Part shown: positions 1-64,000 of the stretch, piece by piece
Numbering within the stretch: the stretch's first letter is position 1
Layout: every line of letters begins with the position of its first letter
Assembly: GCF_014836875.1 (NCBI RefSeq)
Contig: NZ_JACSQC010000002.1
Coordinates: 62,001-126,000, forward strand
Source of the DNA: Arthrobacter pullicola
GTDB taxonomy: Bacteria > Actinomycetota > Actinomycetes > Actinomycetales > Micrococcaceae
DNA length: 64,000 bases
Reading direction: 5' to 3'
The notes under the pieces: model-generated
What the model was told of the DNA's origin: nothing
The model's input: the letters and a program-made list of their open reading frames with translations, nothing else
Database searches by the model: none
Program-made: the position numbers and the translations under genes

Positions 1-328
1 TGCCAGCGCTGAACAGGATCATGGCCAGAAGGAAGATCTGCCGGGTATGGAAACGCTGCAGCAGGAAACCCGTGACGGGGATGATGACCGCCATGGTGAG
101 CAGGAAGCCTGTGGTCAGCCACTGGGCACTGGCCGCGCTGATGTCCAGGTCTGCCATCAGCGTAGGCAGCGCCACGCTCATGATCGTTTCATTCAGGATG
201 ACGACGAACGCCGAGACGATCAGGATGCCGATGACGAGCCGGTTGCGGCCGGCATGCAGATCAGCAGGCGCAGCCGGGGACTGTGCTGAAGCGGACGAAG
301 AATCGTGGCCTGCGGCCGTTTTAGTCAA
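1..328 (-). CDS. MFS drug exporter, DHA2 type (N-terminal part only)
   Basis: Reading leftwards from a TTG start at 328, this frame stays open to the window edge, so only the first ~109 residues are visible. A Ser/Ala-rich cytoplasmic leader of about 30 residues is followed by TM1 with the DHA2-family signature V-V-I-L-N-E-T-I-M-S-V-A-L-P-T-L and by the A-Q-W-L-T-T-G-F-L-L stretch of TM2. In the EmrB/QacA family these segments begin a 14-TM proton-coupled multidrug exporter. A weak purine stretch (TAGGAT) precedes the TTG. Family assignment is firm; substrate cannot be told. The start codon is inferred from alignment with typical family N-termini. Confidence 0.85.
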   Translation of the reverse strand, partial: MTKTAAGHDSSSASAQSPAAPADLHAGRNRLVIGILIVSAFVVILNETIMSVALPTLMADLDISAASAQWLTTGFLLTMAVIIPVTGFLLQRFHTRQIFLLAMILFSAG

Positions 329-433
329 GGGAATCCTAGGTTGGCTGGAAAAAACAGTGTTTCCGGACGGCACCCTGGCTGAGTACCGGTGGCCGGCCGG
401 GACGCACCGGCAGGGCGGGCAGGCTCAGGCGGG

Positions 434-913
434 TTAGGACTGGCGTGCGGGCTCGAACAGCTTCCCGGCCTTCCGCATTGCCGAGCGGGCTCGCTTGCGG
501 TCACCGGCGGCGTCGTAGGCGCAGGACAACCGGAACCAGGCACGCCAGCTGTCCGGGGCGGCTTCGACCTCGGCCTGATAGGCCGGGAACTGGGCATCGG
601 CGGCCTCCCGCACAATCCTGCCGCCCGGGGTGCGCGGCAGGTCATCGACCGGCAGCCCGCCCTCGTCGGCAAGGATGTTGGCCATTTTCTCGGTCTGCAC
701 ACCGAACAGCAGCTCGCGCACCAGCGCCCACACACCAACCAGTGGCAGCACAAAGTACGCCAGGCCCATGGCTTTGGCGGTCAACCCGTCGGAGGTCAGC
801 AGGAGCCAGCCGCGCTGGGCGACAACCACCAGGTAGAAAGCCAGGAGCAGGGTGACCAGGAGGACACCGATTTTCGCCCGGTTATGGAACAGGCCGGAAA
901 AGAATGTGGACAA
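434..913 (-). CDS. Membrane protein with TPR-like C-terminus
   Basis: A 159-residue protein with two hydrophobic segments (about residues 14-34 and 46-66), then a soluble part. Residues ~115-150 (PDSWRAWFRLSCAYDAAGDR) look like one tetratricopeptide unit, suggesting a cytoplasmic protein-interaction tail. It lies 12 bp downstream of dapB on the same strand and is probably co-transcribed with it. Specific function unknown; no catalytic motif is visible. Confidence 0.75.
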   Translation of the reverse strand: MSTFFSGLFHNRAKIGVLLVTLLLAFYLVVVAQRGWLLLTSDGLTAKAMGLAYFVLPLVGVWALVRELLFGVQTEKMANILADEGGLPVDDLPRTPGGRIVREAADAQFPAYQAEVEAAPDSWRAWFRLSCAYDAAGDRKRARSAMRKAGKLFEPARQS

Positions 914-925
914 CGCAGGGTTTCC

Positions 926-1684
926 TTAGGCGTTCAGGTTGAGGTAGCCGTCGAGTCCGACGGTCAGGCCCGGGTGCTCCGCGACCTGCCGCAGCCCGAG
1001 CAGCACTCCGGGCATAAAGGAGGCCCGGTCGTAGGAATCGTGGCGGATGGTGAGCTGCTCGCCTTCCCCGCCCAGCAGGACTTCCTGGTGGGCTACCAGT
1101 CCGCGGAGGCGGACGGAATGCACACGGATACCGTCTACGTCGGCTCCGCGGGCGCCTGGAAGTTCCTTTACTGTGGCGTCCGGTGAAGGCGCGGTCCCCG
1201 CTTCGGCACGGGAGCGGGCCATCAGTTCAGCGGTGCGGGCGGCGGTGCCTGAGGGTGCGTCCACCTTGTCCGGGTGATGCAGTTCCACCACTTCCACGGA
1301 TTCGAAGTACGGTGCGGCCTTGGCCGCGAAAGCGGTGGCCAGCACGGAACCAAGGGCAAAGTTGGGGGCGATGAGGACACCCGTCTCGGGATGCTCCGCG
1401 AGCAGCGCCGTCAGGCGCTCCAGGCGCCCGGCGTCCCAGCCGGTGGTTCCGACGACGGCATGCATGCCATGGTCGACGGCGAAGCGGACGTTGGCTTCGG
1501 TGCTGTCCGGGACGGTCAGGTCCACCACGTGCCGGGCACCCGCGGACACCAGGGTTTCCAGTGGGTCATTGCGGCCGAGCGCGGCCACCAGTTCCATGTC
1601 CGGAGCCGCTTCGACGGCTTTGACGGCTTCGGATCCCATGCGTCCGGTGGCTCCGAGCACCGCGACAGGCAGTTTATTCCTCAT
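926..1684 (-). CDS. dapB: 4-hydroxy-tetrahydrodipicolinate reductase
   Basis: DapB performs the NAD(P)H-dependent reduction step of the diaminopimelate/lysine pathway, supplying peptidoglycan and lysine precursors in the cytosol. The 252-residue length is normal for the family. The Rossmann motif GATGRMG is at residues 11-17, and the catalytic HHPDKVDAPSGTA segment lies at 136-148 (His136/His137 and Lys140 expected to act on the substrate). It starts 15 bp after moaE ends and is followed by the TPR membrane protein, so it may be read through from the molybdenum-cofactor genes. Confidence 0.97.
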   Translation of the reverse strand: MRNKLPVAVLGATGRMGSEAVKAVEAAPDMELVAALGRNDPLETLVSAGARHVVDLTVPDSTEANVRFAVDHGMHAVVGTTGWDAGRLERLTALLAEHPETGVLIAPNFALGSVLATAFAAKAAPYFESVEVVELHHPDKVDAPSGTAARTAELMARSRAEAGTAPSPDATVKELPGARGADVDGIRVHSVRLRGLVAHQEVLLGGEGEQLTIRHDSYDRASFMPGVLLGLRQVAEHPGLTVGLDGYLNLNA

Positions 1685-1700
1685 GGTTTCAGGTTACCGG

Positions 1701-2141
1701 TCAGGCCGGGGCGTCGCTGACGCCCACCCACTCCACCGATCCGTCGCCGAAAACCTGCTCCTTCCAGATCGGCACCTGTGCCTTCACCGTGTCCACGAGC
1801 TCTGAGCACGCAGCGAACGCGGTGCCGCGGTGGGCCGAGGCCACAGCGGCCACCAGGGCGGCTTCCCCGATCTGAAGCGGCCCGGTGCGGTGGGCGACGC
1901 AGATGCGGACGCCGTCGTACTTCGCCGCGATGCCGGCGGCGACGTCCGCTATGACCGCCGCAGCGGTGGGGTGCGCGCTGTAACCCAGCGAGGCCACGTC
2001 CTTGCCGCCGTCGTGGTTCCGGACGATGCCGCTGAAGCTCACCACGGCTCCGGCCTGCGGGGTCCAGACAGCACTGGCGGCGGATTCGGGGTCCAGAACG
2101 GTGGTGCCGACTGTGGCAGCAACAACTTCGCTAGTGCTCAT
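1701..2141 (-). CDS. moaE: Molybdopterin synthase catalytic subunit MoaE
   Basis: MoaE binds the thiocarboxylated MoaD tail and transfers sulfur to cyclic pyranopterin monophosphate to form the molybdopterin dithiolene. The ATG at 2141 was chosen over an in-frame ATG at 2174 because a strong GGAGGG ribosome site directly precedes it and the shorter protein (146 aa) matches the family. The conserved A-H-R-T-G-P-L segment and the C-terminal P-I-W-K-E-Q motif, with the active-site lysine, are present. It overlaps the end of the upstream mog gene by 11 bp, indicating translational coupling. Confidence 0.95.
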   Translation of the reverse strand: MSTSEVVAATVGTTVLDPESAASAVWTPQAGAVVSFSGIVRNHDGGKDVASLGYSAHPTAAAVIADVAAGIAAKYDGVRICVAHRTGPLQIGEAALVAAVASAHRGTAFAACSELVDTVKAQVPIWKEQVFGDGSVEWVGVSDAPA

Positions 2142-2631
2142 TTTTACCCTCCAGCAGGCCGCAGATGTGTCCAAGGATCGGTTCCAGGACCGCGAGTCCG
2201 TCCGCCACCGCGGACGGGGAGCCGGGCAGGTTGAGGACGAAGGTCCGCCCCGTGGTTCCGGCGTAACCGCGGCTCAGCGCGGCCATGGGCGTTTTGGCCA
2301 GCCCGTCGGCGCGGAGGGCTTCCATGATGCCGGGGACCTGGCGCTGAAGCAGCGGCAGGGTCTGCTCCGGGGTGACGTCGGTGGGGCTGATCCCGGTGCC
2401 GCCGCTGGTTATCAGCACGGAGGGTTCCAGTGCGAGCATGCGTGCCAGGGCCTCCCCCACCTGATCACCGTCGGGCACGGTTTCGGCGAGGACAACGTCG
2501 TAGCCCAGGGCGTAGAACCAGTCCTGCAGCAGCGGTCCGGCTTCGTCCTGGTAAACGCCGGCGGCCGCCCGGGTGGAGGCAACCAGGATCGCCGCCGTGC
2601 GGCGGGCCGGTGCCGTTGGGCCGGTGCTCAC
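2131..2631 (-). CDS. MogA/MoaB-type molybdopterin adenylyltransferase
   Basis: A 166-residue MoCF-fold protein that by family adenylylates molybdopterin before molybdate insertion by MoeA. The signature [16 protein letters not shown] lies near residues 73-88 and the L-N-L-P-G-S-P motif near the C-terminus. The start is the GTG at 2631, which overlaps the moaC stop in a GTGA; the reading frame extends further upstream but there it only covers moaC in another frame. MogA-like versus MoaB-like cannot be separated by eye. Confidence 0.93.
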
Positions 2632-3143
2632 AGTGTCCAGTCTCCGCTCTTGCCGCCGGACTTGGCCAGCACCATGATGTCCGAAATCACGGCGTGCTTG
2701 TCCACCGCCTTGATCATGTCGTAGAGGGTCAGCGCGGTCACGGAAACGGCCGTCAGCGCTTCCATTTCGACGCCGGTCAGGGCCTTGGTCTTCACGGTGG
2801 CCCGCATCACGACGGCGTCCTGCCGTGGCTCGAAGTCGATGGTGACCTTGGTCAGCGGCAGCGGATGGCACAGCGGGATGAGGTTGGAGGTCTGCTTGGC
2901 AGCCATAATCCCGGCTACGCGGGAAACGGCGAATGCATCGCCCTTCGGCAGTCCGCCTTCCGAGAGCAGCCGGACGACGTCCGCGGTGGTCCTCAGGACA
3001 GCTTGGGCAGTGGCTTCGCGGGACGTCTCGGTTTTAGCGGATACGTCGACCATGTGGGCAGTACCGTCGGCGCGGACGTGGGTCAGCGCCGGTGCGGCCC
3101 GTTCTTCTCCGGTGTTGCCTGCTCCGGGCTCTTCTGCGGCCAT
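2628..3143 (-). CDS. moaC: Cyclic pyranopterin monophosphate synthase MoaC
   Basis: MoaC converts 3',8-cyclo-dihydro-GTP, the MoaA product, into cyclic pyranopterin monophosphate. The 171-residue protein has the characteristic [16 protein letters not shown] start, the L-I-P-L-C-H-P-L motif and V-E-M-E-A-L-T-A-V, all conserved in the family active site. The ATG at 3143 follows an AAAGGA ribosome site; an upstream in-frame ATG at 3197 lacks one. It lies between moeA and mog in one run of minus-strand genes. Confidence 0.96.
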
Positions 3144-3181
3144 GGGCGAATCCTTTCGGTGGTGCTGTGCTGCACGCGGGG

Positions 3182-4468
3182 TTAGTCCAACAGCCATACT
3201 GTCACTTCCGACCCGGCCGCCGCGTGTTCGGTGTCTTCAGGAAGCTGGACCAGGGCATTGGACGAGGCCAGGGCGTGGATCAGGTGGGACCCGGGCCCGC
3301 CAACCAGTTCCACGGCGCCGTCCATATACCGTCCCCTCCGGATCTGCAGCTTGCCGGCCGGACTGGCTGCGGCATCGGCGAGCTTGGCCTGGATTTCCCG
3401 GCGCGGGGCGGGCATCCCGGTCAGCGCGCTGAGTGCGGGGCGGAGGAACATTTCGAAGGACACGAGGCAGCTCACCGGGTTCCCCGGAAAACCGAGGAAC
3501 GGAATCCCGTCCACGGTGCCGATACCCTGGGGTCCTCCCGGCTGCATCGCCACTGAGAGGAACTCGGCACCGCCGGCGCTCAGGGCCTGCCGGACCACTT
3601 CGTAGGCGCCCTTGCTGATGCCGCCGGAGGTCAGGACCAGATCGGCGGGATGGCCCCGGAGATCGTCCCGAAGCTGCTCCAGGAAAAGTCCCGGGCGGTC
3701 CGCGACGATGCGGGAATGAGTCACTTCGGCGCCGGCCTCACGCAGGCTTACGGACAGCAGCGTGGTGTTGGCGTCGTGGATCTGCCCGGGGGCGAGCGGC
3801 TTTCCTGGTTCCACCACCTCATCTCCCGTGCTCAGCAGCAGCACCCGGAAGCGGCCCCGGACCGTAACGGAGTCCAGCCCCAGGCCGGCCAACAGCCCCA
3901 GGTGGGCAGCTCCGAGCCGGGTCCCCGCGGCCAGTGCCACCCTTCCTTCGGCAATGTCACTGCCCGCCGGGCGGACGAACTGCCCGGCCGCGATTCCGGC
4001 CGGGAGGGCCACAGTGGCTCCGCTGTGTTCCGTGGCCGGATAGAAGGAATCGGGCACCGCCCGCTCGATGGGGATGACGGCGTCCGCCCCGGCAGGCAGC
4101 ATGGCGCCGGTCATGATCGGGGCGGCGGTTCCAGGTGCCAGTGCGGGAGCGGCTGTACCGGCAGGAATCGGCTCAGCAACCAGCAGCTGAACTGTGTCTG
4201 CCTGGACTGTGTCTGCCTGAACTGAGGCCGGCGAGGGGACTGCGGTGAGATCGGACGCGCGGACGGCATAGCCGTCCATCTGCGAGTTGTCGAAAGGCGG
4301 GAGGCTGCGCGGGGCCCGGACGTTTCCGGCGAGGACGCGTCCGGCGGCCTGCTCCAGCCCGAGGGTCTCAGTGCGGACCGGGACCTCGGCCAGCCAGCCG
4401 GCCAGGAGGTCCTGGACCTGTTGGCGATGCTCGCCCACGGTCCGGGTGCGGGTACCTGTGCTGCTCAC
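3182..4468 (-). CDS. moeA: Molybdopterin molybdotransferase MoeA
   Basis: MoeA inserts molybdate into adenylylated molybdopterin, the last general step of cofactor synthesis. The 428-residue length is typical. The [15 protein letters not shown] motif, the central MoCF segment ([10 protein letters not shown] and T-S-G-G-I-S-K-G) and the [10 protein letters not shown] motif are present, with a C-terminal domain IV. The GTG start has a strong GAGGAGGA ribosome site. A 15-bp perfect tandem duplication encodes a doubled V-Q-A-D-T in an insert near residue 85; it is in frame and probably surface exposed. Confidence 0.96.
4191..4220 (-). repeat. 15-bp tandem duplication inside moeA
   Basis: ACTGTGTCTGCCTGG is followed directly by a second copy differing in the last base. 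It adds five residues without breaking frame, consistent with slippage in a tolerant loop. Confidence 0.9.
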
Positions 4469-4562
4469 GTTCCTCCTCGGCCGGGTGCACCTTCCGCGGG
4501 CACGCTGAGACGAATTCTATGCATTTTTCCGTCTGCGGGCCCGTTCCCGCACTCCTGCAGGC

Positions 4563-5372
4563 TTAGGGCCGTTCCGCCGGCCGGCGCAGCCGTTGCCGCA
4601 GCTGCACCAGTTCCGCTTCGGACAGGCCTCCGGCCCGGAGGTACCCCGCAGCTCCGCCGTGGTTTGCCCCGACCCAGTCGAGGGCGGCACTGATGGCGTC
4701 GGCGGGCGAACGGGTGACCAGCGTGATGATCTCCTCATTCAGTGGCACTCCCATACCGGCGATCATGCCCAGCATCCGATCCGACCACTCCCCCGCCAGG
4801 TTGCGTTCGCTGAGCTGATAGTCGGCCACTATGCCGTCCCTTTCCGCGCCGGCAGCTTCAAGCAGGAGCGCGGCGGCAACCCCGGTGCGGTCCTTGCCCG
4901 CCGTGCAGTGCAGCAGTGCCGCAGAACCGTTGCCAGCGGCTACGACCCGGGCCACCGCAGCGAACACCGACACACCGTCCTGCAGCATGCCGGTATACAA
5001 CTGTCCCAGGGTTGGCAGCTGGGCGATCGCTGCCTGCACCGCGCGGCCCGCCGCCGCCGGATCACCGGCCAGGTTCGCGCGCTGCATTTCCTCCTGCGCG
5101 GCGCCGGTGAACGCGCCCTCGAACAATGGCAGCTCAAGGGTGCGCAACTGCGTTCCGGCCGGGAGCCGGTCCGGAGCCATCTGCCGTTCGGCCGGAGTGC
5201 GGAAGTCAACAAGGACATCGATGCCGGAGCCGGCGAGGGTTTCCAATCCATGGGGTGTCAGGGAACTGAGCGCATCGGAGCGGTACAGGACACGGGAGGC
5301 AATACTCCCTCCACCCTCCAGCGGCAGTCCGCCGACATCACGGAAGTTAACAGTGCCTTCAAGACTCTTCAC
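4563..5372 (-). CDS. Tyrosine-protein phosphatase (Y_phosphatase3 family)
   Basis: A 269-residue cytosolic phosphatase of the actinobacterial/fungal dual-specificity family that includes mycobacterial PtpB. The N-terminal N-F-R-D-V-G-G motif (residues 9-15) and the P-loop HCTAGKDRTG (155-164) with nucleophile Cys156 and Arg162 are intact, so it should be active on phosphotyrosine, possibly also on phosphoserine or phosphoinositides as in PtpB. Start is a GTG. It lies between moeA and the molybdoenzyme without a recognisable functional link. Physiological substrate unknown. Confidence 0.9.
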   Translation of the reverse strand: MKSLEGTVNFRDVGGLPLEGGGSIASRVLYRSDALSSLTPHGLETLAGSGIDVLVDFRTPAERQMAPDRLPAGTQLRTLELPLFEGAFTGAAQEEMQRANLAGDPAAAGRAVQAAIAQLPTLGQLYTGMLQDGVSVFAAVARVVAAGNGSAALLHCTAGKDRTGVAAALLLEAAGAERDGIVADYQLSERNLAGEWSDRMLGMIAGMGVPLNEEIITLVTRSPADAISAALDWVGANHGGAAGYLRAGGLSEAELVQLRQRLRRPAERP

Positions 5373-5463
5373 AGGCCGACCTTAGCCCATCCGGCGAGCC
5401 TGCTCCGGGATCAGACAAGGCCGGCACAGACCAGGCGGACACAGACGGGCCGGGCCGGAGCGC

Positions 5464-6990
5464 TCAACGCGCGGTGACCTTAATCGAGTGCAGCCCGGTT
5501 GCTCCGTCGGGAACGACCGGCCGCATCGTTTCATCCTGGAGGCTGCCGTTGGCGTCAGCGGCGCGCACATTGATCGTGTGCTCCCCGGGTGTCAGCTCCA
5601 CCTGGGCGGAATACTGCCGCCAGGTGTCCGCCGAGATGCCCGCCGCCAGACTGGCGTCCTGCCAGCCGCCGTCGTCGACCTTCACCTGGACCCCGCTGAT
5701 ACCGGTGTGCTGCGCCCAGGCCACACCGGCGACCGTGAGCGTGCCGGCGGGGACCGCCGCATTCCGCGCCGGGGTATCAATCCGGGAGGACAGCTTGATG
5801 GGACCGCGTTCGGACCAGCCGCGGTCGGTCCAGTATGCTGCTTCGTCGGCGAACCGTGAGACCTTCAGTTCGGTCACCCACTTGGTCGCGGAGACGTAAC
5901 CGTAGAGCCCGGGGACAACCAGCCGGACCGGGAAACCGTGTTCAGGCGGCAGCGGCTCACCGTTCATACCGACCGCCAGCAGAGCATCGCGGGCGTCGGT
6001 GAGGGCTTCCAGCGGGGTGGTTGCCGTCCACCCGTCCTCGCTGGTGGACAGGACCGTATCGGCGCCCTCCCTGACTCCTGCGGCGGCCAGGAGGTTGCGG
6101 ACTGGCCAGCCAAGCCACCGCGCATTGCCGATCAGGGATCCGCCCACCTCATTGGAGACACAGGCAAGAGTTACCCAGCTTTCCTGGAGCGGCTTAGCCA
6201 GCAGATCGGCGTAGCTGATCTCGATTTCCTTCTCCACCATGCCCGTCACCCGCAGCCGCCACGTCCGCGGGTCCACCAGCGGAACCCGCAGGGCCGTGTC
6301 GATCCGGTAGAAGTCCGTATTCGGGGTTATGAGGGGGTCAACCCCGGGGACACCAAGATCCGCGCCGGCCGGGACTTCCAGGGCCGGCTGTACAGCCGCG
6401 GGCAGCTGCACGCCCGCCCTCAGGTCCTCGACCGCCACCTGGGAGCTTCGCGAGATCCCGGCCAGACCTCCGGCCACCGCAGCCACGGCAGCGCCTCCGC
6501 CGACACCCACCAGCACCTCGCGCCGCCGTGCCCCCGATTCGGCGGCCGGAGCCGTCTGGTAGCCGCGGATCCGTGCGGCCAGCGCCCGCAGGATAAGCAC
6601 CCCCGCGGCCCCGGCGATGACCGGCGGCAGCAGCGCCAGGGGTGAAAACTGCGCCCGTGAAAGGGCTGCGGCCACGCCCGCGGCGCCGAACGCAGCGATG
6701 ACTGCCGACCCCCACGGCGAAGATTTCGTTTCCAGCAGGCCGCACGCAGCACCAATAACGGCAATGACCAGGATCATCCCCGCGAGCAGTGCGAGCTTGT
6801 CCCCGGTTCCGAACACGGCGATGGCCCATTCCTTCACGGGCGCGGGAACGGCGTCGACCACCACGGCGCCCACGGCGGTCAACGGTGAAAGGGAGGGGCT
6901 GAGCACGGCGGCGGCCAGCTCTCCGGCAGCTACGGCAATACCCGCGGCCACCAGTCCCGCGGCCGCGGCCCACGGCCAGGTTCTCGGCAT
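5464..6990 (-). CDS. Membrane-anchored SUOX-fold molybdopterin oxidoreductase
   Basis: A 508-residue protein with four to five hydrophobic segments in the first ~190 residues, then an internal twin-arginine-like stretch (A-R-R-R-E-V-L followed by a Gly/Ala-rich hydrophobic run), then a sulfite-oxidase-type molybdopterin domain. Cys277, in the segment WVTLACVSNEVGG, is the expected molybdenum ligand. The C-terminal ~100 residues form an Ig-like Mo-co dimerisation domain. It is probably exported folded with its cofactor while staying membrane anchored. The ATG at 6990 was chosen for its GAAGGGA ribosome site over an ATG at 7026. Adjacent moa/moe genes supply the cofactor. The electron donor/acceptor and substrate are unknown. 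Confidence 0.9.
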   Translation of the reverse strand: MPRTWPWAAAAGLVAAGIAVAAGELAAAVLSPSLSPLTAVGAVVVDAVPAPVKEWAIAVFGTGDKLALLAGMILVIAVIGAACGLLETKSSPWGSAVIAAFGAAGVAAALSRAQFSPLALLPPVIAGAAGVLILRALAARIRGYQTAPAAESGARRREVLVGVGGGAAVAAVAGGLAGISRSSQVAVEDLRAGVQLPAAVQPALEVPAGADLGVPGVDPLITPNTDFYRIDTALRVPLVDPRTWRLRVTGMVEKEIEISYADLLAKPLQESWVTLACVSNEVGGSLIGNARWLGWPVRNLLAAAGVREGADTVLSTSEDGWTATTPLEALTDARDALLAVGMNGEPLPPEHGFPVRLVVPGLYGYVSATKWVTELKVSRFADEAAYWTDRGWSERGPIKLSSRIDTPARNAAVPAGTLTVAGVAWAQHTGISGVQVKVDDGGWQDASLAAGISADTWRQYSAQVELTPGEHTINVRAADANGSLQDETMRPVVPDGATGLHSIKVTAR

Positions 6991-7129
6991 GACTGTTGTT
7001 CCCTTCAGGTTCTCGGGTTTGTGCACGGTTCCGTGCCGTTCCGCGGGTTATGGACTCATTTGAGTATGACAGCCGGGACTGTGGCCGGAGGCGGCGTGCC
7101 CTTTCCTAGAGCCTGACTGTGAAACGGCC

Positions 7130-7135
7130 TACACT
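7130..7135 (+). promoter_or_regulatory. Predicted -10 box of leaderless moaA
   Basis: TACACT ends 6 nt before the moaA ATG. The transcript should begin at or next to the start codon, which fits the lack of a properly spaced ribosome site. No clear -35 box is visible. Confidence 0.6.
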
Positions 7136-7141
7136 CGAGGC

Positions 7142-8278
7142 ATGGGAATTTCGCTGGGTATGCCCGCCGTTGTGCCGCCGCGGCCGCTCCCGGGCACCCC
7201 GGATGCATCAGCCCCGGAGGCAGCCCCGCCGGAGCACGCAGTCCCGGAGAAGCTTGACGGGCTGGTTGACCGCTTCGGCCGCCGGGCCACGGACATGCGG
7301 CTGTCGCTGACCGACAAATGCAACCTGCGCTGCACCTACTGCATGCCGGCGGCCGGACTGGACTGGCTGCCCAAGGACAAGGTTCTTTCGGCCGCCGAGA
7401 TTATCCGCCTCGTGGGGATCGGCGTTGACGGCCTGGGAGTCCGCGAACTCCGCCTCACCGGCGGCGAGCCGCTGGTCCGTGCCGACCTGGTGGAGATTGT
7501 GGCCGGAATCCGCGCCAACCACCCGGACCTGCCGGTGTCGCTGACCACCAACGGACTGGGCCTGGATAAGAAGGCCCAACCGCTCAAGGACGCCGGGCTG
7601 ACCCGGATCAACGTTTCACTCGACTCCCTGCACCCCGGAACTTTTGCGCAGCTCACCCGCAGGCCTTTCCTGGACCGGGTCCTGGCCGGTGTGGAGGAAG
7701 CCGCCCGCGTTGGGCTCGGGCTCATCAAGATCAACGCCGTACTGATGCGCGGGATCAACGACGCCGAGGCTCCCCGCCTTCTGGGGTGGGCCGTGGATCA
7801 CGGCTTCGAACTGCGTTTTATTGAGCAGATGCCCCTCGACGCCGACCACGGCTGGACCAGGGACGGCATGATCACCGCTGCGGAGATCCGCACGCTGCTG
7901 GAGGAGCAGTTCGTCCTGACTCCCGATCCCCGGAACCGTGACGGCGCTCCGGCCGAACGCTGGCAGGTTCGGCACCGCAGCACCCCGGAGGACGTAGCGG
8001 GCGTGGTCGGGATTATCGCTTCGGTGACGGAGCCTTTCTGTGCCGATTGCCGCCGCACCCGGATCACCGCCGAAGGCAAGGTGCGCAGCTGTCTGTTCTC
8101 ACATGAGGAGACGGACCTGCTGGAGCTGCTGCGCAGCGGCACCGATGACGCAGCCGTCGCCCGCCGCTGGCAGGAAGCCATGTGGGGCAAACCCAAGGCC
8201 CATGGAATGGACCACGCCGGGCTCGGAGCACCCGACTATGTGCAGCCCGACAGAACTATGAGTGCGATAGGTGGCTAA
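7142..8278 (+). CDS. moaA: GTP 3',8-cyclase MoaA
   Basis: MoaA is the radical-SAM enzyme that starts molybdenum-cofactor synthesis by cyclising GTP. The SAM-cluster cysteines C-x3-C-x2-C are Cys60, Cys64 and Cys67 (DKCNLRCTYCMP), the G-G-E-P motif follows, and the second cluster has the C-x2-C...C pattern in FCADCRRTRI...RSC near residues 300-318. The protein ends in Gly-Gly, as MoaA proteins require for activity. An N-terminal Pro/Ala-rich extension of ~35 residues precedes the core. It is divergent from the molybdoenzyme gene and directly followed by moaD (TAAGTG). Confidence 0.97.
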   Translation: MGISLGMPAVVPPRPLPGTPDASAPEAAPPEHAVPEKLDGLVDRFGRRATDMRLSLTDKCNLRCTYCMPAAGLDWLPKDKVLSAAEIIRLVGIGVDGLGVRELRLTGGEPLVRADLVEIVAGIRANHPDLPVSLTTNGLGLDKKAQPLKDAGLTRINVSLDSLHPGTFAQLTRRPFLDRVLAGVEEAARVGLGLIKINAVLMRGINDAEAPRLLGWAVDHGFELRFIEQMPLDADHGWTRDGMITAAEIRTLLEEQFVLTPDPRNRDGAPAERWQVRHRSTPEDVAGVVGIIASVTEPFCADCRRTRITAEGKVRSCLFSHEETDLLELLRSGTDDAAVARRWQEAMWGKPKAHGMDHAGLGAPDYVQPDRTMSAIGG

Positions 8279-8539
8279 GTGCTGATCCGCTACTTCGGCG
8301 CCGCGAAAGCGGCCGCCGGACTTGAAGAAGAAACGCTCGATCTGGGCCGCCTGGAGCTTGGCGAGCTGCTGGAGAAACTTGCTGCCAGGCACCCGGACGC
8401 TCCCGAGGGCACGCCCGTGCTCCAGACCGTCATCCGACGGAGCACTTTCCTGGTCAATGAGGTCGCGGCCCGCAACCGGTCGGTGGTGCTGGAACCCGGC
8501 GACACCATTGACATCCTGCCGCCCTTTGCCGGCGGCTAA
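8279..8539 (+). CDS. moaD: Molybdopterin synthase sulfur carrier MoaD
   Basis: An 86-residue ubiquitin-fold protein ending in PPFAGG; the terminal Gly-Gly is adenylated and then thiocarboxylated to donate sulfur to MoaE during dithiolene formation. The GTG start abuts the moaA stop, so translation is probably coupled. Residues V-L-E-P-G-D-T-I-D-I-L-P-P-F match the MoaD C-terminus. Its partner MoaE is encoded ~6 kb away on the other strand. Confidence 0.95.
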   Translation: MLIRYFGAAKAAAGLEEETLDLGRLELGELLEKLAARHPDAPEGTPVLQTVIRRSTFLVNEVAARNRSVVLEPGDTIDILPPFAGG

Positions 8540-8568
8540 GCCGTCTGCCCGGTCAGGGCAAAGCAAAA

Positions 8569-8597
8569 GGTGGCCTTCCCCGAAGAGGAAAGCCACC
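8569..8597. terminator. Bidirectional hairpin between moaD and the M16 protease gene
   Basis: GGTGGCCTTCC and GGAAAGCCACC form an 11-bp stem with one mismatch around a 7-nt loop, preceded by AAAA on the left (U-run for the minus-strand transcript). It lies between two convergent genes. Confidence 0.8.
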
Positions 8598-8618
8598 TCA
8601 TTGCTGCTTGCACCGTGG

Positions 8619-10013
8619 TTAGAAACCGAGCTCAGCGGCCGACTCAAACGGACCGACGACGGTGATGGTCCGCGGCGCTGCTGCCAGTTCGACGGCGAGG
8701 GCCTGGACCTCCTCCGCGGTTACGGACCGGATCCGGGCCAGGGATTCCTCAATGTCGATGAACTCACCGCTGACCAGTTCGGCACGTCCGAGCCGGGACA
8801 TCCGTGAACCGGAGTCCTCCATGCCCAGCACCATGCCGCCGGAGATCTGGCCCTTGGCCCGCTCCAGCTCCCCGGACTCCAGCCCGGCGGATGCCAGGCG
8901 CTCCAGCTCTGACTCCAGCAGGTCAATAACCTGCCGCGTCTTGGCCGGTGAGCATCCGGCGTACATGCCGAAGTACCCGGCATCGGCGTAGGAGGCCGAG
9001 AACGAGTATGTGGAGTACACCAGCCCGCGCTTTTCACGGATCTCCTGGAACAGCCGGGAGGACATGCCCCCGCCCAGGACCGTGTTGAGCACACTCATGG
9101 CGAAGCGGCGGCTGTCCGTGGCAACCAGCGACGGGCAGCCCATCACAATGTTGGCCTGCTCCACGGGACGGTTGTAGACGTGGACGCCACCGGTTCCCGT
9201 GATGGTTGCCGGGACGGTCTCCCGGCGCTGAACCGGCTGTGCGCCCTCATCCAGTTCCCAGCCGGCACGCTTCAGCGCATCCAGCACCAGCGACACCACA
9301 ATCTCGTGCTCCAGTCCGCCGGCAGCCGTGACCACCAGCGTCTCGGGACGGTAATGCCGCCGGTAATGCTCCAGGACAGCTTCCCGGGGTACGGCCTTGA
9401 TGGCTTCCGGGGTGCCCCCGATCGGCCGGCCCAGCGGATGGTCGCCCAGCACGGCCTCGGCGAATTTCTCGTGGCAGAGGTCCGCGGGGTCGTCGGCATC
9501 CATGGCGATTTCCTCAAGGATGACGTCGCGTTCCTGCTCGAGTTCCTCAGGATCGAGAACGGCGGAGGTCACCATGTCCGCGATGACGTCGATCGCCATC
9601 GGCAGATCGGTGTCCAGCACACGGGCGTAGTAGCAGGTGCTTTCCTTTGCCGTTGCCGCATTGGATTCGCCGCCCACCTCGTCAAAGGCGGAAGCGATGT
9701 CCATGGCGCTGCGGCGTTCCGTTCCCTTGAACAGCAGATGCTCAAGGAAATGGGTGGAACCGTGGCGGCCTTCGGCTTCGTCGCGGGAACCCACGCCGAT
9801 CCAGAAGCCAATAGTGGCACTGCGCTGGCCGGGCATCGACTCGGTCAGCACGCGGACGCCGCCGGGCAGGACGGAACGGCGCACAATGGCGCCCGCCGGG
9901 TCGCCGATCTCGATGGCCGGATCGCCCGGCCTGGTTGTCAGGGGAAACGGGACAACCGTCCCGGTGCCGGCAAAGCCGGCCTCGGAACGGTTGTCCTTGA
10001 CGATTTCAGGCAT
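8619..10013 (-). CDS. M16 family zinc peptidase (processing-protease type)
   Basis: A 464-residue single-subunit M16B protease. The inverted zinc motif HFLEH is at residues 88-92 (His88, His92 as ligands, Glu91 as base), and the third ligand glutamate is expected in the LEQERDVILEEI helix near 165-172. Two homologous M16 halves are present. Its ATG abuts the pnp stop codon, the pnp-M16 order typical of actinobacteria, so both are read from one transcript. The natural substrate is unknown. Confidence 0.93.
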   Translation of the reverse strand: MPEIVKDNRSEAGFAGTGTVVPFPLTTRPGDPAIEIGDPAGAIVRRSVLPGGVRVLTESMPGQRSATIGFWIGVGSRDEAEGRHGSTHFLEHLLFKGTERRSAMDIASAFDEVGGESNAATAKESTCYYARVLDTDLPMAIDVIADMVTSAVLDPEELEQERDVILEEIAMDADDPADLCHEKFAEAVLGDHPLGRPIGGTPEAIKAVPREAVLEHYRRHYRPETLVVTAAGGLEHEIVVSLVLDALKRAGWELDEGAQPVQRRETVPATITGTGGVHVYNRPVEQANIVMGCPSLVATDSRRFAMSVLNTVLGGGMSSRLFQEIREKRGLVYSTYSFSASYADAGYFGMYAGCSPAKTRQVIDLLESELERLASAGLESGELERAKGQISGGMVLGMEDSGSRMSRLGRAELVSGEFIDIEESLARIRSVTAEEVQALAVELAAAPRTITVVGPFESAAELGF

Positions 10014-12230
10014 CTACTCTGCTGTCGCCGTTTCGCCTTCGGCGTCGTCATCAGCAACCACCGGCGAGAGCGACAGCTTGCCGCGGTCGTCGATCTTGGT
10101 GATTTCGACCTGGACCTTCTGGCCGACGGAAACAACGTCATCGACATTGTCGACGCGCTTGCCGCCCGAGAGCTTGCGCAGCTCGGAGATGTGCAGCAGG
10201 CCGTCCTTGCCCGGGGTCAGCGAGATGAAGGCACCAAAGGTGGTGGTCTTCACAACGGTGCCCAGGTAGCGCTCGCCCAGTTCAGGAACCATCGGGTTGG
10301 CGATCGCGTTGACCGCAGCCCGGGCAGCCTCGGCGGACGTGCCGTCCGTGGCGCCGATCAGGACGGTACCGTCATCTTCGATGGAGATGTCAGCGCCGGT
10401 GTCTTCCTGAATCTGGTTGATCATCTTGCCCTTCGGGCCGATGACCTCGCCGATCTTGTCCACGGGGATCTTCACCGAGATGATCCGCGGGGCGAACTCG
10501 GAGAGCTCGTCCGGGGTATCGATCGCAGCGTCCATCACACCGAGGATGTGCAGGCGGGCTTCGCGGGCCTGCTTCAACGCGGCAGCCAGGACCGAGGCGG
10601 GGATGCCGTCGAGCTTGGTGTCCAGCTGGATAGCCGTGACGAACTCGGAGGTGCCGGCAACCTTGAAGTCCATGTCGCCGAAGGCATCTTCGGCGCCGAG
10701 GATGTCGGTCAGGGCAGCGTAGCGGGTTTCGCCGTCAACCTGGTCGGAGACCAGGCCCATGGCGATACCGGCAACCGGAGCCTTCAGCGGCACGCCGGCG
10801 TTGAGCATGGACAGCGTCGAGGCGCAGACCGAACCCATCGAGGTGGAGCCGTTGGAGCTCAGGGCTTCGGAGACCTGGCGGATGGCGTACGGGAATTCTT
10901 CACGCGACGGCAGCACCGGCATGAGCGCACGCTCTGCCAGGGCGCCGTGGCCGATTTCGCGGCGCTTGGGCGAACCCACGCGGCCGGTCTCACCGGTGGA
11001 GTACGGCGGGAAGTTGTAGTTGTGCATGTAGCGCTTGCGCGTTACCGGCGACAGCGAGTCGATCTGCTGTTCCATCTTGAGCATGTTCAGTGTGGTGACA
11101 CCCAGGATCTGGGTTTCGCCGCGCTCGAAGATAGCCGAACCGTGCACGCGGGGCAGAACCTCAACCTCAGCGGTGAGCTGGCGGATGTCGGTCAGGCCGC
11201 GGCCGTCGATGCGGACCTGCTCCTTGAGGATGCGCTGGCGCACAACCTGCTTGGTAACTGCACGGAAAGCTGCGGAGATTTCATTCTCGCGGCCTTCGAA
11301 GCGTCCGGCCAGTTCAGCCTTGACTTCGTCCTTCAGTGCGTCGGAAGCTGCGTCGCGCTCCTGCTTGTCGGCGATGGAGAAGATCTGTGCCAGCTTGTCG
11401 GCGGCAGCGGCTTCAACGGCCTCGTAGGCATCGTCCTGGTAGTCCAGGAAGACCGGGAACTCAACGGTCGGCTTGGCGGCGCGGGCGGCCAGGTCTGCCT
11501 GTGCGTCGCACAGGGCCTTGATGAACGGCTTGGAGGCTTCCAGGCCCTCGGCTACAACCTCTTCGGTCGGGGCGGTGGCGCCCTCTTCCTTGATGAGGTT
11601 CCAGGCGTTGTCGGTGGCTTCAGCCTCGACCATCATGATGGCGACGTCGTCACCGGCGATGCGTCCGGCAACCACCATGGAGAAGACTGCGCGCTCCAGT
11701 TCGGAGTGCTTCGGGAAGGCAACCCACTGGTTGTCCACCAGGGCAACGCGGACGCCGCCGATCGGGCCGGAGAACGGCAGGCCGGAGAGCTGCGTGGACA
11801 TGGAGGAGGCGTTGATGGCCACCACGTCGTAGAGCACGTCGGGGTTGATCGCGAGCACGGTGACCACGATCTGGACCTCGTTGCGCAGGCCCTTGACGAA
11901 GGCGGGGCGCAGCGGGCGGTCCATCAGGCGGCAGGCCAGGATGGCTTCGGTGGACGGACGGCCTTCGCGTCGGAAGAACGAGCCCGGGATGCGGCCGGCG
12001 GCGTACATACGCTCTTCAACGTCCACGGTCAGCGGGAAGAAGTCGAAACCTTCGCGCGGGGACTTGCCGGCAGTGGTTGCCGAGAGCAGCGCGGTGTCTT
12101 CATCGATGTAGACCATCGCTGCGCCTGCAGCCTGCGCGGCCAGGCGGCCGGTTTCGAAGCGGATAACGCGCTTACCGAATACACCGTTGTCAATGACGGC
12201 TTCTGAATACTGAATTTCGGGACCCTCCAT
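10014..12230 (-). CDS. pnp: Polyribonucleotide nucleotidyltransferase (PNPase)
   Basis: The 738-residue phosphorolytic 3'-5' exoribonuclease of mRNA turnover. Two RNase PH domains, an all-alpha linker, a KH domain ([13 protein letters not shown] region) and a C-terminal S1 domain are present in order, with an acidic tail. The start ATG at 12230 follows a GGAGGTGG ribosome site; an in-frame ATG at 12281 lies in the structured leader. rpsO lies upstream, as in most bacteria. The leader carries two stem-loops, one enclosing the ribosome site, suggesting post-transcriptional control. Confidence 0.97.
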
Positions 12231-12239
12231 AGAGAGCCA

Positions 12240-12263
12240 CCTCCGTTTCTTAGTGTTCGGAGG
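12240..12263 (-). promoter_or_regulatory. pnp: Hairpin sequestering the pnp ribosome binding site
   Basis: On the mRNA strand CCTCCG (12263-12258) pairs with CGGAGG (12245-12240), a 6-bp perfect stem with a 12-nt loop. The second arm is the core of the pnp Shine-Dalgarno sequence, so folding would hide it. Confidence 0.65.
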
Positions 12264-12288
12264 CACCCAGCATCGTCCCATGATTCCC

Positions 12289-12309
12289 CCGAACCGCGGG
12301 GCGGTTCGG
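12289..12309 (-). promoter_or_regulatory. pnp: Perfect 9-bp stem-loop in the pnp leader
   Basis: CCGAACCGC and GCGGTTCGG flank a 3-nt loop. It lies about 60-80 nt upstream of the pnp start. In enterobacteria an RNase III-cleaved leader hairpin is the site of pnp autoregulation; similarity of role here is inference. Confidence 0.7.
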
Positions 12310-12538
12310 AGGGTTCAACACCCGGTCTTCGATCGAGGTCCACGGGCGGATTCTCCCGTAGGCCACTACCGAGGACCGCGAATGCTGCGATGCTGGCTGA
12401 CTCCTGTATTTGTCTTATTTACTGCTGTGCTGCGTTTTACTGCTGTTTCTGCTGTTTTGCTGCTGCAGTGCGGTTGGCAGGTGCGCTTCCGGAAGAATCC
12501 CGGTGTCCATGTCTGCCGGTGCTGCTTTGAACTGCGCA

Positions 12539-12572
12539 GGGCGGCCCTGCCCGTGGGCAGAGACCGCCCTCA
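12539..12572 (-). terminator. Hairpin downstream of rpsO
   Basis: AGGGCGG and CCGCCCT arms with an additional CTGCCC/GGGCAG pairing form a GC-rich stem 9 nt after the rpsO stop. There is no U-run, so it may be an attenuator or a 3'-end stabiliser rather than a full terminator. Confidence 0.6.
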
Positions 12573-12580
12573 AAACAGAA

Positions 12581-12850
12581 CTATCGACGCAGGCCGAGAC
12601 GCTCGATGAGCGTGCGGTAGCGGGTGATGTCGGTCTCGCGCAGGTAACCCAGCATGCGGCGACGACGACCAACCAGGGCCATCAGGCCGCGGCGGGTGTG
12701 GTGGTCGTGCTTGTGGGTCTTCAGGTGCTCGGTCAGGTCGGAAATACGACGGGACAGAACGGCAACCTGGACCTCGGGGGATCCGGTGTCACCTTCTGCG
12801 AGTGCGAATTCCTTGATGATCGCCTGCTTGACGGCGGGATCGAGTGCCAC
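12581..12850 (-). CDS. rpsO: 30S ribosomal protein S15
   Basis: The 89-residue primary 16S rRNA-binding protein S15. The conserved core is clear: [18 protein letters not shown], then [18 protein letters not shown] and [10 protein letters not shown]. The GTG start has a TAGGAGTT ribosome site. It sits between ribF and pnp in the usual actinobacterial order. Confidence 0.98.
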
Positions 12851-12983
12851 TGTAACTCCTAGAGTTGTGCCGTGAGGCCCGAGTCAGCACTTCGCTGCCG
12901 GGAACCCTGCACCCCGCGCGGTGAACCACGCCGGGCACAAAGAAATTCAGCCGCCACGGACCGCAGCCGAATTTTCATCCAGT

Positions 12984-13973
12984 TTACCCGGCTGCAGGGC
13001 TTTCTGTCGAAAGGACATCCCTGGTCCGGGCCACGTCCAGGCGCATCTGCTCGATCAGGGCCTCAGGTCCGGTGTACGCGACCATGCCGCGGAGGCGTTC
13101 CACGAATTCCACTCCCACGCACTGGCCGTAGAGGTCAAAGTCTTCGACGGCCTCAGCCGGGCGGTCGATCACATGGGCTTCAACCTGCCGGCTCACGCCG
13201 ATGAAGGTTGGGTTGGAACCCACGGAGATGGCGGCGGGCCAGCGGGTTCCATCAGCGCTGACGAGCCAGCCGGCATAAACTCCGTCGGCCGGGATCAGGC
13301 CCGTCGACTCCGGCGCAAGATTCGCCGTCGGGAAGCCCAGTTCGCGTCCGCGTGCCGCACCGTGGACCACAACGCCGCGCATGCGGTGCGTCCGTCCGAG
13401 CAGCCTGGCGGCGGTGCGCACATCACCCGCAGCCAGTGCTTCACGGATCCAGGTGGATGAGCAGCGGCGCCCGCGGCTGTCCTCAGGTCCTTCCGGAAGG
13501 GCGTCAAAGTCGTCCACTGCGATGACCTCGAAGCCCAGCTCCGCTCCGAGTTCGCGCATTGTGTCGAGATCCCCGGTGTTGCCGCGTCCAAACCGGGCGT
13601 CGTGGCCCAGCACCACAGCCACGGCATGCAGGCCGTCGGTGAGGAACTTACGGACAAATTCCTCGGCCGTCAGGGAAGCCAGTTCCAGGTCATAGTGGAC
13701 CATCAGCAGCCCGTCGAGGCCGGTCGCGGCCAGTGCTTCGGTGCGGTCCGCCGGTCCCATAATCATCACCGGGGCGTTCTCCGGCCGGTGTACAGCTGCC
13801 GGATGCGGGTCGAAGGACACGGCCACGGCTGCGGCGTCGTACTCCCGGGCGGCTTTCACCAGGCGGGAAAGCACGTGCTGATGGCCAAGGTGCACGCCGT
13901 CGAAATTGCCGATTGTGACTACTGTCGGACCAATGTCGGACGGCACCTCCGCAAGGTCTTTCCAGTAATACAC
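12984..13973 (-). CDS. ribF: Bifunctional riboflavin kinase / FAD synthetase
   Basis: The 329-residue enzyme phosphorylates riboflavin to FMN and adenylylates FMN to FAD. The N-terminal nucleotidyltransferase motif IGNFDGVHLGHQ is at ~21-32 and the S-S-T-W-I-R-E motif at ~172; the C-terminal flavokinase motif G-x3-GFPTANL lies at ~210-222. The GTG start follows AAGGAG. It is upstream of rpsO on the same strand. Confidence 0.96.
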   Translation of the reverse strand: MYYWKDLAEVPSDIGPTVVTIGNFDGVHLGHQHVLSRLVKAAREYDAAAVAVSFDPHPAAVHRPENAPVMIMGPADRTEALAATGLDGLLMVHYDLELASLTAEEFVRKFLTDGLHAVAVVLGHDARFGRGNTGDLDTMRELGAELGFEVIAVDDFDALPEGPEDSRGRRCSSTWIREALAAGDVRTAARLLGRTHRMRGVVVHGAARGRELGFPTANLAPESTGLIPADGVYAGWLVSADGTRWPAAISVGSNPTFIGVSRQVEAHVIDRPAEAVEDFDLYGQCVGVEFVERLRGMVAYTGPEALIEQMRLDVARTRDVLSTESPAAG

Positions 13974-14075
13974 CCGAGCTCCTTACCAGCGGAAAAGTCC
14001 ATCCATGAATGTGCCCGCGTCACAGCACCGGCTGTGAGCGATGGCTTAATCCATTATGGCGGAAACGAAAAGTCT

Positions 14076-14696
14076 TTACGCACCGTTCGCGGCGGACGTA
14101 TCCCCGCTGCCGCTGGCGTGGTGGATTTCCCGCCGCAGTTCACTGGTTTTCAAAATGAAGCGGTGCCAGACCAGCAGGGCCGGCGGGAAGGCCAGTTCCA
14201 GGATCATCAGGATAATCAGGGTGAAGTGCGGCGTTCCGGAAAAAGCCCAGGACAGGACCCGGCCAATTCCACCCAGGAACACCATCAGGCACACCAGCCA
14301 GAGCATGTTCGCCCACTGGAACTTGACCGCAATGGCCACGAAGGCGGCCCCGACGCCCACCATCATCGCGGAGAAGAACCGGAACTGGCTCTCCAGCGAG
14401 GTGTTGACTGCTCCGCCGCTGGTCTGTGCCACTCCCCCTGTACCCGTCACCAGGTAATAGATGCCGATGCCGGCGATCAGGACACCGACGGCGATGACGA
14501 CCGTCCGGAACACTCCCCAGTCGTCAGCGCTCTTCCAGGGCTTGGCCCCGCCGCTCCCGCGGGACTGTTCGGCCACGGCGCTGCTGCCGCGTGCGCGGCG
14601 GGCGGCCTTGCCTGCGCGTGCTTCGGAGTTCCCGGCGGGAGGAAGCTGTTCAGCCTCAGGTGTTTTGTCCGCCGGTCCCGGCGATGGGATGGTCAT
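14076..14696 (-). CDS. DUF4345-type membrane protein
   Basis: A 206-residue protein with a charged, Pro/Ala-rich cytoplasmic leader (~65 residues) and then four hydrophobic segments. The second half (F-F-S-A-M-M-V-G-V-G-A-A and the G-G-I-G-R repeat region) resembles DUF4345 proteins of unknown function. The ATG at 14696 has an AGGGGG ribosome site; an ATG at 14735 lies upstream without one. It is one of three membrane-protein genes placed between truB and ribF. Confidence 0.75.
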   Translation of the reverse strand: MTIPSPGPADKTPEAEQLPPAGNSEARAGKAARRARGSSAVAEQSRGSGGAKPWKSADDWGVFRTVVIAVGVLIAGIGIYYLVTGTGGVAQTSGGAVNTSLESQFRFFSAMMVGVGAAFVAIAVKFQWANMLWLVCLMVFLGGIGRVLSWAFSGTPHFTLIILMILELAFPPALLVWHRFILKTSELRREIHHASGSGDTSAANGA

Positions 14697-14790
14697 GGTG
14701 TCTGCCCCCTGATGGGATTCGTGGACCTTTTCCACATCGTCTCACGGTGTGGATTGAGACCAGAACCCGCCGCCGCGGCTGGGTGTACAG

Positions 14791-15234
14791 CTAGGCGGGT
14801 GGGCGGTTCCGGTGCCGGTAGAGCCACCACAGTCCGATCACCGGCAGCAGCAGCGGAACAAAACCGTAACCCTGGCCGAAGTTCGACCAGACGGTGTCAT
14901 CGGGCAGGGCGGCCGGGTCCAGCAGGCCAAAGAGGCCGACGGCGAGCACGCCTGCCAGCTCGATGCTGACAGCGGCTACGGAAACCCTATAGGACGTCCT
15001 CCCGGAACGCGCCAGGGAGACGGTGGCCACGATGTAGACGACGGCGGCGAAGGCCGAGAGCAGGTAGGCCAGCGGAGCTTCCCCGAACTTGGTCGCGATC
15101 TGGAAGGCAGCCCGTGCCGATGCCGCGAGGGCAAAGACACCGTAGACGGCCACGATCAGCCTGCCGGGACCGGCGTTGCGGGCTGCCGGAGCTGCGGCGT
15201 CCCCGGCGGGTTGCGGCTTGATCAGTTTCTTCAT
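14791..15234 (-). CDS. Small integral membrane protein (unknown)
   Basis: A 147-residue protein with a basic/Ala-rich N-terminus and four predicted membrane spans (starting near residues 25, 55, 85 and 115), ending in a short basic tail R-H-R-N-R. The ATG at 15234 overlaps the stop of the upstream gene as ATGA, so the two are translationally coupled and may form a complex. No known motif. Confidence 0.75.
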   Translation of the reverse strand: MKKLIKPQPAGDAAAPAARNAGPGRLIVAVYGVFALAASARAAFQIATKFGEAPLAYLLSAFAAVVYIVATVSLARSGRTSYRVSVAAVSIELAGVLAVGLFGLLDPAALPDDTVWSNFGQGYGFVPLLLPVIGLWWLYRHRNRPPA

Positions 15235-15605
15235 GCCAGCGGCACTCCGTCCCAAATCTGTTCCATCCGGAACAACATGACAAATACGGTGATCCCGACT
15301 GCACCGAGAACGAGGTTGCTCCACCGGGAGCGGTCCATAAGGGACCACCAAACAGCTCCGATGGGAATAACGACGGCGGTCAGCAGGTAACCCCAGAACT
15401 CCCAGGCCGGACCGTTGAGCGTCTCTCCCCCGGACTGGCGGATTACGGCAGCCACGGCATAGACGAGGAGGAACAGTTCAACGGCCGCCGCCGAAAGAAT
15501 GGTCAGGTCATTGGGTCCATGTTTCCGGACCGCTGCTCCGACGCAGAGCACGGTGGAGACCAGGCACACGATGGCGCCAACGATGTACAGGGGATCGACG
15601 ACCAC
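15231..15605 (-). CDS. Small integral membrane protein (unknown)
   Basis: A 124-residue protein that is almost all hydrophobic, with four predicted membrane spans and no catalytic motif. Its start directly abuts the truB stop and its end overlaps the next membrane-protein gene (ATGA). The pair looks like a two-component membrane unit hitchhiking in the truB-ribF operon. Confidence 0.75.
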   Translation of the reverse strand: MVVDPLYIVGAIVCLVSTVLCVGAAVRKHGPNDLTILSAAAVELFLLVYAVAAVIRQSGGETLNGPAWEFWGYLLTAVVIPIGAVWWSLMDRSRWSNLVLGAVGITVFVMLFRMEQIWDGVPLA

Positions 15606-16526
15606 TTAGGCCCTTTCGTTTCCGGGCGCGAAGACCAGCAGCGCCCGGGCGGTGTCGGCTTTGTCGGCCAGCAGCCCAATGAGCTCGCCGTCGGGCGCGA
15701 AGGCAGCAACCGGGACCGGGTCACCGTCCGCGGACGGAACGCCGGAGGCGCTGATCCGGCGGCCGTGGGAAATGTTCTCGGCCTCTTCAGTGCTCAGTTC
15801 ACGCACCGGGAAGAGCGCCCGGGCCGCATCGTTGAGTTCCAGCAGGGCAAGGTCCCCGGCCAGCTGCTCCAGCGTGGAGGCCTGCTCCACCGAGTAGGGG
15901 CCCACCGAAGTGCGGCGCAGTGCCGTCAGGTGTCCGCCGACACCTAGGGCGGCCCCGACGTCGCGAGCCAGCGCCCGGATGTAGGTGCCGGATGAGCATT
16001 CAACGGTCACGTCGACGTCGCGCAGCTTGCCGCCGTGTTCCCGGCGGATGTCATGGACCTCGAAGCGGGAGACTGTGACGGGCCTGGCTGGCAGGTTCAC
16101 TTCGCCGCCGGCCCGGACGCGGGCGTAGGAGCGTTCCCCTGCCACCTTGATGGCGCTGACGCTGCTTGGCACCTGGAGGATATCGCCGGTGAGGGCAGCG
16201 ACCGCGGCCATGATCTCTTCATCAGTGACCGCTGCGGCAATGGTTTCCGAGGTTACTTCACCCTCGGCGTCGTCAGTGATGGTGGACTGTCCCAGGCGGA
16301 TGGTGGCGTCGTAGGTCTTGGAGGTGCCCACAATGTAGGTCAGCAGCCGGGTGGCTTTATTGATGCCCACCACCAGTACGCCGGTGGCCATGGGGTCCAG
16401 GGTGCCGGCGTGGCCGACTTTCCGGGTTCCTGCCAGCCTGCGCAGACGGCCGACCACATCGTGGCTGGTCCAGCCCTGCGGTTTGTCCACAATTATCAGT
16501 CCTGAACGGACCTGCCCGGAATTCAC
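15606..16526 (-). CDS. truB: tRNA pseudouridine(55) synthase TruB
   Basis: TruB makes pseudouridine 55 in the T-loop of tRNAs. The 306-residue protein has the catalytic motif HAGTLDPMATGVLV with Asp44, the DKPQGWTSHDVV start and a C-terminal PUA-like domain. In most actinobacteria truB directly follows rbfA; here a 6.4-kb plus-strand block separates them. Confidence 0.96.
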   Translation of the reverse strand: MNSGQVRSGLIIVDKPQGWTSHDVVGRLRRLAGTRKVGHAGTLDPMATGVLVVGINKATRLLTYIVGTSKTYDATIRLGQSTITDDAEGEVTSETIAAAVTDEEIMAAVAALTGDILQVPSSVSAIKVAGERSYARVRAGGEVNLPARPVTVSRFEVHDIRREHGGKLRDVDVTVECSSGTYIRALARDVGAALGVGGHLTALRRTSVGPYSVEQASTLEQLAGDLALLELNDAARALFPVRELSTEEAENISHGRRISASGVPSADGDPVPVAAFAPDGELIGLLADKADTARALLVFAPGNERA

Positions 16527-16624
16527 GCCTTTCAGTATATCCGCCGGTCAGGTGCCATTCGCGCCGCGGGCCCGGCGGGGATCACTCCCCGCAGTGTCTC
16601 CGACGGCACCGGGCACCCCGCCGG

Positions 16625-16630
16625 TAGCAT
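16625..16630 (+). promoter_or_regulatory. Predicted -10 box of a leaderless aminotransferase mRNA
   Basis: TAGCAT ends exactly 6 nt before the ATG at 16637; no ribosome site is present. Confidence 0.55.
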
Positions 16631-16636
16631 GCGGGT

Positions 16637-17782
16637 ATGCCACAGCTTGCCGCTCACGTGCGTACCGTTGACCCTAATCAGATCCGCGAAATCACCCAGG
16701 CCGCCTGGGCCGTTCCCAACGCGGTGGTCCTCAGCATCGGCGAGCCGGGGTTTTCAACGCCCGCCCATATTCTCGAAGCGGCGGAGGCAACACTGTCCCG
16801 GGACGAGACGGGATACACACCGAACGCGGGCATCGCTCCCCTGCGCGCCGCGTTTGCCGACCGGGTGTCCCGGATCTCCGGCAGCACAGTCGACCCTTCC
16901 CGGGTGTTTATTACTGCCGGCGCCCAGCAGGGCCTGCACCTGGCCATGAGCCTGCTGCTGGATGCCGGTGACGAAATCCTGCTGCCCAACCCGGGCTATC
17001 CCACCTTCGCAATGACGGCCCGGCTGCTGCACGCCGTGCCGGTGGAATATCCCCTCCACCCGGCCGACGGTTTCCAGCCCAGGATTTCCGAGATCGAATC
17101 CAGGATCACGCCCAGGACCAGGGTCCTGCTGCTGAACTCACCTTCCAATCCCCTCGGATCCGTCTTGAGCGCCGACCTCACCCACGGACTCGTCGAATTG
17201 GCCCGGCACCGGGGTCTGTGGATCCTTTCCGACGAGTGCTATGAGGCGTTTACCTATGATGTGCCGCATGTGAGTCCGCTGGAGTTCGACGGCACCGGGG
17301 AGCTGGTGGTGGTTTCCCATACCCTGTCCAAGACCTACGGCCTGACCGGGCTGCGGATCGGCGCCCTGGTCACTCCGCCGGGGATGGAGGCGCGCATGAG
17401 CACAGTAATGGAGTCGATTGTCTCCTGTGTGGCTTCACCGTCGCAGTATGCGGCGCTGGCGGCGCTTACCGGGCCGCAGGACTACGTGCAGACGGCAGCT
17501 GCGCATTACCGCGCCAACCGGGATGCGGCTTGCGCAGTGCTGGCGGAGAAAGGACTTCCGTTCCTGGCTGCACAGGGCGCCTTCTATCTGTGGGCGGACC
17601 TCTCCTCAGTTTCGGGCGGCAACATCCGCGAGTGGACCCGGCGGTTCCTCGCGGAGTCCCAGGTGGCCCTGGCGCCCGGGACTGCCTTTGGGTCCATTGG
17701 AGAAGGCTGGGTCCGCATCGCCCTGTGCGGCGGGAGGGAAGAGCTGGTGGAAGGGCTCAGCCGGCTGCCTGCCGCCGCTTAG
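16637..17782 (+). CDS. PLP-dependent aminotransferase, class I/II
   Basis: A 381-residue fold-type I aminotransferase. The PLP-binding Lys232 sits in SHTLSKTYGLTGLRIG, Asp199 (L-S-D-E-C-Y) should pair with the pyridine nitrogen, and N-P-x-G is present near 171. The distal arginine that binds the substrate carboxylate is in W-V-R-I-A-L. General family only; amino-acid specificity cannot be read. It is the first gene of the plus-strand block inserted between truB and rbfA. Confidence 0.92.
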   Translation: MPQLAAHVRTVDPNQIREITQAAWAVPNAVVLSIGEPGFSTPAHILEAAEATLSRDETGYTPNAGIAPLRAAFADRVSRISGSTVDPSRVFITAGAQQGLHLAMSLLLDAGDEILLPNPGYPTFAMTARLLHAVPVEYPLHPADGFQPRISEIESRITPRTRVLLLNSPSNPLGSVLSADLTHGLVELARHRGLWILSDECYEAFTYDVPHVSPLEFDGTGELVVVSHTLSKTYGLTGLRIGALVTPPGMEARMSTVMESIVSCVASPSQYAALAALTGPQDYVQTAAAHYRANRDAACAVLAEKGLPFLAAQGAFYLWADLSSVSGGNIREWTRRFLAESQVALAPGTAFGSIGEGWVRIALCGGREELVEGLSRLPAAA

Positions 17783-17885
17783 CGGGCCACGATAGCGGCA
17801 CGTTGCATTCACCGCACCTTGGCGTTCCAACCTGCCCGCTTTCAGGTATTTCACGGCAGCGGCACAGCTTCCACTCAACTTCGCG

Positions 17886-17914
17886 TTTACAGGAGGCGTC
17901 CGCGTACCTAGTCT
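17886..17914 (+). promoter_or_regulatory. Predicted promoter of the GH3 glucosidase gene
   Basis: TTTACA (17886-17891) and TAGTCT (17909-17914) are separated by exactly 17 bp, a good sigma-70-type (housekeeping) promoter, ~90 nt upstream of the GTG start. Confidence 0.65.
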
Positions 17915-17933
17915 GTGGACTGTTTTTCGGCTG

Positions 17934-17948
17934 GGGAAACGGTTTGGG
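17934..17948 (+). promoter_or_regulatory. Possible LacI-type operator
   Basis: GGGAAACGGTTTGGG has the pseudo-palindromic core AAAC-G-GTTT, similar to operators of sugar-responsive LacI regulators. It lies just after the predicted start point of the glucosidase mRNA, a position suited to repression. Confidence 0.35.
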
Positions 17949-17969
17949 GTTCCGCGCCGGAACGAGTCT

Positions 17970-17991
17970 CGCATTGAGCAGACCCAATGCG
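17970..17991 (+). promoter_or_regulatory. Inverted repeat before the glucosidase ribosome site
   Basis: CGCATTG and CAATGCG form a 7-bp perfect stem with an 8-nt loop that ends right at the GAAGGAG ribosome site; either a leader hairpin or an operator. Confidence 0.5.
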
Positions 17992-18003
17992 AAGGAGACA
18001 CTC

Positions 18004-20994
18004 GTGGGAATAAAGCCAGCAGTATTTCAGACGGTCCACCGCGGCCTCTTACGGAACGGCAGCATGCGGCGCGGCCGTGCCCCTGTCCCGCGAAGTACGC
18101 TTCCGCCCAAGCGGCGCCGGCATGCTGCCCGCACCCTGGCGGCTGTGGTCTGTGCGCTCACGCTGGTGGCACCGGCTACGGCCAACGCCCACCGCGGCGG
18201 CAATCAAGCCCAGCCCCAGGTCTCCTACTGGGACACCGATCAGTCGGCAACGGCACGTGCCGCCGCACTCCTGGGCCAGATGACGCTCGACGAGAAAGTG
18301 GACATGCTCCACGGCGAGCTCAACAACGATTACGGCTTCTACAACGCGCCGATCGAACGCCTCGGTATTCCTGCCCTGACCATGACCGACGGCCGCAACG
18401 GCGTCCGGCTGGGCTCAACAGAGTTCAACGGCGGACGCTCCACCCTGCTGCCTTCGGCGATCAGTGCTGCCGCCTCCTGGGACGCGGACGTGGCAGATCT
18501 GCACGCCGGGGTCACCGCCGACGAGGCCTTCCGGACGGGCATGAACACGGTGCTCTCCCCCTCTGTCAACATTGCCCGGGTACCGCAGAACGGCCGCAAC
18601 TTCGAGTCCTTCGGCGAGGATCCGCTGCTGATGTCCGCGATGGGTAATGCCTGGAACGGCACCATCCAGGAGTACGGCGGCCTGCTTGGGAATATCCAGG
18701 ACTGGGCGGTCTACACCCAGGAATACAACCGGCTCCAGGACGCCAACATGGTGGTGGATGACCGCACCCTGCAGGAAATCTACAACCGGCCCTTTGACGA
18801 GATCATCAACGGGACGCATCCCGGATCCGTGATGTGCGGGTTCAACAAGGTCAACGGGGAGTACTCCTGCGGCAACGATTTCCTGATCAACCAGATCCTG
18901 AAGGAACAGTACGGTTTCCAGGGCTTCGTGATGAGTGACTACAACGCTGCCCACGAGACCCTTGAAATCAATGCCGGCCTCGACCAGGACCAGCCGGGCA
19001 ATTACACCCCGGGGCAGGTGGGCGACTGCCTGTTCTGCCAGCCGCTGATTGATGCGGTAAATGCGGGAACAGTGTCCATTGACCGGATCAACGACGCCGT
19101 GACGCGGATCCTTCGCCCAATGATCGGCCTGGGGCTCTTCGACCGGGATCTCAACCAGCTTCCCATTGACGAAGCCCTGCACAACACGCAGTCGGCCGAA
19201 GCGGCAGCCCAGGGCATGGTCCTGCTGAAGAACGACGACGTGCTGCCGCTGTCCGAGGACCTCGGTTCCATTGCAGTAATCGGCACGGACGCCGACGAAG
19301 TGGTCCAGGGCGGCGGCAGCTCCCACATCGCCAACACCACCTCGGAAACGTCTCCGCTCGCCGGCATCCAGGAGAGGCTGGCGGACACTGGGACGGAAGT
19401 AACCTATGTGCCGGGTACCGATCCTGTGACCTCGGCCGCCCTGCTGCCCGGGGCAGCACCCATTCCGTCTTCCTTCATGACGCCGGCCGGCGGCGCAGCG
19501 GGAACCGGCCTGTCTGCCGAGTACTTCCTGAACCAGGACTTCTCCGGCAGCCCGTACCTGGACCGGGTTGAACCGTACGTCGGCCTCAACACCGGCTTCT
19601 ACGCCTTCACCTCTTTGAACGCCAATTCACCGCATTTCCCGGACATTCCCCAGGACCTGAACACCAACATGTCAGCACGGTGGAGCGCCACGCTCACCGC
19701 ACCGGTCACGGGGACATACGAACTTCAGGTCGTCACCAACGGCAAGACGACGCTGACCGTCGACGGAACCGAGGTAGTCAATGTGACTGACTTCTTCACG
19801 CCGACGGCAACACAGCAGAACCAGACCATCTCCGTTCCCTTGGAGTTCACCGCCGGGTCGACCCATTCCATCGAACTGACCTACATCTACGACAACAGCT
19901 CCACCTGGAACCAGGTCGAGTCGCAGCTCAAGCTGGCGTGGGTCCCGCCGGAAGGCGTCGTTCTGCCGCAGGCCGCCAACGCAGCCGCACAGGCCGCGGA
20001 TGCCGATGCCGCCGTCGTACTGGTCCGGGACTACTCCACCGAAGGAGGAGACCTCAGCACCCTGGAACTGCCGAACTGGCAGGCGGACCTGATCCGGGCG
20101 GTCGGCGCAGCCAACCCCAACACCGTGGTGGTCATGACGGTGGGCGGTGTGGTTGAGCTGGTTGATTGGCAGGACGCCGTCGGCGGAGTCATCCACGGCT
20201 GGTACCCCGGCCAGAACCAGGGAACTGCCATCGCCAGTGTTTTGTTTGGAGACGTTAATCCCTCCGGGAAGCTGCCGATTACTCTGCCCGTCAATGCGGA
20301 ACAGACCCCGGTCAGCACCCCGGCGCAGTACCCGGGCGTGGATGGAATCAACGCCGAATACAGCGAAGGCATCTTCGTCGGTTACCGCGGCTACCAGCAG
20401 TTCGGCATCGAACCGGCCTATCCCTTCGGCTACGGACTCTCCTACACCAGCTTCGACTACTCAGACCTGCGCATCACCTGCAAGGTGTACAACACCGGCG
20501 GGCAGAGCGGGAAGTTCGATGCGCTGGAAGGTGAGGCCGAAACACCGGGGGCCGATGCTGACGCCACGGCTTCCGGAGACGGCACCATCGGAACCCAGCT
20601 GCATCAAGGGAAGCGGGGCTGGGACAAGGGCAACGGGCACCATCACGGCTGGGACAAGGGTAAGTCCTGCAGGAACAAGCCGCTGCAGGCCTCGGTGCGG
20701 ATCACCAACACCGGCGATGCGGCAGGCAGCGAGGTAGTCCAGGCCTACGCCGGCGCCAATGCCAACGCACCCGTCCAGATGGCTCCGAAGGCCCTCGCTG
20801 GCTGGACCAAGGTCGATCTCGAGCCAGGCGAAAGCACCCGGGTACGGATTCCGCTGGATATCGAGGCCTTCTCCTACTGGGACGTGAACACCGACCGCTG
20901 GGTCACCCCTGCGGGCACAGTCCAGGTCCATGTCGGCCCCAATTCGGCAGACACTCCGCTGACCGCTGACCTGCGGATCCGCTCACACCGCTGA
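18004..20994 (+). CDS. Secreted GH3 beta-glucosidase with PA14 and FnIII-like domains
   Basis: A 996-residue exported glycoside hydrolase family 3 enzyme. The GTG start at 18004 has a strong GAAGGAG site 6 nt upstream. A signal peptide ends near residue 62 after a long basic n-region (R-R-R-H-A-A-R then hydrophobic, cleavage near A-N-A-H). The GH3 barrel carries GRNFESFGEDP and the nucleophile Asp312 in FVMSDYNAAHE; the second alpha/beta domain is split by a PA14 carbohydrate-binding domain (~500-650). A low-complexity linker with two G-W-D-K-G repeats and a HHH run (~872-890) precedes the FnIII-like domain. It probably releases glucose or related sugars from plant or microbial glycans; exact substrate unknown. 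Confidence 0.93.
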   Translation: MGIKPAVFQTVHRGLLRNGSMRRGRAPVPRSTLPPKRRRHAARTLAAVVCALTLVAPATANAHRGGNQAQPQVSYWDTDQSATARAAALLGQMTLDEKVDMLHGELNNDYGFYNAPIERLGIPALTMTDGRNGVRLGSTEFNGGRSTLLPSAISAAASWDADVADLHAGVTADEAFRTGMNTVLSPSVNIARVPQNGRNFESFGEDPLLMSAMGNAWNGTIQEYGGLLGNIQDWAVYTQEYNRLQDANMVVDDRTLQEIYNRPFDEIINGTHPGSVMCGFNKVNGEYSCGNDFLINQILKEQYGFQGFVMSDYNAAHETLEINAGLDQDQPGNYTPGQVGDCLFCQPLIDAVNAGTVSIDRINDAVTRILRPMIGLGLFDRDLNQLPIDEALHNTQSAEAAAQGMVLLKNDDVLPLSEDLGSIAVIGTDADEVVQGGGSSHIANTTSETSPLAGIQERLADTGTEVTYVPGTDPVTSAALLPGAAPIPSSFMTPAGGAAGTGLSAEYFLNQDFSGSPYLDRVEPYVGLNTGFYAFTSLNANSPHFPDIPQDLNTNMSARWSATLTAPVTGTYELQVVTNGKTTLTVDGTEVVNVTDFFTPTATQQNQTISVPLEFTAGSTHSIELTYIYDNSSTWNQVESQLKLAWVPPEGVVLPQAANAAAQAADADAAVVLVRDYSTEGGDLSTLELPNWQADLIRAVGAANPNTVVVMTVGGVVELVDWQDAVGGVIHGWYPGQNQGTAIASVLFGDVNPSGKLPITLPVNAEQTPVSTPAQYPGVDGINAEYSEGIFVGYRGYQQFGIEPAYPFGYGLSYTSFDYSDLRITCKVYNTGGQSGKFDALEGEAETPGADADATASGDGTIGTQLHQGKRGWDKGNGHHHGWDKGKSCRNKPLQASVRITNTGDAAGSEVVQAYAGANANAPVQMAPKALAGWTKVDLEPGESTRVRIPLDIEAFSYWDVNTDRWVTPAGTVQVHVGPNSADTPLTADLRIRSHR

Positions 20995-21010
20995 TCCCGC
21001 AGCCCAAACC

Positions 21011-21064
21011 CCGAAGGCGGGGGATGCGGACTGTTCCCCACGGTCCCAGCTCCCCCGCCTTCGG
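21011..21064 (+). promoter_or_regulatory. Long 14-bp inverted repeat between the GH3 and ScyD/ScyE genes
   Basis: CCGAAGGCGGGGGA (21011-21024) pairs perfectly with TCCCCCGCCTTCGG (21051-21064) around 26 nt. There is no U-run. It may partially terminate or process the transcript between the two secreted-protein genes. Confidence 0.7.
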
Positions 21065-21117
21065 CACCATCCCCGGTCCACCAGACCCGCAGCTCCACCC
21101 ACCCTGAGGAGGACATC

Positions 21118-22356
21118 TTGAAGAAACGAGCATCATCCCTGCTGCCGCTGGCAGCAGCCGGAGCCCTGATAGCAGGGCTTGCGGGCGCGCCGCCGGCGGC
21201 AGCGCACAACCGGCACCACCCGCACCAGCCCGAACCGCTGCCGGTGGCAGGTGAAGTGACCACGCTGGCAACCGGCCTGGTCACCCCGCTGCGGATTGCC
21301 CTTGGCAGCTACCGGTCCGTCGACGTCGCTCAGACGTTTGCCGGCACTGTGAACCGCATCGGCAACGACGGCGCCCTGACCACGTTGGACCCCGGGATTC
21401 CCGGCTACATTTCCGACGCTGTGTCCAGGGTTGGCGGCACCACGTACTACTCCCTGACAACCGGCGAGGGTCTGGGGGTTCCGGAGAACAACGTCGCGCT
21501 GCTGCGGTCAGTGGACCGGCACGGCAACATCCGCACCATCACCGATCTGGCCGTCTATGAACGGAGCGCAAATCCGGACCAGGTCAACACCTACGGATTC
21601 CGGGACCTGGATGCGGCGTGCCTCAGCCAGCTCCCGCCGGAGATTCCTGCCAGCTACACCGGCATGATGGACTCGCATCCCTACGACACCATGCGGGTCA
21701 GGGGCAGCATCCTGGTTGCCGATGCCGGCGCGAACGCCATCCTTCGGGTATCGGAGCGCACCGGCGCTACCTCAACGGTTGCTGTGCTGCCGCCGGTGCC
21801 GACCGCCATTACCCCGGAATCCGCCCAGGAACTCATGCTGCCCGCCTGCACCGTGGGTCATGACTACTACTCTGAGCCTGTTCCCACGGACATGGCCATG
21901 GGACGCGACGGCCAGCTGTACGTCACCTCGCTTCCGGGCGGGGCTCCGGGTGGAGTTGGATCCGTCTTCCGGATCAACCCCCGCAGCGGATCCGTGGAAC
22001 AGGTGGCGACCGGGCTCGTCACGCCCACCGGCATTGCGGTCAGCAGCCGCGGGGACATCTTCGTCGCCGAGCTGTTCGCGAACCGGATTTCGGTAATTCC
22101 GCGCGGGACGTCCACCCCGCAGCCGTGGTACGAGGTCACCGGGCCGGCAGACGTGGAGCTTCGCGGTTCCGCGCTCTACGCCAGCGTTGACGCGCTTCCG
22201 CCGGGCGGCATCCCCGAACCCGGTGCCCCCGTTGATCCGAACGCCCCTCCACCGGTCTTCGACGGTAAGATCATCCGGATCCAGCTCAATGCAGGCGGTG
22301 ATCCGCACGGGCTCGCGCAGCCGGACGGTGAACCCGCCGAACCAAACAACGACTGA
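21118..22356 (+). CDS. Secreted ScyD/ScyE-family beta-propeller protein
   Basis: A 412-residue exported protein. The TTG start is supported by AGGAGGA 6 nt upstream. A signal peptide (M-K-K-R..., hydrophobic, cleavage near A-A-A-H-N at ~31) is followed by NHL/SMP-30-like repeats such as LATGLVTPLRIA and VATGLVTPTGIAVS, typical of ScyD/ScyE proteins. The family name comes from cyanobacterial scytonemin clusters, but actinobacterial members are of unknown function; a scytonemin role should not be assumed. It may be co-transcribed with the GH3 gene. Confidence 0.82.
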   Translation: MKKRASSLLPLAAAGALIAGLAGAPPAAAHNRHHPHQPEPLPVAGEVTTLATGLVTPLRIALGSYRSVDVAQTFAGTVNRIGNDGALTTLDPGIPGYISDAVSRVGGTTYYSLTTGEGLGVPENNVALLRSVDRHGNIRTITDLAVYERSANPDQVNTYGFRDLDAACLSQLPPEIPASYTGMMDSHPYDTMRVRGSILVADAGANAILRVSERTGATSTVAVLPPVPTAITPESAQELMLPACTVGHDYYSEPVPTDMAMGRDGQLYVTSLPGGAPGGVGSVFRINPRSGSVEQVATGLVTPTGIAVSSRGDIFVAELFANRISVIPRGTSTPQPWYEVTGPADVELRGSALYASVDALPPGGIPEPGAPVDPNAPPPVFDGKIIRIQLNAGGDPHGLAQPDGEPAEPNND

Positions 22357-22508
22357 CCGGAACCCCTCCGGGCCACCCCAGCCTCCCGCACCTGCGGTTT
22401 GGATTCCGGAGCAGAACCGGCACCATAAGTCACGGCCTGCGCCCGGTTGGAGTTTCCAGCCGGGCGTTTGGCGTGGGCACCGGCATGCTGCCCGCAGGTG
22501 CGTTTCAG

Positions 22509-22633
22509 CATCCCCGCCAGTTTGGGACACCGCGTCGCCTGACTTTCCTCCGGTCTGGGACATCCCCGCCAGTTAGGGACACCGCGTCGCCTGACTTTCC
22601 TCCGGTCTGGGACATCCCCGCCAGTTGGGGACT
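22509..22633. repeat. 52-bp tandem repeat, about 2.4 copies
   Basis: Units begin with CATCCCCGCCAGTT at 22509, 22561 and 22613, giving a period of exactly 52 bp. The first two copies are nearly identical; the third is truncated internally, losing about 15 bp before a shared CTTTCCT. Each unit contains two GGGACA words. Confidence 0.92.
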
Positions 22634-22878
22634 TTCCTGCGCGGCGCCACGGCAGGAATGTCCCCCGGCGGTCGATTTGTCCCAAAACGGAGCAAAACCC
22701 ACAAACAAACAGCCCGGCACCGGACGGCACCCGCAGGGACCGCAAACCCGGCACCAGGTGGCACCCACGGGACGAACCCCGGGGGCGGGATACACCCCGG
22801 GAACCGGACCCGTGCAGGGTACCCACGCCAGCCGCTTGGCTTCCCGGGCTCATTGCACCACGGTGCTTAAACGCGAAA

Positions 22879-22918
22879 CGGCCGTTGCCCACCCAAAAGT
22901 TTGGGTGGGCAACGGCCG
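22879..22918 (-). terminator. Strong 19-bp palindromic terminator after rbfA
   Basis: CGGCCGTTGCCCACCCAAA (22879-22897) and its exact complement (22900-22918) surround 2 nt. On the minus strand a TTTCGCGTTT tract follows, acting as a modest U-run. Confidence 0.88.
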
Positions 22919-22986
22919 CGAACGCAGCGATTACGGCGCTGCATGTCCGCGATGCCGGCAGGCTGTCGAGCCTGCCGGCGGCAGGA

Positions 22987-23463
22987 TTAGCTGCGGGCGT
23001 CCGAATCTTCAGCCGGAGCGTCCTGCAGGTCCTCTTCGTCGTCTTCTTCGTCCCGGCGGTACGGGTCAGCTTCGCCGGCGTAGGCAGCACCCTGCTTCAG
23101 TGCCGCCAGTTCCTCGTCACGCTTCTTGGCTTCCCGGATCAGTTCTTCCAGGTGGCTGGCGTTGACCGGGATTTCGTCTGCAACGAACTCCAGGGTGGGC
23201 GTGAGCCGGACGGTGATGTTCTTCCCGACCTCCGAGCGCAGGATTCCGCGTGCGGAATCCAGGGCTGCCTTGGTGTCGGCCTGCTGCGCCTCATCACCGA
23301 AGACGGTGTAGTAAACGGTGGCATGCTGCAGGTCATTCGTGACGCGGGCGTCGGTGATAGTCACAAACCCCAGCCGCGGATCCTTGATCCGGCGTTCGAG
23401 TGCCTGGGCAACCACTACCTTGATACGGTCAGCGAGTTTCGCAGCGCGTGCTGGATCTGCCAT
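22987..23463 (-). CDS. rbfA: Ribosome-binding factor A
   Basis: RbfA is a KH-fold 30S maturation factor that binds near helix 1 of 16S rRNA. The core ([38 protein letters not shown]) is normal. The 158-residue protein has an acidic C-terminal tail (D-E-E-D-D-E-E) common in actinobacterial versions. It follows infB after a 132-bp gap with two hairpins. Confidence 0.96.
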
Positions 23464-23496
23464 TGCCTCTCCTTCAATAAAGTCTGGGGTGCCGCT

Positions 23497-23531
23497 ACGA
23501 CGGCGGCCGGGCTGGCCGGCGGCGCCGTCGT
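23497..23531 (-). promoter_or_regulatory. Hairpin in the infB-rbfA gap
   Basis: ACGACGGCG and CGCCGTCGT form a 9-bp stem with a 17-nt GC-rich loop between infB and rbfA; likely an attenuator or processing site. Confidence 0.6.
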
Positions 23532-23561
23532 GCGTTGGGGGCTGCCAAAAGCAGCCGGAGC

Positions 23562-23586
23562 GGGGCTGCCGGAATCCGGCAGCCCC
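23562..23586 (-). terminator. Hairpin directly after infB
   Basis: GGGGCTGCCGG and CCGGCAGCCCC form a perfect 11-bp stem with a 3-nt loop, 9 nt past the infB stop. No clear U-run, so termination may be partial and rbfA still expressed. Confidence 0.7.
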
Positions 23587-23595
23587 AGCCGGGAA

Positions 23596-26490
23596 TTAGA
23601 CCCGCGGCTTCTCGCGCATCTCGAAAGTCTCGATGATGTCGCCTTCCTTGACGTCGTTGAACGAGCCCAGGCCGATACCACACTCGAAGTCCGTGCGGAC
23701 CTCGGTGGCGTCGTCCTTGAACCGCTTGAGCGAGTCAACGGTGAGGTTGTCACCGATGACCTTGCCGTCGCGGAGAACCCGTGCCTTGGCGTTTCGGCGG
23801 ATAACACCGGAGCGCACGATCGAGCCGGCAATGTTGCCGAACTTGGAGGAGCGGAAGACTTCGCGGACCTCGGCGGTACCGAGCTGAACTTCCTCGTACT
23901 CCGGCTTGAGCATGCCCTTGAGGGCCAGCTCAATGTCATCAATTGCTGCGTAGATGACGGAGTAGAAGCGCATGTCCACGCCTTCGCGCTCGGCCAGGTC
24001 GGCCACACGCTCGGCCGGCTTGACGTTGAAGCCGATGATGATCGCGTTGTCCACGGTCGCCAGGTTGACGTCGTTCTGCGTGATGGCACCAACGCCGCGG
24101 TGGATAACGCGCAGCTGCACGCCGTCCCCGACGTCGATCTTGAGCAGGGAGTCTTCCAGGGCTTCCACGGCACCGGACACGTCGCCCTTGAGGATGAGGT
24201 TGAGGGTGTCAACCTTGCCATCGGCCACAGCCTGGTCGAAGTCCTCCAGGCTGATGCGCTTGCGGCGCTTGGCCAGGGCGGCGTTGCGGTCCGCAGCTTC
24301 ACGCTTCTCAGCGATCTGGCGGGCGGTGCGCTCGTCGTCGGTCACGAAGAAGGTGTCACCGGCACGCGGGACGTTCGACAGACCCAGTACCTGGACCGGA
24401 CGCGACGGTCCGGCTTCGGTGAGGTTGTCGCCGTTCTCGTCGAACATGGCACGGACGCGGCCGTGGGCCGTTCCCGCCACGATCGTGTCGCCGACCTTCA
24501 GCGTTCCGGACTGCACCAGGACGGTCGCGACGGCGCCGCGGCCCTTGTCCAGGTTGGCTTCGATCGCGATGCCGCGAGCGTCCTTGTCCGGGTTGGCGCG
24601 CATGTCCAGGGCTGCGTCCGCGGTGAGCAGGACAGCCTCAAGCAGTGCATCGATGTTCAGGTGCTGGCGGGCAGAGACCTCAACGAACATCGTGTCGCCG
24701 CCGTACTCTTCCGGAACCAGGCCGTATTCGGTCAGCTGGCCGCGGACCTTGTCCGGGTTGGCGCTTTCCTTATCGATCTTGTTCACGGCGACCACGATCG
24801 GCACGTTCGCTGCCTGTGCGTGGTTGAGCGCTTCAACGGTCTGCGGCATAACGCCGTCGTCCGCTGCGACAACCAGGACCGCAATGTCGGTGACCTTGGC
24901 ACCACGGGCACGCATGGCGGTGAACGCCTCGTGGCCCGGGGTATCGATGAACGTGATGGCACGGTCGGTGCCCTCGTGCTCAAATTCGATCTGGTAGGCA
25001 CCGATGTGCTGGGTAATACCGCCGGCTTCGCCTTCAACAACCTTGGTGTTGCGGATGGCGTCGAGCAGGCGGGTCTTACCGTGGTCAACGTGGCCCATGA
25101 CGGTGACTACCGGAGGACGTGCCTCCAGCTCGTCATCGCCTTCGGCTTCCAGCTCGGCCTCGAAGTCGATGTCGAAGCTGGAAAGCAGCTCGCGCTCTTC
25201 GTCTTCCGGCGAGACGACCTGGATCTTGTAGCCCAGTTCCTCACCGAGAACGCCGAACGTCTCTTCGTCCAGCGACTGGGTGGCAGTTGCCATTTCACCG
25301 AGGTGGAACAGCACGGTGACCAGTGCTGCCGGGTTTGCCTCAATCTTGTCAGCGAAGTCCGTGATGGACGCGCCGCGCCGCAGGCGGACAACGGTGTTGC
25401 CGTCGCCGCGGGGCACCGAAACGCCGCCCAGCGACGGAGCTGACATCTGCTCCAGTTCCTGCCGCTTTGCCCGCTTCGACTTGCGCTGCTTGCCGCGTCC
25501 TGCGCCGCCCTTGCCGAAAGCACCGGCTGTGCCGCCGCGTCCGCGGCCGCCCTTGCCGAAGCCGCCGCCAACGGGAGCGCCGCCGCCGGTGCCGGGGGCA
25601 CCGCCGGGTCCGCGGCGGGGTCCGCCTGCACCCGGACGTGCCGGGGCTGCGGGCCGCTCAGTGCGGTTGGGCATCATGCCCGGCGTGGGCCGGGGTCCGG
25701 AGGTACCGCCGGGGCGGGGTGCACCGGCACGGGGAGCTCCGGGGCGCGGTGCGCCGGGACGCGGGGCGCCGGGACGGGGTCCGCCTGCACCGGGTGCCGG
25801 ACGCGGGCCTGCGGCACCGGGCGTACCGGTCCGCTCGGTCTCATCACGGCGCTGGCCGGGGCGGGGCATGCCCTGGGACGGGGCGAACGGATTATTGCCG
25901 GGACGGGGACCGCCCTGGCCGCGCTCACCTTCGCCGCGTCCGCGGGGACGCGGCATGCCCTGTGAGGTTGCGAAGGGGTTGTTACCGGGGCGCGGGCCGG
26001 AAGCTCCGGGCCGCGGTGCACCCGGACGGGGTGCGGAGGAATCAGCCGAAGCGGCCGGGGCTGCCGGCTTCTCCTCAGATTTGGGTGCCGGGGCTGCCGG
26101 AGCAGCTTCCGCGGCGGGCTTTGCCGCCGCCGGGGCTGCCGGAGCAGGTGCTGCCGCTGCCGGAGCTGCGGGAGCAGGTGCTGCCGGAGCCGGCGCCGCT
26201 GGAGCCGGTGCTGCGGGCTTGTTAGCTGCCGGGGCAGCTTCCGCAGCGGGCTTTGCCGGCGCGGCCGGAGCCGGAGCTGCCGGACGGGGTGCGGATTTCT
26301 CGGCACCGGAGTTGCCGGCGGCAGGCTTGCCTGCGTCGGGGAATGCCCCGCGAAGTTTCTTGACTACGGGTGCTTCGATTGTCGAGGATGCCGAACGGAC
26401 GAATTCGCCCAGTTCCTGCAGTTTTGCAACTGCATCCTTCGAAGTGATGCCGAGCTCTTTGGCGAGCTCGTGTACGCGGACCTTGGCCAC
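23596..26490 (-). CDS. infB: Translation initiation factor IF-2
   Basis: The 964-residue GTPase that places initiator tRNA on the ribosome. An N-terminal IF2_N domain ([10 protein letters not shown]) is followed by a very long Pro/Ala/Gly-rich, low-complexity region (~50-335) with R-P-G and P-A-A repeats, usual in actinobacteria. The G domain has MGHVDHGKT (G1), DTPGHEAF (G3) and V-N-K-I-D-K (G4), then domains II-IV to the C-terminus. It lies between ylxR and rbfA. Confidence 0.98.
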
Positions 26491-26590
26491 ATTTCTCCTG
26501 TCTCAGTCCGCACCGAGCCAGGCACGAACCGTCTATTTACTGCGGGCTTCCACTGCAGGTGCAGGGTTGCCCATCACAGAGCACAACAAA

Positions 26591-26632
26591 GTACTCATCG
26601 TCGGGTACTCATCGCTGGGTACTCATCGGGTT
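26591..26632. repeat. 14-bp tandem repeat, three copies, upstream of infB
   Basis: GTACTCATCG begins at 26591, 26605 and 26619, a period of exactly 14 bp with variable spacer bases. It lies in the ylxR-infB gap, about 100-140 nt upstream of the infB start on the minus strand. Confidence 0.88.
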
Positions 26633-26655
26633 TCCATCAGATTTCAGACCCGCTT

Positions 26656-27063
26656 TCAGGTTGGACGGTTTCGAGGCGGCCCCGGGTTGGGCCCCGCCTC
26701 TTGAGCCTCAAACCACCGTTCCACTCCCGAGGGATCAACCTGAGCCCGGAAGGCTCGGCCGAAAGCCCGGCGTTTCACAGCGGTTGCGAGGCATGCTGCC
26801 TCGGGATGCAACCAGGCACCCCGGCCAGACATGCGGCGGCTTTCATCGACCTGGACGGTTTGAATGCCGTCCCTCGAATCCAGCGCCAGCCGCATCAGAG
26901 CAGCCTGGTCATCCTTCTTCCTGCAGCCAATGCACGTGCGTTGCGGAACGTGCCTGGATCCTGCCGCAGGCCGCACCGATTCCACGGGCTCCTGCGGTTG
27001 CTGGAAGGCGGACGGTGACCCGGCCATGAACATTCTACCGCTTTTCTTTTCTCTTGCCCTCAT
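26656..27063 (-). CDS. YlxR-family RNA-binding protein
   Basis: A 135-residue member of the YlxR/DUF448 family encoded between nusA and infB in many bacteria; it is thought to bind RNA or act in the nucleoid. The signature R-T-C-I-G-C-R-K-K and the G-R-G-A-W-L-H-P motif are present. The ATG at 27063 has a GGAAGG site close upstream; in-frame ATGs at 27033 and 27027 are alternative starts and would give a more typical length. Confidence 0.9.
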   Translation of the reverse strand: MRAREKKSGRMFMAGSPSAFQQPQEPVESVRPAAGSRHVPQRTCIGCRKKDDQAALMRLALDSRDGIQTVQVDESRRMSGRGAWLHPEAACLATAVKRRAFGRAFRAQVDPSGVERWFEAQEAGPNPGPPRNRPT

Positions 27064-27084
27064 CCGGCCTTCCGGAGGGGGAAC

Positions 27085-28056
27085 TTAGGCAGACTTGGCG
27101 TCGGAAACGATGTCGATCCGCCAACCGGTCAGCTTCGCAGCGAGGCGGGCATTCTGCCCTTCCTTGCCGATCGCCAGGGAAAGCTGGTAATCAGGCACCA
27201 CTACCCGGGCGGAGCGTGCGTCCTCATCGGTGATGGTGACGGAGTTGACTCGCGACGGCGAGAGGGCGTTGGCGATGAATGTCGCCGGATCCTCGCTGAA
27301 GTCCACGATATCGATTTTCTCGTCATGCAGCTCCGTCATCACGGCGCGGACACGGGAGCCCATTTCACCGATGCAGGCACCCTTGGCATTGATGCCGGGG
27401 GTATGCGCCTTGACCGCGATCTTGGTCCGGTGGCCGGCTTCGCGTGCCAGAGCGACGATCTCCACGGAACCATCGGCGATCTCGGGGACCTCCAGTTCGA
27501 AGAGCTTGCGCACCAGGCCGGGGTGGGAGCGGGACAGTGTGATCGACGGGCCCTTGAATCCGCGGCGGACGTCGACGACGAAGGCGCGGAGGCGGGAACC
27601 GTGCAGGTACTTCTCCCCCGGGACCTGCTCGGTCGGCGGCAGCAGTGCTTCAACCGAGCCCAGGTTCACCTGAATCATGTGCGGGTTGTTGCCCTGCTGG
27701 ATCTGGCCGGAGACCAGCTCGCCTTCGCGGCCCTTGAACTCGCCCAGGATGTTGTCATCCTCCACGTCGCGCAGACGCTGCAGGATGATCTGCCGGGCGG
27801 TGCTGGCAGCAATCCGGCCGAAGCCGGCGGGAGTGTCATCGAACTCTCCGACGGCCTCGCCGTCGTCGTCGAGTTCGGTGGCCCAGATCGTGACGTGGCC
27901 GCTCTTGCGGTCCAGTTCGGCACGGGCTTTATCCTGCGAACCGGTGGTTTTGTGGTAGGCAACCAGCAGTGCCTGTTCGATCGTGGGGATCAGCAGGTCC
28001 AACGGGATTTCCCGTTCCGCCTCAAGCAGCCGCAGCGCACTCATATCAATATCCAT
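27085..28056 (-). CDS. nusA: Transcription termination/antitermination factor NusA
   Basis: The 323-residue short actinobacterial NusA, which binds RNA polymerase and nascent RNA at pauses and in rRNA antitermination. It has the N-terminal RNAP-binding domain, S1 (~115-190), KH1 ([10 protein letters not shown]) and KH2 ([19 protein letters not shown]), without the C-terminal acidic repeats of E. coli. Its start abuts the rimP stop. Confidence 0.97.
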
Positions 28057-28683
28057 TTAGGCCTCCTCGGCTGTGCTTTCAAATCCGTTGGCGTCCTCGC
28101 CTGCCGGGTCGTCCTCAAGATGGGCGAATTCGACTTCCACCCGGCCCTTGGCGATACCGCCAAAGGGCAGGTGGGTTTTCTCTCCCTGTTTGGGCTTCAT
28201 GCCTTTTTTGACGGGCAGTTCGGGAACCAGCGTGATTCCCTCCGCGTCCGCCTCAACCAGGCGTCCGGTGACTGCGTCGCCGTTCACCGGCGTTACCGAT
28301 ACCATCCGGCCGATGTTCCTCCGCCAGTGCCGGGGCTCGGTCAGCGGCCGCGACACTCCAGGCGAGGAAACCTCAAGGCTGTAGGGACGGCCGTCGTCGT
28401 GCGGGTCCTGGTCCATCGCATCCGAAAGGACACGTGAAATGTCCGCAATCCGGTCCAGGCTGACGCCGCCGGTTTCAGTTTCGGGGAGATCCACGGTGAC
28501 GTGGACCGTGCGGTGGACGCCGGCAATCCTGATTTCGATGTCCTCGAGGAAAAGGCCTTCCCCGGTGACGGTGGGAGCAAGATAGTCCTTCAGCCGCTGC
28601 GTCTCTGCCGCGGTCTCGGCGCGCTGAGCGTTCTTGCGGTAGTCCGACGAAGTGTCTTTTTTGGGGCTGGGCCGAACCGCCAT
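28057..28683 (-). CDS. rimP: Ribosome maturation factor RimP
   Basis: RimP assists early 30S assembly. The 208-residue protein has the conserved Y-S-L-E-V-S-S-P-G-V-S-R-P-L motif and the D-P-H-D-D segment. The start has a GGGAGG site 6 nt upstream. It is the first gene of the rimP-nusA-ylxR-infB-rbfA run and is divergent from the DUF4439 gene. Confidence 0.96.
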   Translation of the reverse strand: MAVRPSPKKDTSSDYRKNAQRAETAAETQRLKDYLAPTVTGEGLFLEDIEIRIAGVHRTVHVTVDLPETETGGVSLDRIADISRVLSDAMDQDPHDDGRPYSLEVSSPGVSRPLTEPRHWRRNIGRMVSVTPVNGDAVTGRLVEADAEGITLVPELPVKKGMKPKQGEKTHLPFGGIAKGRVEVEFAHLEDDPAGEDANGFESTAEEA

Positions 28684-28769
28684 TGTTGCCTCCCACTAGA
28701 TGATGTTGTATCTCCTAGCCTACCGACTTTCCAGGGTGCCCGGGTCACGGCCGCAACTGGAGCGGGTTC

Positions 28770-29864
28770 GTGACATCATCGAATGTTGTGAACACGCCCC
28801 CCTCCTCTCCGACGTCTCCTGCCACGCGGCCGTCCCGGACCGCTGCAGCGGCCGGCACCCTGCGGCGTGCGCTGGCGCTTGGCGTCCTGGCCTGCGTGAT
28901 AGCCAGCTTTGGGCTCACGCTGGGCACCCGTGCGGAGGCTGACCGGCCGCGGACGTTCTCGGAGAAAGCCCTGAATGAGGCGTTCGCCACTGTGCGGATC
29001 CTGGCGGCGGAGGCTGATGCCCTGGCTGCCGCCGGAACCGGCGCTTCAGCCGGTGAGCTGCGGCTTCAGGCGCAGACCCTGAAAGACCAGGCACTGCTAC
29101 TAACCAGTCCCGGAGGGGCTGCGGCCCACGAGGCGGCCCTGCAGTCCCCCGGCGGCGGGGAAGGATCCTATCCCGTGGCAGTTGAGACCGCGGCACGGGC
29201 CAACCTCGAAGCCGCCGGCCGGGCCGACTATGGCACTGCGCGGCTGCTGGCCTCCGTGGGGACCGCCCAGCTGCTGCTGGCTGAGCGTGCCGGTGAGGTG
29301 CTGGGCGTGCCGGTGGAGGCTGCCGGAGAGTCACAGTGGACACCGGTTCTTGACGAGGATGCCGCCGCCCGCTGCACCACCGGCGGCGATGCTTCTGCCC
29401 GCACTGAGCTGCGCGACCGTCCCGGTGCTGCCGAAGCCCTGCAGACCGCACTGGATGCCGAGTATGGGGCCGTCTACGCCTATGAAGTGGCCCAGGCGCA
29501 AAGCAGCGGGAGGGAAACAGTGCTGGGTGAAGCGCTCCTCGAGCGCCGTGCCGCACACCTTGAAGCCGGCCGCGGCGGCGTCGGCCTCTTGCCTGCACTC
29601 TGCCTTCCCGAAGTAAGCCCGGTTCCCGCCTATTCCCTGTCGGCAGAATTCCTCGCATCTCCCGCCCGGTCATTGGCTGGAATGGAAGCGGCGTTCCCCG
29701 GCGTGTATGCCGATCTGGTGGGATCCAGCGACGGTGCGGTGCGTTCGTGGGCAATCGACCGGCTCGTGGAGTCCTCCCGCCTGCTGTACACCGGAGAAGA
29801 CACGGTCCCCGCGTCACCCGGCCTTGACGCTGAACCGGCGGCGCTGCCGTGGGCGGACGGCTGA
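28770..29864 (+). CDS. DUF4439 ferritin-like domain protein, membrane-anchored
   Basis: A 364-residue protein with an N-terminal hydrophobic segment at ~34-54 (signal anchor or uncleaved signal), a long helical Ala-rich region, and a C-terminal DUF4439 domain with the ferritin-like A-E-Y-G-A-V-Y-A-Y-E-V-A pattern and an E-R-R-A-A-H motif that could bind metal. The GTG at 28770 has a GGAG site 7 nt upstream; the GTG at 28788 is an alternative. It sits divergent from rimP, a common actinobacterial arrangement. Function unknown. Confidence 0.82.
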   Translation: MTSSNVVNTPPSSPTSPATRPSRTAAAAGTLRRALALGVLACVIASFGLTLGTRAEADRPRTFSEKALNEAFATVRILAAEADALAAAGTGASAGELRLQAQTLKDQALLLTSPGGAAAHEAALQSPGGGEGSYPVAVETAARANLEAAGRADYGTARLLASVGTAQLLLAERAGEVLGVPVEAAGESQWTPVLDEDAAARCTTGGDASARTELRDRPGAAEALQTALDAEYGAVYAYEVAQAQSSGRETVLGEALLERRAAHLEAGRGGVGLLPALCLPEVSPVPAYSLSAEFLASPARSLAGMEAAFPGVYADLVGSSDGAVRSWAIDRLVESSRLLYTGEDTVPASPGLDAEPAALPWADG

Positions 29865-30072
29865 GCCGAGCCCGAGCCCGAGGCTCCCGGGATCATTGAT
29901 GCGAAACCCAGCCTGCCGGGCTGGCTGGACCCCTTCCGGCCCCTTTACTCTGGTCAGGTGCCCGGCGGACCGAACCCGCCGAAACCATTTGCTGGACCCC
30001 GCCTTCCGGCGGATCAGCGCCAAGCCCCTCAACTGGGCCTGAGGGCCGGAAATCCCAATCCAGGAGGAATTC

Positions 30073-31065
30073 ATGGCTCCCGCCGTCGTCGTACCCGAAG
30101 CGCTGCGCCAGCGCTATCTGCGGACGAGGGAAGGCCGTGCCTGGCTGGATGGATTGCCGGCCCTGGTCCAGGAGAGCCTTCAGGGTTTCGGGATGCGTCC
30201 GGATGCAGCTGCCGGGACCACCGCGTGGCACGGGTACGGTGCTTTGGTGCTGCCTGTCATCGCCGCTGGCGGAGATACTCCGGCGGTGTTGAAGTTTCCG
30301 TACCCGCACCCTGAGGCCGCGACAGAAACCGCGGCGCTGGAGCTTTGGGATGGCAACGGGGCGGTCCGGCTGCTCGAGCGGAACGCGTCCGGCACAGCTT
30401 TGCTGCTCGAACGCCTGGACCCCGGGCGCACGCTGATGGATGTTCCGATGCACGACGCCGTCGAGGTCTGGGGCGGCCTGGTCCGCCGCCTGAGCCTGCA
30501 GGGCACCGATGACCCGCAGTGGGCTGCGATCCCCTCCGTTGCGGAGCGGGCCGAGCAGTTCTCCGACGAGCTGCCGGCCGATTGGGAGGCGTTGGGCCGC
30601 CCCTTCGAGCGCTGGCTGCTGGAGGCCGCACTGGAGGTGTGCCAGACGAGGGGCGCAGTGGGCCGCCGGTCCAGCCGGGATGTGCTGGTGCACGCGGACC
30701 TGCACTACGGCAATATCCTCCGCCGGCTTGATGGGTCCGAAGAGTTCGCCGCCATCGATCCGCAGGCGGTGTTCGGGGAGGCCGAGTACGCCGTCGCGCC
30801 CATGCTCTGGAACCGGCTGGACGATCTGGACGAGGCTGCGCCCCGCCGGTCGCTGGAGGACCGGTTGTCGGCGCTGTGCACCGCTGCCGGCCTGGATCCC
30901 CAGGCGGCACGCGAATGGAGCATCCTGCGTGAAGTGGAGAACGCCCTGGATTATCTTCGGGACGGTCTCCAAGGAGATGCCCAGCGGTCCGTGTGGGTTG
31001 CCGCCGCGCTGGCCGGGAGGAGCCATCCGGGGCTTCCGTCCGTGCAGGACCTGCCGGCTGCGTAG
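30073..31065 (+). CDS. APH(6)/hydroxyurea-type phosphotransferase
   Basis: A 330-residue kinase of the aminoglycoside/hydroxyurea phosphotransferase family, with an AGGAGGAA ribosome site. The catalytic loop LVHADLHYGNIL (H-x-D-x4-N) and the metal-binding A-I-D-P-Q (DFG equivalent) are intact. Related proteins phosphorylate streptomycin at the 6-position or hydroxyurea, but chromosomal actinobacterial members often have no known resistance role. Resistance should not be assumed. It is flanked by DUF4439 and a convergent TauE gene. Confidence 0.85.
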   Translation: MAPAVVVPEALRQRYLRTREGRAWLDGLPALVQESLQGFGMRPDAAAGTTAWHGYGALVLPVIAAGGDTPAVLKFPYPHPEAATETAALELWDGNGAVRLLERNASGTALLLERLDPGRTLMDVPMHDAVEVWGGLVRRLSLQGTDDPQWAAIPSVAERAEQFSDELPADWEALGRPFERWLLEAALEVCQTRGAVGRRSSRDVLVHADLHYGNILRRLDGSEEFAAIDPQAVFGEAEYAVAPMLWNRLDDLDEAAPRRSLEDRLSALCTAAGLDPQAAREWSILREVENALDYLRDGLQGDAQRSVWVAAALAGRSHPGLPSVQDLPAA

Positions 31066-31098
31066 GCAGCTTTAGCGGCAGCACCCGGGGTGCGGAAA

Positions 31099-31896
31099 CT
31101 AGCCCTGGAAATTCTCCATCCAGACGTCTGTGCCCAGCTTGATGATCAGCGCACCGACCACCACCAGGAACACGATCCGGATGAATTTGCTGCCCTGCTT
31201 CACGGCCATGCGTGCACCGATGTAGCCCCCGGTCATATTGGCGATGCCCAGGATCAGGCCGATACCCCACAGCAGGGAGCCGTGCGGCAGGAAGAACGCC
31301 AGGGCGCCGATGTTGGTCGCCATGTTCACGATCTTGGCCTTGGCGCTGGCGGCCAGGAAGTTGTAGCCCAGCAGGGTCACCATCGCGATGATCAGGAAGG
31401 ACCCGGTGCCGGGCCCGATCAGCCCGTCGTAGAAACCGATGGCGCCGCCGATGGCTCCGGCTGTCCAGTAGTGGCGGTTGCCGGTGTGGCGCAGCTTGGT
31501 CAGTTCGCCGACGGTGGGTTTGGTGGCGGTGAAGACAGCGACGACGATCAAGGCCACCACAATGATGGGCTTGAAGACCGATGCCGGCAGCGACGCCGCG
31601 AGGACCGCTCCCCCGAAGCTTGCGGCCAGTGCCACCCCGGCCATCGGCAGGGCGGTCTTCAGGTCCGGGTGCGCGCGCCGGTAGTAGGTGACGGCGCTGG
31701 TGGTGGTTCCGAAGATCGAGCCCATTTTGTTGGTGGCAAGGGCCTCGACGGGGGCGATTCCGGGCACGAGAAGAAGCGCCGGCAGCTGGAGCAGGCCGCC
31801 GCCGCCCACAACGGCGTCGACCCAGCCAGCTGCCAGGCCCGCCACCACAATCAAGGCGATGGTGGCGAGCGTTATCTCCTCGAGCCCGGAGACCAA
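31099..31896 (-). CDS. TauE/SafE (TSUP) family permease
   Basis: A 265-residue membrane protein with about eight spans. The A-G-W-V-D-A-V-V-G-G-G-G-L motif and the second-half G-F-Y-D-G-L-I-G-P-G-T-G are the paired TSUP signatures. The family exports or imports sulfonates, sulfite or other small anions; the substrate here is unknown. It starts 9 bp after proS ends on the same strand. Confidence 0.9.
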   Translation of the reverse strand: MVSGLEEITLATIALIVVAGLAAGWVDAVVGGGGLLQLPALLLVPGIAPVEALATNKMGSIFGTTTSAVTYYRRAHPDLKTALPMAGVALAASFGGAVLAASLPASVFKPIIVVALIVVAVFTATKPTVGELTKLRHTGNRHYWTAGAIGGAIGFYDGLIGPGTGSFLIIAMVTLLGYNFLAASAKAKIVNMATNIGALAFFLPHGSLLWGIGLILGIANMTGGYIGARMAVKQGSKFIRIVFLVVVGALIIKLGTDVWMENFQG

Positions 31897-31905
31897 CCTG
31901 GCTGC

Positions 31906-33705
31906 TTAGGCCCGGGCAGCGCGGAGCACGTACTCCACGGCTTCGGCAACGGGCACATTCTCGGCAACGCCCGTGGCGCGGTCCTTGATTTCGACGACGC
32001 CGTCAGCGAGTCCGCGGCCGACCACCAGAATGGTGGGCACGCCGATCAGTTCGGCGTCGCCGAACTTCACGCCCGGGGAGACCTTGGGCCGGTCGTCATA
32101 GATGACTTCCAGTCCGGCGGCTTCAAGTTCTTCGGAAAGTGTGGCTGCGGCTTCGAAGATTTCCTCGCCCCGGCCGGTGGCTACAACGTGGACGTCTGCC
32201 GGCGCGACGGCGCGCGGCCAGATGATTCCCTTGTCATCGCGGTTGGATTCGGCCAGCGCTGCGACCGCGCGGGTGACACCCACACCGTAGGAACCCATGG
32301 TCACGGTCGCGAGCTTGCCGTTCTTATCCAGGACCTTCAGGCCCAGGGCTTCGGCGTACTTGCGGCCGAGCTGGAAGATGTGGCCCATTTCGATGCCGCG
32401 GGCGGCTTCCAGGGGGCCGGAGCCGTCCGGGGCTTCGTCGCCTTCGCGGACCTCAACGGCCTCGATGACACCGTCCCAGGTGAAGTCGCGGCCGGCAACC
32501 AGGCCGATCACGTGCTTGCCCGGCGCATTGGCGCCGGTGATCCAGCTGGTGCCGGAAACCACGCGCGGGTCAACCAGGTACAGCAGGCCGGTAGCAGCTT
32601 CGCTGCCGAGCACGGCGTCGTCCAGGCTCAGGCCCGGGCCAATGTAGCCCTTGACCAGGCCGGTGTGCTTCTTCAGGTCATCCTCGGTGGCGGCTTCGAC
32701 GCCCAGTTCGCCGGAGATTTCCAGGTGGGAGCCGATGTTAGCTTCGATGCGCTTGAGGTCCACGGCCCGGTCGCCGGGAACGCCGACGACGACGATCTGC
32801 CGTTCGCCGGTGGGCAGCGAAACCGCGAGCACCACGTTCTTGAGGGTATCGGCGGCGGTCCATTCGCCGGCGGCCTTCGGGAAGCGTGCATTGACGTCGG
32901 CCACCAGGGTGTCGATGGTGGGGGTGTCGGGGGTGTCCACGACCTGGGCTGCAGGCGCGTCCGTGTAGTCGATGGCTGCCGGGGCCACGGTGGTGACCGC
33001 TTCGACGTTGGCCGCGTAACCGCCGGCGGAGCGCACGAAGGTGTCCTCGCCGACCGGGGTCGGGTGCAGGAATTCCTCGCTCTTGGAGCCGCCCATGGCA
33101 CCGGAAACAGCGGAGACCACAACGACGTCGAGCCCCAGTCGCTCAAAGATGCGCAGGTAGGCGCCGCGGTGGGCCTGGTAGCTCGCTTCCAGGCCTTCGT
33201 CGTCGATGTCGAAGGAGTAGGAGTCCTTCATGATGAACTCGCGGCCGCGGAGCAGCCCGGCCCGCGGACGGGCTTCGTCGCGGTACTTGTTCTGGATCTG
33301 GAACAGGGAGACCGGCAGGTCCTTGTAGGAGCTGTACAGGTCCTTGACCAGGAGGGTGAACATTTCCTCATGGGTCGGGGCCAGCAGGTAGTCCGCGCCC
33401 TTGCGGTCCTGCAGGCGGAAGAGATTATCGCCATATTCAGTCCAGCGGTTGCTGGCTTCGTAGGGTTCGCGGGGAAGCAGCGCGGGGAAGTGGACTTCCT
33501 GGGCACCGATCGCTGCCATTTCTTCGCGGATGATGGTCTCAACCTTGCCCAGCACCCGCAGGCCCAGCGGGAGCCACGAGTAGATGCCCGGGGCAGCCCG
33601 GCGGATATAACCGGCACGGACCAGGAGGCGGTGGCTGGCGACGTCGGCGTCCGCCGGGTCTTCGCGCAGGGTGCGCAGGAAAAGAGTGGAAAGTCGAAGG
33701 ACCAC
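31906..33705 (-). CDS. proS: Prolyl-tRNA synthetase, bacterial type
   Basis: The 599-residue class II synthetase with the editing (INS) domain between motifs 2 and 3. Motif 1 (R-A-A-P-G-I-Y), motif 2 ([23 protein letters not shown]), motif 3 (G-S-Y-G-V-G-V-T-R) and a C-terminal anticodon-binding domain are present. The start is GTG, typical for this family in Arthrobacter-like genomes. Confidence 0.98.
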
Positions 33706-33835
33706 GCTGGGAATCCGTTTCTGCAGCCGTGCTGCACGCTAAGGAAGAAGTTCTCCCTACTAATCTAGCCGCTTGCCCCGGGGTTCCCGGACACGGCCTG
33801 CGTGTGGCGGATTCGGCGGTGGTTAGGGTCGGTGG

Positions 33836-33886
33836 CTGTGCAGGTATGGCGGCTTTTTCCCGCGGAAGGCCGCCATACCTGCACAG
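33836..33886 (-). terminator. 18-bp inverted repeat between the GntR gene and proS
   Basis: CTGTGCAGGTATGGCGGC (33836-33853) is perfectly complementary to 33869-33886, with a T-rich loop. A partial third copy of the arm (GCCGCCATATGTGC) lies at about 33910-33923. It follows the GntR gene; there is no good U-run, so it may also be an operator-like element. Confidence 0.65.
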
Positions 33887-33941
33887 CGGGCAACGGGTGA
33901 GGGCCGTTAAGCCGCCATATGTGCCGTGTAGTTGGGCTGGC

Positions 33942-34622
33942 TTAGGAATCGCCCATGAGATCGGCGCGGGCGTGGAAGTCGGCAGCAGCTCCGTCATGGC
34001 TGCGGATCGCCTGCACAATGTCCTCGTGCGGCCGGCGGGTTCCGGGCTGCATGGAGCCTATGCGCCGGCGCAGGATACTGCGCCAAACCTCGTCGAGATC
34101 CGCGTACAAACTGATGAGCGAGGCGTTGTGGCTGGCGGCAACAATCGCCCGGTGGAATTGCGCATCAGCTTCCAGATAGTTTTCGAGGTCACCGTAGTCC
34201 CAGGCCTGATCGCGCTGGCCCAGCAGCACGTCGAGGCGCTCCAGATCGGCATCCGTGCGGCGCTGCGCCGCGAGCCGGGCGCCGCTCGCGGCAAGCTCAC
34301 GCAGCAATTCGGTGACGTCATCCGTTGAATCCTGCGCAAACCGCCGCTGCATTACTCCCGCCAGTTCACTGGTGGCGATGACGTAGGTACCGGAACCCTG
34401 GCGAATATCCAGCAGTCCGTTGTTCGCCAGCGCGCGCACGGCTTCCCGCACTGTGTTCCGGGCAACGCCGAGCTGTTCGACAAGGGCTTGTTCGGTGGGT
34501 ATGCGAAGCCCCACCGGCCAGTCGCCGCGCGTTATCCGGTGGCGGAACTGCTCAATGACCTGTTCAACCAAGGACTCACGGCGGGGCTGTGGCAGCAGGC
34601 CGGCGGGATCTGGGCGATTCAT
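33942..34622 (-). CDS. GntR/FadR-family transcriptional regulator
   Basis: A 226-residue regulator with an N-terminal winged helix (V-I-E-Q-F-R-H-R-I-T-R-G-D-W-P-V-G, then LGVARNTVREAVRALANNGLL) and a C-terminal FCD helical domain. In the FCD domain D-A-x-F-H and later E-D-I...H residues could bind a metal and an effector. The ATG at 34622 lies 6 nt after a perfect TATAAT, so it is probably leaderless. It is divergent from an MFS exporter and shares an operator with it, suggesting it controls that gene and itself. Confidence 0.92.
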   Translation of the reverse strand: MNRPDPAGLLPQPRRESLVEQVIEQFRHRITRGDWPVGLRIPTEQALVEQLGVARNTVREAVRALANNGLLDIRQGSGTYVIATSELAGVMQRRFAQDSTDDVTELLRELAASGARLAAQRRTDADLERLDVLLGQRDQAWDYGDLENYLEADAQFHRAIVAASHNASLISLYADLDEVWRSILRRRIGSMQPGTRRPHEDIVQAIRSHDGAAADFHARADLMGDS

Positions 34623-34625
34623 CCC

Positions 34626-34638
34626 ATCATTATATGAT
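34626..34638. promoter_or_regulatory. Shared GntR operator overlapping two back-to-back promoters
   Basis: ATCATTATATGAT is a 13-bp palindrome (perfect ATCAT/ATGAT arms). It contains the minus-strand -10 TATAAT (34634-34629), 6 nt before the GntR ATG, and the plus-strand -10 TATGAT (34633-34638), 7 nt before the MFS ATG. One bound dimer would block both. Confidence 0.7.
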
Positions 34639-34645
34639 CGGTGGA

Positions 34646-35914
34646 ATGCGCAAGAATCCTCACCCTGCCCCATGGCTTCCAGCTGTCCTTTTGACGGGGA
34701 TCCTGCTGGCTGCAGTAAACCTCAGGCCGGCCATTTCTTCGCTGGGGCCTTTGCTTGACAGCGTCATCGCGGACCTGCAACTGGGCGGTTTGACAGCGGG
34801 CCTGCTGACTGCGGCCCCTGCCGCCTGTTTTGCCCTGTTCGGATCCCTTGCGCCGAAACTCGCCCTGAAACGCGGCCCCGAGGTCATTGTGCTCGGTGCA
34901 ATGCTGGCAATCGGCCTGGGACTGCTCCTGCGCTCGGCTGCGCCGAGCACCCCCGCCTTCCTGTTCTTCAGCGCTGTGGCCCTGAGCGGCATTGCCGTGG
35001 GCAATGTGCTGATGCCGGTGCTGGTCAAGCGCTGGTTCCCTGACCGCATCGGCAGGGTCACCGGACTCTATACGACGACGTTGTCCCTGGGGACAGCGGT
35101 TGTTGCGGCGGTGGCTGTTCCGGTCAATGAGGCGTTCGGCGGCAACTGGCGGTTCGGACTTGGCATCTGGGCTCTTCCCGCACTGGTGGCGGCCGGCGTC
35201 TGGGCCGCCGCGTACATGGGCGTGCGCAGATTGCGGCCCTCGACTCAGCCGGCCGGTCCGATGCCGACGGCGGTCCGCATGTCAGCGCGGGTCAATCCGT
35301 GGCAGAGTTCGACGTCGTGGTGGCTGGCCGTATTCTTTGGCCTGCAGGCCAGTGCTGCCTACATCTGCATGGGCTGGCTGGCAAAAATCTTCAGTGACAA
35401 TGGGCTCAGTGACGCCACGGCCGGCTTGCTCCTGGCAATCGTTATGGGGGTTTCCATCCCGCTGGCCTTTGTTATCCCTAACCTGGCAGCGCGCCGTCCG
35501 AACCAAGGTCCCATCGTCATTGTGCTGGGCGTATGTGGCTTGCTGGGCCACATCGGACTGTGGATTTCCCCGGCCTCGGGGTCTTTTGTGTGGGCGGTGC
35601 TGCTGGGCATTTCTTCCTGCACGTTCTCCCTGGCCCTGACCATGATCGGCATCAAATCGCGCAGCAGCGTCGGCGTCATCAAACTTTCGGCATTTACGCA
35701 AAGCGTCGGATATCTGATCTCAATTCCCGGCCCTCTGATCGTTGGCATCCTGCATGAAATCACCGGAGGGTGGCAGGCCTCGATCGGCTTTATGACGGCA
35801 CAGCTGCTGGTGCAGATTTTCGCGGGGTACATGGCGGGGCGCTCCGGGCCGATCGAGGGTCCGGTTCCGGGACCGCAGGCCAATCCGGTTCCACAGCGGC
35901 TGCAAGGCACCTAG
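34646..35914 (+). CDS. MFS transporter, CynX/NimT type
   Basis: A 422-residue 12-TM transporter. The N-terminal L-A-A-V-N-L-R-P-A-I-S-S-L-G-P-L-L motif and the G-N-V-L-M-P-V-L-V-K-R-W-F-P-D-R-x-G segment are hallmarks of the CynX/NimT branch (cyanate or 2-nitroimidazole transport in E. coli). It starts at the ATG at 34646, 7 nt downstream of a TATGAT box. The divergent GntR regulator probably controls it. Substrate unknown. Confidence 0.88.
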   Translation: MRKNPHPAPWLPAVLLTGILLAAVNLRPAISSLGPLLDSVIADLQLGGLTAGLLTAAPAACFALFGSLAPKLALKRGPEVIVLGAMLAIGLGLLLRSAAPSTPAFLFFSAVALSGIAVGNVLMPVLVKRWFPDRIGRVTGLYTTTLSLGTAVVAAVAVPVNEAFGGNWRFGLGIWALPALVAAGVWAAAYMGVRRLRPSTQPAGPMPTAVRMSARVNPWQSSTSWWLAVFFGLQASAAYICMGWLAKIFSDNGLSDATAGLLLAIVMGVSIPLAFVIPNLAARRPNQGPIVIVLGVCGLLGHIGLWISPASGSFVWAVLLGISSCTFSLALTMIGIKSRSSVGVIKLSAFTQSVGYLISIPGPLIVGILHEITGGWQASIGFMTAQLLVQIFAGYMAGRSGPIEGPVPGPQANPVPQRLQGT

Positions 35915-35961
35915 AGCAGCTTTTCGCCCGGCGTCGCCAAGGCCGGGCCGGCAACCAAACC

Positions 35962-35993
35962 GGGGCCGGGCCTGCCGCTGCAGGTCCGGCCCC
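35962..35993. terminator. Bidirectional hairpin after the MFS gene
   Basis: GGGGCCGGGCCTGC and GCAGGTCCGGCCCC form a 14-bp stem with one G-T mismatch and a 4-nt loop between two convergent genes. Confidence 0.75.
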
Positions 35994-36011
35994 GCCCGTG
36001 ACTGATAAGCC

Positions 36012-36725
36012 TTACATTTTCGCGAGTTCGGCCAGCGCGGCGTTGATTGTTTTCTCGGCCACATCAACGGCGGCCGCTGCATCTGCCGGATCGAACATGC
36101 TGACACTCAAGCTCACGGTGCCGGAGTGAGCCTGGACCTGTACGATTTCGGCCTTCCCTCCGGGTTGGGTGATCGTGGTCCTGAATGCCTGCGTGCTCGG
36201 CGCTTCTGTGGAGACTTCAAGGGCTTCCGCCGCACCGGAAATGGTCATTCCTTTGTTTTCCAGCTCGAACTCTGCACAGTCACTGGCCAACTGCTCACCG
36301 ATCTCGGCCCGCTCATCCGGGACACTGGCGTCCTTGTAGCTCACCAGCAACAACGCGTCCGTGCCCTCCATTTCCATGGCCGCCGAATTTCCCGTTGTGA
36401 TGGTCTCATCAAACAGGGAGGAGCCCAGAGTGGCGCACTGCGCGGGTGTGGCCGTGACCGACAAAAAGCCAGCCGCTTCGAGCATGGACCGCACGGAGGC
36501 GTCGTTATCGACAATCCCGCTGAATCCCATGGCTTTCTGGGCTGCGGTGAGCGCCGCTTCGAGCTCATCGGCCGTGTATTGATCCTGACCAACCGCCAGG
36601 GTAGGCGTGGGCGAGGACGAGGACTCCGCCGAACCGGAATCCGCGGCCTCACTCGAGCTGCCGCAGCCCGAGAGCGCAAAAACGCCGGCCACTAAAAGTG
36701 CACCGGTCTTCATGGACTTCTTCAT
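36012..36725 (-). CDS. Putative lipoprotein (unknown)
   Basis: A 237-residue exported lipoprotein. The signal ends in the lipobox L-S-G-C with lipid-modified Cys21, followed by a Ser/Pro-rich linker and a mature domain of ~185 residues with two cysteines (in P-A-Q-C-A-T and S-D-C-A-E) that could form a disulfide. The ATG at 36725 follows GGGGGA; an upstream ATG at 36737 is less well placed. No family recognised. Confidence 0.82.
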   Translation of the reverse strand: MKKSMKTGALLVAGVFALSGCGSSSEAADSGSAESSSSPTPTLAVGQDQYTADELEAALTAAQKAMGFSGIVDNDASVRSMLEAAGFLSVTATPAQCATLGSSLFDETITTGNSAAMEMEGTDALLLVSYKDASVPDERAEIGEQLASDCAEFELENKGMTISGAAEALEVSTEAPSTQAFRTTITQPGGKAEIVQVQAHSGTVSLSVSMFDPADAAAAVDVAEKTINAALAELAKM

Positions 36726-36843
36726 TTCTTCCCCCAATTGTGTTCCACCCCGGTACTACCGGGGTCAGATGATGCTGATGTGGCGCCTGTCATAAAAGCA
36801 AGCACACTGGGCATCCTAGGAGGTGGGCTGGGTCATGAAGAAA

Positions 36844-37755
36844 TCAGAACAGGATCGTGGCGAACGTTCCGACTTGGGTGAACCCCACGCTCTCGTAGGC
36901 TGCCCGGGCCGGAGCGTTGTAATGGTTCACGTAGAGGCTTGTCACGGGGGCCAGTTCCTGGGCAAAGTCCACCACGGCAGACATGTAGGCGGCGCTCAGG
37001 CCGCGTCCGCGGTAGGCAGGATTCATCCATACGCCCTGCACCTGGACGGCATTGCTGGAAACTGTTCCCAGCTCGGCCTTGAAGATCACCTGGCCGGAAT
37101 CGTCGAATTCCACCAGCGAGTGGCCGTTCTTGATAAGCGAAAGCACCCGCTGGCGGTAATGCCGGCTCCCGCCGGACACCGGAGAGTAACCGACTTCTTC
37201 CTCGAACATGGCGGTGCAGGCCGGCAGCAGGAGGTCCAGGTCCTCCGGGCGGGATTTGCGCAGGCCGGGAGCTGGAGGCACCGCGGACGGACCGGTAATC
37301 TCCAGCAGGGGCTGGTCGCCGCGGACGTCGAAGGGACGCGGCGAGGCATGCCGGAGTTCGGACCACAGCGAGAGAACTGCTTCGGCAGGACCGAAGATGG
37401 AGGAGAATCGGCGCCCGGTCCGGGCCAGGTAGGCACCTATCTCGGGGCCGGTGTCGGCATCCACGCCCGTAGGCACCACGTTGACGCCGGCCCAGCAGGC
37501 AGCCGCCAGATCCTCGCCGTCGAAAACGCCAAGAATCTGGGCACCTGCCGAGGTGGGTGCGGCCGTGCCGGTGATTTCCAGGTGGGAGAGCAGGAAGGTG
37601 TTCGCCACCGGGTCGGAGGCGGCGAGCTCCGTTAAAGCCGCTGTGTCCGCGGCAGCCAGAATCCGCAGCGTGCCCGATTGGTGCCCACTGCGGATCTCCG
37701 GGCCGGCTTTAGCCGACTGTAACCATGGGGCCACCCGTGCCAGCATTTTCGCCAT
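36844..37755 (-). CDS. GNAT acetyltransferase with N-terminal DUF4081 domain
   Basis: A 303-residue protein with an N-terminal DUF4081 half and a C-terminal GNAT fold. The acetyl-CoA-binding loop is [17 protein letters not shown], and [11 protein letters not shown] closes the fold. The start overlaps the last 47 bp of ispG and has a GGGGAGG site. The ispG-GNAT pair is conserved in actinobacteria. Substrate unknown. Confidence 0.9.
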
Positions 37756-38887
37756 CGGCCTCCCCCATATCCTCCGCGATCCTCATCGCTTCTTCGATAA
37801 GGGTCTCTACAATCTGGTCTTCGGGAACGGTCTTGATGACTTCGCCCTTGACAAAAATCTGGCCCTTGCCGTTACCGGAGGCTACACCCAGATCGGCCTC
37901 GCGTGCTTCACCGGGACCATTGACGACGCAGCCCATGACGGCAACGCGCAGCGGAACCTCCATACCCTCCAGTCCGGCGGTGACCTGCTCGGCCAGGGTG
38001 TAGACATCCACCTGGGCGCGGCCGCAGGAGGGGCAGGAGACAATTTCCAGCTTCCGCGGGCGCAGGTTCAGCGACTGCAGGATCTGGTTGCCAACCTTGA
38101 TTTCCTCCACCGGCGGAGCCGAGAGCGAGACGCGGATGGTGTCACCGATCCCCTTGGAGAGCAGCGCCCCGAAGGCAGTGGCGGACTTGATCGTCCCCTG
38201 GAAGGCGGGGCCGGCTTCGGTGACGCCCAGGTGCAGGGGCCAGTCGCCGCGTTCGGCGAGCAGCTCGTAAGCGCGGACCATCACAACCGGGTCATTGTGC
38301 TTCACGGAAATCTTGAAGTCATGGAAGTCATGCTCTTCGAACAAGGAGGCTTCCCAGACGGCAGATTCCACCAGGGCTTCCGGTGTGGCCTTGCCGTATT
38401 TCGCCATCAGGCGCGGGTCCAGCGAACCGGCGTTGACGCCGATGCGGATGGAAACGCCGGCGGCCTTGGCCTCGTTGGCGATCTGCTTGACCTGGTCATC
38501 GAACTTGCGGATGTTTCCGGGATTGACGCGCACGGCGGCGCAGCCGGCTTCGATCGCGGCATACACATACTTCGGCTGGAAGTGGATGTCCGCAATCACC
38601 GGGATCTGCGACTTCTTGGCGATGATCGGCAGCGCCGCAGCGTCGTCGGCACTGGGACACGCCACGCGGACAATGTCACAGCCCGACGCCGTCAGTTCGG
38701 CGATCTGCTGCAGCGTCGCGTTGATGTCGGTGGTCGGAGTGGTGGTCATCGACTGGACACTGATCGGGAAGTCCGACCCGACGCCGACGGAGCCCACCTT
38801 GATTTGGCGGGTCTTCCGCCTCGGAGCGAGGACGGGCGGCGGTGCTGCTGGCATTCCAAGGTTGACCGAGGTCAAAACTTCCTCCAT
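37709..38887 (-). CDS. ispG: 4-hydroxy-3-methylbut-2-enyl diphosphate synthase
   Basis: IspG is the iron-sulfur enzyme converting MEcPP to HMBPP in the MEP isoprenoid pathway. The 392-residue protein has the TIM-barrel [11 protein letters not shown] start and the 4Fe-4S ligands in S-C-P-S-C-G-R and [10 protein letters not shown]. dxr, another MEP gene, lies ~3 kb upstream on the same strand. Confidence 0.97.
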
Positions 38888-38914
38888 GTGCCCGGGGGCA
38901 AATATGTGGTCTGT

Positions 38915-38941
38915 GAACGGTGCGGGGTAAGCGCACCGTTC
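38915..38941 (-). promoter_or_regulatory. ispG: Inverted repeat at the predicted ispG start point
   Basis: GAACGGTGCG and CGCACCGTTC flank 7 nt (perfect 10-bp arms). A GATAAT box (38944-38949) lies immediately upstream on the minus strand, placing the repeat across the expected start point; operator or leader hairpin. Confidence 0.55.
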
Positions 38942-38999
38942 CTATTATCCACCCGGCCGCGCTGCCCGCGCTGATGCAGGGTGGAATATCACTCTGGGC

Positions 39000-39293
39000 T
39001 TAGGACGCCAGGTGCGCGAAAGCTCCGGTAACAGGCTTCCACTCGGTGGTCTTCAGGCCGGAAATTCCGCCGCCCACAGCGAGGGGATCCTGCTTCAGCA
39101 GGCTGTTGAGATCTTCTTCATCCTCGGCCGTGAGGATCAGCAGGGCACCGGCACCATCGCTGAACGGTCCGCTGGCCAGGACCCGGCCTTCCTCCACCAG
39201 AGCGGCAAGCCACTCACGGTGCGCGGGGCGGTGCTGGTCCCGCAGGTGGGCTGATTCGGCGTCGTACACGTATTCCACGGCAAAGATACTCAT
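39000..39293 (-). CDS. YCII-related domain protein
   Basis: A 97-residue YCII (dimeric alpha/beta barrel) protein: F-A-V-E-Y-V-Y at the start, H-R-P-A-H-R-E-W-L with the conserved histidine pair, and G-P-F-S-D-G-A. Members include a muconolactone isomerase-like dehydrochlorinase, but most have unknown function. The ATG at 39293 fits the family length; an ATG at 39365 overlaps low-complexity sequence. Confidence 0.88.
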   Translation of the reverse strand: MSIFAVEYVYDAESAHLRDQHRPAHREWLAALVEEGRVLASGPFSDGAGALLILTAEDEEDLNSLLKQDPLAVGGGISGLKTTEWKPVTGAFAHLAS

Positions 39294-39313
39294 GGATTCC
39301 ACCCTAAGGTATC

Positions 39314-39784
39314 TCAGCCCTGCAGCAGCGCCGCCCGGACCGCTGCCGCAGCGCCCACGGCCCACAGCATGGAGGTCAGGGTGCCGATAATGAAGCGCTC
39401 GGCCGCTGCCGGGGTTTCCTTAAGCTCGGCATACCGGCCCAGCCCCTTGATGGCCACCACGTAGGCGATCGCCACGGGTTCATCGGCCAGGACGGCGGTG
39501 GCGACGGCCAGGCGCTCCAGGAACCCGATGACCAGCCCGCCGCGCAGGATCACCGGCGCTGCCGGCGCCGGCGGCCGCGCCGGCAGTGGCGGAAGCACTT
39601 GATGCTGCTCCTGCGCCACACCCCCGGCCAGCTCGTGCACCTGATCGGCAGCCGGATCGTACCGGGGGTCCCTGCCTGGACGGGCCGCCTCAACTGCCCG
39701 GGCGACTCGAAGGACGGCGGCCGTCACTGGCCATCCACCGAAGGCAGCAACTGCCAGCCCCAGCACAATCCATAAGACTTCCAT
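39314..39784 (-). CDS. Membrane protein paired with a SatD-type regulator
   Basis: A 156-residue protein with one span at the N-terminus (~3-26), a Pro/Ala-rich cytoplasmic linker (~30-75), then two further spans around the conserved-looking segment GFLERLAVATAVLADEP and K-G-L-G-R-Y-A-E-L-K...E-R-F-I-I-G-T-L. It lies downstream of the SatD-type gene on the same strand with a 62-bp gap. Function unknown; the pairing suggests a regulator and its membrane partner. Confidence 0.75.
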   Translation of the reverse strand: MEVLWIVLGLAVAAFGGWPVTAAVLRVARAVEAARPGRDPRYDPAADQVHELAGGVAQEQHQVLPPLPARPPAPAAPVILRGGLVIGFLERLAVATAVLADEPVAIAYVVAIKGLGRYAELKETPAAAERFIIGTLTSMLWAVGAAAAVRAALLQG

Positions 39785-39846
39785 GCAGCTGCTTTCCTCT
39801 ACCGTCCGGCACCGGCCGGCCCGGATTCACCGGATCCGGAGACAAT

Positions 39847-40482
39847 TCAGGGCGTTTCGCCGGCCAATACCCGTTCCACCCGCTCCAACAGGGCTGCCGC
39901 GGCGGGCCGGGCCGCCCATTCCTCATTCCAGCCGGCGCGCTGGACGGCGTTGCTGACCGCCTGGGAGCTGATGCCGAGCTTACGTGCTGCCGCTGTCTGC
40001 GCTCCCCATTTGAGGGGTTCGACGTGTTCCAGGATGCGCCACTCCGCTTCCGTGCGGTCGCGGACCAGCCGGGCGATCAGCACCAGGACGGCCTCGGCAT
40101 CGGAGGCCGCAGCGGCGGCACCGGGTTCCGGCGCCGGCTCCACCACGGAGACGGCGAGGGGGGGCCGGTCTCCGGTTTTCTTTGCCCGCTCGACGGCGGT
40201 GCGCGCCGCGATGAACGCGTCTCCCCCGGCCTCCCGGGAGGACGCAGGGAAAGGAAGTTCCACGGCTCCCGCGCCGATCCCGACCGACCACCCCCCGAGG
40301 CGGAGGACCTGCAGGGCAGCATCAACCACCACCGCCGCAGAGGAAGCCGCGGCCTGCACTTCATCCCCCACGGTCCGTTCGAACGGCAGCTCAAGGTCCA
40401 GGCCGGCGAGGTGCCGAAGGAGTCCGGGGACCCGGTCCGGGGTTTTGCGGCTGTCCTTCTGATCAATCGTCATCACGAACAT
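39847..40482 (-). CDS. SatD-family protein with HTH
   Basis: A 211-residue protein. The N-terminal ~120 residues (M-T-I-D-Q-K-D-S-R, PFERTVGDEVQAA) match SatD proteins, named after the streptococcal secretion/acid-tolerance locus. The C-terminus is a helix-turn-helix (ARKLGISSQAVSNAVQRAGW), so it probably binds DNA. The ATG at 40482 is exactly 6 nt after a TATGGT box and has no ribosome site, so the mRNA is likely leaderless. It lies between rseP and its own membrane partner gene. Confidence 0.82.
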   Translation of the reverse strand: MFVMTIDQKDSRKTPDRVPGLLRHLAGLDLELPFERTVGDEVQAAASSAAVVVDAALQVLRLGGWSVGIGAGAVELPFPASSREAGGDAFIAARTAVERAKKTGDRPPLAVSVVEPAPEPGAAAAASDAEAVLVLIARLVRDRTEAEWRILEHVEPLKWGAQTAAARKLGISSQAVSNAVQRAGWNEEWAARPAAAALLERVERVLAGETP

Positions 40483-40488
40483 GGTGAA

Positions 40489-40517
40489 ACCATATTCGTT
40501 TGCAAATTGAATTACAA
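40489..40517 (-). promoter_or_regulatory. Leaderless promoter of the SatD-type gene, AT-rich
   Basis: On the minus strand TTGTAA (40517-40512), 17 bp, TATGGT (40494-40489), then 6 nt to the ATG. The surrounding 40495-40545 is unusually AT-rich for this genome and holds repeated CAAATT/AATTTG and TTCAA/TTGAA words, possible operator half-sites. Confidence 0.7.
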
Positions 40518-40553
40518 CCTAAATGGGCTTCAATCTAATTTGAAACCAGCGGG

Positions 40554-41894
40554 TTAGAAGAGGCTGACCGGCTTCACGATGTCGGCATAGATCAGCAGGG
40601 CACCCATACCCATCAGCAGCACGGCAACGGCGTAGGTCACCGGCAGCAGTTTCGCCATGTCGAAGGGCCCGGGGTCCGGGCGCTTGAAGAGTTTGGCGAC
40701 CCGGCGCCGCAGCCCTTCCCACAGCGCGCCGGCCACATGACCGCCGTCGAGCGGGAGCAGCGGGATCAGGTTGAAGACGAACAGTGCCAGGTTCACGCTG
40801 CCCACCAGCCCGATCAGGGTAGCCACCCGGTTCTGGACCGGTGCTTCCTCCATTGAGGAGATCTCACCCGCGATCCGGCCCACACCAACAACGCTCATGG
40901 GACCGTTGGGGTCGCGCTCCTCCGAGGAGAACGCGGCCTGCGCAACGTCGGCCAGCCGCTGGGGCAGATTGATAACGACGCCGGCAATTCCCTGCAGGTT
41001 CTCCCCCACCATGGGCAGCACCTCGGTGGCGGGCTGACGCACAAGGGCGGTCTGCGAGCCGACGCCGATGAAGCCGACTTCCTGGGTGACCGGGTTGCCG
41101 CTCTCATCCAGGACCACCGTGCCGTCATCTTTGGTAACGGGACGTTCGGTGAGCAGCGGGGTAATGACGGCTTGAGCCTCCACGCCGCCGCGCTCATAGG
41201 TCACGGTGACGCTGCGGCCGGCCGCCGCACGGATCTGCTCCGAGAGCTCAGCCCAGCCTGCCACCGGCTGACCGTCAAAGCCCGTGATCGTGTCGCCGGG
41301 CAGCAGCCCCGCCTCGTGTGCCGGGGCCGCCGGGTCGGCATCAGTGCACTCTGCCTGTCCGGCTGCGGCCTGGCTGCCCGTCACCACGCACTCGCTGACC
41401 GAGGCCAGGGTGGTGGTGCTCTGGGCGGTGCCGAAGCCCATCAGCAGGACGGCAAAAAGGACGACGCCGATCAGCAGGTTCATGAACGGCCCGCCGAGCA
41501 TGATGATGATCCGTTTCCACACCGGCAGCTTGTAGAAAACGCGGTCCTCATCCCCCGGTTCCAGCCGGTCGGATTCAGCCTGCCGGGCATCGACGGCCAG
41601 CTGCTGGAACATGCCGGTGCTGGAGCGCCGGACGCCGCCGTCTTCCGTTTCCTTATTGGGCGGGAACATCCCCACCATCGACACGTATCCGCCCAGCGGC
41701 AGCGCCTTGAAGCCGTACTCCGTCTCGCCGCGGCGCCGGGAGAAGACCGTGGGACCAAACCCGATCATGTACTGGGTGACACGCACCTTGAAAGCCTTGG
41801 CGGGCACGAGGTGGCCAACCTCATGCAGCGCGATCGACACCGCAATGCCGGCTGCGACGAACAGCACGCCCAGGATAAAGAGTAAAACGCTCAA
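40554..41894 (-). CDS. rseP: Site-2 metalloprotease RseP
   Basis: A 446-residue intramembrane zinc protease that cleaves anti-sigma factors or other membrane substrates. The zinc motif HEVGH is at residues 24-28, the PDZ domain at ~175-275, and the L-D-G-G-H motif near 385. The standard dxr-rseP-ispG order is kept, with the SatD/YCII genes between rseP and ispG. Confidence 0.96.
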   Translation of the reverse strand: MSVLLFILGVLFVAAGIAVSIALHEVGHLVPAKAFKVRVTQYMIGFGPTVFSRRRGETEYGFKALPLGGYVSMVGMFPPNKETEDGGVRRSSTGMFQQLAVDARQAESDRLEPGDEDRVFYKLPVWKRIIIMLGGPFMNLLIGVVLFAVLLMGFGTAQSTTTLASVSECVVTGSQAAAGQAECTDADPAAPAHEAGLLPGDTITGFDGQPVAGWAELSEQIRAAAGRSVTVTYERGGVEAQAVITPLLTERPVTKDDGTVVLDESGNPVTQEVGFIGVGSQTALVRQPATEVLPMVGENLQGIAGVVINLPQRLADVAQAAFSSEERDPNGPMSVVGVGRIAGEISSMEEAPVQNRVATLIGLVGSVNLALFVFNLIPLLPLDGGHVAGALWEGLRRRVAKLFKRPDPGPFDMAKLLPVTYAVAVLLMGMGALLIYADIVKPVSLF

Positions 41895-41924
41895 CGGACT
41901 TCCTTTGGATCAGAACGGACTTCG

Positions 41925-43223
41925 CTACCTGCCGCAGCGGGCGCGGGCGGCGGAGCGTGCCCATTTTTCAGCTGCCAGAACCGATTCCAGGGTCAGGGGG
42001 CCGGAGTCGGTGTGCTCCGACAGCACGGCGGAGATCGTATCAACTATGTCTGTGAATCCAATGAGTCCGTCATGGAAGGCATCCACGGCTTCCTCGTTTG
42101 CTGCGTTGTAGACGGCCATGCCGGTTCCGCCGGAAGCAGCTGCTTCCTTTGCCAGGCGAACTGCCGGGAAGGCATCCTCGTCGAGGGGTTCAAAGGTCCA
42201 CTCCGCGGCCTTGGTCCAGTCGCAGGGCGCAGCGGCCCCCGCGACCCGGTGCGGCCAGCCCATCCCCAGGGCGATCGGCAGCCGCATGTCCGGCGGCGAG
42301 GCCTGCGCAATGGTGGAACCATCAATGAACTGCACCATGGAGTGCACCACTGACTGGGGGTGGACCACGACGTCGATCCGCTCCAGCGGAATGTCGAACA
42401 GCAGGTGCGCTTCGATCACCTCGAGGGCTTTGTTGACCATGCTTGCCGAGTTGGTGGTGATCATCCGGCCCATTTTCCAGGTGGGGTGGGCCAGCGCCTG
42501 ATCGGGCGTGACGTCCGCCAGCTCCTCCCGCTTCCGTCCGCGGAAGGGCCCGCCGGAGGCGGTGACCACCAGACGGTCCACTTCCTCCGGGGCACCGGAG
42601 CGCAGCGCCTGGGCCAGGGCGGAGTGTTCGGAGTCCACCGGAACCAGCTGGCCGGGCTGCGCGGCCTGTTTGACCAGGGCCCCGCCGACGATCAGGGATT
42701 CCTTGTTGGCCAGGGCCAGCAGGTGCCCGGCGGCCAGCGCCGCGAGCGTCGGTTCCAGCCCGATCGATCCGGTCATGCCGTTGAGCACGACGTCGGCTTC
42801 CGGCCACGCGGCGACGGCGGTGGCGGCACCGGCACCCACGAAAAGTTCCGGATCATAGCCGGTGACCGATGCCTCCGCGGCGGCCTGTTCAATCGCCGCC
42901 TTCAGGGTGGGAAGGTCCACCGCGGCGCAGCCTACGGCGTCCGCCCGGGTGTGGACTGCCTGCCGGGCCAGCAGCTCCAGGTTGCCGCCTCCCGCGGCAA
43001 CAGCCACGATGTCGAAGCGGTCGGGTGCGCCGTCGGCGACGTCGATGGCCTGGGTTCCGATCGAACCGGTCGATCCAAGCAGCACCACACGGCGGGGCAC
43101 GGATTCAGGGCCGCCGGCATCTGCACCCCAGATCGGAGATGCTGCGGGGGCTCCCCCGAGGCGGGCTGGCGCGCCGGAGTTTTCTGCACGGAACTGGGAA
43201 TCGGAGGCATCAGGATTCTGCAT
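41925..43223 (-). CDS. dxr: 1-deoxy-D-xylulose 5-phosphate reductoisomerase
   Basis: Dxr commits carbon to the MEP isoprenoid pathway. The 432-residue protein has the NADPH motif [11 protein letters not shown] near 48-58, the V-D-S-E-H-S-A motif and T-A-S-G-G-P-F-R. About 40 extra residues precede the core. The ATG at 43223 lies 6 nt after a GATACT box and is probably leaderless; an ATG at 43241 lies upstream. Confidence 0.96.
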
Positions 43224-43229
43224 GGTCCA

Positions 43230-43235
43230 AGTATC
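43230..43235 (-). promoter_or_regulatory. dxr: Predicted -10 box of leaderless dxr
   Basis: GATACT on the minus strand ends 6 nt before the ATG at 43223. No clear -35. Confidence 0.5.
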
Positions 43236-43271
43236 CCGCACGCGGTCCGGCTCTACGCCTGGAGCTGCGGC

Positions 43272-43949
43272 TCACAAAGCGACGGGCAGCGCCGCGACGG
43301 CATCGGGAATAGACTCTGTTCCCGTCACCAGTTCCAGCACCTGGCCGCCGCCGCGCCTGCTGCTGACCAGCTCGGCGATCACGGCAGCCACATCCTGCCG
43401 GGGAATCGTGTTCTGCGGGACATCGACCGCCAGGTCCACCAGGCCAACGGGTTCACCGTTAGTCAGCATCCCGGGCCGCACAATGGTCCAGTCCAGGGCG
43501 TCGCGCGCCTCCAGGTCCTCTTCCGCTGCCAGTTTGGCCACGAGATAGGCATACATGGCGTCGGCGAGCCCTTCCGGGCGGTGTCCGCCGCGGACCGTGT
43601 CCGTCCCCATGGAGGAAATCTGGATCAGCCGCGCCACCCCGGCAAGCTCCGCCGCCTCCGCGAAAAGGACTGCTCCCCCGCGGTCCACGCTGTCCTTGCG
43701 CGCAATGCTGCTTCCCGGACCGGCTCCGGCCGCAAAAACGGCGAGGTCCGCCCCGGTGAGGACCTGCGTGACATCCTCCGTGGTGCTGTTCTCCAGGTCC
43801 AGGACAACCGGAGCCACCGAGTCCATCTCCAGGTCCGGCACCTGGTCGGGATTGCGGATCAGGCCCGCTACGTCATTGTCAGCGGCCACCAGAAGGCGCC
43901 CGAGTTCGCGTGCAATCTGCCCGTGGGCTCCAGCTATCACTATGCGCAT
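43272..43949 (-). CDS. NAD(P)H-binding SDR-like protein
   Basis: A 225-residue atypical short-chain dehydrogenase (NAD(P)H-binding, PF13460-like). The motif M-R-I-V-I-A-G-A-H-G-Q-I-A is the nucleotide-binding start; the ATG at 43949 begins it. The V-R-P-G-M-L motif is at the substrate side. Such proteins often act in redox or stress responses; substrate unknown. A CRP-like word overlaps its predicted promoter. Confidence 0.85.
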   Translation of the reverse strand: MRIVIAGAHGQIARELGRLLVAADNDVAGLIRNPDQVPDLEMDSVAPVVLDLENSTTEDVTQVLTGADLAVFAAGAGPGSSIARKDSVDRGGAVLFAEAAELAGVARLIQISSMGTDTVRGGHRPEGLADAMYAYLVAKLAAEEDLEARDALDWTIVRPGMLTNGEPVGLVDLAVDVPQNTIPRQDVAAVIAELVSSRRGGGQVLELVTGTESIPDAVAALPVAL

Positions 43950-43955
43950 AACGTA

Positions 43956-43971
43956 TGTAACGGACGTCACA
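43956..43971 (-). promoter_or_regulatory. Possible CRP-type site before the SDR gene
   Basis: TGTGACGTCCGTTACA (minus strand) matches TGTGA-N6-TCACA with one mismatch. It overlaps a TACATA -10-like box close to the start, so binding would repress. Confidence 0.4.
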
Positions 43972-44027
43972 CACTGAAGATTCCCGGTTTCGGAAACCCT
44001 GATATCCACCGCCTGAAGGCCAGGACC

Positions 44028-44846
44028 TTAGCTCACGATGCCCGCCCGGCGCAGGGTCTGTTCTGCCTGCCGGAGGAGCGGGCCGTCGATCATTTCGCCG
44101 CGGAAGCTGAAGACCCCGCCCTGCCCCCGGGCCGCCGCAAGCAGGTCGCGGGCATATGCCTTCTCCTCATCCGAGGGGGCGTAGGCGGCCCGTACGGCGG
44201 CAACCTGTCCCGGATGAATGCAGGCCTTCGCCGCGAAACCCGACGCGGCGCCGTCGCGCGCTTCCGCTTCCAGGCCGGCGGTGTCAGCAATGTTCCCGTA
44301 GATGGCGTCGATCGCGCCCTTACCGAAAGCTCCCGCTGCCAGCAGCACCGTGGAACGGGCGTGGACGGCGACCCCGCGGTAACTGCTCTGCGTAGTCCGG
44401 CTGGATTCACCGCCCAGGGAAGCCAGCAGGTCTTCGGCACCCCACATCAGTGCCGCAACGTTCTTGGCCTGGGCGATTTCCGGGGCGCGGATCACGCCGA
44501 GCGCGGTTTCCAGCAGTGCAATGACCTGGTAGTGACGCAGGGCGTGGGCAATTTCCCCGGGGTCCTCGGCTTTGGCCGCCATCACGTGGCGGTATCCGGT
44601 GACTGCGAGCGCTTCCAGATCGGCCCGGAAGGAGGTGCTGTGCACCGGGTTGACACGGACGATGGTGCGCTCCGGATCAAGGTCGGACGCGGCCAGGTTT
44701 TCGCGGGCCTTTTCCTTGTCCTCCGGCGCGACGGCGTCTTCCAGGTCCAGGATCACGGCATCGGCCCGCTCGGCGGCCTTGGCAAACCGGTCCGGCCGGT
44801 CCGCGGGGCAGAACAGCAGGGCGGGTCCCATGGGGAAGGTGGTCAT
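44028..44846 (-). CDS. CitE-like CoA-ester lyase
   Basis: A 272-residue HpcH/HpaI aldolase/citrate lyase-beta TIM barrel. The start M-G-P-A-L-L-F-C-P-A-D-R-P-D-R, the V-I-L-D-L-E-D-A-V motif (metal and CoA site) and the C-terminal C-I-H-P-G-Q motif are present. In the syntenic M. tuberculosis locus the CitE protein Rv2498c cleaves (R)-HMG-CoA and (S)-citramalyl-CoA. By context this gene closes the leucine pathway to acetoacetate and acetyl-CoA. The ATG at 44846 has an AAGGAGC site. It is the last gene of the carboxylase operon. Confidence 0.88.
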   Translation of the reverse strand: MTTFPMGPALLFCPADRPDRFAKAAERADAVILDLEDAVAPEDKEKARENLAASDLDPERTIVRVNPVHSTSFRADLEALAVTGYRHVMAAKAEDPGEIAHALRHYQVIALLETALGVIRAPEIAQAKNVAALMWGAEDLLASLGGESSRTTQSSYRGVAVHARSTVLLAAGAFGKGAIDAIYGNIADTAGLEAEARDGAASGFAAKACIHPGQVAAVRAAYAPSDEEKAYARDLLAAARGQGGVFSFRGEMIDGPLLRQAEQTLRRAGIVS

Positions 44847-44933
44847 TTCGGGGTGCTCCTTACGCGGCTTCGACTTCCAAGGCTTCTCCAACTTACCGGT
44901 GCCTGCACCCGGGAAGTTAGCGGTGGATCCGGT

Positions 44934-45485
44934 TCAGCGTGTGTTCCGGGATTGTTGGCCGCCGGATTCCGTCCACATCAGCGCTGTCCGGGTAAAGGTG
45001 GCCACCACCGTTCCATCCTGGTTGTGCCCGGTGTGCTCCAGGGTCACAATCCCCTGTCCCGGGCGGGAGCCGGACATCCGTTTGGCGGCCACCCGGGTCT
45101 GCGAGTACAGGGTGTCCCCGTGGAAGAGCGGGTAGGGAAAGACGACGTCCGTCAGTCCCAGCTGGGCCACGAGGGTGCCCTGGGTGAGCTGCCCCACGGA
45201 TTGGCCGACCATCACGGCGAGAGTGAGCATCGAGTTCACCAGGCGCTGGCCGAAGGGCTGCCCGGCACTGTAGGCCGCGTCAAGGTGCAGGGGCTGGGAA
45301 TTCATGGTCAGGGTGCTGAACAGGACGTTGTCCGCTTCGGTGAGGGTCCGGCCGGGCCGGTGCGCGTACACCGTTCCGGTTTCGAGTTCCTCGTACCAGA
45401 GGCCGCGCTGGAGAACCACGCGCTCCTCCCCTTCGGGCTGGGCTGCCGGACCGGGATCCCCTGCCTGCCGCGCCGGCTCAGACAC
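44934..45485 (-). CDS. MaoC-family hydratase
   Basis: A 183-residue hot-dog-fold protein. The segment [22 protein letters not shown] matches the MaoC hydratase helix with the D-x4-H-type active site. The GTG at 45485 overlaps the last 8 bp of the CoA-transferase B gene. By context it hydrates 3-methylglutaconyl-CoA (or mesaconyl/itaconyl-CoA) to the CitE substrate. It replaces the crotonase (AtuC/LiuC-type) hydratase used in Proteobacteria. Confidence 0.87.
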
Positions 45486-46119
45486 CGAGAGCCACTTCCA
45501 GGGGCGCCCCGGTGGCGGCCACCACGTCCTCCACGGTGACTCCGGGTGCGGTTTCCAGCAGCACCAGCGACTCCGGTCCCACTTCAATCACGGCAAGGTC
45601 GGTGATGATCAGGTCCACGCAGCCCCGGCCGGTCAGCGGCAGGGAGCATTCGGAGACGATTTTCGGGGCGCCGCTGCGGTCCACGTGCTCCATCATGACG
45701 ATCACGCGTTTGGCGCCAAAGACCAGGTCCATGGCCCCGCCCATCCCCTTGACCATTTTTCCCGGGACCATCCAGTTGGCGAGGTCCCCGTTGGCAGCAA
45801 CCTCCATCGCGCCGAGCACGGCGACGTCCACGTGCCCGCCGCGGATCATGCCGAAGGACGCCGCGGAATCGAAGAAGGCCGCGCCCCGGTTGACGGTCAC
45901 CGTTTCCTTTCCGGCGTTAATCAGGTCCGGGTCCAGTGCGGACTCCTCCGGATACGGGCCGACGCCAAGAATCCCGTTTTCGGAATGCAGCACCACTTCC
46001 ACCCCCTCGGGGATGTAGTTGGGAATCAGCGTGGGCATGCCGATGCCCAGGTTCACGTACTGCCCGTTCCGAAGTTCCTGTGCCACCCGGGCTGCGAGTT
46101 CGTTGCGTGTCAGTGCCAT
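45478..46119 (-). CDS. 3-oxoacid CoA-transferase subunit B
   Basis: A 213-residue CoA-transferase family I beta subunit. The catalytic Glu47 lies in L-H-S-E-N-G-I-L-G, and the G-I-G-M-P-T and G-G-A-M-D-L motifs are present. With subunit A it moves CoA from succinyl-CoA to acetoacetate or a related acid. Its start shares one base with the subunit A stop. Substrate is inferred from the operon. Confidence 0.94.
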
Positions 46120-46913
46120 TACAGGCCTTTCCCGGCCGCGCCGCGTGAAGTGTCTGCTGTACGGGGTGCCGAAACCGTCTTCTTCTCGATCCGTTTCTCC
46201 CCCGGTCCCGTGTGGACCACGCGCTGGACGAAGATGCCCGGCACGTGGATCTCTCCGGGATCCAGCTCGCCTGCTTCGACCAGTTCCTCCACCTCGGCGA
46301 TCGTGACTTTGCCGGCCATCGCACAGAGCGGGTTGAAGTTCATGGCAGAGGCATGGAACACCAGGTTTCCGTGCCGGTCACCCTTCCAGGCATGAACCAG
46401 GGCAAAATCCGGGGTCAGGGACTCTTCCAGCACGTAGTCCCGGCCGTGGAAGGCGCGGACCTCCTTGGGTTCCGAGGCCAGCGCTACCCCGCCCTCGGCG
46501 TCGTACTTCTGCGGCAGTCCGCCTTCACTGACCTGGGTCCCGACGCCGGCGCTCGTGTAGAACGCCGGAATCCCGGCACCGCCGGCCCGCAGTTTCTCGG
46601 CCAGGGTCCCCTGCGGGGTGAGGACCACCTCCAGTTCGCCGGCCAGGTACTGCCGGGCGAATTCCTTGTTCTCACCCACGTAGGAGCTGACCGTGCGGCG
46701 GATCCGGTGATCGGCCAGCAGCAGGCCGAGCCCCCAGTCGTCCACGCCGCAGTTGTTGGACACCGTTTCCAGCCGGTCCGCGCCCTGGTCGTACAGGGCC
46801 TCAATCAGGGCCGCGGGAATGCCGCAGAGCCCGAATCCCCCCACGGCCAGGGACACGCCGCTGGGAATGTCGGCTACGGCCTCCGCCGGCGTCGCCACTG
46901 TCTTGTCAATCAT
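46119..46913 (-). CDS. 3-oxoacid CoA-transferase subunit A
   Basis: A 264-residue CoA-transferase family I alpha subunit. The oxyanion-hole segment [10 protein letters not shown] and the Y-T-x-A-G-V-G-T motif are present. The C-terminus is extended by ~20 residues beyond the usual end. It pairs with the overlapping subunit B gene and follows the acyl-CoA dehydrogenase. Confidence 0.94.
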
Positions 46914-46956
46914 GGAACCGTCCGTTCGTTAATCGCCGTTGACCAACTTCTCCGCT

Positions 46957-48120
46957 TCAGAGCCCCAACTCGCGGGCAATAAGCATCAACTGAACCTCGG
47001 AAGTGCCTTCGCCGATTTCGAGGATCTTCGAGTCGCGGTAATGCCGTGCCACCGGGAACTCGTTGATGAAACCGTAGCCGCCAAAGACCTGGGTGGCATC
47101 CCGTGCGTTGTCCATCGCGGCCTCTCCCGCGACCAGCTTAGCCATGGCCGCCTGCGACTTAAACGGTTTGCCGGCCAGCATCCGGGCCGCGGCGTCGTAG
47201 TAGGCAAGCCGGGCAGTGTGGGCCCGGGTCTGCATCCGCGCGATCTTGAAGGCGATCGACTGATTGCTCCCGATGGGTGCGCCGAAAGCGTGGCGTTCCG
47301 ACGCGTAGCGCAGCGCCTCGTCCACGCAGCCCTGTGCGGCACCGGTGGCCAGCGCCGCGATTGCGATCCGGCCCTCGTCCAGGATCTGCAGGAAGTTGGC
47401 GAATCCGCGGCCCTCGGCTCCCAGCAGGTTCTCCTGCGGCACCCGCACATTCTCGAGGGTGAGGGGATGCGTGTCCGAGGCGTTCCAGCCCACCTTGTTG
47501 TACGCCTTCTCCACCGTGAAGCCGGGAGTTCCGGACGGGACGATGATCGTGGAGATCTGCTTGCGCACGGTTCCGTCCGGCCCTTCGGAGGTTCCGGTGA
47601 CGGCGGTGACGGTGACCAGAGAGGTGATGTCCGTGCCGGAGTTGGTGATGAACTCCTTGCTGCCGTTGATCACCCACTCCCCGTCCTCGAGGCGGGCCGT
47701 GGTCTTGGTGCCGCCGGCGTCGGAGCCTGCCTCCCGTTCGGTGAGTCCGAAGCCTGCGAGCGCGGTGCCCTCAGCCAGCGCCGGCAGCCACTGCTGCTTT
47801 TGCTCCTCGGTGCCAAAGCGGTAGATCGGCATGGCGCCGAGGGAGACACCGGCTTCCAGGGTGATGGCCACGGACTGGTCCACCCGGGCCAGCTGTTCCA
47901 GGGCCAGGGCCAGGGCAAAGTAGTCGCCGCCCATACCGCCGTATTCTTCGGGGAACGGGAGGCCGAACAGGCCCATCTCCCCCATCTGCGCCACCACCTT
48001 GTAGGGGAAGCTGTGTTCCTCGTCGTGCCTGGCGGAAACCGGGGCAACCACCTCGTCGGCAAATTCCCGGACCGTGTCCGATAGAGCCTGGTGTTCCTCA
48101 CTGAGTTCAAAGTCCGGCAT
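46957..48120 (-). CDS. Acyl-CoA dehydrogenase (branched-chain type)
   Basis: A 387-residue FAD enzyme. F-G-L-T-E-R-E-A-G-S-D and the C-terminal QVFGGYGFINEFPVARHYRD motif are normal. A glutamate is present in I-G-E-G-T-S-E-V, the MCAD/SCAD base position, while classical isovaleryl-CoA dehydrogenases have Ala/Gly there and a base in another helix. By locus it should oxidise isovaleryl-CoA (M. tuberculosis FadE19 position), but 2-methylbutyryl- or isobutyryl-CoA are possible. It is in one operon with the carboxylase, 15 bp after its biotin subunit. Confidence 0.9.
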   Translation of the reverse strand: MPDFELSEEHQALSDTVREFADEVVAPVSARHDEEHSFPYKVVAQMGEMGLFGLPFPEEYGGMGGDYFALALALEQLARVDQSVAITLEAGVSLGAMPIYRFGTEEQKQQWLPALAEGTALAGFGLTEREAGSDAGGTKTTARLEDGEWVINGSKEFITNSGTDITSLVTVTAVTGTSEGPDGTVRKQISTIIVPSGTPGFTVEKAYNKVGWNASDTHPLTLENVRVPQENLLGAEGRGFANFLQILDEGRIAIAALATGAAQGCVDEALRYASERHAFGAPIGSNQSIAFKIARMQTRAHTARLAYYDAAARMLAGKPFKSQAAMAKLVAGEAAMDNARDATQVFGGYGFINEFPVARHYRDSKILEIGEGTSEVQLMLIARELGL

Positions 48121-48135
48121 GCCCTGCTCCTTCGG

Positions 48136-50226
48136 TTAGGTGTGCGGTTCCGCGGCCGGGTCCAGGCCCACCGGGGCTGGGGGCTGGGGTGGTGCAGCAG
48201 CGGGGGAAACCGTGGCCAGTACCTGCCCGGCTTTGACCAGGTCCCCGGGACGCAGGGTCATGGCCACGGTGCCGGCCACAGGCGCGGTGAGCTGATGTTC
48301 CATCTTCATGGCTTCCACGCTGAGCAGCGCCTGGCCTGCCTCAACGGTGTCCCCGTTCCCGACGGCGACGCTCACAACGGTGCCGGGCATCGGCGAGCGC
48401 AGGACGGGATCAGCGGCTCCTGCGGCCCGTTCGGCCGAAGCCAGGGACGCGCGCAGGCGTTCCCTGCGGTCCGGCAGCTCCAGGACCGCGGTAAAGCCGT
48501 TCCTGGAGGTCCAGAGCGCCTGACCGGGCCCGGACTGCGGGCCCGAGCCGGGGTTCGCTGCGGCACTGAACCGGAGGGAATGGACGACGCCGTCCAGCAC
48601 CAGCCGTGCCCGGCTCCCGTCCACGTGCAGGGCGGCGCCGCGTGCCCCTGTCCCGTCGATGCGCACTTCCGCTGCGTCAGGGGTGCCGGTGAGCTCCACC
48701 GTGTGCAGGGTGCCGCCCGCGGTCACGGCGACAGTCAGCGGCCGTGCTCCGCCGATGCGCCAGCCATCGGCCCGCTGCCACGGAGAACCGGCTGGCTGCC
48801 CGTGGTTCTGCAGCGCAGCGAGCCGGAACAGGGCGGCGGCAGCCAGTTCGACGTCGTCCGGTGCCTGGAAGTGCAGGTCCGGAAGCCGGCGCTCGATCAG
48901 CGTGGTGTCCAGGTTCCCCGCTTGGACATCCGGATCGGCGAGCAGCAGCCGCAGGTATTCGATGTTGGTGCCGATGCCCAGGATCACCGTTTCGGCGAGC
49001 GCCGCGTCCAGCCGGGCCAGCGCCTGCCGCCGGTCCGGCCCCCAGGCGATGACCTTGGCCAGCATCGGGTCGTAGCTGGCGGACACCCGCTGGCCTTCGA
49101 TCAGCCCGGAGTCGGTGCGCACCCCGTCCCCGGCAGCTTCGTGCAGGAGCTGCACCGTCCCGGCGGTGGGGAGGAATCCCTGGGCCGGGTCTTCGGCATA
49201 CACGCGGGCTTCCACGGCGTGGCCGGTCAGCCGGACATCCTCCTGGGTCAAACCGAGCTGCTCTCCGGCGGCGATGCGGACCTGCCATTCGACCAGGTCG
49301 ATACCGGTGACCATTTCGGTGACCGGGTGTTCCACCTGCAGCCGGGTGTTCATCTCCATAAAGAAGAACTCATCCGGGGTCTCTCCGGAGACCAGGAACT
49401 CCACGGTGCCAGCCCCGGTGTATTCCACCGAGCGGGCAGCCTCGCAGGCGGCCGCTCCGATCCGGCCGCGGGTGGCCTCATCGAGCAGGACCGACGGTGC
49501 TTCCTCAATGACCTTCTGGTGCCGCCGCTGCAGCGAACACTCGCGTTCGCCCAGATGGATCACGTTGCCGTGGGTGTCCGCGAGGACCTGCACCTCGATG
49601 TGGCGCGGGGTGGGCACCAGCCGTTCCAGGAAGAGGGTGTCATCGCCGAAGGCCGAGGCTGCTATCCGGCGGGCGGAGGCCAGGGCAGCCGGGAGCCCGC
49701 CGGGTGTGTTCACCGCCTGCATGCCCTTCCCGCCGCCGCCGGCCGAAGGTTTGATCAGCAGCGGATAGCCGACCCGCCCGGCGGCCGCGGTCAGGTCCGC
49801 GTCGGTGAGTCCGGGTTCGGCGACGCCGGGGATCACCGGGACGCCGTAGCCGGCCACATGGTTCTTGGACCGGATTTTGTCCCCCATGAGCTCCAGCGCT
49901 TTCACACCGGGACCGATGAAGGTAATCCCGTTCTCCTGCAGCAGGCGGGCAAAAGCGGAATTTTCGCTCAGGAAGCCGTAGCCCGGGTGCACGGCCTGCG
50001 CGCCGGAGAGCCGGCAGGCGGCCAGCACGGCGCCGGCGTCAAGGTAGCTCCGCCGCGGATCGGCCGGACCCAGCCGGATGGCTGTGTCAGCTTCGCGCAC
50101 GTGCCGGGCATCGGCGTCGTCGTCGCTGTAGACGGCAACGGTCCGCAGCCCCAGCCGCTTCAGCGTGCGGAGAATGCGGCAGGCGATTTCGCCGCGGTTG
50201 GCCACCAATACGGTTTCGAAAGTCAC
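48136..50226 (-). CDS. Acyl-CoA carboxylase biotin-carrying alpha subunit
   Basis: A 696-residue three-part subunit: biotin carboxylase ([11 protein letters not shown] start; ATP-grasp [19 protein letters not shown]), a linking domain, and a C-terminal biotinyl domain with E-A-M-K-M-E-H near residue 640. With the beta subunit it carboxylates 3-methylcrotonyl-CoA by context. The GTG at 50226 lies 4 bp after the beta-subunit stop. It corresponds to AccA1 (Rv2501c) of M. tuberculosis. Confidence 0.95.
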
Positions 50227-50230
50227 GGGG

Positions 50231-51835
50231 TCACATCCGGAAGAGGCCGAAGGAGGTTGCGGGCAGCGGAGCATTGGCGCAGACGTCCAGGGCCAGGCCC
50301 AGGACGGTGCGGGTGTCCTGCGGGTCGATGATCCCGTCGTCCCAGAGCCGTGCCGTGGAGTAGTAGGGGCTGCCCTGGGCCTCATAGTCCTTCCGGATCG
50401 GTTCGCGGAAGGCTTCCTCCTCCTCCGCGCTCCATTCCCCGCCCCGGGATTCCACTGAGTCCCGGCGCACCGTCGCCAGCACGGCGGAGGCCTGGTTTCC
50501 GCCCATCACGGAGATCCGGGCGGCCGGCCACATCCACAGGAACCGCGGCGAGTAGGCCCGTCCACACATCGAATAGTTCCCCGCACCGAAGGACCCGCCG
50601 ACCACCACCGTCAGTTTCGGAACCCGGCAGGTAGCGACGGCGGTGACCATCTTGGCGCCGTGGCGGGCGATTCCCCCGGCCTCGTAGTCCCGGCCGACCA
50701 TAAAGCCGGAGATGTTCTGCAGGAAGATCAGCGGGATGCCGCGCTGGTCGCAGAGTTCGATGAAGTGTGCGCCTTTCTGCGCGGATTCGCTGAACAGGAC
50801 TCCGTTGTTCGCGACGATTCCCACCCGGTGCCCGTGCAGCCGGGCGAAGCCGGTCACCAGGGTGGTTCCGAATTCCTTTTTGAACTCGTGGAATTCGCTG
50901 CCGTCCGTGAGGCGGGCGATGATCTCCCGCACGTCGTAGGGGGTTTGCAGGTCAGCGGGCACGGCGCCGTAGAGGCCTGCCGGATCGACGGCGGGCTCCA
51001 CCGAGGGCTCCGGGTTCCAGGCCCGTTCCGGGGCCGGGAAGGTCTCAGCGATGTTGCGCACGATTTCCAGGGCGTGGGCGTCGTTTTCGGCCAGATGGTC
51101 CGTCACCCCTGAAATCCGGGAGTGCAGTTCCCCGCCGCCGAGCTCCTCCGCGGTGACGACTTCCCCGATCGCGGCCTTCACCAGGGGCGGACCGCCCAGG
51201 AAAATGGTGCCCTGATTCCGGACGATGACGGTTTCATCACTCATGGCCGGGACATAGGCACCGCCTGCGGTGCAGGAACCCAGGACGGCGGCGATCTGCG
51301 GGATTTTCGCGGCGGACATGCGGGCCTGGTTGTAGAAGATCCGGCCGAAGTGCTCCCGGTCCGGGAACACCTCGTCCTGCAGGGGCAGGAAGGCGCCGCC
51401 GGAATCCACCAGGTAAATACACGGCAGCCGGTTCTCCAGTGCAATTTCCTGCGCCCGAAGGTGCTTTTTTACCGTCAGCGGGTAGTAGGTTCCGCCTTTG
51501 ACCGTGGCGTCGTTGGACAGCACCATCACGTGCCTGCCGTGGACCAGCCCGATTCCGGCGATCAGCCCTGCGCCCGGGCATTCGTCCCCGTACATGCCGT
51601 TGGCTGCCAGCGGTGCGATCTCCAGGAACGGGCTGCCGTCGTCGAGCAGCATTTCCACCCGTTCCCGGGGAAGCAGTTTCCCCCGCCCGGTGTGACGTTC
51701 ACGCGACCGGGCCGGACCACCCTGGGCGGTTTCGGCGAGCAGTTTGCGCAGTTCCCCGGCGAGGATCCGCTGGGCCGAATCATTGGCTGCGTAGGACGCC
51801 GAGGCGGCATCCACACCGGTAACAAGGGTCTCCAT
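50231..51835 (-). CDS. Acyl-CoA carboxylase carboxyltransferase beta subunit
   Basis: A 534-residue crotonase-fold carboxyltransferase. Two tandem domains carry the oxyanion [11 protein letters not shown] (N-half) and the [14 protein letters not shown] (C-half), as in methylcrotonyl-CoA carboxylase beta subunits. The ATG has an AAAGGAAG site. It is the first gene of the minus-strand operon and is divergent from the TetR gene across the double operator. Confidence 0.95.
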
Positions 51836-51885
51836 CGACTTCCTTTGGTTTCACCGCGTGGGAACCTGCGTCAGTGCCGACGCCG

Positions 51886-51901
51886 GTTAATGACCACTAA
51901 C
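51886..51901. promoter_or_regulatory. TetR operator, left copy
   Basis: GTTAATGACCACTAAC, a 16-bp palindrome with only transition-type mismatches (GTTA-R-TG-R-Y-CA-Y-TAAC pattern), between the divergent carboxylase and TetR genes. Confidence 0.75.
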
Positions 51902-51910
51902 CCAAATTAG

Positions 51911-51926
51911 GTTAGTGGCTATTAAC
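51911..51926. promoter_or_regulatory. TetR operator, right copy
   Basis: GTTAGTGGCTATTAAC, the inverted form of the left site; the centres are 25 bp apart. Together the two sites form a 41-bp inverted repeat (51886-51926). Confidence 0.75.
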
Positions 51927-51981
51927 TGACCTGTCCACCACAATGGAGGAGTTGCCCATACAGGACCGCGGAAAGGCAGGC

Positions 51982-52596
51982 ATGGAAGTCACCAAGACCA
52001 CCCCGCGCACCACAACCGGCCGCAGCGCGGCCAAGGCGTCGCGCCGTGCCGCCATGCTCGACGCCGCTGCGTCGCTGTTCGCGGAGCGCGGCTACAACGG
52101 TGTCTCAATCGAAGAACTCGGCGCGGCCGCCGGGGTCAGCGGACCGGCCGTGTACCGCCACTTCAGCGGTAAGCCGGCGGTGCTGGCCGCCCTGCTGATC
52201 GGCGTGAGCAAGGATCTGCTGGAGGGCGGGACCGCCGTCGTCGCCGAATCGGGCACAGCCGAGGACGCCCTGACCGGACTGATCGAATTCCAGGTGGACT
52301 TCGCTCTGCGCCAGTCCAACGTGATCCGGGTCCAGGACCGGGACCTGGCCAGCCTGCCGGAAGAGGACGAGCGCACGGTCCGCCAGCTCCAGCGCCAGTA
52401 CATCGAGGTGTGGGTGGACGCCATTTCCGCTCTGCACCCCGACTCCGGCCTGCCGCTGCTTCGCCACCGCGCCCAGGCCGTGTTCGGCCTGATCAACTCC
52501 ACATCCCACACCCTGACCAGCAAAACCACCGCCAGGGAGACAGTGCGGCTCCGTGCCCTGCTGGAACGAATGGCGTGGGCGGCACTGAATGCCTAG
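51982..52596 (+). CDS. TetR-family transcriptional regulator
   Basis: A 204-residue regulator. The N-terminal HTH is clear (AAASLFAERGYNGVSIEELGAAAGVSGPAVYRHFSGK). The C-terminal domain carries the ligand pocket. The ATG at 51982 follows an AAAGGCAGG ribosome site; an ATG at 51943 would add 13 residues. It is divergent from the acyl-CoA carboxylase operon and corresponds in position to M. tuberculosis Rv2506, so it likely represses this operon in the absence of a branched acyl-CoA or related ligand (inference). Confidence 0.92.
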   Translation: MEVTKTTPRTTTGRSAAKASRRAAMLDAAASLFAERGYNGVSIEELGAAAGVSGPAVYRHFSGKPAVLAALLIGVSKDLLEGGTAVVAESGTAEDALTGLIEFQVDFALRQSNVIRVQDRDLASLPEEDERTVRQLQRQYIEVWVDAISALHPDSGLPLLRHRAQAVFGLINSTSHTLTSKTTARETVRLRALLERMAWAALNA

Positions 52597-53101
52597 TACG
52601 CTGGACAAAACACCCCGAGCAGAAAGACCTGCCGTGATTGAGCTTCGTGCCGTTGTTCCAGCCGATCTGGATGAATTCTTCAACCATCAGCTGGACCCGG
52701 GCGCCAACCATATGGCCGCCTTCGCCGCCAAAAATCCGTCAGACCGGGGCGTCTTCGACCTCCACTGGCAGCAAATCCTCAGCGATCCTTCGATTACCGT
52801 CCGCACCATCGTGGCCGACGGCGACGTAGTGGGATCCATCCTGGCCTACCGCGAGGGCGACGTCCCGGAGATCAGCTACTGGATCGACCGCTCCCGCTGG
52901 GGACAGGGCATTACGACGGCGGCCGTGGGCCTCTTCCTCGAAGAATTCCCTGAGCGTCCGGTCCGGGCACGCGCCGTCGCAGACAACGTCAGCTCCATCC
53001 GCATCCTGGAACGCTACGGTTTCAAGATGATCGGCGAGGAGCGCAGCTTTGCCAACGCCCGCGGTGCCGTGGTCCGGGAACTGGAACTCGAGCTGGCCTA
53101 G
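52589..53101 (+). CDS. GNAT acetyltransferase
   Basis: A 170-residue GNAT protein of the RimJ-like group. The S-Y-W-I-D-R-S-R-W-G-Q-G-I-T-T-A-A motif binds acetyl-CoA and N-V-S-S-I-R-I-L-E-R-Y-G-F closes the fold. The ATG at 52589 overlaps the TetR stop by 8 bp; a GTG at 52634 is an alternative start that begins at the conserved core (V-I-E-L-R). Substrate unknown. Confidence 0.88.
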   Translation: MPSTLDKTPRAERPAVIELRAVVPADLDEFFNHQLDPGANHMAAFAAKNPSDRGVFDLHWQQILSDPSITVRTIVADGDVVGSILAYREGDVPEISYWIDRSRWGQGITTAAVGLFLEEFPERPVRARAVADNVSSIRILERYGFKMIGEERSFANARGAVVRELELELA

Positions 53102-53123
53102 GCCTGCCGGAAGCACTGCGGAC

Positions 53124-53160
53124 AAGGCCCGTTCCCACGGTTAGCGTGGGAACGGGCCTT
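53124..53160. terminator. Bidirectional terminator between GNAT and bkdC
   Basis: AAGGCCCGTTCCCACG and its exact complement around a 5-nt loop (16-bp stem), followed by TTCCGCTTT on the plus strand; sits between convergent genes. Confidence 0.9.
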
Positions 53161-53178
53161 CCGCTTTCCGGGGTCCGG

Positions 53179-54510
53179 CTAGGTCATCGCCAGCACCATG
53201 GCCGGTTCGGCCAGCACGTCTGCGATGTCGCGCAGGAACAGTGAGGCTTCTGCCCCGTCCACCAGCCGGTGGTCGAAGGACAGGCTGAGCGTCGTCACCT
53301 GCCGCAGCGCAATGCCACCCTCATACTCCCAGGGCTGGCTCCGTACCGCGCCCAGGGCCAGGATGGCGGCCTCCCCCGGATTCAGGATCGGAGTTCCGGC
53401 GTCCACCCCAAACACGCCGACATTGGAGATGGAGACCGTGCCGCCGGAGAGCGCGGCCGGAGGGGTCCGGCCATCCCGGGCGGTACCGACAAGATCTGAA
53501 ATCGCCAGCGCCAGTTCGCGCAGACCCAGGTCCTGTGCGTCCTTGATATTGGGAACCAGCAGGCCCCGGGGCGTCGCCGCCGCGATGCCGAGGTTCACAT
53601 AGCGGTAACGGATGATCTCCCTGGCCTCCCCATCCCAGCGGGCGTTCAGGCCCGGATGCCGCTGGAGTGCCAGGCAGACTGCCTTGGCGGCCAGGACCAG
53701 CGGAGTCAGCCGGACACCGTCAAATTCCCGGCGGGACTTCAGTTTCGTCAACAGGTTCATTGACCCCGTAACGTCCAAGGTGAGGAAAACCGTGGCATGC
53801 GGAGCCGTAAAGGCACTGCTAACCATCGCCGCCGCCGTGTGTTTCCGGATTCCGGAAACCGGGATACGTTCCTCGCGGGCTTGCCCCAAATGCGGAGCGT
53901 CTTCGACGACGGCCTGCCCGGGGGCGGCCGGTCTCTCCGTGCTGTCCGTGCTGCTGACCCGCTGCACGGCAGCTTCCACATCTGAGCGCAGGATCCTGCC
54001 GTCCGGTCCGGTCCCCGTCACGAGGGCCAGGTCGATTCCGAGGTCACGGGCCAGTTTCCGTACGGGCGGGGTGGAGCGCGGCCGTTCCAAGAGCGGTTGG
54101 ACGGCTGAGGCCGGTTGGACGGCTAAGGCCGGCTGGACGGCTGAATCCGGTTGTACCTTCACCAGTCCCGGGCGGGGTTTTCGGGCCGGGCGTCCGGCCG
54201 ATTCCGGCTCGGCACCGTATCCCACCAGGGTCGGCTGCCGGCGCGGCGCCTTGGCGGCGGGCTCCTCCGGGTCCGGGATGTCGAAGGAGATGATGGTCGA
54301 CCCCACCTCCACGACGGTTCCCGGCAGCTCGTGCAGGCGGGCCACCACACCGGCAAAGGGAGACGGCAGCTCCACCACGGCCTTAGCGGTTTCCACTTCC
54401 GCGATGACCTGGTTCAGCGCCACCGCCTGTCCCTCCGCCACCCGCCAGCTGAGAATCTCGGATTCGGTCAGGCCCTCCCCCAGGTCCGGCAGCCGGAATT
54501 CGCGGATCAT
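53179..54510 (-). CDS. bkdC: Branched-chain 2-oxoacid dehydrogenase E2
   Basis: The 443-residue dihydrolipoyl acyltransferase core. The lipoyl domain has Lys43 in V-E-T-A-K-A, then a long linker with three 6-residue S/L-A-V-Q-P-A repeats, a peripheral-subunit-binding domain (~150-185) and the catalytic domain with D-H-R-L-V-D-G (His414). The ATG overlaps the bkdB stop as ATGA. Corresponds to BkdC (Rv2495c). Confidence 0.95.
   Translation of the reverse strand: MIREFRLPDLGEGLTESEILSWRVAEGQAVALNQVIAEVETAKAVVELPSPFAGVVARLHELPGTVVEVGSTIISFDIPDPEEPAAKAPRRQPTLVGYGAEPESAGRPARKPRPGLVKVQPDSAVQPALAVQPASAVQPLLERPRSTPPVRKLARDLGIDLALVTGTGPDGRILRSDVEAAVQRVSSTDSTERPAAPGQAVVEDAPHLGQAREERIPVSGIRKHTAAAMVSSAFTAPHATVFLTLDVTGSMNLLTKLKSRREFDGVRLTPLVLAAKAVCLALQRHPGLNARWDGEAREIIRYRYVNLGIAAATPRGLLVPNIKDAQDLGLRELALAISDLVGTARDGRTPPAALSGGTVSISNVGVFGVDAGTPILNPGEAAILALGAVRSQPWEYEGGIALRQVTTLSLSFDHRLVDGAEASLFLRDIADVLAEPAMVLAMT
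54095..54148 (-). repeat. bkdC: 18-bp tandem repeat, three copies, in the bkdC linker
   Basis: Units beginning GGTTGGACGGCT, GGTTGGACGGCT and GGCTGGACGGCT have an 18-bp period and encode A-V-Q-P hexapeptides in the flexible lipoyl-domain linker. Confidence 0.9.
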
Positions 54511-55529
54511 CCCTGCACTCCTTCCAGGACTGCCGTCCGGTCCAGGGAATTGGGCCGGCGCATTACCCGGTCCACTCCGTCCAGGATCCGGTCCAGATCC
54601 GGAAGATGGTGTTTCTCCAGCCGTGCCGGCGGGTATGGAATGTCGAACCCGGTCACGCGGACCGGTGCATGTTCCAGGTAGTCGAAGCAGCGCTCGGTGA
54701 TGCTTGCGGCGATCTCCGCGCCCAGCCCGCCGGACTGGGCTGCCTCGTGGGTGACCACCAGCCGGCCGGTCTTCCGCACGGAGGCCTCCACGGCGTCGTA
54801 GTCTATGGGCGCCAGCGAGCGCAGGTCGATCACTTCCACGGAGACGCCGTCATCCTGCGCCGCGGCGGCCGCGTCCAGGGCGGTCATCACCAGCGGACCG
54901 TAGGCCACCAGTGTCACGTCGGTGCCCGGCGCAGCTATCCTGGCGGCGCCCATCGGGAGGGCACCGTCCAGCGTCAGGTCCACCTCTGCCTTGGTGTGAT
55001 AGCGGCGCTTGGGTTCGAAGTAAAGGACTGGATCATCGCACTCAACCGCCTGGCGGATCATGGTGTAGGCGTCCTGCGGGTTCGAAACGCTGATTACCCG
55101 CAGCCCGGACGTGTGCGTGAAATAGGCTTCGGGAGACTCCGAATGGTGCTCCGGGGATCCGATGCCGCCGCCGAAGGGCACCCGGATGGTCAGCGGCAGT
55201 TTCACCGCTCCACGCGTGCGGTAGTGCATCTTGGCCACCTGCGAAACAATCTGGTCGAACGCCGGATAGATGAATCCATCAAACTGGATTTCCACCACCG
55301 GCCGATACCCGCGGTACGCGAGCCCGACGGCGGTCCCCATAATCCCGGACTCCGCCAGGGGGGTGTCGATCACCCGGCGGGGTCCGAATTCGGCCTGCAG
55401 GCCGTCAGTGATCCGGAAGACGCCCCCCAGCCTGCCGATGTCCTCGCCCATCAGGACAACTTTTGGATCCCCCGCCAGGGCATCGCGCAGGCCGGCCGTG
55501 ATGGCGCGGCCAAAGGTCATGCTGGTCAT
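54507..55529 (-). CDS. bkdB: Branched-chain 2-oxoacid dehydrogenase E1 beta
   Basis: The 340-residue E1 beta subunit. The TPP-binding GEDIGRLGG-type N-terminus, R-G-Y-R-P-V-V-E-I-Q-F-D-G-F and V-I-D-L-R-S-L-A-P-I-D motifs are normal. The ATG at 55529 overlaps the bkdA stop (ATGA) and has an AAGGAAG site. With E1 alpha it decarboxylates branched 2-oxoacids from Leu, Ile and Val. Confidence 0.95.
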   Translation of the reverse strand: MTSMTFGRAITAGLRDALAGDPKVVLMGEDIGRLGGVFRITDGLQAEFGPRRVIDTPLAESGIMGTAVGLAYRGYRPVVEIQFDGFIYPAFDQIVSQVAKMHYRTRGAVKLPLTIRVPFGGGIGSPEHHSESPEAYFTHTSGLRVISVSNPQDAYTMIRQAVECDDPVLYFEPKRRYHTKAEVDLTLDGALPMGAARIAAPGTDVTLVAYGPLVMTALDAAAAAQDDGVSVEVIDLRSLAPIDYDAVEASVRKTGRLVVTHEAAQSGGLGAEIAASITERCFDYLEHAPVRVTGFDIPYPPARLEKHHLPDLDRILDGVDRVMRRPNSLDRTAVLEGVQG

Positions 55530-56677
55530 CGCAGGCTTCCTTCCGTGACGCTCCCCATCATGGCGAGGTATTGCCGGTAGTGCTCCTGCTGGCGGTCCAG
55601 CCAACTGTTAGGTGCCGAGTAGACGTGCGCAAAAACGTCCATGGGCGCCGGCTCGGGCATCCCCGTGCAGGCGTCCCGAAGCTCCCGGGCCAGCGCATCG
55701 GCGTCGCGGTCCACGGCCGCCCGGAAGGCGCCGTCGAACTCCCCCTCGGATTCCAGCAGCGCGGCGATCCGGCTGATCGGATCCTTCGCCTGCCAATCCA
55801 GAAGCTCGGCCGGGTTCCGGTAGCGGGTCGGATCGTCCGCGGTGGTGTGCGGCCCCATCCGGTAGGTGACCGCCTCGATGAAGGTGGGTCCTCCCCCGCT
55901 GCGCGCCCGGTCCAGCGCTTCCCGGGTGGCAGCCAGCGTAGCCAGGACGTCATTGCCGTCCACCCGGATGGACGGAATGCCGAAGCCCGGTGCCCGGTTG
56001 GCGACCGGGATCTGCGCCTGCAGTCCCACGGGTTCGGAGATGGCCCATTGGTTGTTCTGGCAGAAGAAGATCACCGGTGCCTGGAAGCTCGCAGCGAAAA
56101 CCATGGCCTCGTTGACATCTCCCTGGCTGGTGGCGCCGTCGCCGAAGTAGCTGATGGCGGCGTCGTCCAGCCCGTCCTGGCGGATGCCCATGGCGTAGCC
56201 GGTGGCGTGCAGGGCCTGCGCACCAATGATCACTTGGGTGGGTGCCATGTTCACGGAAAACGGATCCCAGCCGGCAGCGGCATTGCCGCGCCAGACCCGC
56301 ATCAGATCTTCGAAGCCCACGCCGCGGACGAACGCCACAGCGTTCTCGCGGTAGCTGCTGAAGACAAAGTCGGATGGCCGCAGCGCCCGGGCCGAGCCTA
56401 TCTGGGCTGCTTCCTGCCCGAGGAGCGGAGGCCAGAGGCCCAGTTCACCCTGCCGCTGCAGGGATGTGGCCTCGGTGTCGATCCGTCTGACCAGGACCAT
56501 ATCCCGGTACAGGCCGCGGAGCGCCCCGGCATCAATGTCCTCGACCCAGCGGTCGTAGAGGGCGTCACGGATGCGGGAGCCATCGGGGCGGATGAGCTGG
56601 AGGTACGGGTCGTGCGGTTCCGTCCCGGTGTTTTCGGGATGGTCCGCCGGGATATGCAGGGACACTTTGATACGCAT
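55526..56677 (-). CDS. bkdA: Branched-chain 2-oxoacid dehydrogenase E1 alpha
   Basis: The 383-residue E1 alpha subunit. The TPP motif GDGATSQGDVNEA...N-N-Q is intact and the phosphorylation-loop region (Y-R-M-G-P-H-T-T-A-D-D-P-T-R-Y) is conserved. The ATG at 56677 is directly preceded by GGAAGG with no spacing, so the GTG at 56665 (12 nt further) may be the real start. It heads the bkdABC operon and is divergent from the Lrp gene. Confidence 0.95.
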   Translation of the reverse strand: MRIKVSLHIPADHPENTGTEPHDPYLQLIRPDGSRIRDALYDRWVEDIDAGALRGLYRDMVLVRRIDTEATSLQRQGELGLWPPLLGQEAAQIGSARALRPSDFVFSSYRENAVAFVRGVGFEDLMRVWRGNAAAGWDPFSVNMAPTQVIIGAQALHATGYAMGIRQDGLDDAAISYFGDGATSQGDVNEAMVFAASFQAPVIFFCQNNQWAISEPVGLQAQIPVANRAPGFGIPSIRVDGNDVLATLAATREALDRARSGGGPTFIEAVTYRMGPHTTADDPTRYRNPAELLDWQAKDPISRIAALLESEGEFDGAFRAAVDRDADALARELRDACTGMPEPAPMDVFAHVYSAPNSWLDRQQEHYRQYLAMMGSVTEGSLR

Positions 56678-56745
56678 CCTTCCGTGGTGGAACCCCGGGG
56701 GTGTTGGGGTCCAAACCTGTGGCCGGGCGGCGTTGCCCAGATAAG

Positions 56746-56761
56746 TGTGACCCTACTCACA
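56746..56761. promoter_or_regulatory. Perfect CRP-type operator between bkdA and the Lrp gene
   Basis: TGTGACCCTACTCACA matches TGTGA-N6-TCACA exactly, extended to GTGTGA/TCACAC (56745-56762). Its centre is ~77 nt upstream of bkdA and ~92 nt upstream of the Lrp gene. Confidence 0.75.
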
Positions 56762-56793
56762 CCGGGCATGCCGTACAACTGTGCGCGCTCGGA

Positions 56794-56845
56794 TTGCGCA
56801 CTCTGCCCTGCCGGGAGGGATTTGCCCGTGCTAGCGTTGCGCACT
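56794..56845 (+). promoter_or_regulatory. Repeated TTGCGCACT words before the Lrp gene
   Basis: TTGCGCACT occurs at 56794-56802 and 56837-56845 (43 bp apart), and GTGCGC at ~56781 forms an inverted repeat with the first copy (GTGCGC-N9-GCGCAC). The second copy touches the start codon. Candidate Lrp/AsnC sites. Confidence 0.5.
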
Positions 56846-57322
56846 ATGCAGATTTTGGACGGCACCGACTTCCGGGTCCTGCGGGCCATGGCCACCGATC
56901 CGCGGCGGACTGTCGTGGCCCTGGCGGGCCGGCTCGGCATCTCCCGCAACACCGTTCAGGCACGGCTGTCCCGGATGGAAACCAAGGGTGCCTTCCTTTC
57001 CTTCGAGCGGCGCATCAATCCCGTGGCGCTGGGCTACCCCCTGATGGCTTTTGTCCACGTCCATGTCCAGCAGCAGCGGCTCGCTGAGATCACCGCGGAG
57101 CTCTCCGCCATCCCGGAAGTCGTGGAAGCCCACGGCCTCACCGGGGCGGCGGACATCCTGCTGCGGACGGTCGCCGTCGACGCCGAGGACCTGTTCCGGG
57201 TCAACAAGGCCATCCTGGCGGTGCCCGGCGTCGAGCGCTCCGACACCACCTTGGCGATGGGCGAGCTGATCCCCTACCGGGTGTCCCCGCTCCTTGACCG
57301 CGGGCCGGCCGGTACGGACTGA
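56846..57322 (+). CDS. Lrp/AsnC-family transcriptional regulator
   Basis: A 158-residue feast/famine regulator: N-terminal HTH (VVALAGRLGISRNTVQARLSRM) and C-terminal RAM domain (V-x-E-A-H-G-L-T-G-A-A-D-I-L-L). The ATG at 56846 starts the HTH domain at the expected length. An extended -10-like TGCTAGCGT lies 8 nt upstream. Divergence from bkdABC suggests it senses a branched amino acid and controls bkd, as BkdR does in other bacteria (inference). Confidence 0.92.
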   Translation: MQILDGTDFRVLRAMATDPRRTVVALAGRLGISRNTVQARLSRMETKGAFLSFERRINPVALGYPLMAFVHVHVQQQRLAEITAELSAIPEVVEAHGLTGAADILLRTVAVDAEDLFRVNKAILAVPGVERSDTTLAMGELIPYRVSPLLDRGPAGTD

Positions 57323-57364
57323 CCCGGCCGAACCGCTGACTCCGTTACCGCTGGCTTAACGGGG

Positions 57365-57396
57365 CAGGCGCCCTCCCCCTGAGGGGAAGGCGCCTG
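57365..57396. terminator. Bidirectional hairpin after the Lrp gene
   Basis: CAGGCGCCCTCCCC and GGGGAAGGCGCCTG pair with one mismatch around a 4-nt loop, between convergent genes. Confidence 0.75.
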
Positions 57397-57420
57397 TCCT
57401 GCTTGCTGCCGGGCGCGGAC

Positions 57421-59043
57421 TTAGTGGTCCACAGCCTTTTCCGCGCCGACGCCGGTCAGCGAACGGATTTCCATCTCTGCCTGCTTTTCCGGCGACTCGT
57501 TGTCCTTACTCGTGATCGTGCCCAGCCAGCCGAGGAAGAAGGCCAGCGGGATCGAGACGATACCCGGGTTGTTCAGCGGGAAGAAGGAGAAGTCGGCACC
57601 GGAGATCATCGAGGTTTCCGCACCGGACATCACCGGCGAGAAGATGATCAGGCCGATGGCCGAGCCCAGGCCGCCGTACATGCTCCAGAGTGCGCCACGG
57701 GTGTTGAAGCGGCGCCAGTAGAGCGAGTAAAGGATGGTCGGCAGGTTCGCACTGGCCGCGACAGCGAAGGCCAGGGCCACCAGGAAGGCGACGTTCTGCC
57801 CCTGGGCGCCGATGCCGCCGAGAATCGAGACGACGCCGATGACCAGCACAGTGCGGCGGGCCACCTTCACTTCGCTCTCGGAATCAACCTTGCCCTTGCG
57901 CACCACGTTCGTGTAGATGTCATGGGCGAAGGAAGCTGCGGCAGTGATGGTCAGGCCTGCCACGACCGCCAGGATGGTGGCGAACGCGACGGCCGATATG
58001 AGTCCCAGCAGCACCGGACCGCCCAGCGCGAAGGCCAGCAGCGGTGCAGCCGAGTTCACTCCACCCGGTGCGGAGGTGATGGTTTCCCGTTCGATCATGG
58101 CGGCGGCGCCGTAGCCGAGCACCAGGGTGAACAGGTAGAAGAGACCGATCAGCCAGATGGCCCACACAACGGAGCGCCGGGCTTCCTTGGCGGTCGGCAC
58201 CGTGTAGAAGCGCATCAGCACGTGCGGCAGGGCCGCGGTGCCGAGGACCAGGGCCAGGCCGAGCGAGACGAAGTCCAGCTTGGAGGTCTCGGACTTGCCG
58301 TACTGCAGTCCCGGGTCCAGGATCGCCGGGTTACCGGACATCTCGACGGCGGCACCGAGGAGCTCGGAGAGGTTGAAGCCGTTCAGTGCAAGTACCCAGA
58401 CCGTCATTACTGCGGTGCCGGCGATCAGCAGGCAGGCCTTGATGATCTGCACCCAGGTGGTGCCCTTCATACCGCCAACCAGTACGTAGATGATCATCAG
58501 CGCGCCAACGATCGTGATCACCAGGGACTGGCCGACCTTGGAGTCGATGCCCATCAGCAGGGACACGAGTCCGCCGGCGCCGGCCATCTGCGCCAGGAGA
58601 TAGAAGAAGCAGACTGCCAGCGTGGTGATGGCGGCGGCGATGCGCACCGGACGCTGCTTGAGCCGGAAGGAAAGCACATCGGCCATGGTGAACTTGCCGG
58701 TGTTGCGGAGCATTTCAGCTACCAGCAGCAGGGCTACGAGCCAGGCGACAAGGAAGCCGATCGAGTACAGGAACCCGTCATAGCCGTTGATGGCGATGGC
58801 GCCGACAATACCCAGGAAGGATGCCGCCGACAGGTAGTCGCCGGCAATGGCCGTTCCGTTCTGCGGTCCGGTGAAGGACCGGCCTGCGGCGTAATAGTCG
58901 GCCGCGGTCTTGTTGTTGCGGCTGGCACGGAGCACCACAACGAGCGTGACGGCGACGAACAGGCCGAAGATCAGCATGTTCAGCCAGCCGCTCTCCTGCA
59001 CCTTCTCAGCGGTGACAGCAGCGGAGATGTTCAGCGTGTTCAT
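57421..59043 (-). CDS. Cation/acetate symporter, ActP/MctC type
   Basis: A 540-residue sodium:solute symporter with about 13 spans. A-A-D-Y-Y-A-A-G-R, G-D-Y-L-S-A-A-S-F-L-G-I and L-P-H-V-L-M-R-F-Y-T-V-P are the monocarboxylate (acetate/pyruvate/propionate) symporter motifs. Its ATG overlaps the DUF485 stop (ATGA), the standard YjcH-ActP pairing. It would import acetate or related acids. Confidence 0.93.
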   Translation of the reverse strand: MNTLNISAAVTAEKVQESGWLNMLIFGLFVAVTLVVVLRASRNNKTAADYYAAGRSFTGPQNGTAIAGDYLSAASFLGIVGAIAINGYDGFLYSIGFLVAWLVALLLVAEMLRNTGKFTMADVLSFRLKQRPVRIAAAITTLAVCFFYLLAQMAGAGGLVSLLMGIDSKVGQSLVITIVGALMIIYVLVGGMKGTTWVQIIKACLLIAGTAVMTVWVLALNGFNLSELLGAAVEMSGNPAILDPGLQYGKSETSKLDFVSLGLALVLGTAALPHVLMRFYTVPTAKEARRSVVWAIWLIGLFYLFTLVLGYGAAAMIERETITSAPGGVNSAAPLLAFALGGPVLLGLISAVAFATILAVVAGLTITAAASFAHDIYTNVVRKGKVDSESEVKVARRTVLVIGVVSILGGIGAQGQNVAFLVALAFAVAASANLPTILYSLYWRRFNTRGALWSMYGGLGSAIGLIIFSPVMSGAETSMISGADFSFFPLNNPGIVSIPLAFFLGWLGTITSKDNESPEKQAEMEIRSLTGVGAEKAVDH

Positions 59044-59411
59044 TTGGTCTCCTCCGGACGGGTTACGCCCTGGGCCTCAAGTTCCCCGCGCAGTTCCGCG
59101 GCGATCGGGTCCATCCTGCGGTTGGCGTAGCTGACGTACCACATGGTGATGCCGAACGTGCTGACGAACTGCAGCAGCCCCAGGATGATGCCGATGTTGA
59201 CGTTGCCGAACACGGGCGTTGACATGAATTCATGGGCGTAGTCAGCAAGCAGGACGTAGGCGAAATACCAGATCAGGAAGACTGCGGCCATCGGAAAGAT
59301 GAAGCTGCGCTGGCGTTTGCGCAGCTCCTGGAACCGAGGCGACCGCTGGACTTCCTGGAAGTCGACCGGTGCCGCGCTTCCGGGGTGTGATTGTGGCTGG
59401 TGTTCAGCCAT
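59040..59411 (-). CDS. DUF485 membrane protein (YjcH-like)
   Basis: A 123-residue protein with two spans (~48-68 and 82-104): R-K-R-Q-R-S-F-I-F-P...W-Y-F-A-Y-V-L-L-A-D-Y-A and Y-V-S-Y-A-N-R-R-M-D-P. The ATG at 59411 has a GGAGGAG site; an ATG at 59486 is upstream. It is the usual small partner of ActP-type symporters. Confidence 0.92.
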   Translation of the reverse strand: MAEHQPQSHPGSAAPVDFQEVQRSPRFQELRKRQRSFIFPMAAVFLIWYFAYVLLADYAHEFMSTPVFGNVNIGIILGLLQFVSTFGITMWYVSYANRRMDPIAAELRGELEAQGVTRPEETK

Positions 59412-59490
59412 CTCTCCTCCTTGGGTTGGGCACTTGCGTACGGCATCCGGGTCCGGGATCCATGGCGGATCCCCAACACCACGCACCGTC

Positions 59491-59506
59491 TGTGATGGCC
59501 ATCACT
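59491..59506 (-). promoter_or_regulatory. CRP-type site upstream of the DUF485-symporter operon
   Basis: TGTGATGGCCATCACT matches TGTGA-N6-TCACA in 9 of 10 conserved bases, with the spacer itself palindromic (TGGCCA). Its centre is ~88 nt upstream of the DUF485 ATG, a typical activator position; the sensor kinase gene starts ~130 nt on the other side. Confidence 0.65.
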
Positions 59507-59616
59507 TTTCCAACTCCGGGAGCCTCCTGCCACTTTCGCCGCACCCAGGTCGGTGAACGGACCGTTCCGTGCGCCCAACGGCATGTCAGCGGCCGCTTGG
59601 CCCTCCCGGGACTGGG

Positions 59617-59622
59617 TAGGGT
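59617..59622 (+). promoter_or_regulatory. Predicted -10 box of the leaderless sensor kinase mRNA
   Basis: TAGGGT ends exactly 6 nt before the ATG at 59629. Confidence 0.5.
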
Positions 59623-59628
59623 TTAGGC

Positions 59629-60825
59629 ATGCCTGCAGCCGTCGACGTCGCCCTGGTCTGCGCCATTGCCGTGCTTACCCTCGCCGCAGTGGGCGCACTC
59701 GGCTACCGGTTGAGCCGGTCGCAGCGGGATTTGGGCTCCGACGCCGAGCGCGCCGCCTACGCGACCCTGCATACCGCGTCACTGGCTGCACGGCATCTGC
59801 GGTCGGGCCTGACGCCGGCCGGCGCCTCCCGCGCCAGCCGGCATCTGCGGGGGCTGCTGCGGTGCGAAACGCTGCTGCTGACGGATACCGCCGCCGTGCT
59901 CGCCTGGGAGGGGTCGCTGCCTGACACTCCGGCCCGCCGCGAGCGGGTCCTGCTGGCGGCGCGCGGGGTCCAGGACAGCGGCCGCACCAGGGTGTTCCGC
60001 GGCCCGGCGCTGCGGGCGCTGGGGCTTGACGACGGCGGCGAGCTGCTCATCTGCCCGCTGCGGGTGAACGGGCAGGCCGCCGGAACGCTGGGCGTATTCG
60101 CCCCGGCCCTGAATGCAGGGCTGATCCGCGCCACGAACGATGTGGCCGACTGGGTGGCCGCGCAGCTGGAATTGATCGAACTCGACACCTCGCGTGCCCT
60201 GTTGATGGAGGCTGAGGTAAGAGCCCTGCGGGCGCAGATCAGCCCGCATTTCATCTACAACTCGCTGAACGCCATCGCCTCCTACATCAACACGGATCCG
60301 GCCCGGGCGCGCGAACTGGTGGTGGAGTTCGCTGATTTCACGCGGTACTCGTTCCGCCGGCACGGGGATTTCACCACGCTTGCCGAAGAACTGACCTCCA
60401 TTGACCGCTACCTGCTGCTGGAGCGGGCCCGGTTCGGAGAACGCCTGAAGGTCAGCCTGCAGATCAGCCCCGAGGTCCTGGGCGCCGTCATCCCGTTCCT
60501 GTCCCTTCAGCCTCTGGTGGAGAACTCGGTCCGGCATGGCCTGGAAGCGCTCGACGGTGTCGGCCACATCACCATTTCGGCACGCGATGCCGGCGCGATG
60601 GCGGAAATTACCGTGGAGGACAACGGTGTGGGGATGGATCCCGACGCGCTGCGCACCCTGCTCGCGGGCCACGCCGAAGGCGACCATGTGGGGCTGCGGA
60701 ACGTCGATGTGCGGCTTCGCCAGCTTTACGGCGACGCGCACGGGCTGGTGATCGACACGGCCGAGGGCGCCGGGATGCTGATCACCATGCGCGTCCCCAA
60801 GTCACAGCCCGGTCACCGGACGTAG
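59629..60825 (+). CDS. LytS-type sensor histidine kinase
   Basis: A 398-residue kinase: one N-terminal span (~7-27), a GAF-like region (~75-180), then a His_kinase domain with His207 in QISPHFIYNSLNAIASYI and an HATPase domain (L-V-E-N-S-V-R-H-G, E-D-N-G-V-G-M). It lacks the 5TM-Lyt module of LytS. Its partner LytTR regulator lies 19 bp downstream. The order resembles E. coli BtsSR/YpdAB pyruvate-sensing pairs. Confidence 0.92.
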   Translation: MPAAVDVALVCAIAVLTLAAVGALGYRLSRSQRDLGSDAERAAYATLHTASLAARHLRSGLTPAGASRASRHLRGLLRCETLLLTDTAAVLAWEGSLPDTPARRERVLLAARGVQDSGRTRVFRGPALRALGLDDGGELLICPLRVNGQAAGTLGVFAPALNAGLIRATNDVADWVAAQLELIELDTSRALLMEAEVRALRAQISPHFIYNSLNAIASYINTDPARARELVVEFADFTRYSFRRHGDFTTLAEELTSIDRYLLLERARFGERLKVSLQISPEVLGAVIPFLSLQPLVENSVRHGLEALDGVGHITISARDAGAMAEITVEDNGVGMDPDALRTLLAGHAEGDHVGLRNVDVRLRQLYGDAHGLVIDTAEGAGMLITMRVPKSQPGHRT

Positions 60826-60831
60826 AGCAAG

Positions 60832-60837
60832 TAGTCT
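60832..60837 (+). promoter_or_regulatory. Possible internal -10 box before the response regulator
   Basis: TAGTCT ends 7 nt before the ATG at 60845 and no ribosome site is present; the regulator may have its own leaderless transcript. Confidence 0.4.
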
Positions 60838-60844
60838 GGGTCAC

Positions 60845-61594
60845 ATGTCCAATTCCGCAAAGCTGCTGAACGTGGTGGTTGTCGACGATGAGGTCCCTGC
60901 CGTGGAGGAACTGGCGTTCCTGCTGGGCAGGGATGCCCGTGTCGGAACCATCCTGCGCGCCTCCAGCGGAGCCCAGGCCCTGCACGCACTCGAAACGGCC
61001 GACGTCGACGCCATTTTCCTGGACATCCACATGCCGGCACTGTCCGGACTGGACATCGCCCGCGCCCTCGCCCGCAGGGAACGCCCGCCCGCCGTCGTCT
61101 TCGTCACCGCCGATGAAGATCATGCACTGGACGCCTTCGAACTGGCGGCACTGGACTATCTGCTCAAGCCGGTGCGCCCCGAGCGGCTGACCGAGTCGGT
61201 GCGGCGGATCAGCGAATCCCTGGCCGGCGCCGAGACGGCTTCAACAGGCGACGGCGATGTGGTGACAGTGGTCCAGGGCGCCACCACGCGGATGATCCGC
61301 CGGGAGGACATCCAGTATGTGCAGGCGCAGGGCGACTATGCCCGGCTGCATACCGCAGAGACCAGCTACCTGGTCAGGATTCCGCTGGCGGAACTCGAAG
61401 CGCAGTGGGCGGACGCGGGGTTCCTCCGTATCCACCGCTCCTATTTGGTGGCACGGCACCAGATCCGGCAGGTCCGCCTGTCCGCGGGGCGGGCGAGCAT
61501 CCGGATCGGCACGGTGGAACTGCCCGTCAGCCGCAGGCACCTGCCGACCGTCCGCAGCACGCTGGAGACCGGCCGGGTCAGGCCAACGGCATGA
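60845..61594 (+). CDS. LytTR-family response regulator
   Basis: A 249-residue regulator: receiver domain (acidic pair Asp14/Asp15, phospho-acceptor Asp60 in F-L-D-I-H-M-P, conserved lysine in L-L-K-P) and a C-terminal LytTR DNA-binding domain (I-Q-Y-V-Q-A-Q-G-D-Y-A-R-L-H, F-L-R-I-H-R-S-Y-L-V). It forms a two-component system with the upstream kinase and overlaps the next gene (ATGA). Confidence 0.94.
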   Translation: MSNSAKLLNVVVVDDEVPAVEELAFLLGRDARVGTILRASSGAQALHALETADVDAIFLDIHMPALSGLDIARALARRERPPAVVFVTADEDHALDAFELAALDYLLKPVRPERLTESVRRISESLAGAETASTGDGDVVTVVQGATTRMIRREDIQYVQAQGDYARLHTAETSYLVRIPLAELEAQWADAGFLRIHRSYLVARHQIRQVRLSAGRASIRIGTVELPVSRRHLPTVRSTLETGRVRPTA

Positions 61595-61968
61595 CCATGG
61601 AAAACCGTCCGCCGCGGGTACGGGTGACTGCCCCGGCCCGCCCGGGGTCAGCCGCACCGGTTTTCCCGGTTGCCCGCGAACTCGACGAGCAGACCGAAGT
61701 AGGGGAAGTTTTCCTGTCCTCCCTGATCCGGTCGCAGCTGCGGCTGGCCCTGGTAGTGGCCGGCGGATTCGGCTTGATCCTGCTCGGCGTACCGCTGCTG
61801 CTGGCAGCGGTCCCCCAGATCGGCGAACTGGCGGCGTTCGGCATTCCGGTGCCCTGGCTGCTGCTCGGCTTGGGCGTGTATCCGCTGGTGATTGTCAGCG
61901 GGGCCCTGTATGTGCGCAGCGCCAACCGGAACGAGGCGCGTTTTCAGGACCTGCTCGACGATGCGTAG
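61591..61968 (+). CDS. Small DUF485-like membrane protein
   Basis: A 125-residue protein with two spans (~48-70 and ~84-106). The layout (R-S-Q-L-R-L-A-L before span 1, Y-V-R-S-A-N-R after span 2) mirrors DUF485/YjcH. The ATG at 61591 overlaps the regulator stop. It precedes a symporter just as DUF485 precedes ActP on the other strand, so it is probably its small partner. DUF485 membership by eye is weak. Confidence 0.75.
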   Translation: MTMENRPPRVRVTAPARPGSAAPVFPVARELDEQTEVGEVFLSSLIRSQLRLALVVAGGFGLILLGVPLLLAAVPQIGELAAFGIPVPWLLLGLGVYPLVIVSGALYVRSANRNEARFQDLLDDA

Positions 61969-61974
61969 TTCCGC

Positions 61975-63462
61975 ATGACCTGGGAGGTAAGCGCCGGTGT
62001 CGGATACGCGGCACTGGCCGCCGTGACGGCCGCGACCCTGCTGATCGGCGCCTACGGGCTGCGGATCTCCCGCACCACCAGCGACTTCTACGTCGCCTCC
62101 CGCACGGTGAAACCGTGGTGGAACGCCTCGGCGATCGGCGGCGAGTACCTCTCCGCCGCCAGTTTCCTGGGGATCGCGGGGCTGGTGCTGGTCTCCGGCG
62201 CTGACGCACTGTGGTTTCCGATCGGCTACACCGCCGGTTACCTGATGCTGCTGCTGTTCGTCGCCGCTCCGCTGCGCCGGTCAGGTGCCTACACGGTGCC
62301 GGACTTCGCGCGGGCCAGGCTGGAGTCGCTGCCGGCCCGAAGGGTGACCAGCCTGCTGGTGGTGGCGGTCGGGTGGCTGTACATCGTCCCGCAGCTGCAC
62401 GGCGCCGCCCTGACCGTGAGCCTGACCACCGGGTTGCCGGGCTGGGTCGGCTCCGCGGCGGTGGTTGTCATTGTGTGCCTGAGCGTCCTGAGCGGCGGCA
62501 TGCGCTCGATCACCTTCGTCCAGGCCTTCCAGTACTGGCTTAAACTGGCGGCCCTGGCCGTGCCTGTCCTTTTTATCCTGTTCCGGCTCGGCGCCGAGGG
62601 CACCTCCTGGACCGGCCACGGAGCGGCGTTCGCCATGGGACTGGATCCGGTCATGGCCGATTCCGTTTACCGGAACGTGTCGCTGAGCATCGCACTGCTC
62701 TGCGGTACGCTCGGCCTGCCGCATGTGCTGGTGCGTTTCTACACCAATCCGGACGGGGTCTCCGCGCGGCGCACCACGCTGATTGTGCTCGGGCTGCTGT
62801 CCATCTTTTATGTCTTTCCCACCCTGTACGGGATCCTGGGCCGGATCTACCTGCCGGAGCTGGCGGCCGAGGGGAACGCAGATGCCACCGTTCTGCTGCT
62901 GCCGGCACAGATTTTCGACGGCGCGTTGGGAGACCTCCTGGCTGCGTGCGTGACGGCCGGAGCGTTCGCAGCGTTCCTCTCCACCAGCAGCGGACTCATC
63001 GTGTCCCTGGCGGGAGTAATCAGCCAGGAACTGTTCCGCGGCAGTGTCAGCGGATTCCGTGCCGCCACCCTGCTGGCGGGGGCGGTTCCGCTGGGCCTGG
63101 CCCTGCTGACGAATACGCAGGCGCTGGCCGGCAGCGTCGGGATGGTCTTTGCCTTCACGGCCTCCACGCTGTGTCCCCTGCTGCTGCTGGGTATCTGGTG
63201 GCGCCGTCTGACGGCGGCCGGCGCGGTCGCGGGAATGCTCACCGGAGCGCTGCTCTGCGGCGGAGCGATCGTGGCCGGAGGCGTGCTCTCGCTGTCCGGA
63301 AGATTGGTGCCGGTCCTGCTGGAACAGCCAGCTGCGTGGACGGTCCCGGCCGCGTTTGCCGTGACAGTCGGTGTTTCCCTTCGGGCCCCTGGTGCGGTTC
63401 CGGCGGGTACCGCACGGTTCCTGGCCAGGCTCCACACCCCCGAGCGGCGGGTCAGCCGCTAG
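61975..63462 (+). CDS. Second sodium:solute (monocarboxylate) symporter
   Basis: A 495-residue symporter, ~13 spans, paralogue of the ActP-type gene: S-D-F-Y-V-A-S-R, G-G-E-Y-L-S-A-A-S-F-L-G-I and L-P-H-V-L-V-R-F-Y-T-N-P. It lies 6 bp after the DUF485-like gene and is probably the target or partner of the kinase/regulator pair. Substrate likely a short carboxylate such as pyruvate or acetate, not proven. Confidence 0.9.
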   Translation: MTWEVSAGVGYAALAAVTAATLLIGAYGLRISRTTSDFYVASRTVKPWWNASAIGGEYLSAASFLGIAGLVLVSGADALWFPIGYTAGYLMLLLFVAAPLRRSGAYTVPDFARARLESLPARRVTSLLVVAVGWLYIVPQLHGAALTVSLTTGLPGWVGSAAVVVIVCLSVLSGGMRSITFVQAFQYWLKLAALAVPVLFILFRLGAEGTSWTGHGAAFAMGLDPVMADSVYRNVSLSIALLCGTLGLPHVLVRFYTNPDGVSARRTTLIVLGLLSIFYVFPTLYGILGRIYLPELAAEGNADATVLLLPAQIFDGALGDLLAACVTAGAFAAFLSTSSGLIVSLAGVISQELFRGSVSGFRAATLLAGAVPLGLALLTNTQALAGSVGMVFAFTASTLCPLLLLGIWWRRLTAAGAVAGMLTGALLCGGAIVAGGVLSLSGRLVPVLLEQPAAWTVPAAFAVTVGVSLRAPGAVPAGTARFLARLHTPERRVSR

Positions 63463-63476
63463 CGGCCGGCGCTCCG

Positions 63477-64000
63477 CTAGTCGATCGCGGCCATGAGTTC
63501 GACAACCCGGTCCAGGAACGCGTCCACTTGGGTTTCCTCATAGCCTGCGTCGCCCTTGGCTTCGCGGAAGACTGCCCGGCGGACGACGTCGACGCTCAGC
63601 GGCTTGTCGTGTTCAAAATAGCCGAGGAGCTCGTTGCACAGTGCATCGACGTCGCGCACGTTGTAGCTGTGCGCCCGCTTCTTGGAGGGACGGCGGAACC
63701 GCTCCCCCGGTTTGCGGTGCAGGCGTGCGCGCAGGACGGCAGATGTGCGGCCGATCTGGAGCAGCCAGGCTTCTTCGCCCTTTTCCTGAATGAGGCGGTC
63801 GCGCTCGCGCTGGGAGAAAACATCTTCCAGCCGGTCCAGGGCCGCGTCGACTGCCTGCGCTTCGTAGCCTCCCTTGGCAGGGTCGAAGGCCATGGAACGG
63901 ACGTGGCTGCTGGTGATGACTTTTGCTCCAGGCTTCTCAGAGTTGTAGTAATTCCGGGCCCGGGTCAGGAATTCGTCGACCTGGCGGACGTTGTAGCCGT
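63477..64000 (-). CDS. DivIVA-like repeat protein (C-terminal part, start beyond window)
   Basis: The frame is open from the right window edge to the stop at 63477, so at least 173 residues are visible; the ATG at 63893 is internal, not the start. Four modules with the same pattern occur: G-Y-N-V-R-Q-V-D-E-F-L, G-G-Y-E-A-Q-A-V-D-A-A-L, S-Y-N-V-R-D-V-D-A-L and G-Y-E-E-T-Q-V-D-A-F-L. These resemble the DivIVA N-terminal membrane-binding motif. A cell-pole or division role is possible but not shown. Confidence 0.8.
   Translation of the reverse strand, partial: GYNVRQVDEFLTRARNYYNSEKPGAKVITSSHVRSMAFDPAKGGYEAQAVDAALDRLEDVFSQRERDRLIQEKGEEAWLLQIGRTSAVLRARLHRKPGERFRRPSKKRAHSYNVRDVDALCNELLGYFEHDKPLSVDVVRRAVFREAKGDAGYEETQVDAFLDRVVELMAAID

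Follow-up and report, generated by a model that had tools for sequence, protein, structure and literature searches.

A complete gene set for probable leucine breakdown of the mycobacterial type in an Arthrobacter genome

Within a 64,000-nucleotide stretch of the Arthrobacter pullicola genome (contig NZ_JACSQC010000002.1, positions 62,001 to 126,000; hereafter the window), positions 44028-57322 hold an ordinary but complete leucine-breakdown gene set of the mycobacterial route in a soil-type Arthrobacter. Very probably the island is the Arthrobacter counterpart of the leucine (isovalerate) module of mycobacteria and works via (R)-HMG-CoA. The leucine reading, already proposed in an earlier note on this DNA, is backed by the evidence on CitE, AccD1 and the BkaR operators. 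The module itself is known from mycobacteria; what is different here is that the bkd genes lie beside an Lrp-family gene and the CoA-transferase genes within the main operon. When the (R)-stereospecific leucine route was described in M. tuberculosis in 2019, it was presented as unprecedented in nature (PMC6689899). Our reading predicts that the route works in environmental Arthrobacter, where its stereochemistry, the MaoC step and an itaconate side activity are testable without a pathogen, and it sets side by side two natural forms of one module, in which the regulation of the first enzyme is either joined or split. Among the literature matches listed, in a search mostly covering sources other than subscription journals, none dealt with this module in Arthrobacter and none with the Rhizobium MaoC-CitE cluster compared below.

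Results

Gene content and order of the island

Every gene of the previously listed set, from E1 alpha, E1 beta and E2 through the TetR gene, lies where it had been reported, and the island ends with an Lrp/AsnC-family gene that the earlier note had left unmentioned (Table 1). The minus-strand run citE-maoC-scoB-scoA-fadE-accA1-accD1 is followed by plus-strand bkaR and a GNAT gene, the minus-strand genes E2-E1 beta-E1 alpha, and then the divergent Lrp-family gene; this content and order, like the operator sites and catalytic residues described below, can be read directly from the DNA. The top solved matches of ScoA are succinyl-CoA:3-ketoacid CoA-transferases, and AccA1 exceeds the cut-offs of both BT_MCC_alpha (PF21139) and Biotin_lipoyl. 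The top solved match of FadE is 7szv (661 bits), named there only as an acyl-CoA dehydrogenase, and from its gene context FadE is predicted to be an isovaleryl-CoA dehydrogenase. None of the island genes was recognised as encoding an E3, an aminotransferase or a thiolase, and promoter and terminator scans gave nothing useful.

Table 1. Genes and candidate operators of the island (window coordinates)
Feature	Position	Strand	Assignment and remarks
citE	44028..44891	-	Beta-hydroxyacyl-CoA lyase of the Rv2498c type, predicted to cleave (R)-HMG-CoA; alternative in-frame ATG start at about 44846
maoC	44934..45485	-	Hydratase of the hot-dog type, predicted to act on 3-methylglutaconyl-CoA; approximate start
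scoB	45478..46119	-	3-oxoacid CoA-transferase subunit B; TIGR02428 above cut-off
scoA	46119..46913	-	3-oxoacid CoA-transferase subunit A; TIGR02429 above cut-off
fadE	46957..48120	-	Acyl-CoA dehydrogenase; Pfam acyl-CoA dehydrogenase domains above cut-off
accA1	48136..50226	-	MCC alpha, combining biotin carboxylase and biotin carrier; start placed by eye
accD1	50231..51835	-	Carboxyltransferase, MCC beta
Putative BkaR operator 1	51886..51901		GTTAATGACCACTAAC; perfect match to the published pattern
Putative BkaR operator 2	51911..51926		GTTAGTGGCTATTAAC; perfect match, 25 bp from operator 1
bkaR	51943..52596	+	TetR-family repressor; start could be later
GNAT acetyltransferase	52589..53101	+	PF13302 above cut-off; substrate unassigned
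bkd E2	53179..54510	-	Dihydrolipoyl acyltransferase; 2-oxo acid dehydrogenase E2 families, none above cut-off
bkd E1 beta	54507..55529	-	Solved-structure matches; start by eye
bkd E1 alpha	55526..56677	-	TIGR03181 above cut-off
Candidate operator	56746..56761		Perfect palindrome TGTGA-CCCTAC-TCACA in the E1 alpha/lrp gap
lrp	56846..57322	+	Lrp/AsnC-family regulator divergent from bkd; AsnC/Lrp families, none above cut-off

To follow the island in relatives, 38 stretches around citE were taken from other genomes, 28 of the same genus and 10 of other genera. The full citE-to-lrp order is kept in 27 of the 28 same-genus stretches, the exception (G022) being interrupted after citE, which argues that the gene order is not due to chance; among the 10 other-genus stretches it is more varied.

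Proposed pathway

In the proposed pathway, the Bkd E1 and E2 components, with an E3 from elsewhere, would convert the keto acid of leucine to isovaleryl-CoA, from which FadE would form 3-methylcrotonyl-CoA. AccA1 and AccD1 would carboxylate this to 3-methylglutaconyl-CoA, MaoC would hydrate the product to HMG-CoA of predicted (R)-configuration, and the CitE-like lyase would cleave (R)-HMG-CoA to acetyl-CoA and acetoacetate, onto which ScoAB would place CoA. BkaR would repress the accD1-to-citE operon via two operators 25 bp apart, and the bkd genes would form a separate operon divergent from the Lrp-family gene, whose product is the putative bkd regulator.

AccD1 is of the methylcrotonyl-CoA carboxylase type

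The best solved match of AccD1 is M. tuberculosis AccD1 (4q0g), with 382 of 512 residues identical, and the published motif of methylcrotonyl-CoA carboxylase (MCC) is intact at 15 of its 16 positions, the one change being R to L. Mycobacterial AccD1-AccA1 is reported as the demonstrated MCC of leucine breakdown (PMC4347857). Across 110 aligned AccD1 rows (the window and 109 loci, some genomes appearing twice), 16 motif residues are kept in 17 rows, 15 in 29, 14 in 58 and 13 in five; one row (L072) does not cover the motif. A survey of 198 genomes of the order, 65 with CitE and 133 without, revealed a closely matching AccD1 (E of at most 1e-190) in 61 genomes, all 61 of which also have a close CitE, versus none of the 133 genomes without CitE. 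Three survey genomes have a weaker AccD1 (about 1e-152) and no close CitE.

CitE belongs to the Rv2498c clade

The comparison with Rv2498c that the earlier note had called for came out in favour of its assignment. CitE shares 146 of 268 aligned residues with Rv2498c, and its best solved match is 6aq4 at 276 bits, the next different protein being CLYBL at 116. Lower matches are 1sgj, a chain named citrate lyase (113 bits), acyl-CoA lyases together with 3qll, which we take to be RipC (104 bits), and malyl-CoA lyases (84 bits or less), so an identity as citrate lyase or malyl-CoA lyase was dropped on scores far below the 276 bits for Rv2498c. In a 22-row tree, built without citrate or malyl-CoA lyases of known function, CitE sits in the Rv2498c clade (support 97/97), which holds 18 of the rows. 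The equivalents of R64, E112, M133, G135, A136, E137 and D138 are all seven identical to Rv2498c; near the pocket, V181I and D184N differ from it across the genus, and V181 of Rv2498c is reported to contact the methyl group of the ligand (PMC6689899). The clade alone is no proof of a leucine role, because Citricoccus and Rhodococcus plasmids carry Rv2498c-clade CitE with MaoC and without MCC genes.

MaoC exceeds the cut-off of MaoC_dehydratas (PF01575) and has Asn where Asp is usual in all 38 aligned rows. Its structure model (mean pLDDT 69.8, below 50 in the Asn-bearing stretch) shows only the MaoC-type hot-dog fold and was set aside for claims on substrate. CitE, MaoC and BkaR each score below the cut-off of the closest curated model.

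Putative BkaR operators lie between accD1 and bkaR

The predicted BkaR reaches 243.5 bits on the SACE_7040-family model, just below the cut-off of 250, and shares 48% identity with the divergently encoded TetR at the equivalent position in Nocardia farcinica, a species listed among the bkaR holders (PMC3920632). The bkaR/accD1 gap is the sole place in the window with perfect matches, in two copies, to GTTA(N)T(N4)A(N)TAAC, the BkaR operator published for mycobacteria (PMC3920632), to which BkaR is predicted to bind. Genome-wide, the pattern occurs four times and a reversed-pattern control not at all. A perfect site is present in this gap in 27 of the 28 same-genus stretches (G022 stops before it), and relatives usually have another copy 25-26 bp away that deviates at no more than one position. 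The other sites in the genome, C8:217179 at a short-chain dehydrogenase and C13:197756 located 42 bp before a thiolase, were rejected as BkaR targets because they follow a separate sub-pattern, GTTACT-N4-AGTAAC, which a search of 22 genus genomes found in 21; they likelier belong to another regulator. A perfect operator of its own upstream of scoA, as in M. tuberculosis, was found in none of 81 loci, and the best site there in the window (46928, two mismatches) was rejected, about two such sites being expected by chance in the window. A degenerate site resembling the one at 46928 recurs in part of the genus.

A possible second role in itaconate degradation

The earlier note had also raised the possibility that the same genes degrade itaconate. 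The island would then serve both leucine and itaconate, with MaoC hydrating itaconyl-CoA, CitE cleaving (S)-citramalyl-CoA, and CoA being loaded onto itaconate by ScoAB or a different transferase. We consider this dual role a tentative possibility, the less probable side of the question. Rv2498c is reported to cleave both substrates, its mutant having a growth defect on both (PMC6689899), and the CitE of the island retains the residues for metal and substrate. A 2026 review assigns itaconate CoA-transferase activity to Rv2503c and itaconyl-CoA hydratase activity to Rv2499c (PMC13307414), but a look through the main text of the paper cited there did not turn up that activity claim. A Citricoccus plasmid combines a same-clade CitE with a dicarboxylate transporter in a TRAP-CaiB-MaoC-CitE cluster, whereas no such transporter was recognised in the island. 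CitE and MaoC are the two proteins behind the itaconate proposal: no PF13336-type CoA-transferase exceeds the cut-off in the genome, where the sole match is ScoB, below it, and within the window the leucine operon is the one place with perfect BkaR-like operators. Regulation points to leucine. The RipABC (Ict-Ich-Ccl) system of itaconate degradation resembles the island in that RipB and RipC are distant relatives of MaoC and CitE, but MaoC scores only 149 bits on the RipB/Ich model (cut-off 340) and CitE 143 bits on the RipC model (cut-off 375), and the system differs also in the PF13336-type transferase, a domain presumably carried by RipA.

The bkd genes adjoin an Lrp-family gene

In Pseudomonas, the Lrp-family gene bkdR is divergent from the bkd operon, the same arrangement as in the Arthrobacter island, and lrp adjoins E1 alpha in all 32 relatives' stretches showing E1 alpha. 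The palindrome in the E1 alpha/lrp gap is one of two such sites genome-wide, and 29 of 33 rows have TGTGA-N6-TCACA without a change, namely the window, 27 of 27 same-genus rows and one of five other-genus rows. Perfect BkaR operators upstream of E1 alpha were found in none of 35 loci, one of which has a site with a single mismatch; in the island, bkdABC lie beyond bkaR without a perfect operator of their own and are predicted to be outside BkaR control.

The heteromeric E1/E2 might instead be a dehydrogenase for pyruvate or acetoin and no more than a neighbour of the leucine operon, which we think unlikely. E1 alpha passes the cut-off of TIGR03181, a pyruvate-dehydrogenase model, and its solved matches are led by pyruvate dehydrogenases, followed by branched-chain dehydrogenase alpha; the first matches of E1 beta, however, are branched-chain enzymes, namely 1um9 (2-oxo acid dehydrogenase beta) and 2-oxoisovalerate dehydrogenase beta, before pyruvate dehydrogenase beta. 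An AceE pyruvate dehydrogenase scores above cut-off elsewhere in the genome, leaving the heteromeric E1 free for branched-chain keto acids, and the Lrp-bkd neighbourhood is conserved. The mycobacterial homologues, once annotated pdhABC, are reported to be part of the branched-chain keto-acid dehydrogenase (PMC3920632).

HMG-CoA lyase homologues

HMG-CoA lyase, scored by its curated cut-off, is present in 15 of the 65 CitE genomes and in 24 of the 133 without CitE (Fisher p 0.45), that is, the 198 genomes reveal no anticorrelation between the two lyases. In A. pullicola, a possible second lyase is the homologue at C7:686 kb, which adjoins a CaiB-type CoA-transferase gene and a gene judged by eye to be IclR-like. 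That this protein mainly cleaves HMG-CoA and CitE serves another acid is improbable, since its score against the HMG-CoA lyase model, 190 bits, falls below the cut-off of 246, its neighbours include the CaiB-type gene and no recognised leucine genes, and, although 15 of the 61 module carriers have an HMG-CoA lyase above cut-off, 46 do not.

Comparison with known systems

The synteny with M. tuberculosis Rv2495c-Rv2506 claimed for the island holds in part. The row accD1-accA1-fadE-maoC-citE beside bkaR is the published mycobacterial order (PMC3920632, PMC4347857), and the BkaR regulon of M. tuberculosis and M. smegmatis (MSMEG_4710-4718) also shares the 16-bp operator occurring twice in the gap, the Rv2498c-type CitE and the MCC motif. 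The remaining layout departs from it: scoAB are embedded in the main operon between fadE and maoC, whereas scoA-scoB of M. tuberculosis lie elsewhere in the cluster with their own BkaR site; bkdABC lie beyond bkaR and the GNAT gene that follows it, divergent from lrp and predicted to be a separate operon, whereas those of M. smegmatis are cotranscribed with the BkaR operon; and fadD35 is missing from the island.

The statement that the MaoC/CitE pair replaces the crotonase and HMG-CoA lyase of Proteobacteria proved too broad, as a Rhizobium phaseoli plasmid (NZ_CP013538) carries isovaleryl-CoA dehydrogenase-MCC beta-MCC alpha-MaoC-CitE, enzymes of the same kinds whose genes lie side by side and point the same way. 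Its carboxyltransferase is 67% identical to that of the island and its MaoC shares the Asn-x-Gln-x-Leu-His motif, but its CitE is only 38% identical and falls on a long branch outside the Rv2498c clade. This plasmid-borne alphaproteobacterial cluster differs further in having the dehydrogenase gene first, and its 24.9 kb stretch contains neither a BkaR homologue nor a perfect BkaR operator. We give about even odds to a broader proposal, in which the (R)-HMG-CoA leucine route would be a general alternative (MCC-MaoC-CitE) that is spread across Micrococcales and Mycobacteriales and arose separately on plasmids of alphaproteobacteria by independent assembly. It would use a MaoC subclass with Asn in place of the usual catalytic Asp, and in Arthrobacter the branched-chain keto-acid dehydrogenase would have moved from BkaR to Lrp control.

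Among the relatives, the Tsukamurella stretch is without ScoAB and has an acetoacetate-CoA ligase two genes after citE, which fits acetoacetate as the end product.

The island is a conserved locus, very probably of leucine catabolism

The ORF list and family scans place citE, maoC, scoB, scoA, fadE, accA1 and accD1 from left to right on the minus strand. Next come the plus-strand TetR (bkaR) and GNAT genes, the minus-strand E2, E1beta and E1alpha genes (bkd) and, rightmost, a plus-strand gene of the Lrp/AsnC family. All genes named in the earlier note were thereby confirmed, but the Lrp/AsnC gene within its span had been left unnamed. Several adjacent genes overlap by 1–4 bases (scoB/scoA, E2/E1beta and, with a start chosen by eye, E1beta/E1alpha), as expected for operons. 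The island is best read as ordinary, well-conserved leucine catabolism.

The proposed kinship of CitE with Rv2498c was borne out by the search: its top solved match was the M. tuberculosis entry 6aq4 (276 bits), which is Rv2498c according to PMC6689899, the runner-up among different proteins was CLYBL (116 bits), and malyl-CoA lyases reached at most 84 bits. In the alignment with Rv2498c, 146 of 268 residues are identical, and all seven magnesium and substrate residues listed in PMC6689899 (R64, E112, M133, G135, A136, E137 and D138) are conserved. Of 38 relatives' loci, all but L046, which was lost in extraction, gave a readable row; across these 37 rows M133 is once replaced by Ala and the other six residues never vary. 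The position of V181, which contacts the ligand methyl group (PMC6689899), is Ile in 27/27 readable same-genus rows, and that of D184 is Asn in 26 of these and Ser in the remaining one. In a tree of 22 proteins, the window CitE falls into a clade of 18 (support 97/97) together with Rv2498c and with rows from Nocardia, Tsukamurella and other actinobacteria, leaving Rhizobium, Natrinema, Antarctobacter and an own-genome paralogue outside. The tree leaves 8 of its 19 inner branches open and has two long-branched rows. This CitE has its closest named relatives in Arthrobacter gandavensis SR10, Arthrobacter sp. Edens01 and A. koreensis (86–88%). In one relative (locus L072, genome G013), citE is out of frame near its end, either a genuine lesion or a sequencing error.

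AccD1 found M. tuberculosis AccD1 as its top solved match (4q0g, 382 of 512 residues identical), and 3-methylcrotonyl-CoA carboxylase (MCC) beta subunits rank high; so does 9tps, whose chain is named propionyl-CoA carboxylase beta, with other propionyl-CoA carboxylases far lower. The window protein has a corresponding stretch at the place of the 16-residue MCC-specific motif given in PMC4347857. Of 110 aligned rows, 109 agree with this motif at 13–16 positions, the remaining row leaving the place uncovered.

MaoC and a possible role in itaconate degradation

(R)-hydratases use an Asp and a His for catalysis. MaoC carries Asn where 1q6w, 4ffu and PaaZ carry Asp, with His five residues on, an arrangement shared by the second domains of mesaconyl-CoA hydratase 8hgn and of 4e3e. 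The Asn is present in 38/38 aligned rows (the window among them) and in the MaoCs of Nocardia, Tsukamurella, Rhodococcus, Citricoccus and Rhizobium; it was not found in the longer Antarctobacter MaoC, which does not align at that place. The RipB/Ich itaconyl-CoA hydratase model matches MaoC well under its cut-off. The probable substrate bears both a carboxylate and a methyl branch, for example 3-methylglutaconyl-CoA, a description that does not separate it from itaconyl-CoA.

That the island serves itaconate as well as leucine is conceivable, though we rate it somewhat improbable. The conserved CitE pocket would allow it, Rv2498c itself is active on two substrates (PMC6689899), and a review (PMC13307414) credits Rv2503c and Rv2499c with itaconate-pathway activities, for which the main text of its cited source yielded no such statement. 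Against it, no PF13336-type transferase scores over cut-off in the genome, no dicarboxylate transporter was recognised among the island genes, and the predicted control is of the BkaR type. On Citricoccus plasmid NZ_CP039425 (fetched stretch L173, 5050–11837), IclR, cupin, CaiB CoA-transferase and TRAP dicarboxylate transporter genes adjoin MaoC-CitE without MCC; its CitE is 54% identical to the window CitE and lies in the same tree clade. This cluster looks like a dedicated, stand-alone version for itaconate- or mesaconate-like dicarboxylates, with the same MaoC/CitE type.

End of the pathway and distribution of the module

ScoA has succinyl-CoA:3-ketoacid transferases as its top solved matches. 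In 50 of 80 named loci, ScoAB separates maoC from fadE (or accA1); the remaining 30 include several truncated stretches. On a Tsukamurella replicon, TetR-accD1-accA1-fadE-maoC-citE is followed by an AMP-binding gene and then by an acetoacetate-CoA ligase, and ScoAB was not found in the stretch, an arrangement that speaks for acetoacetate being activated at the end of the pathway.

Across 198 genomes of the order (three weak CitE hits of 1e-31 to 1e-34 and three AccD1 hits of ~1e-152 left out), close CitE occurs in 65 and close AccD1 in 61, all 61 having both; survey genomes G100, G152, G169 and G205 have CitE without close AccD1. Hits over cut-off to the HMG-CoA lyase model occur in 39 genomes, including 15 of the 61, which leaves 46 of the 61 with none; across the 198 there is no anticorrelation of CitE with HMG-CoA lyase (p 0.45). 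Elsewhere in the Arthrobacter pullicola genome (contig C7; L083, 7921–10238), a CaiB-type CoA-transferase gene precedes one for an HMG-CoA-lyase-like protein (190 bits, cut-off 246), accompanied by an IclR-like regulator (by eye); the two look like an acid degradation pair.

A rhizobial counterpart

The alphaproteobacterial Rhizobium phaseoli plasmid NZ_CP013538 (L178, 6965–12876) carries, consecutively, genes for isovaleryl-CoA dehydrogenase, carboxyltransferase (MCC beta), carboxylase alpha (MCC alpha), MaoC and CoA ester lyase (CitE). The carboxyltransferase, with QAEVFPDRDHFGAIF at the MCC motif place, is 67% identical to the window's and the CitE 38%. Five annotated genes of the same kinds occur in 12/12 plasmid records among the matches listed, and, counted by coverage alone, 126 of the 880 records that match span 80% or more of the cluster. 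BCKDH E1 alpha, acyl-CoA dehydrogenase and thiolase genes lie nearby. The claim that MaoC/CitE replaces the proteobacterial enzymes is therefore too simple; leucine catabolism had been rightly spotted, but this contrast and the synteny with Rv2495c-Rv2506 were partly over-read. In the literature examined, we met no description of this counterpart, of the Asn-type MaoC or of bkd split off to an Lrp neighbour.

Regulatory sites

Predicted operators and the palindrome of the island (window coordinates)
Feature	Position	Remark
BkaR operator copy 1	51886-51901	perfect pattern match; predicted
BkaR operator copy 2	51911-51926	perfect pattern match; predicted
Palindrome TGTGACCCTACTCACA	56746-56761	E1alpha/lrp gap

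According to PMC3920632, every species tested there has two copies of the 16-bp BkaR core, GTTA(N)T(N4)A(N)TAAC, at its bkaR promoter. The pattern has four sites in the whole genome (reversed-pattern control none) and 1–4 in each of 22/22 genus genomes searched (controls 0–2). The accD1-bkaR gap holds a site in 27 of 28 same-genus stretches, that of genome G022 stopping short of the gap. Upstream of accD1, 87 of 110 relatives' loci (accD1 at ≥60% identity; two overlapping sets, some genomes counted twice) have a perfect copy, 8 more one mismatch and 15 two or more; a second copy (≤1 mismatch) usually lies 25–26 bp away. Upstream of E1alpha, 0/35 loci have a perfect site and one a single mismatch.

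The sub-pattern GTTACT-N4-AGTAAC, present in 21/22 genus genomes searched, adjoins a short-chain dehydrogenase-like ORF at C8:217179 (L041) and lies 42 bp upstream of a thiolase gene at C13:197756 (L042) of the own genome; these sites possibly belong to another regulon, of fatty-acid breakdown. In G022 (C5:97305–121981), accD1 lies ~24.7 kb from citE, versus ~5.3 kb in genus genome G005, with ~19 kb extra after citE, a natural operon split in one genus genome; ORFs at ~2.8–18.8 kb of this stretch (L048) are MFS-efflux-like, fused FAD-monooxygenase/methylisocitrate-lyase-like and nitrilase-like.

A divergent Lrp gene adjoins E1alpha in 32/32 fetched stretches showing E1alpha. Exact TGTGA-N6-TCACA stands in the gap of the window, of L074 and of all 27 same-genus stretches, 29 of 33 rows in total, and is missing in L067, L068, L071 and L076, which makes the palindrome mainly a genus feature. 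It has only two sites in the whole genome (control 0), the other (C7:152533, L179) lying between peptide-transporter-like and ABC substrate-binding-like ORFs (by eye); at ≤1 mismatch, it is just mildly above chance within the window. Since TGTGA-N6-TCACA is also the CRP/GlxR consensus, Lrp and CRP-type proteins are both candidate binders of the palindrome. By eye, the palindrome shares bases with a putative minus-10 element for bkd; a promoter scan returned nothing there. A separate AceE elsewhere in the genome exceeds its cut-off though a contig end cuts it.

In M. smegmatis, bkdABC is cotranscribed with upstream genes (PMC3920632), and in Nocardia farcinica neither bkd nor lrp was found within 22.8 kb around citE, so the linkage of bkd/lrp varies in the wider group. 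Behind the Lrp gene (57421–59486, minus strand) lie an MctC-type monocarboxylate transporter gene, over the curated cut-off and retained in many relatives, and a small ORF; the transporter could import isovalerate or keto acids.
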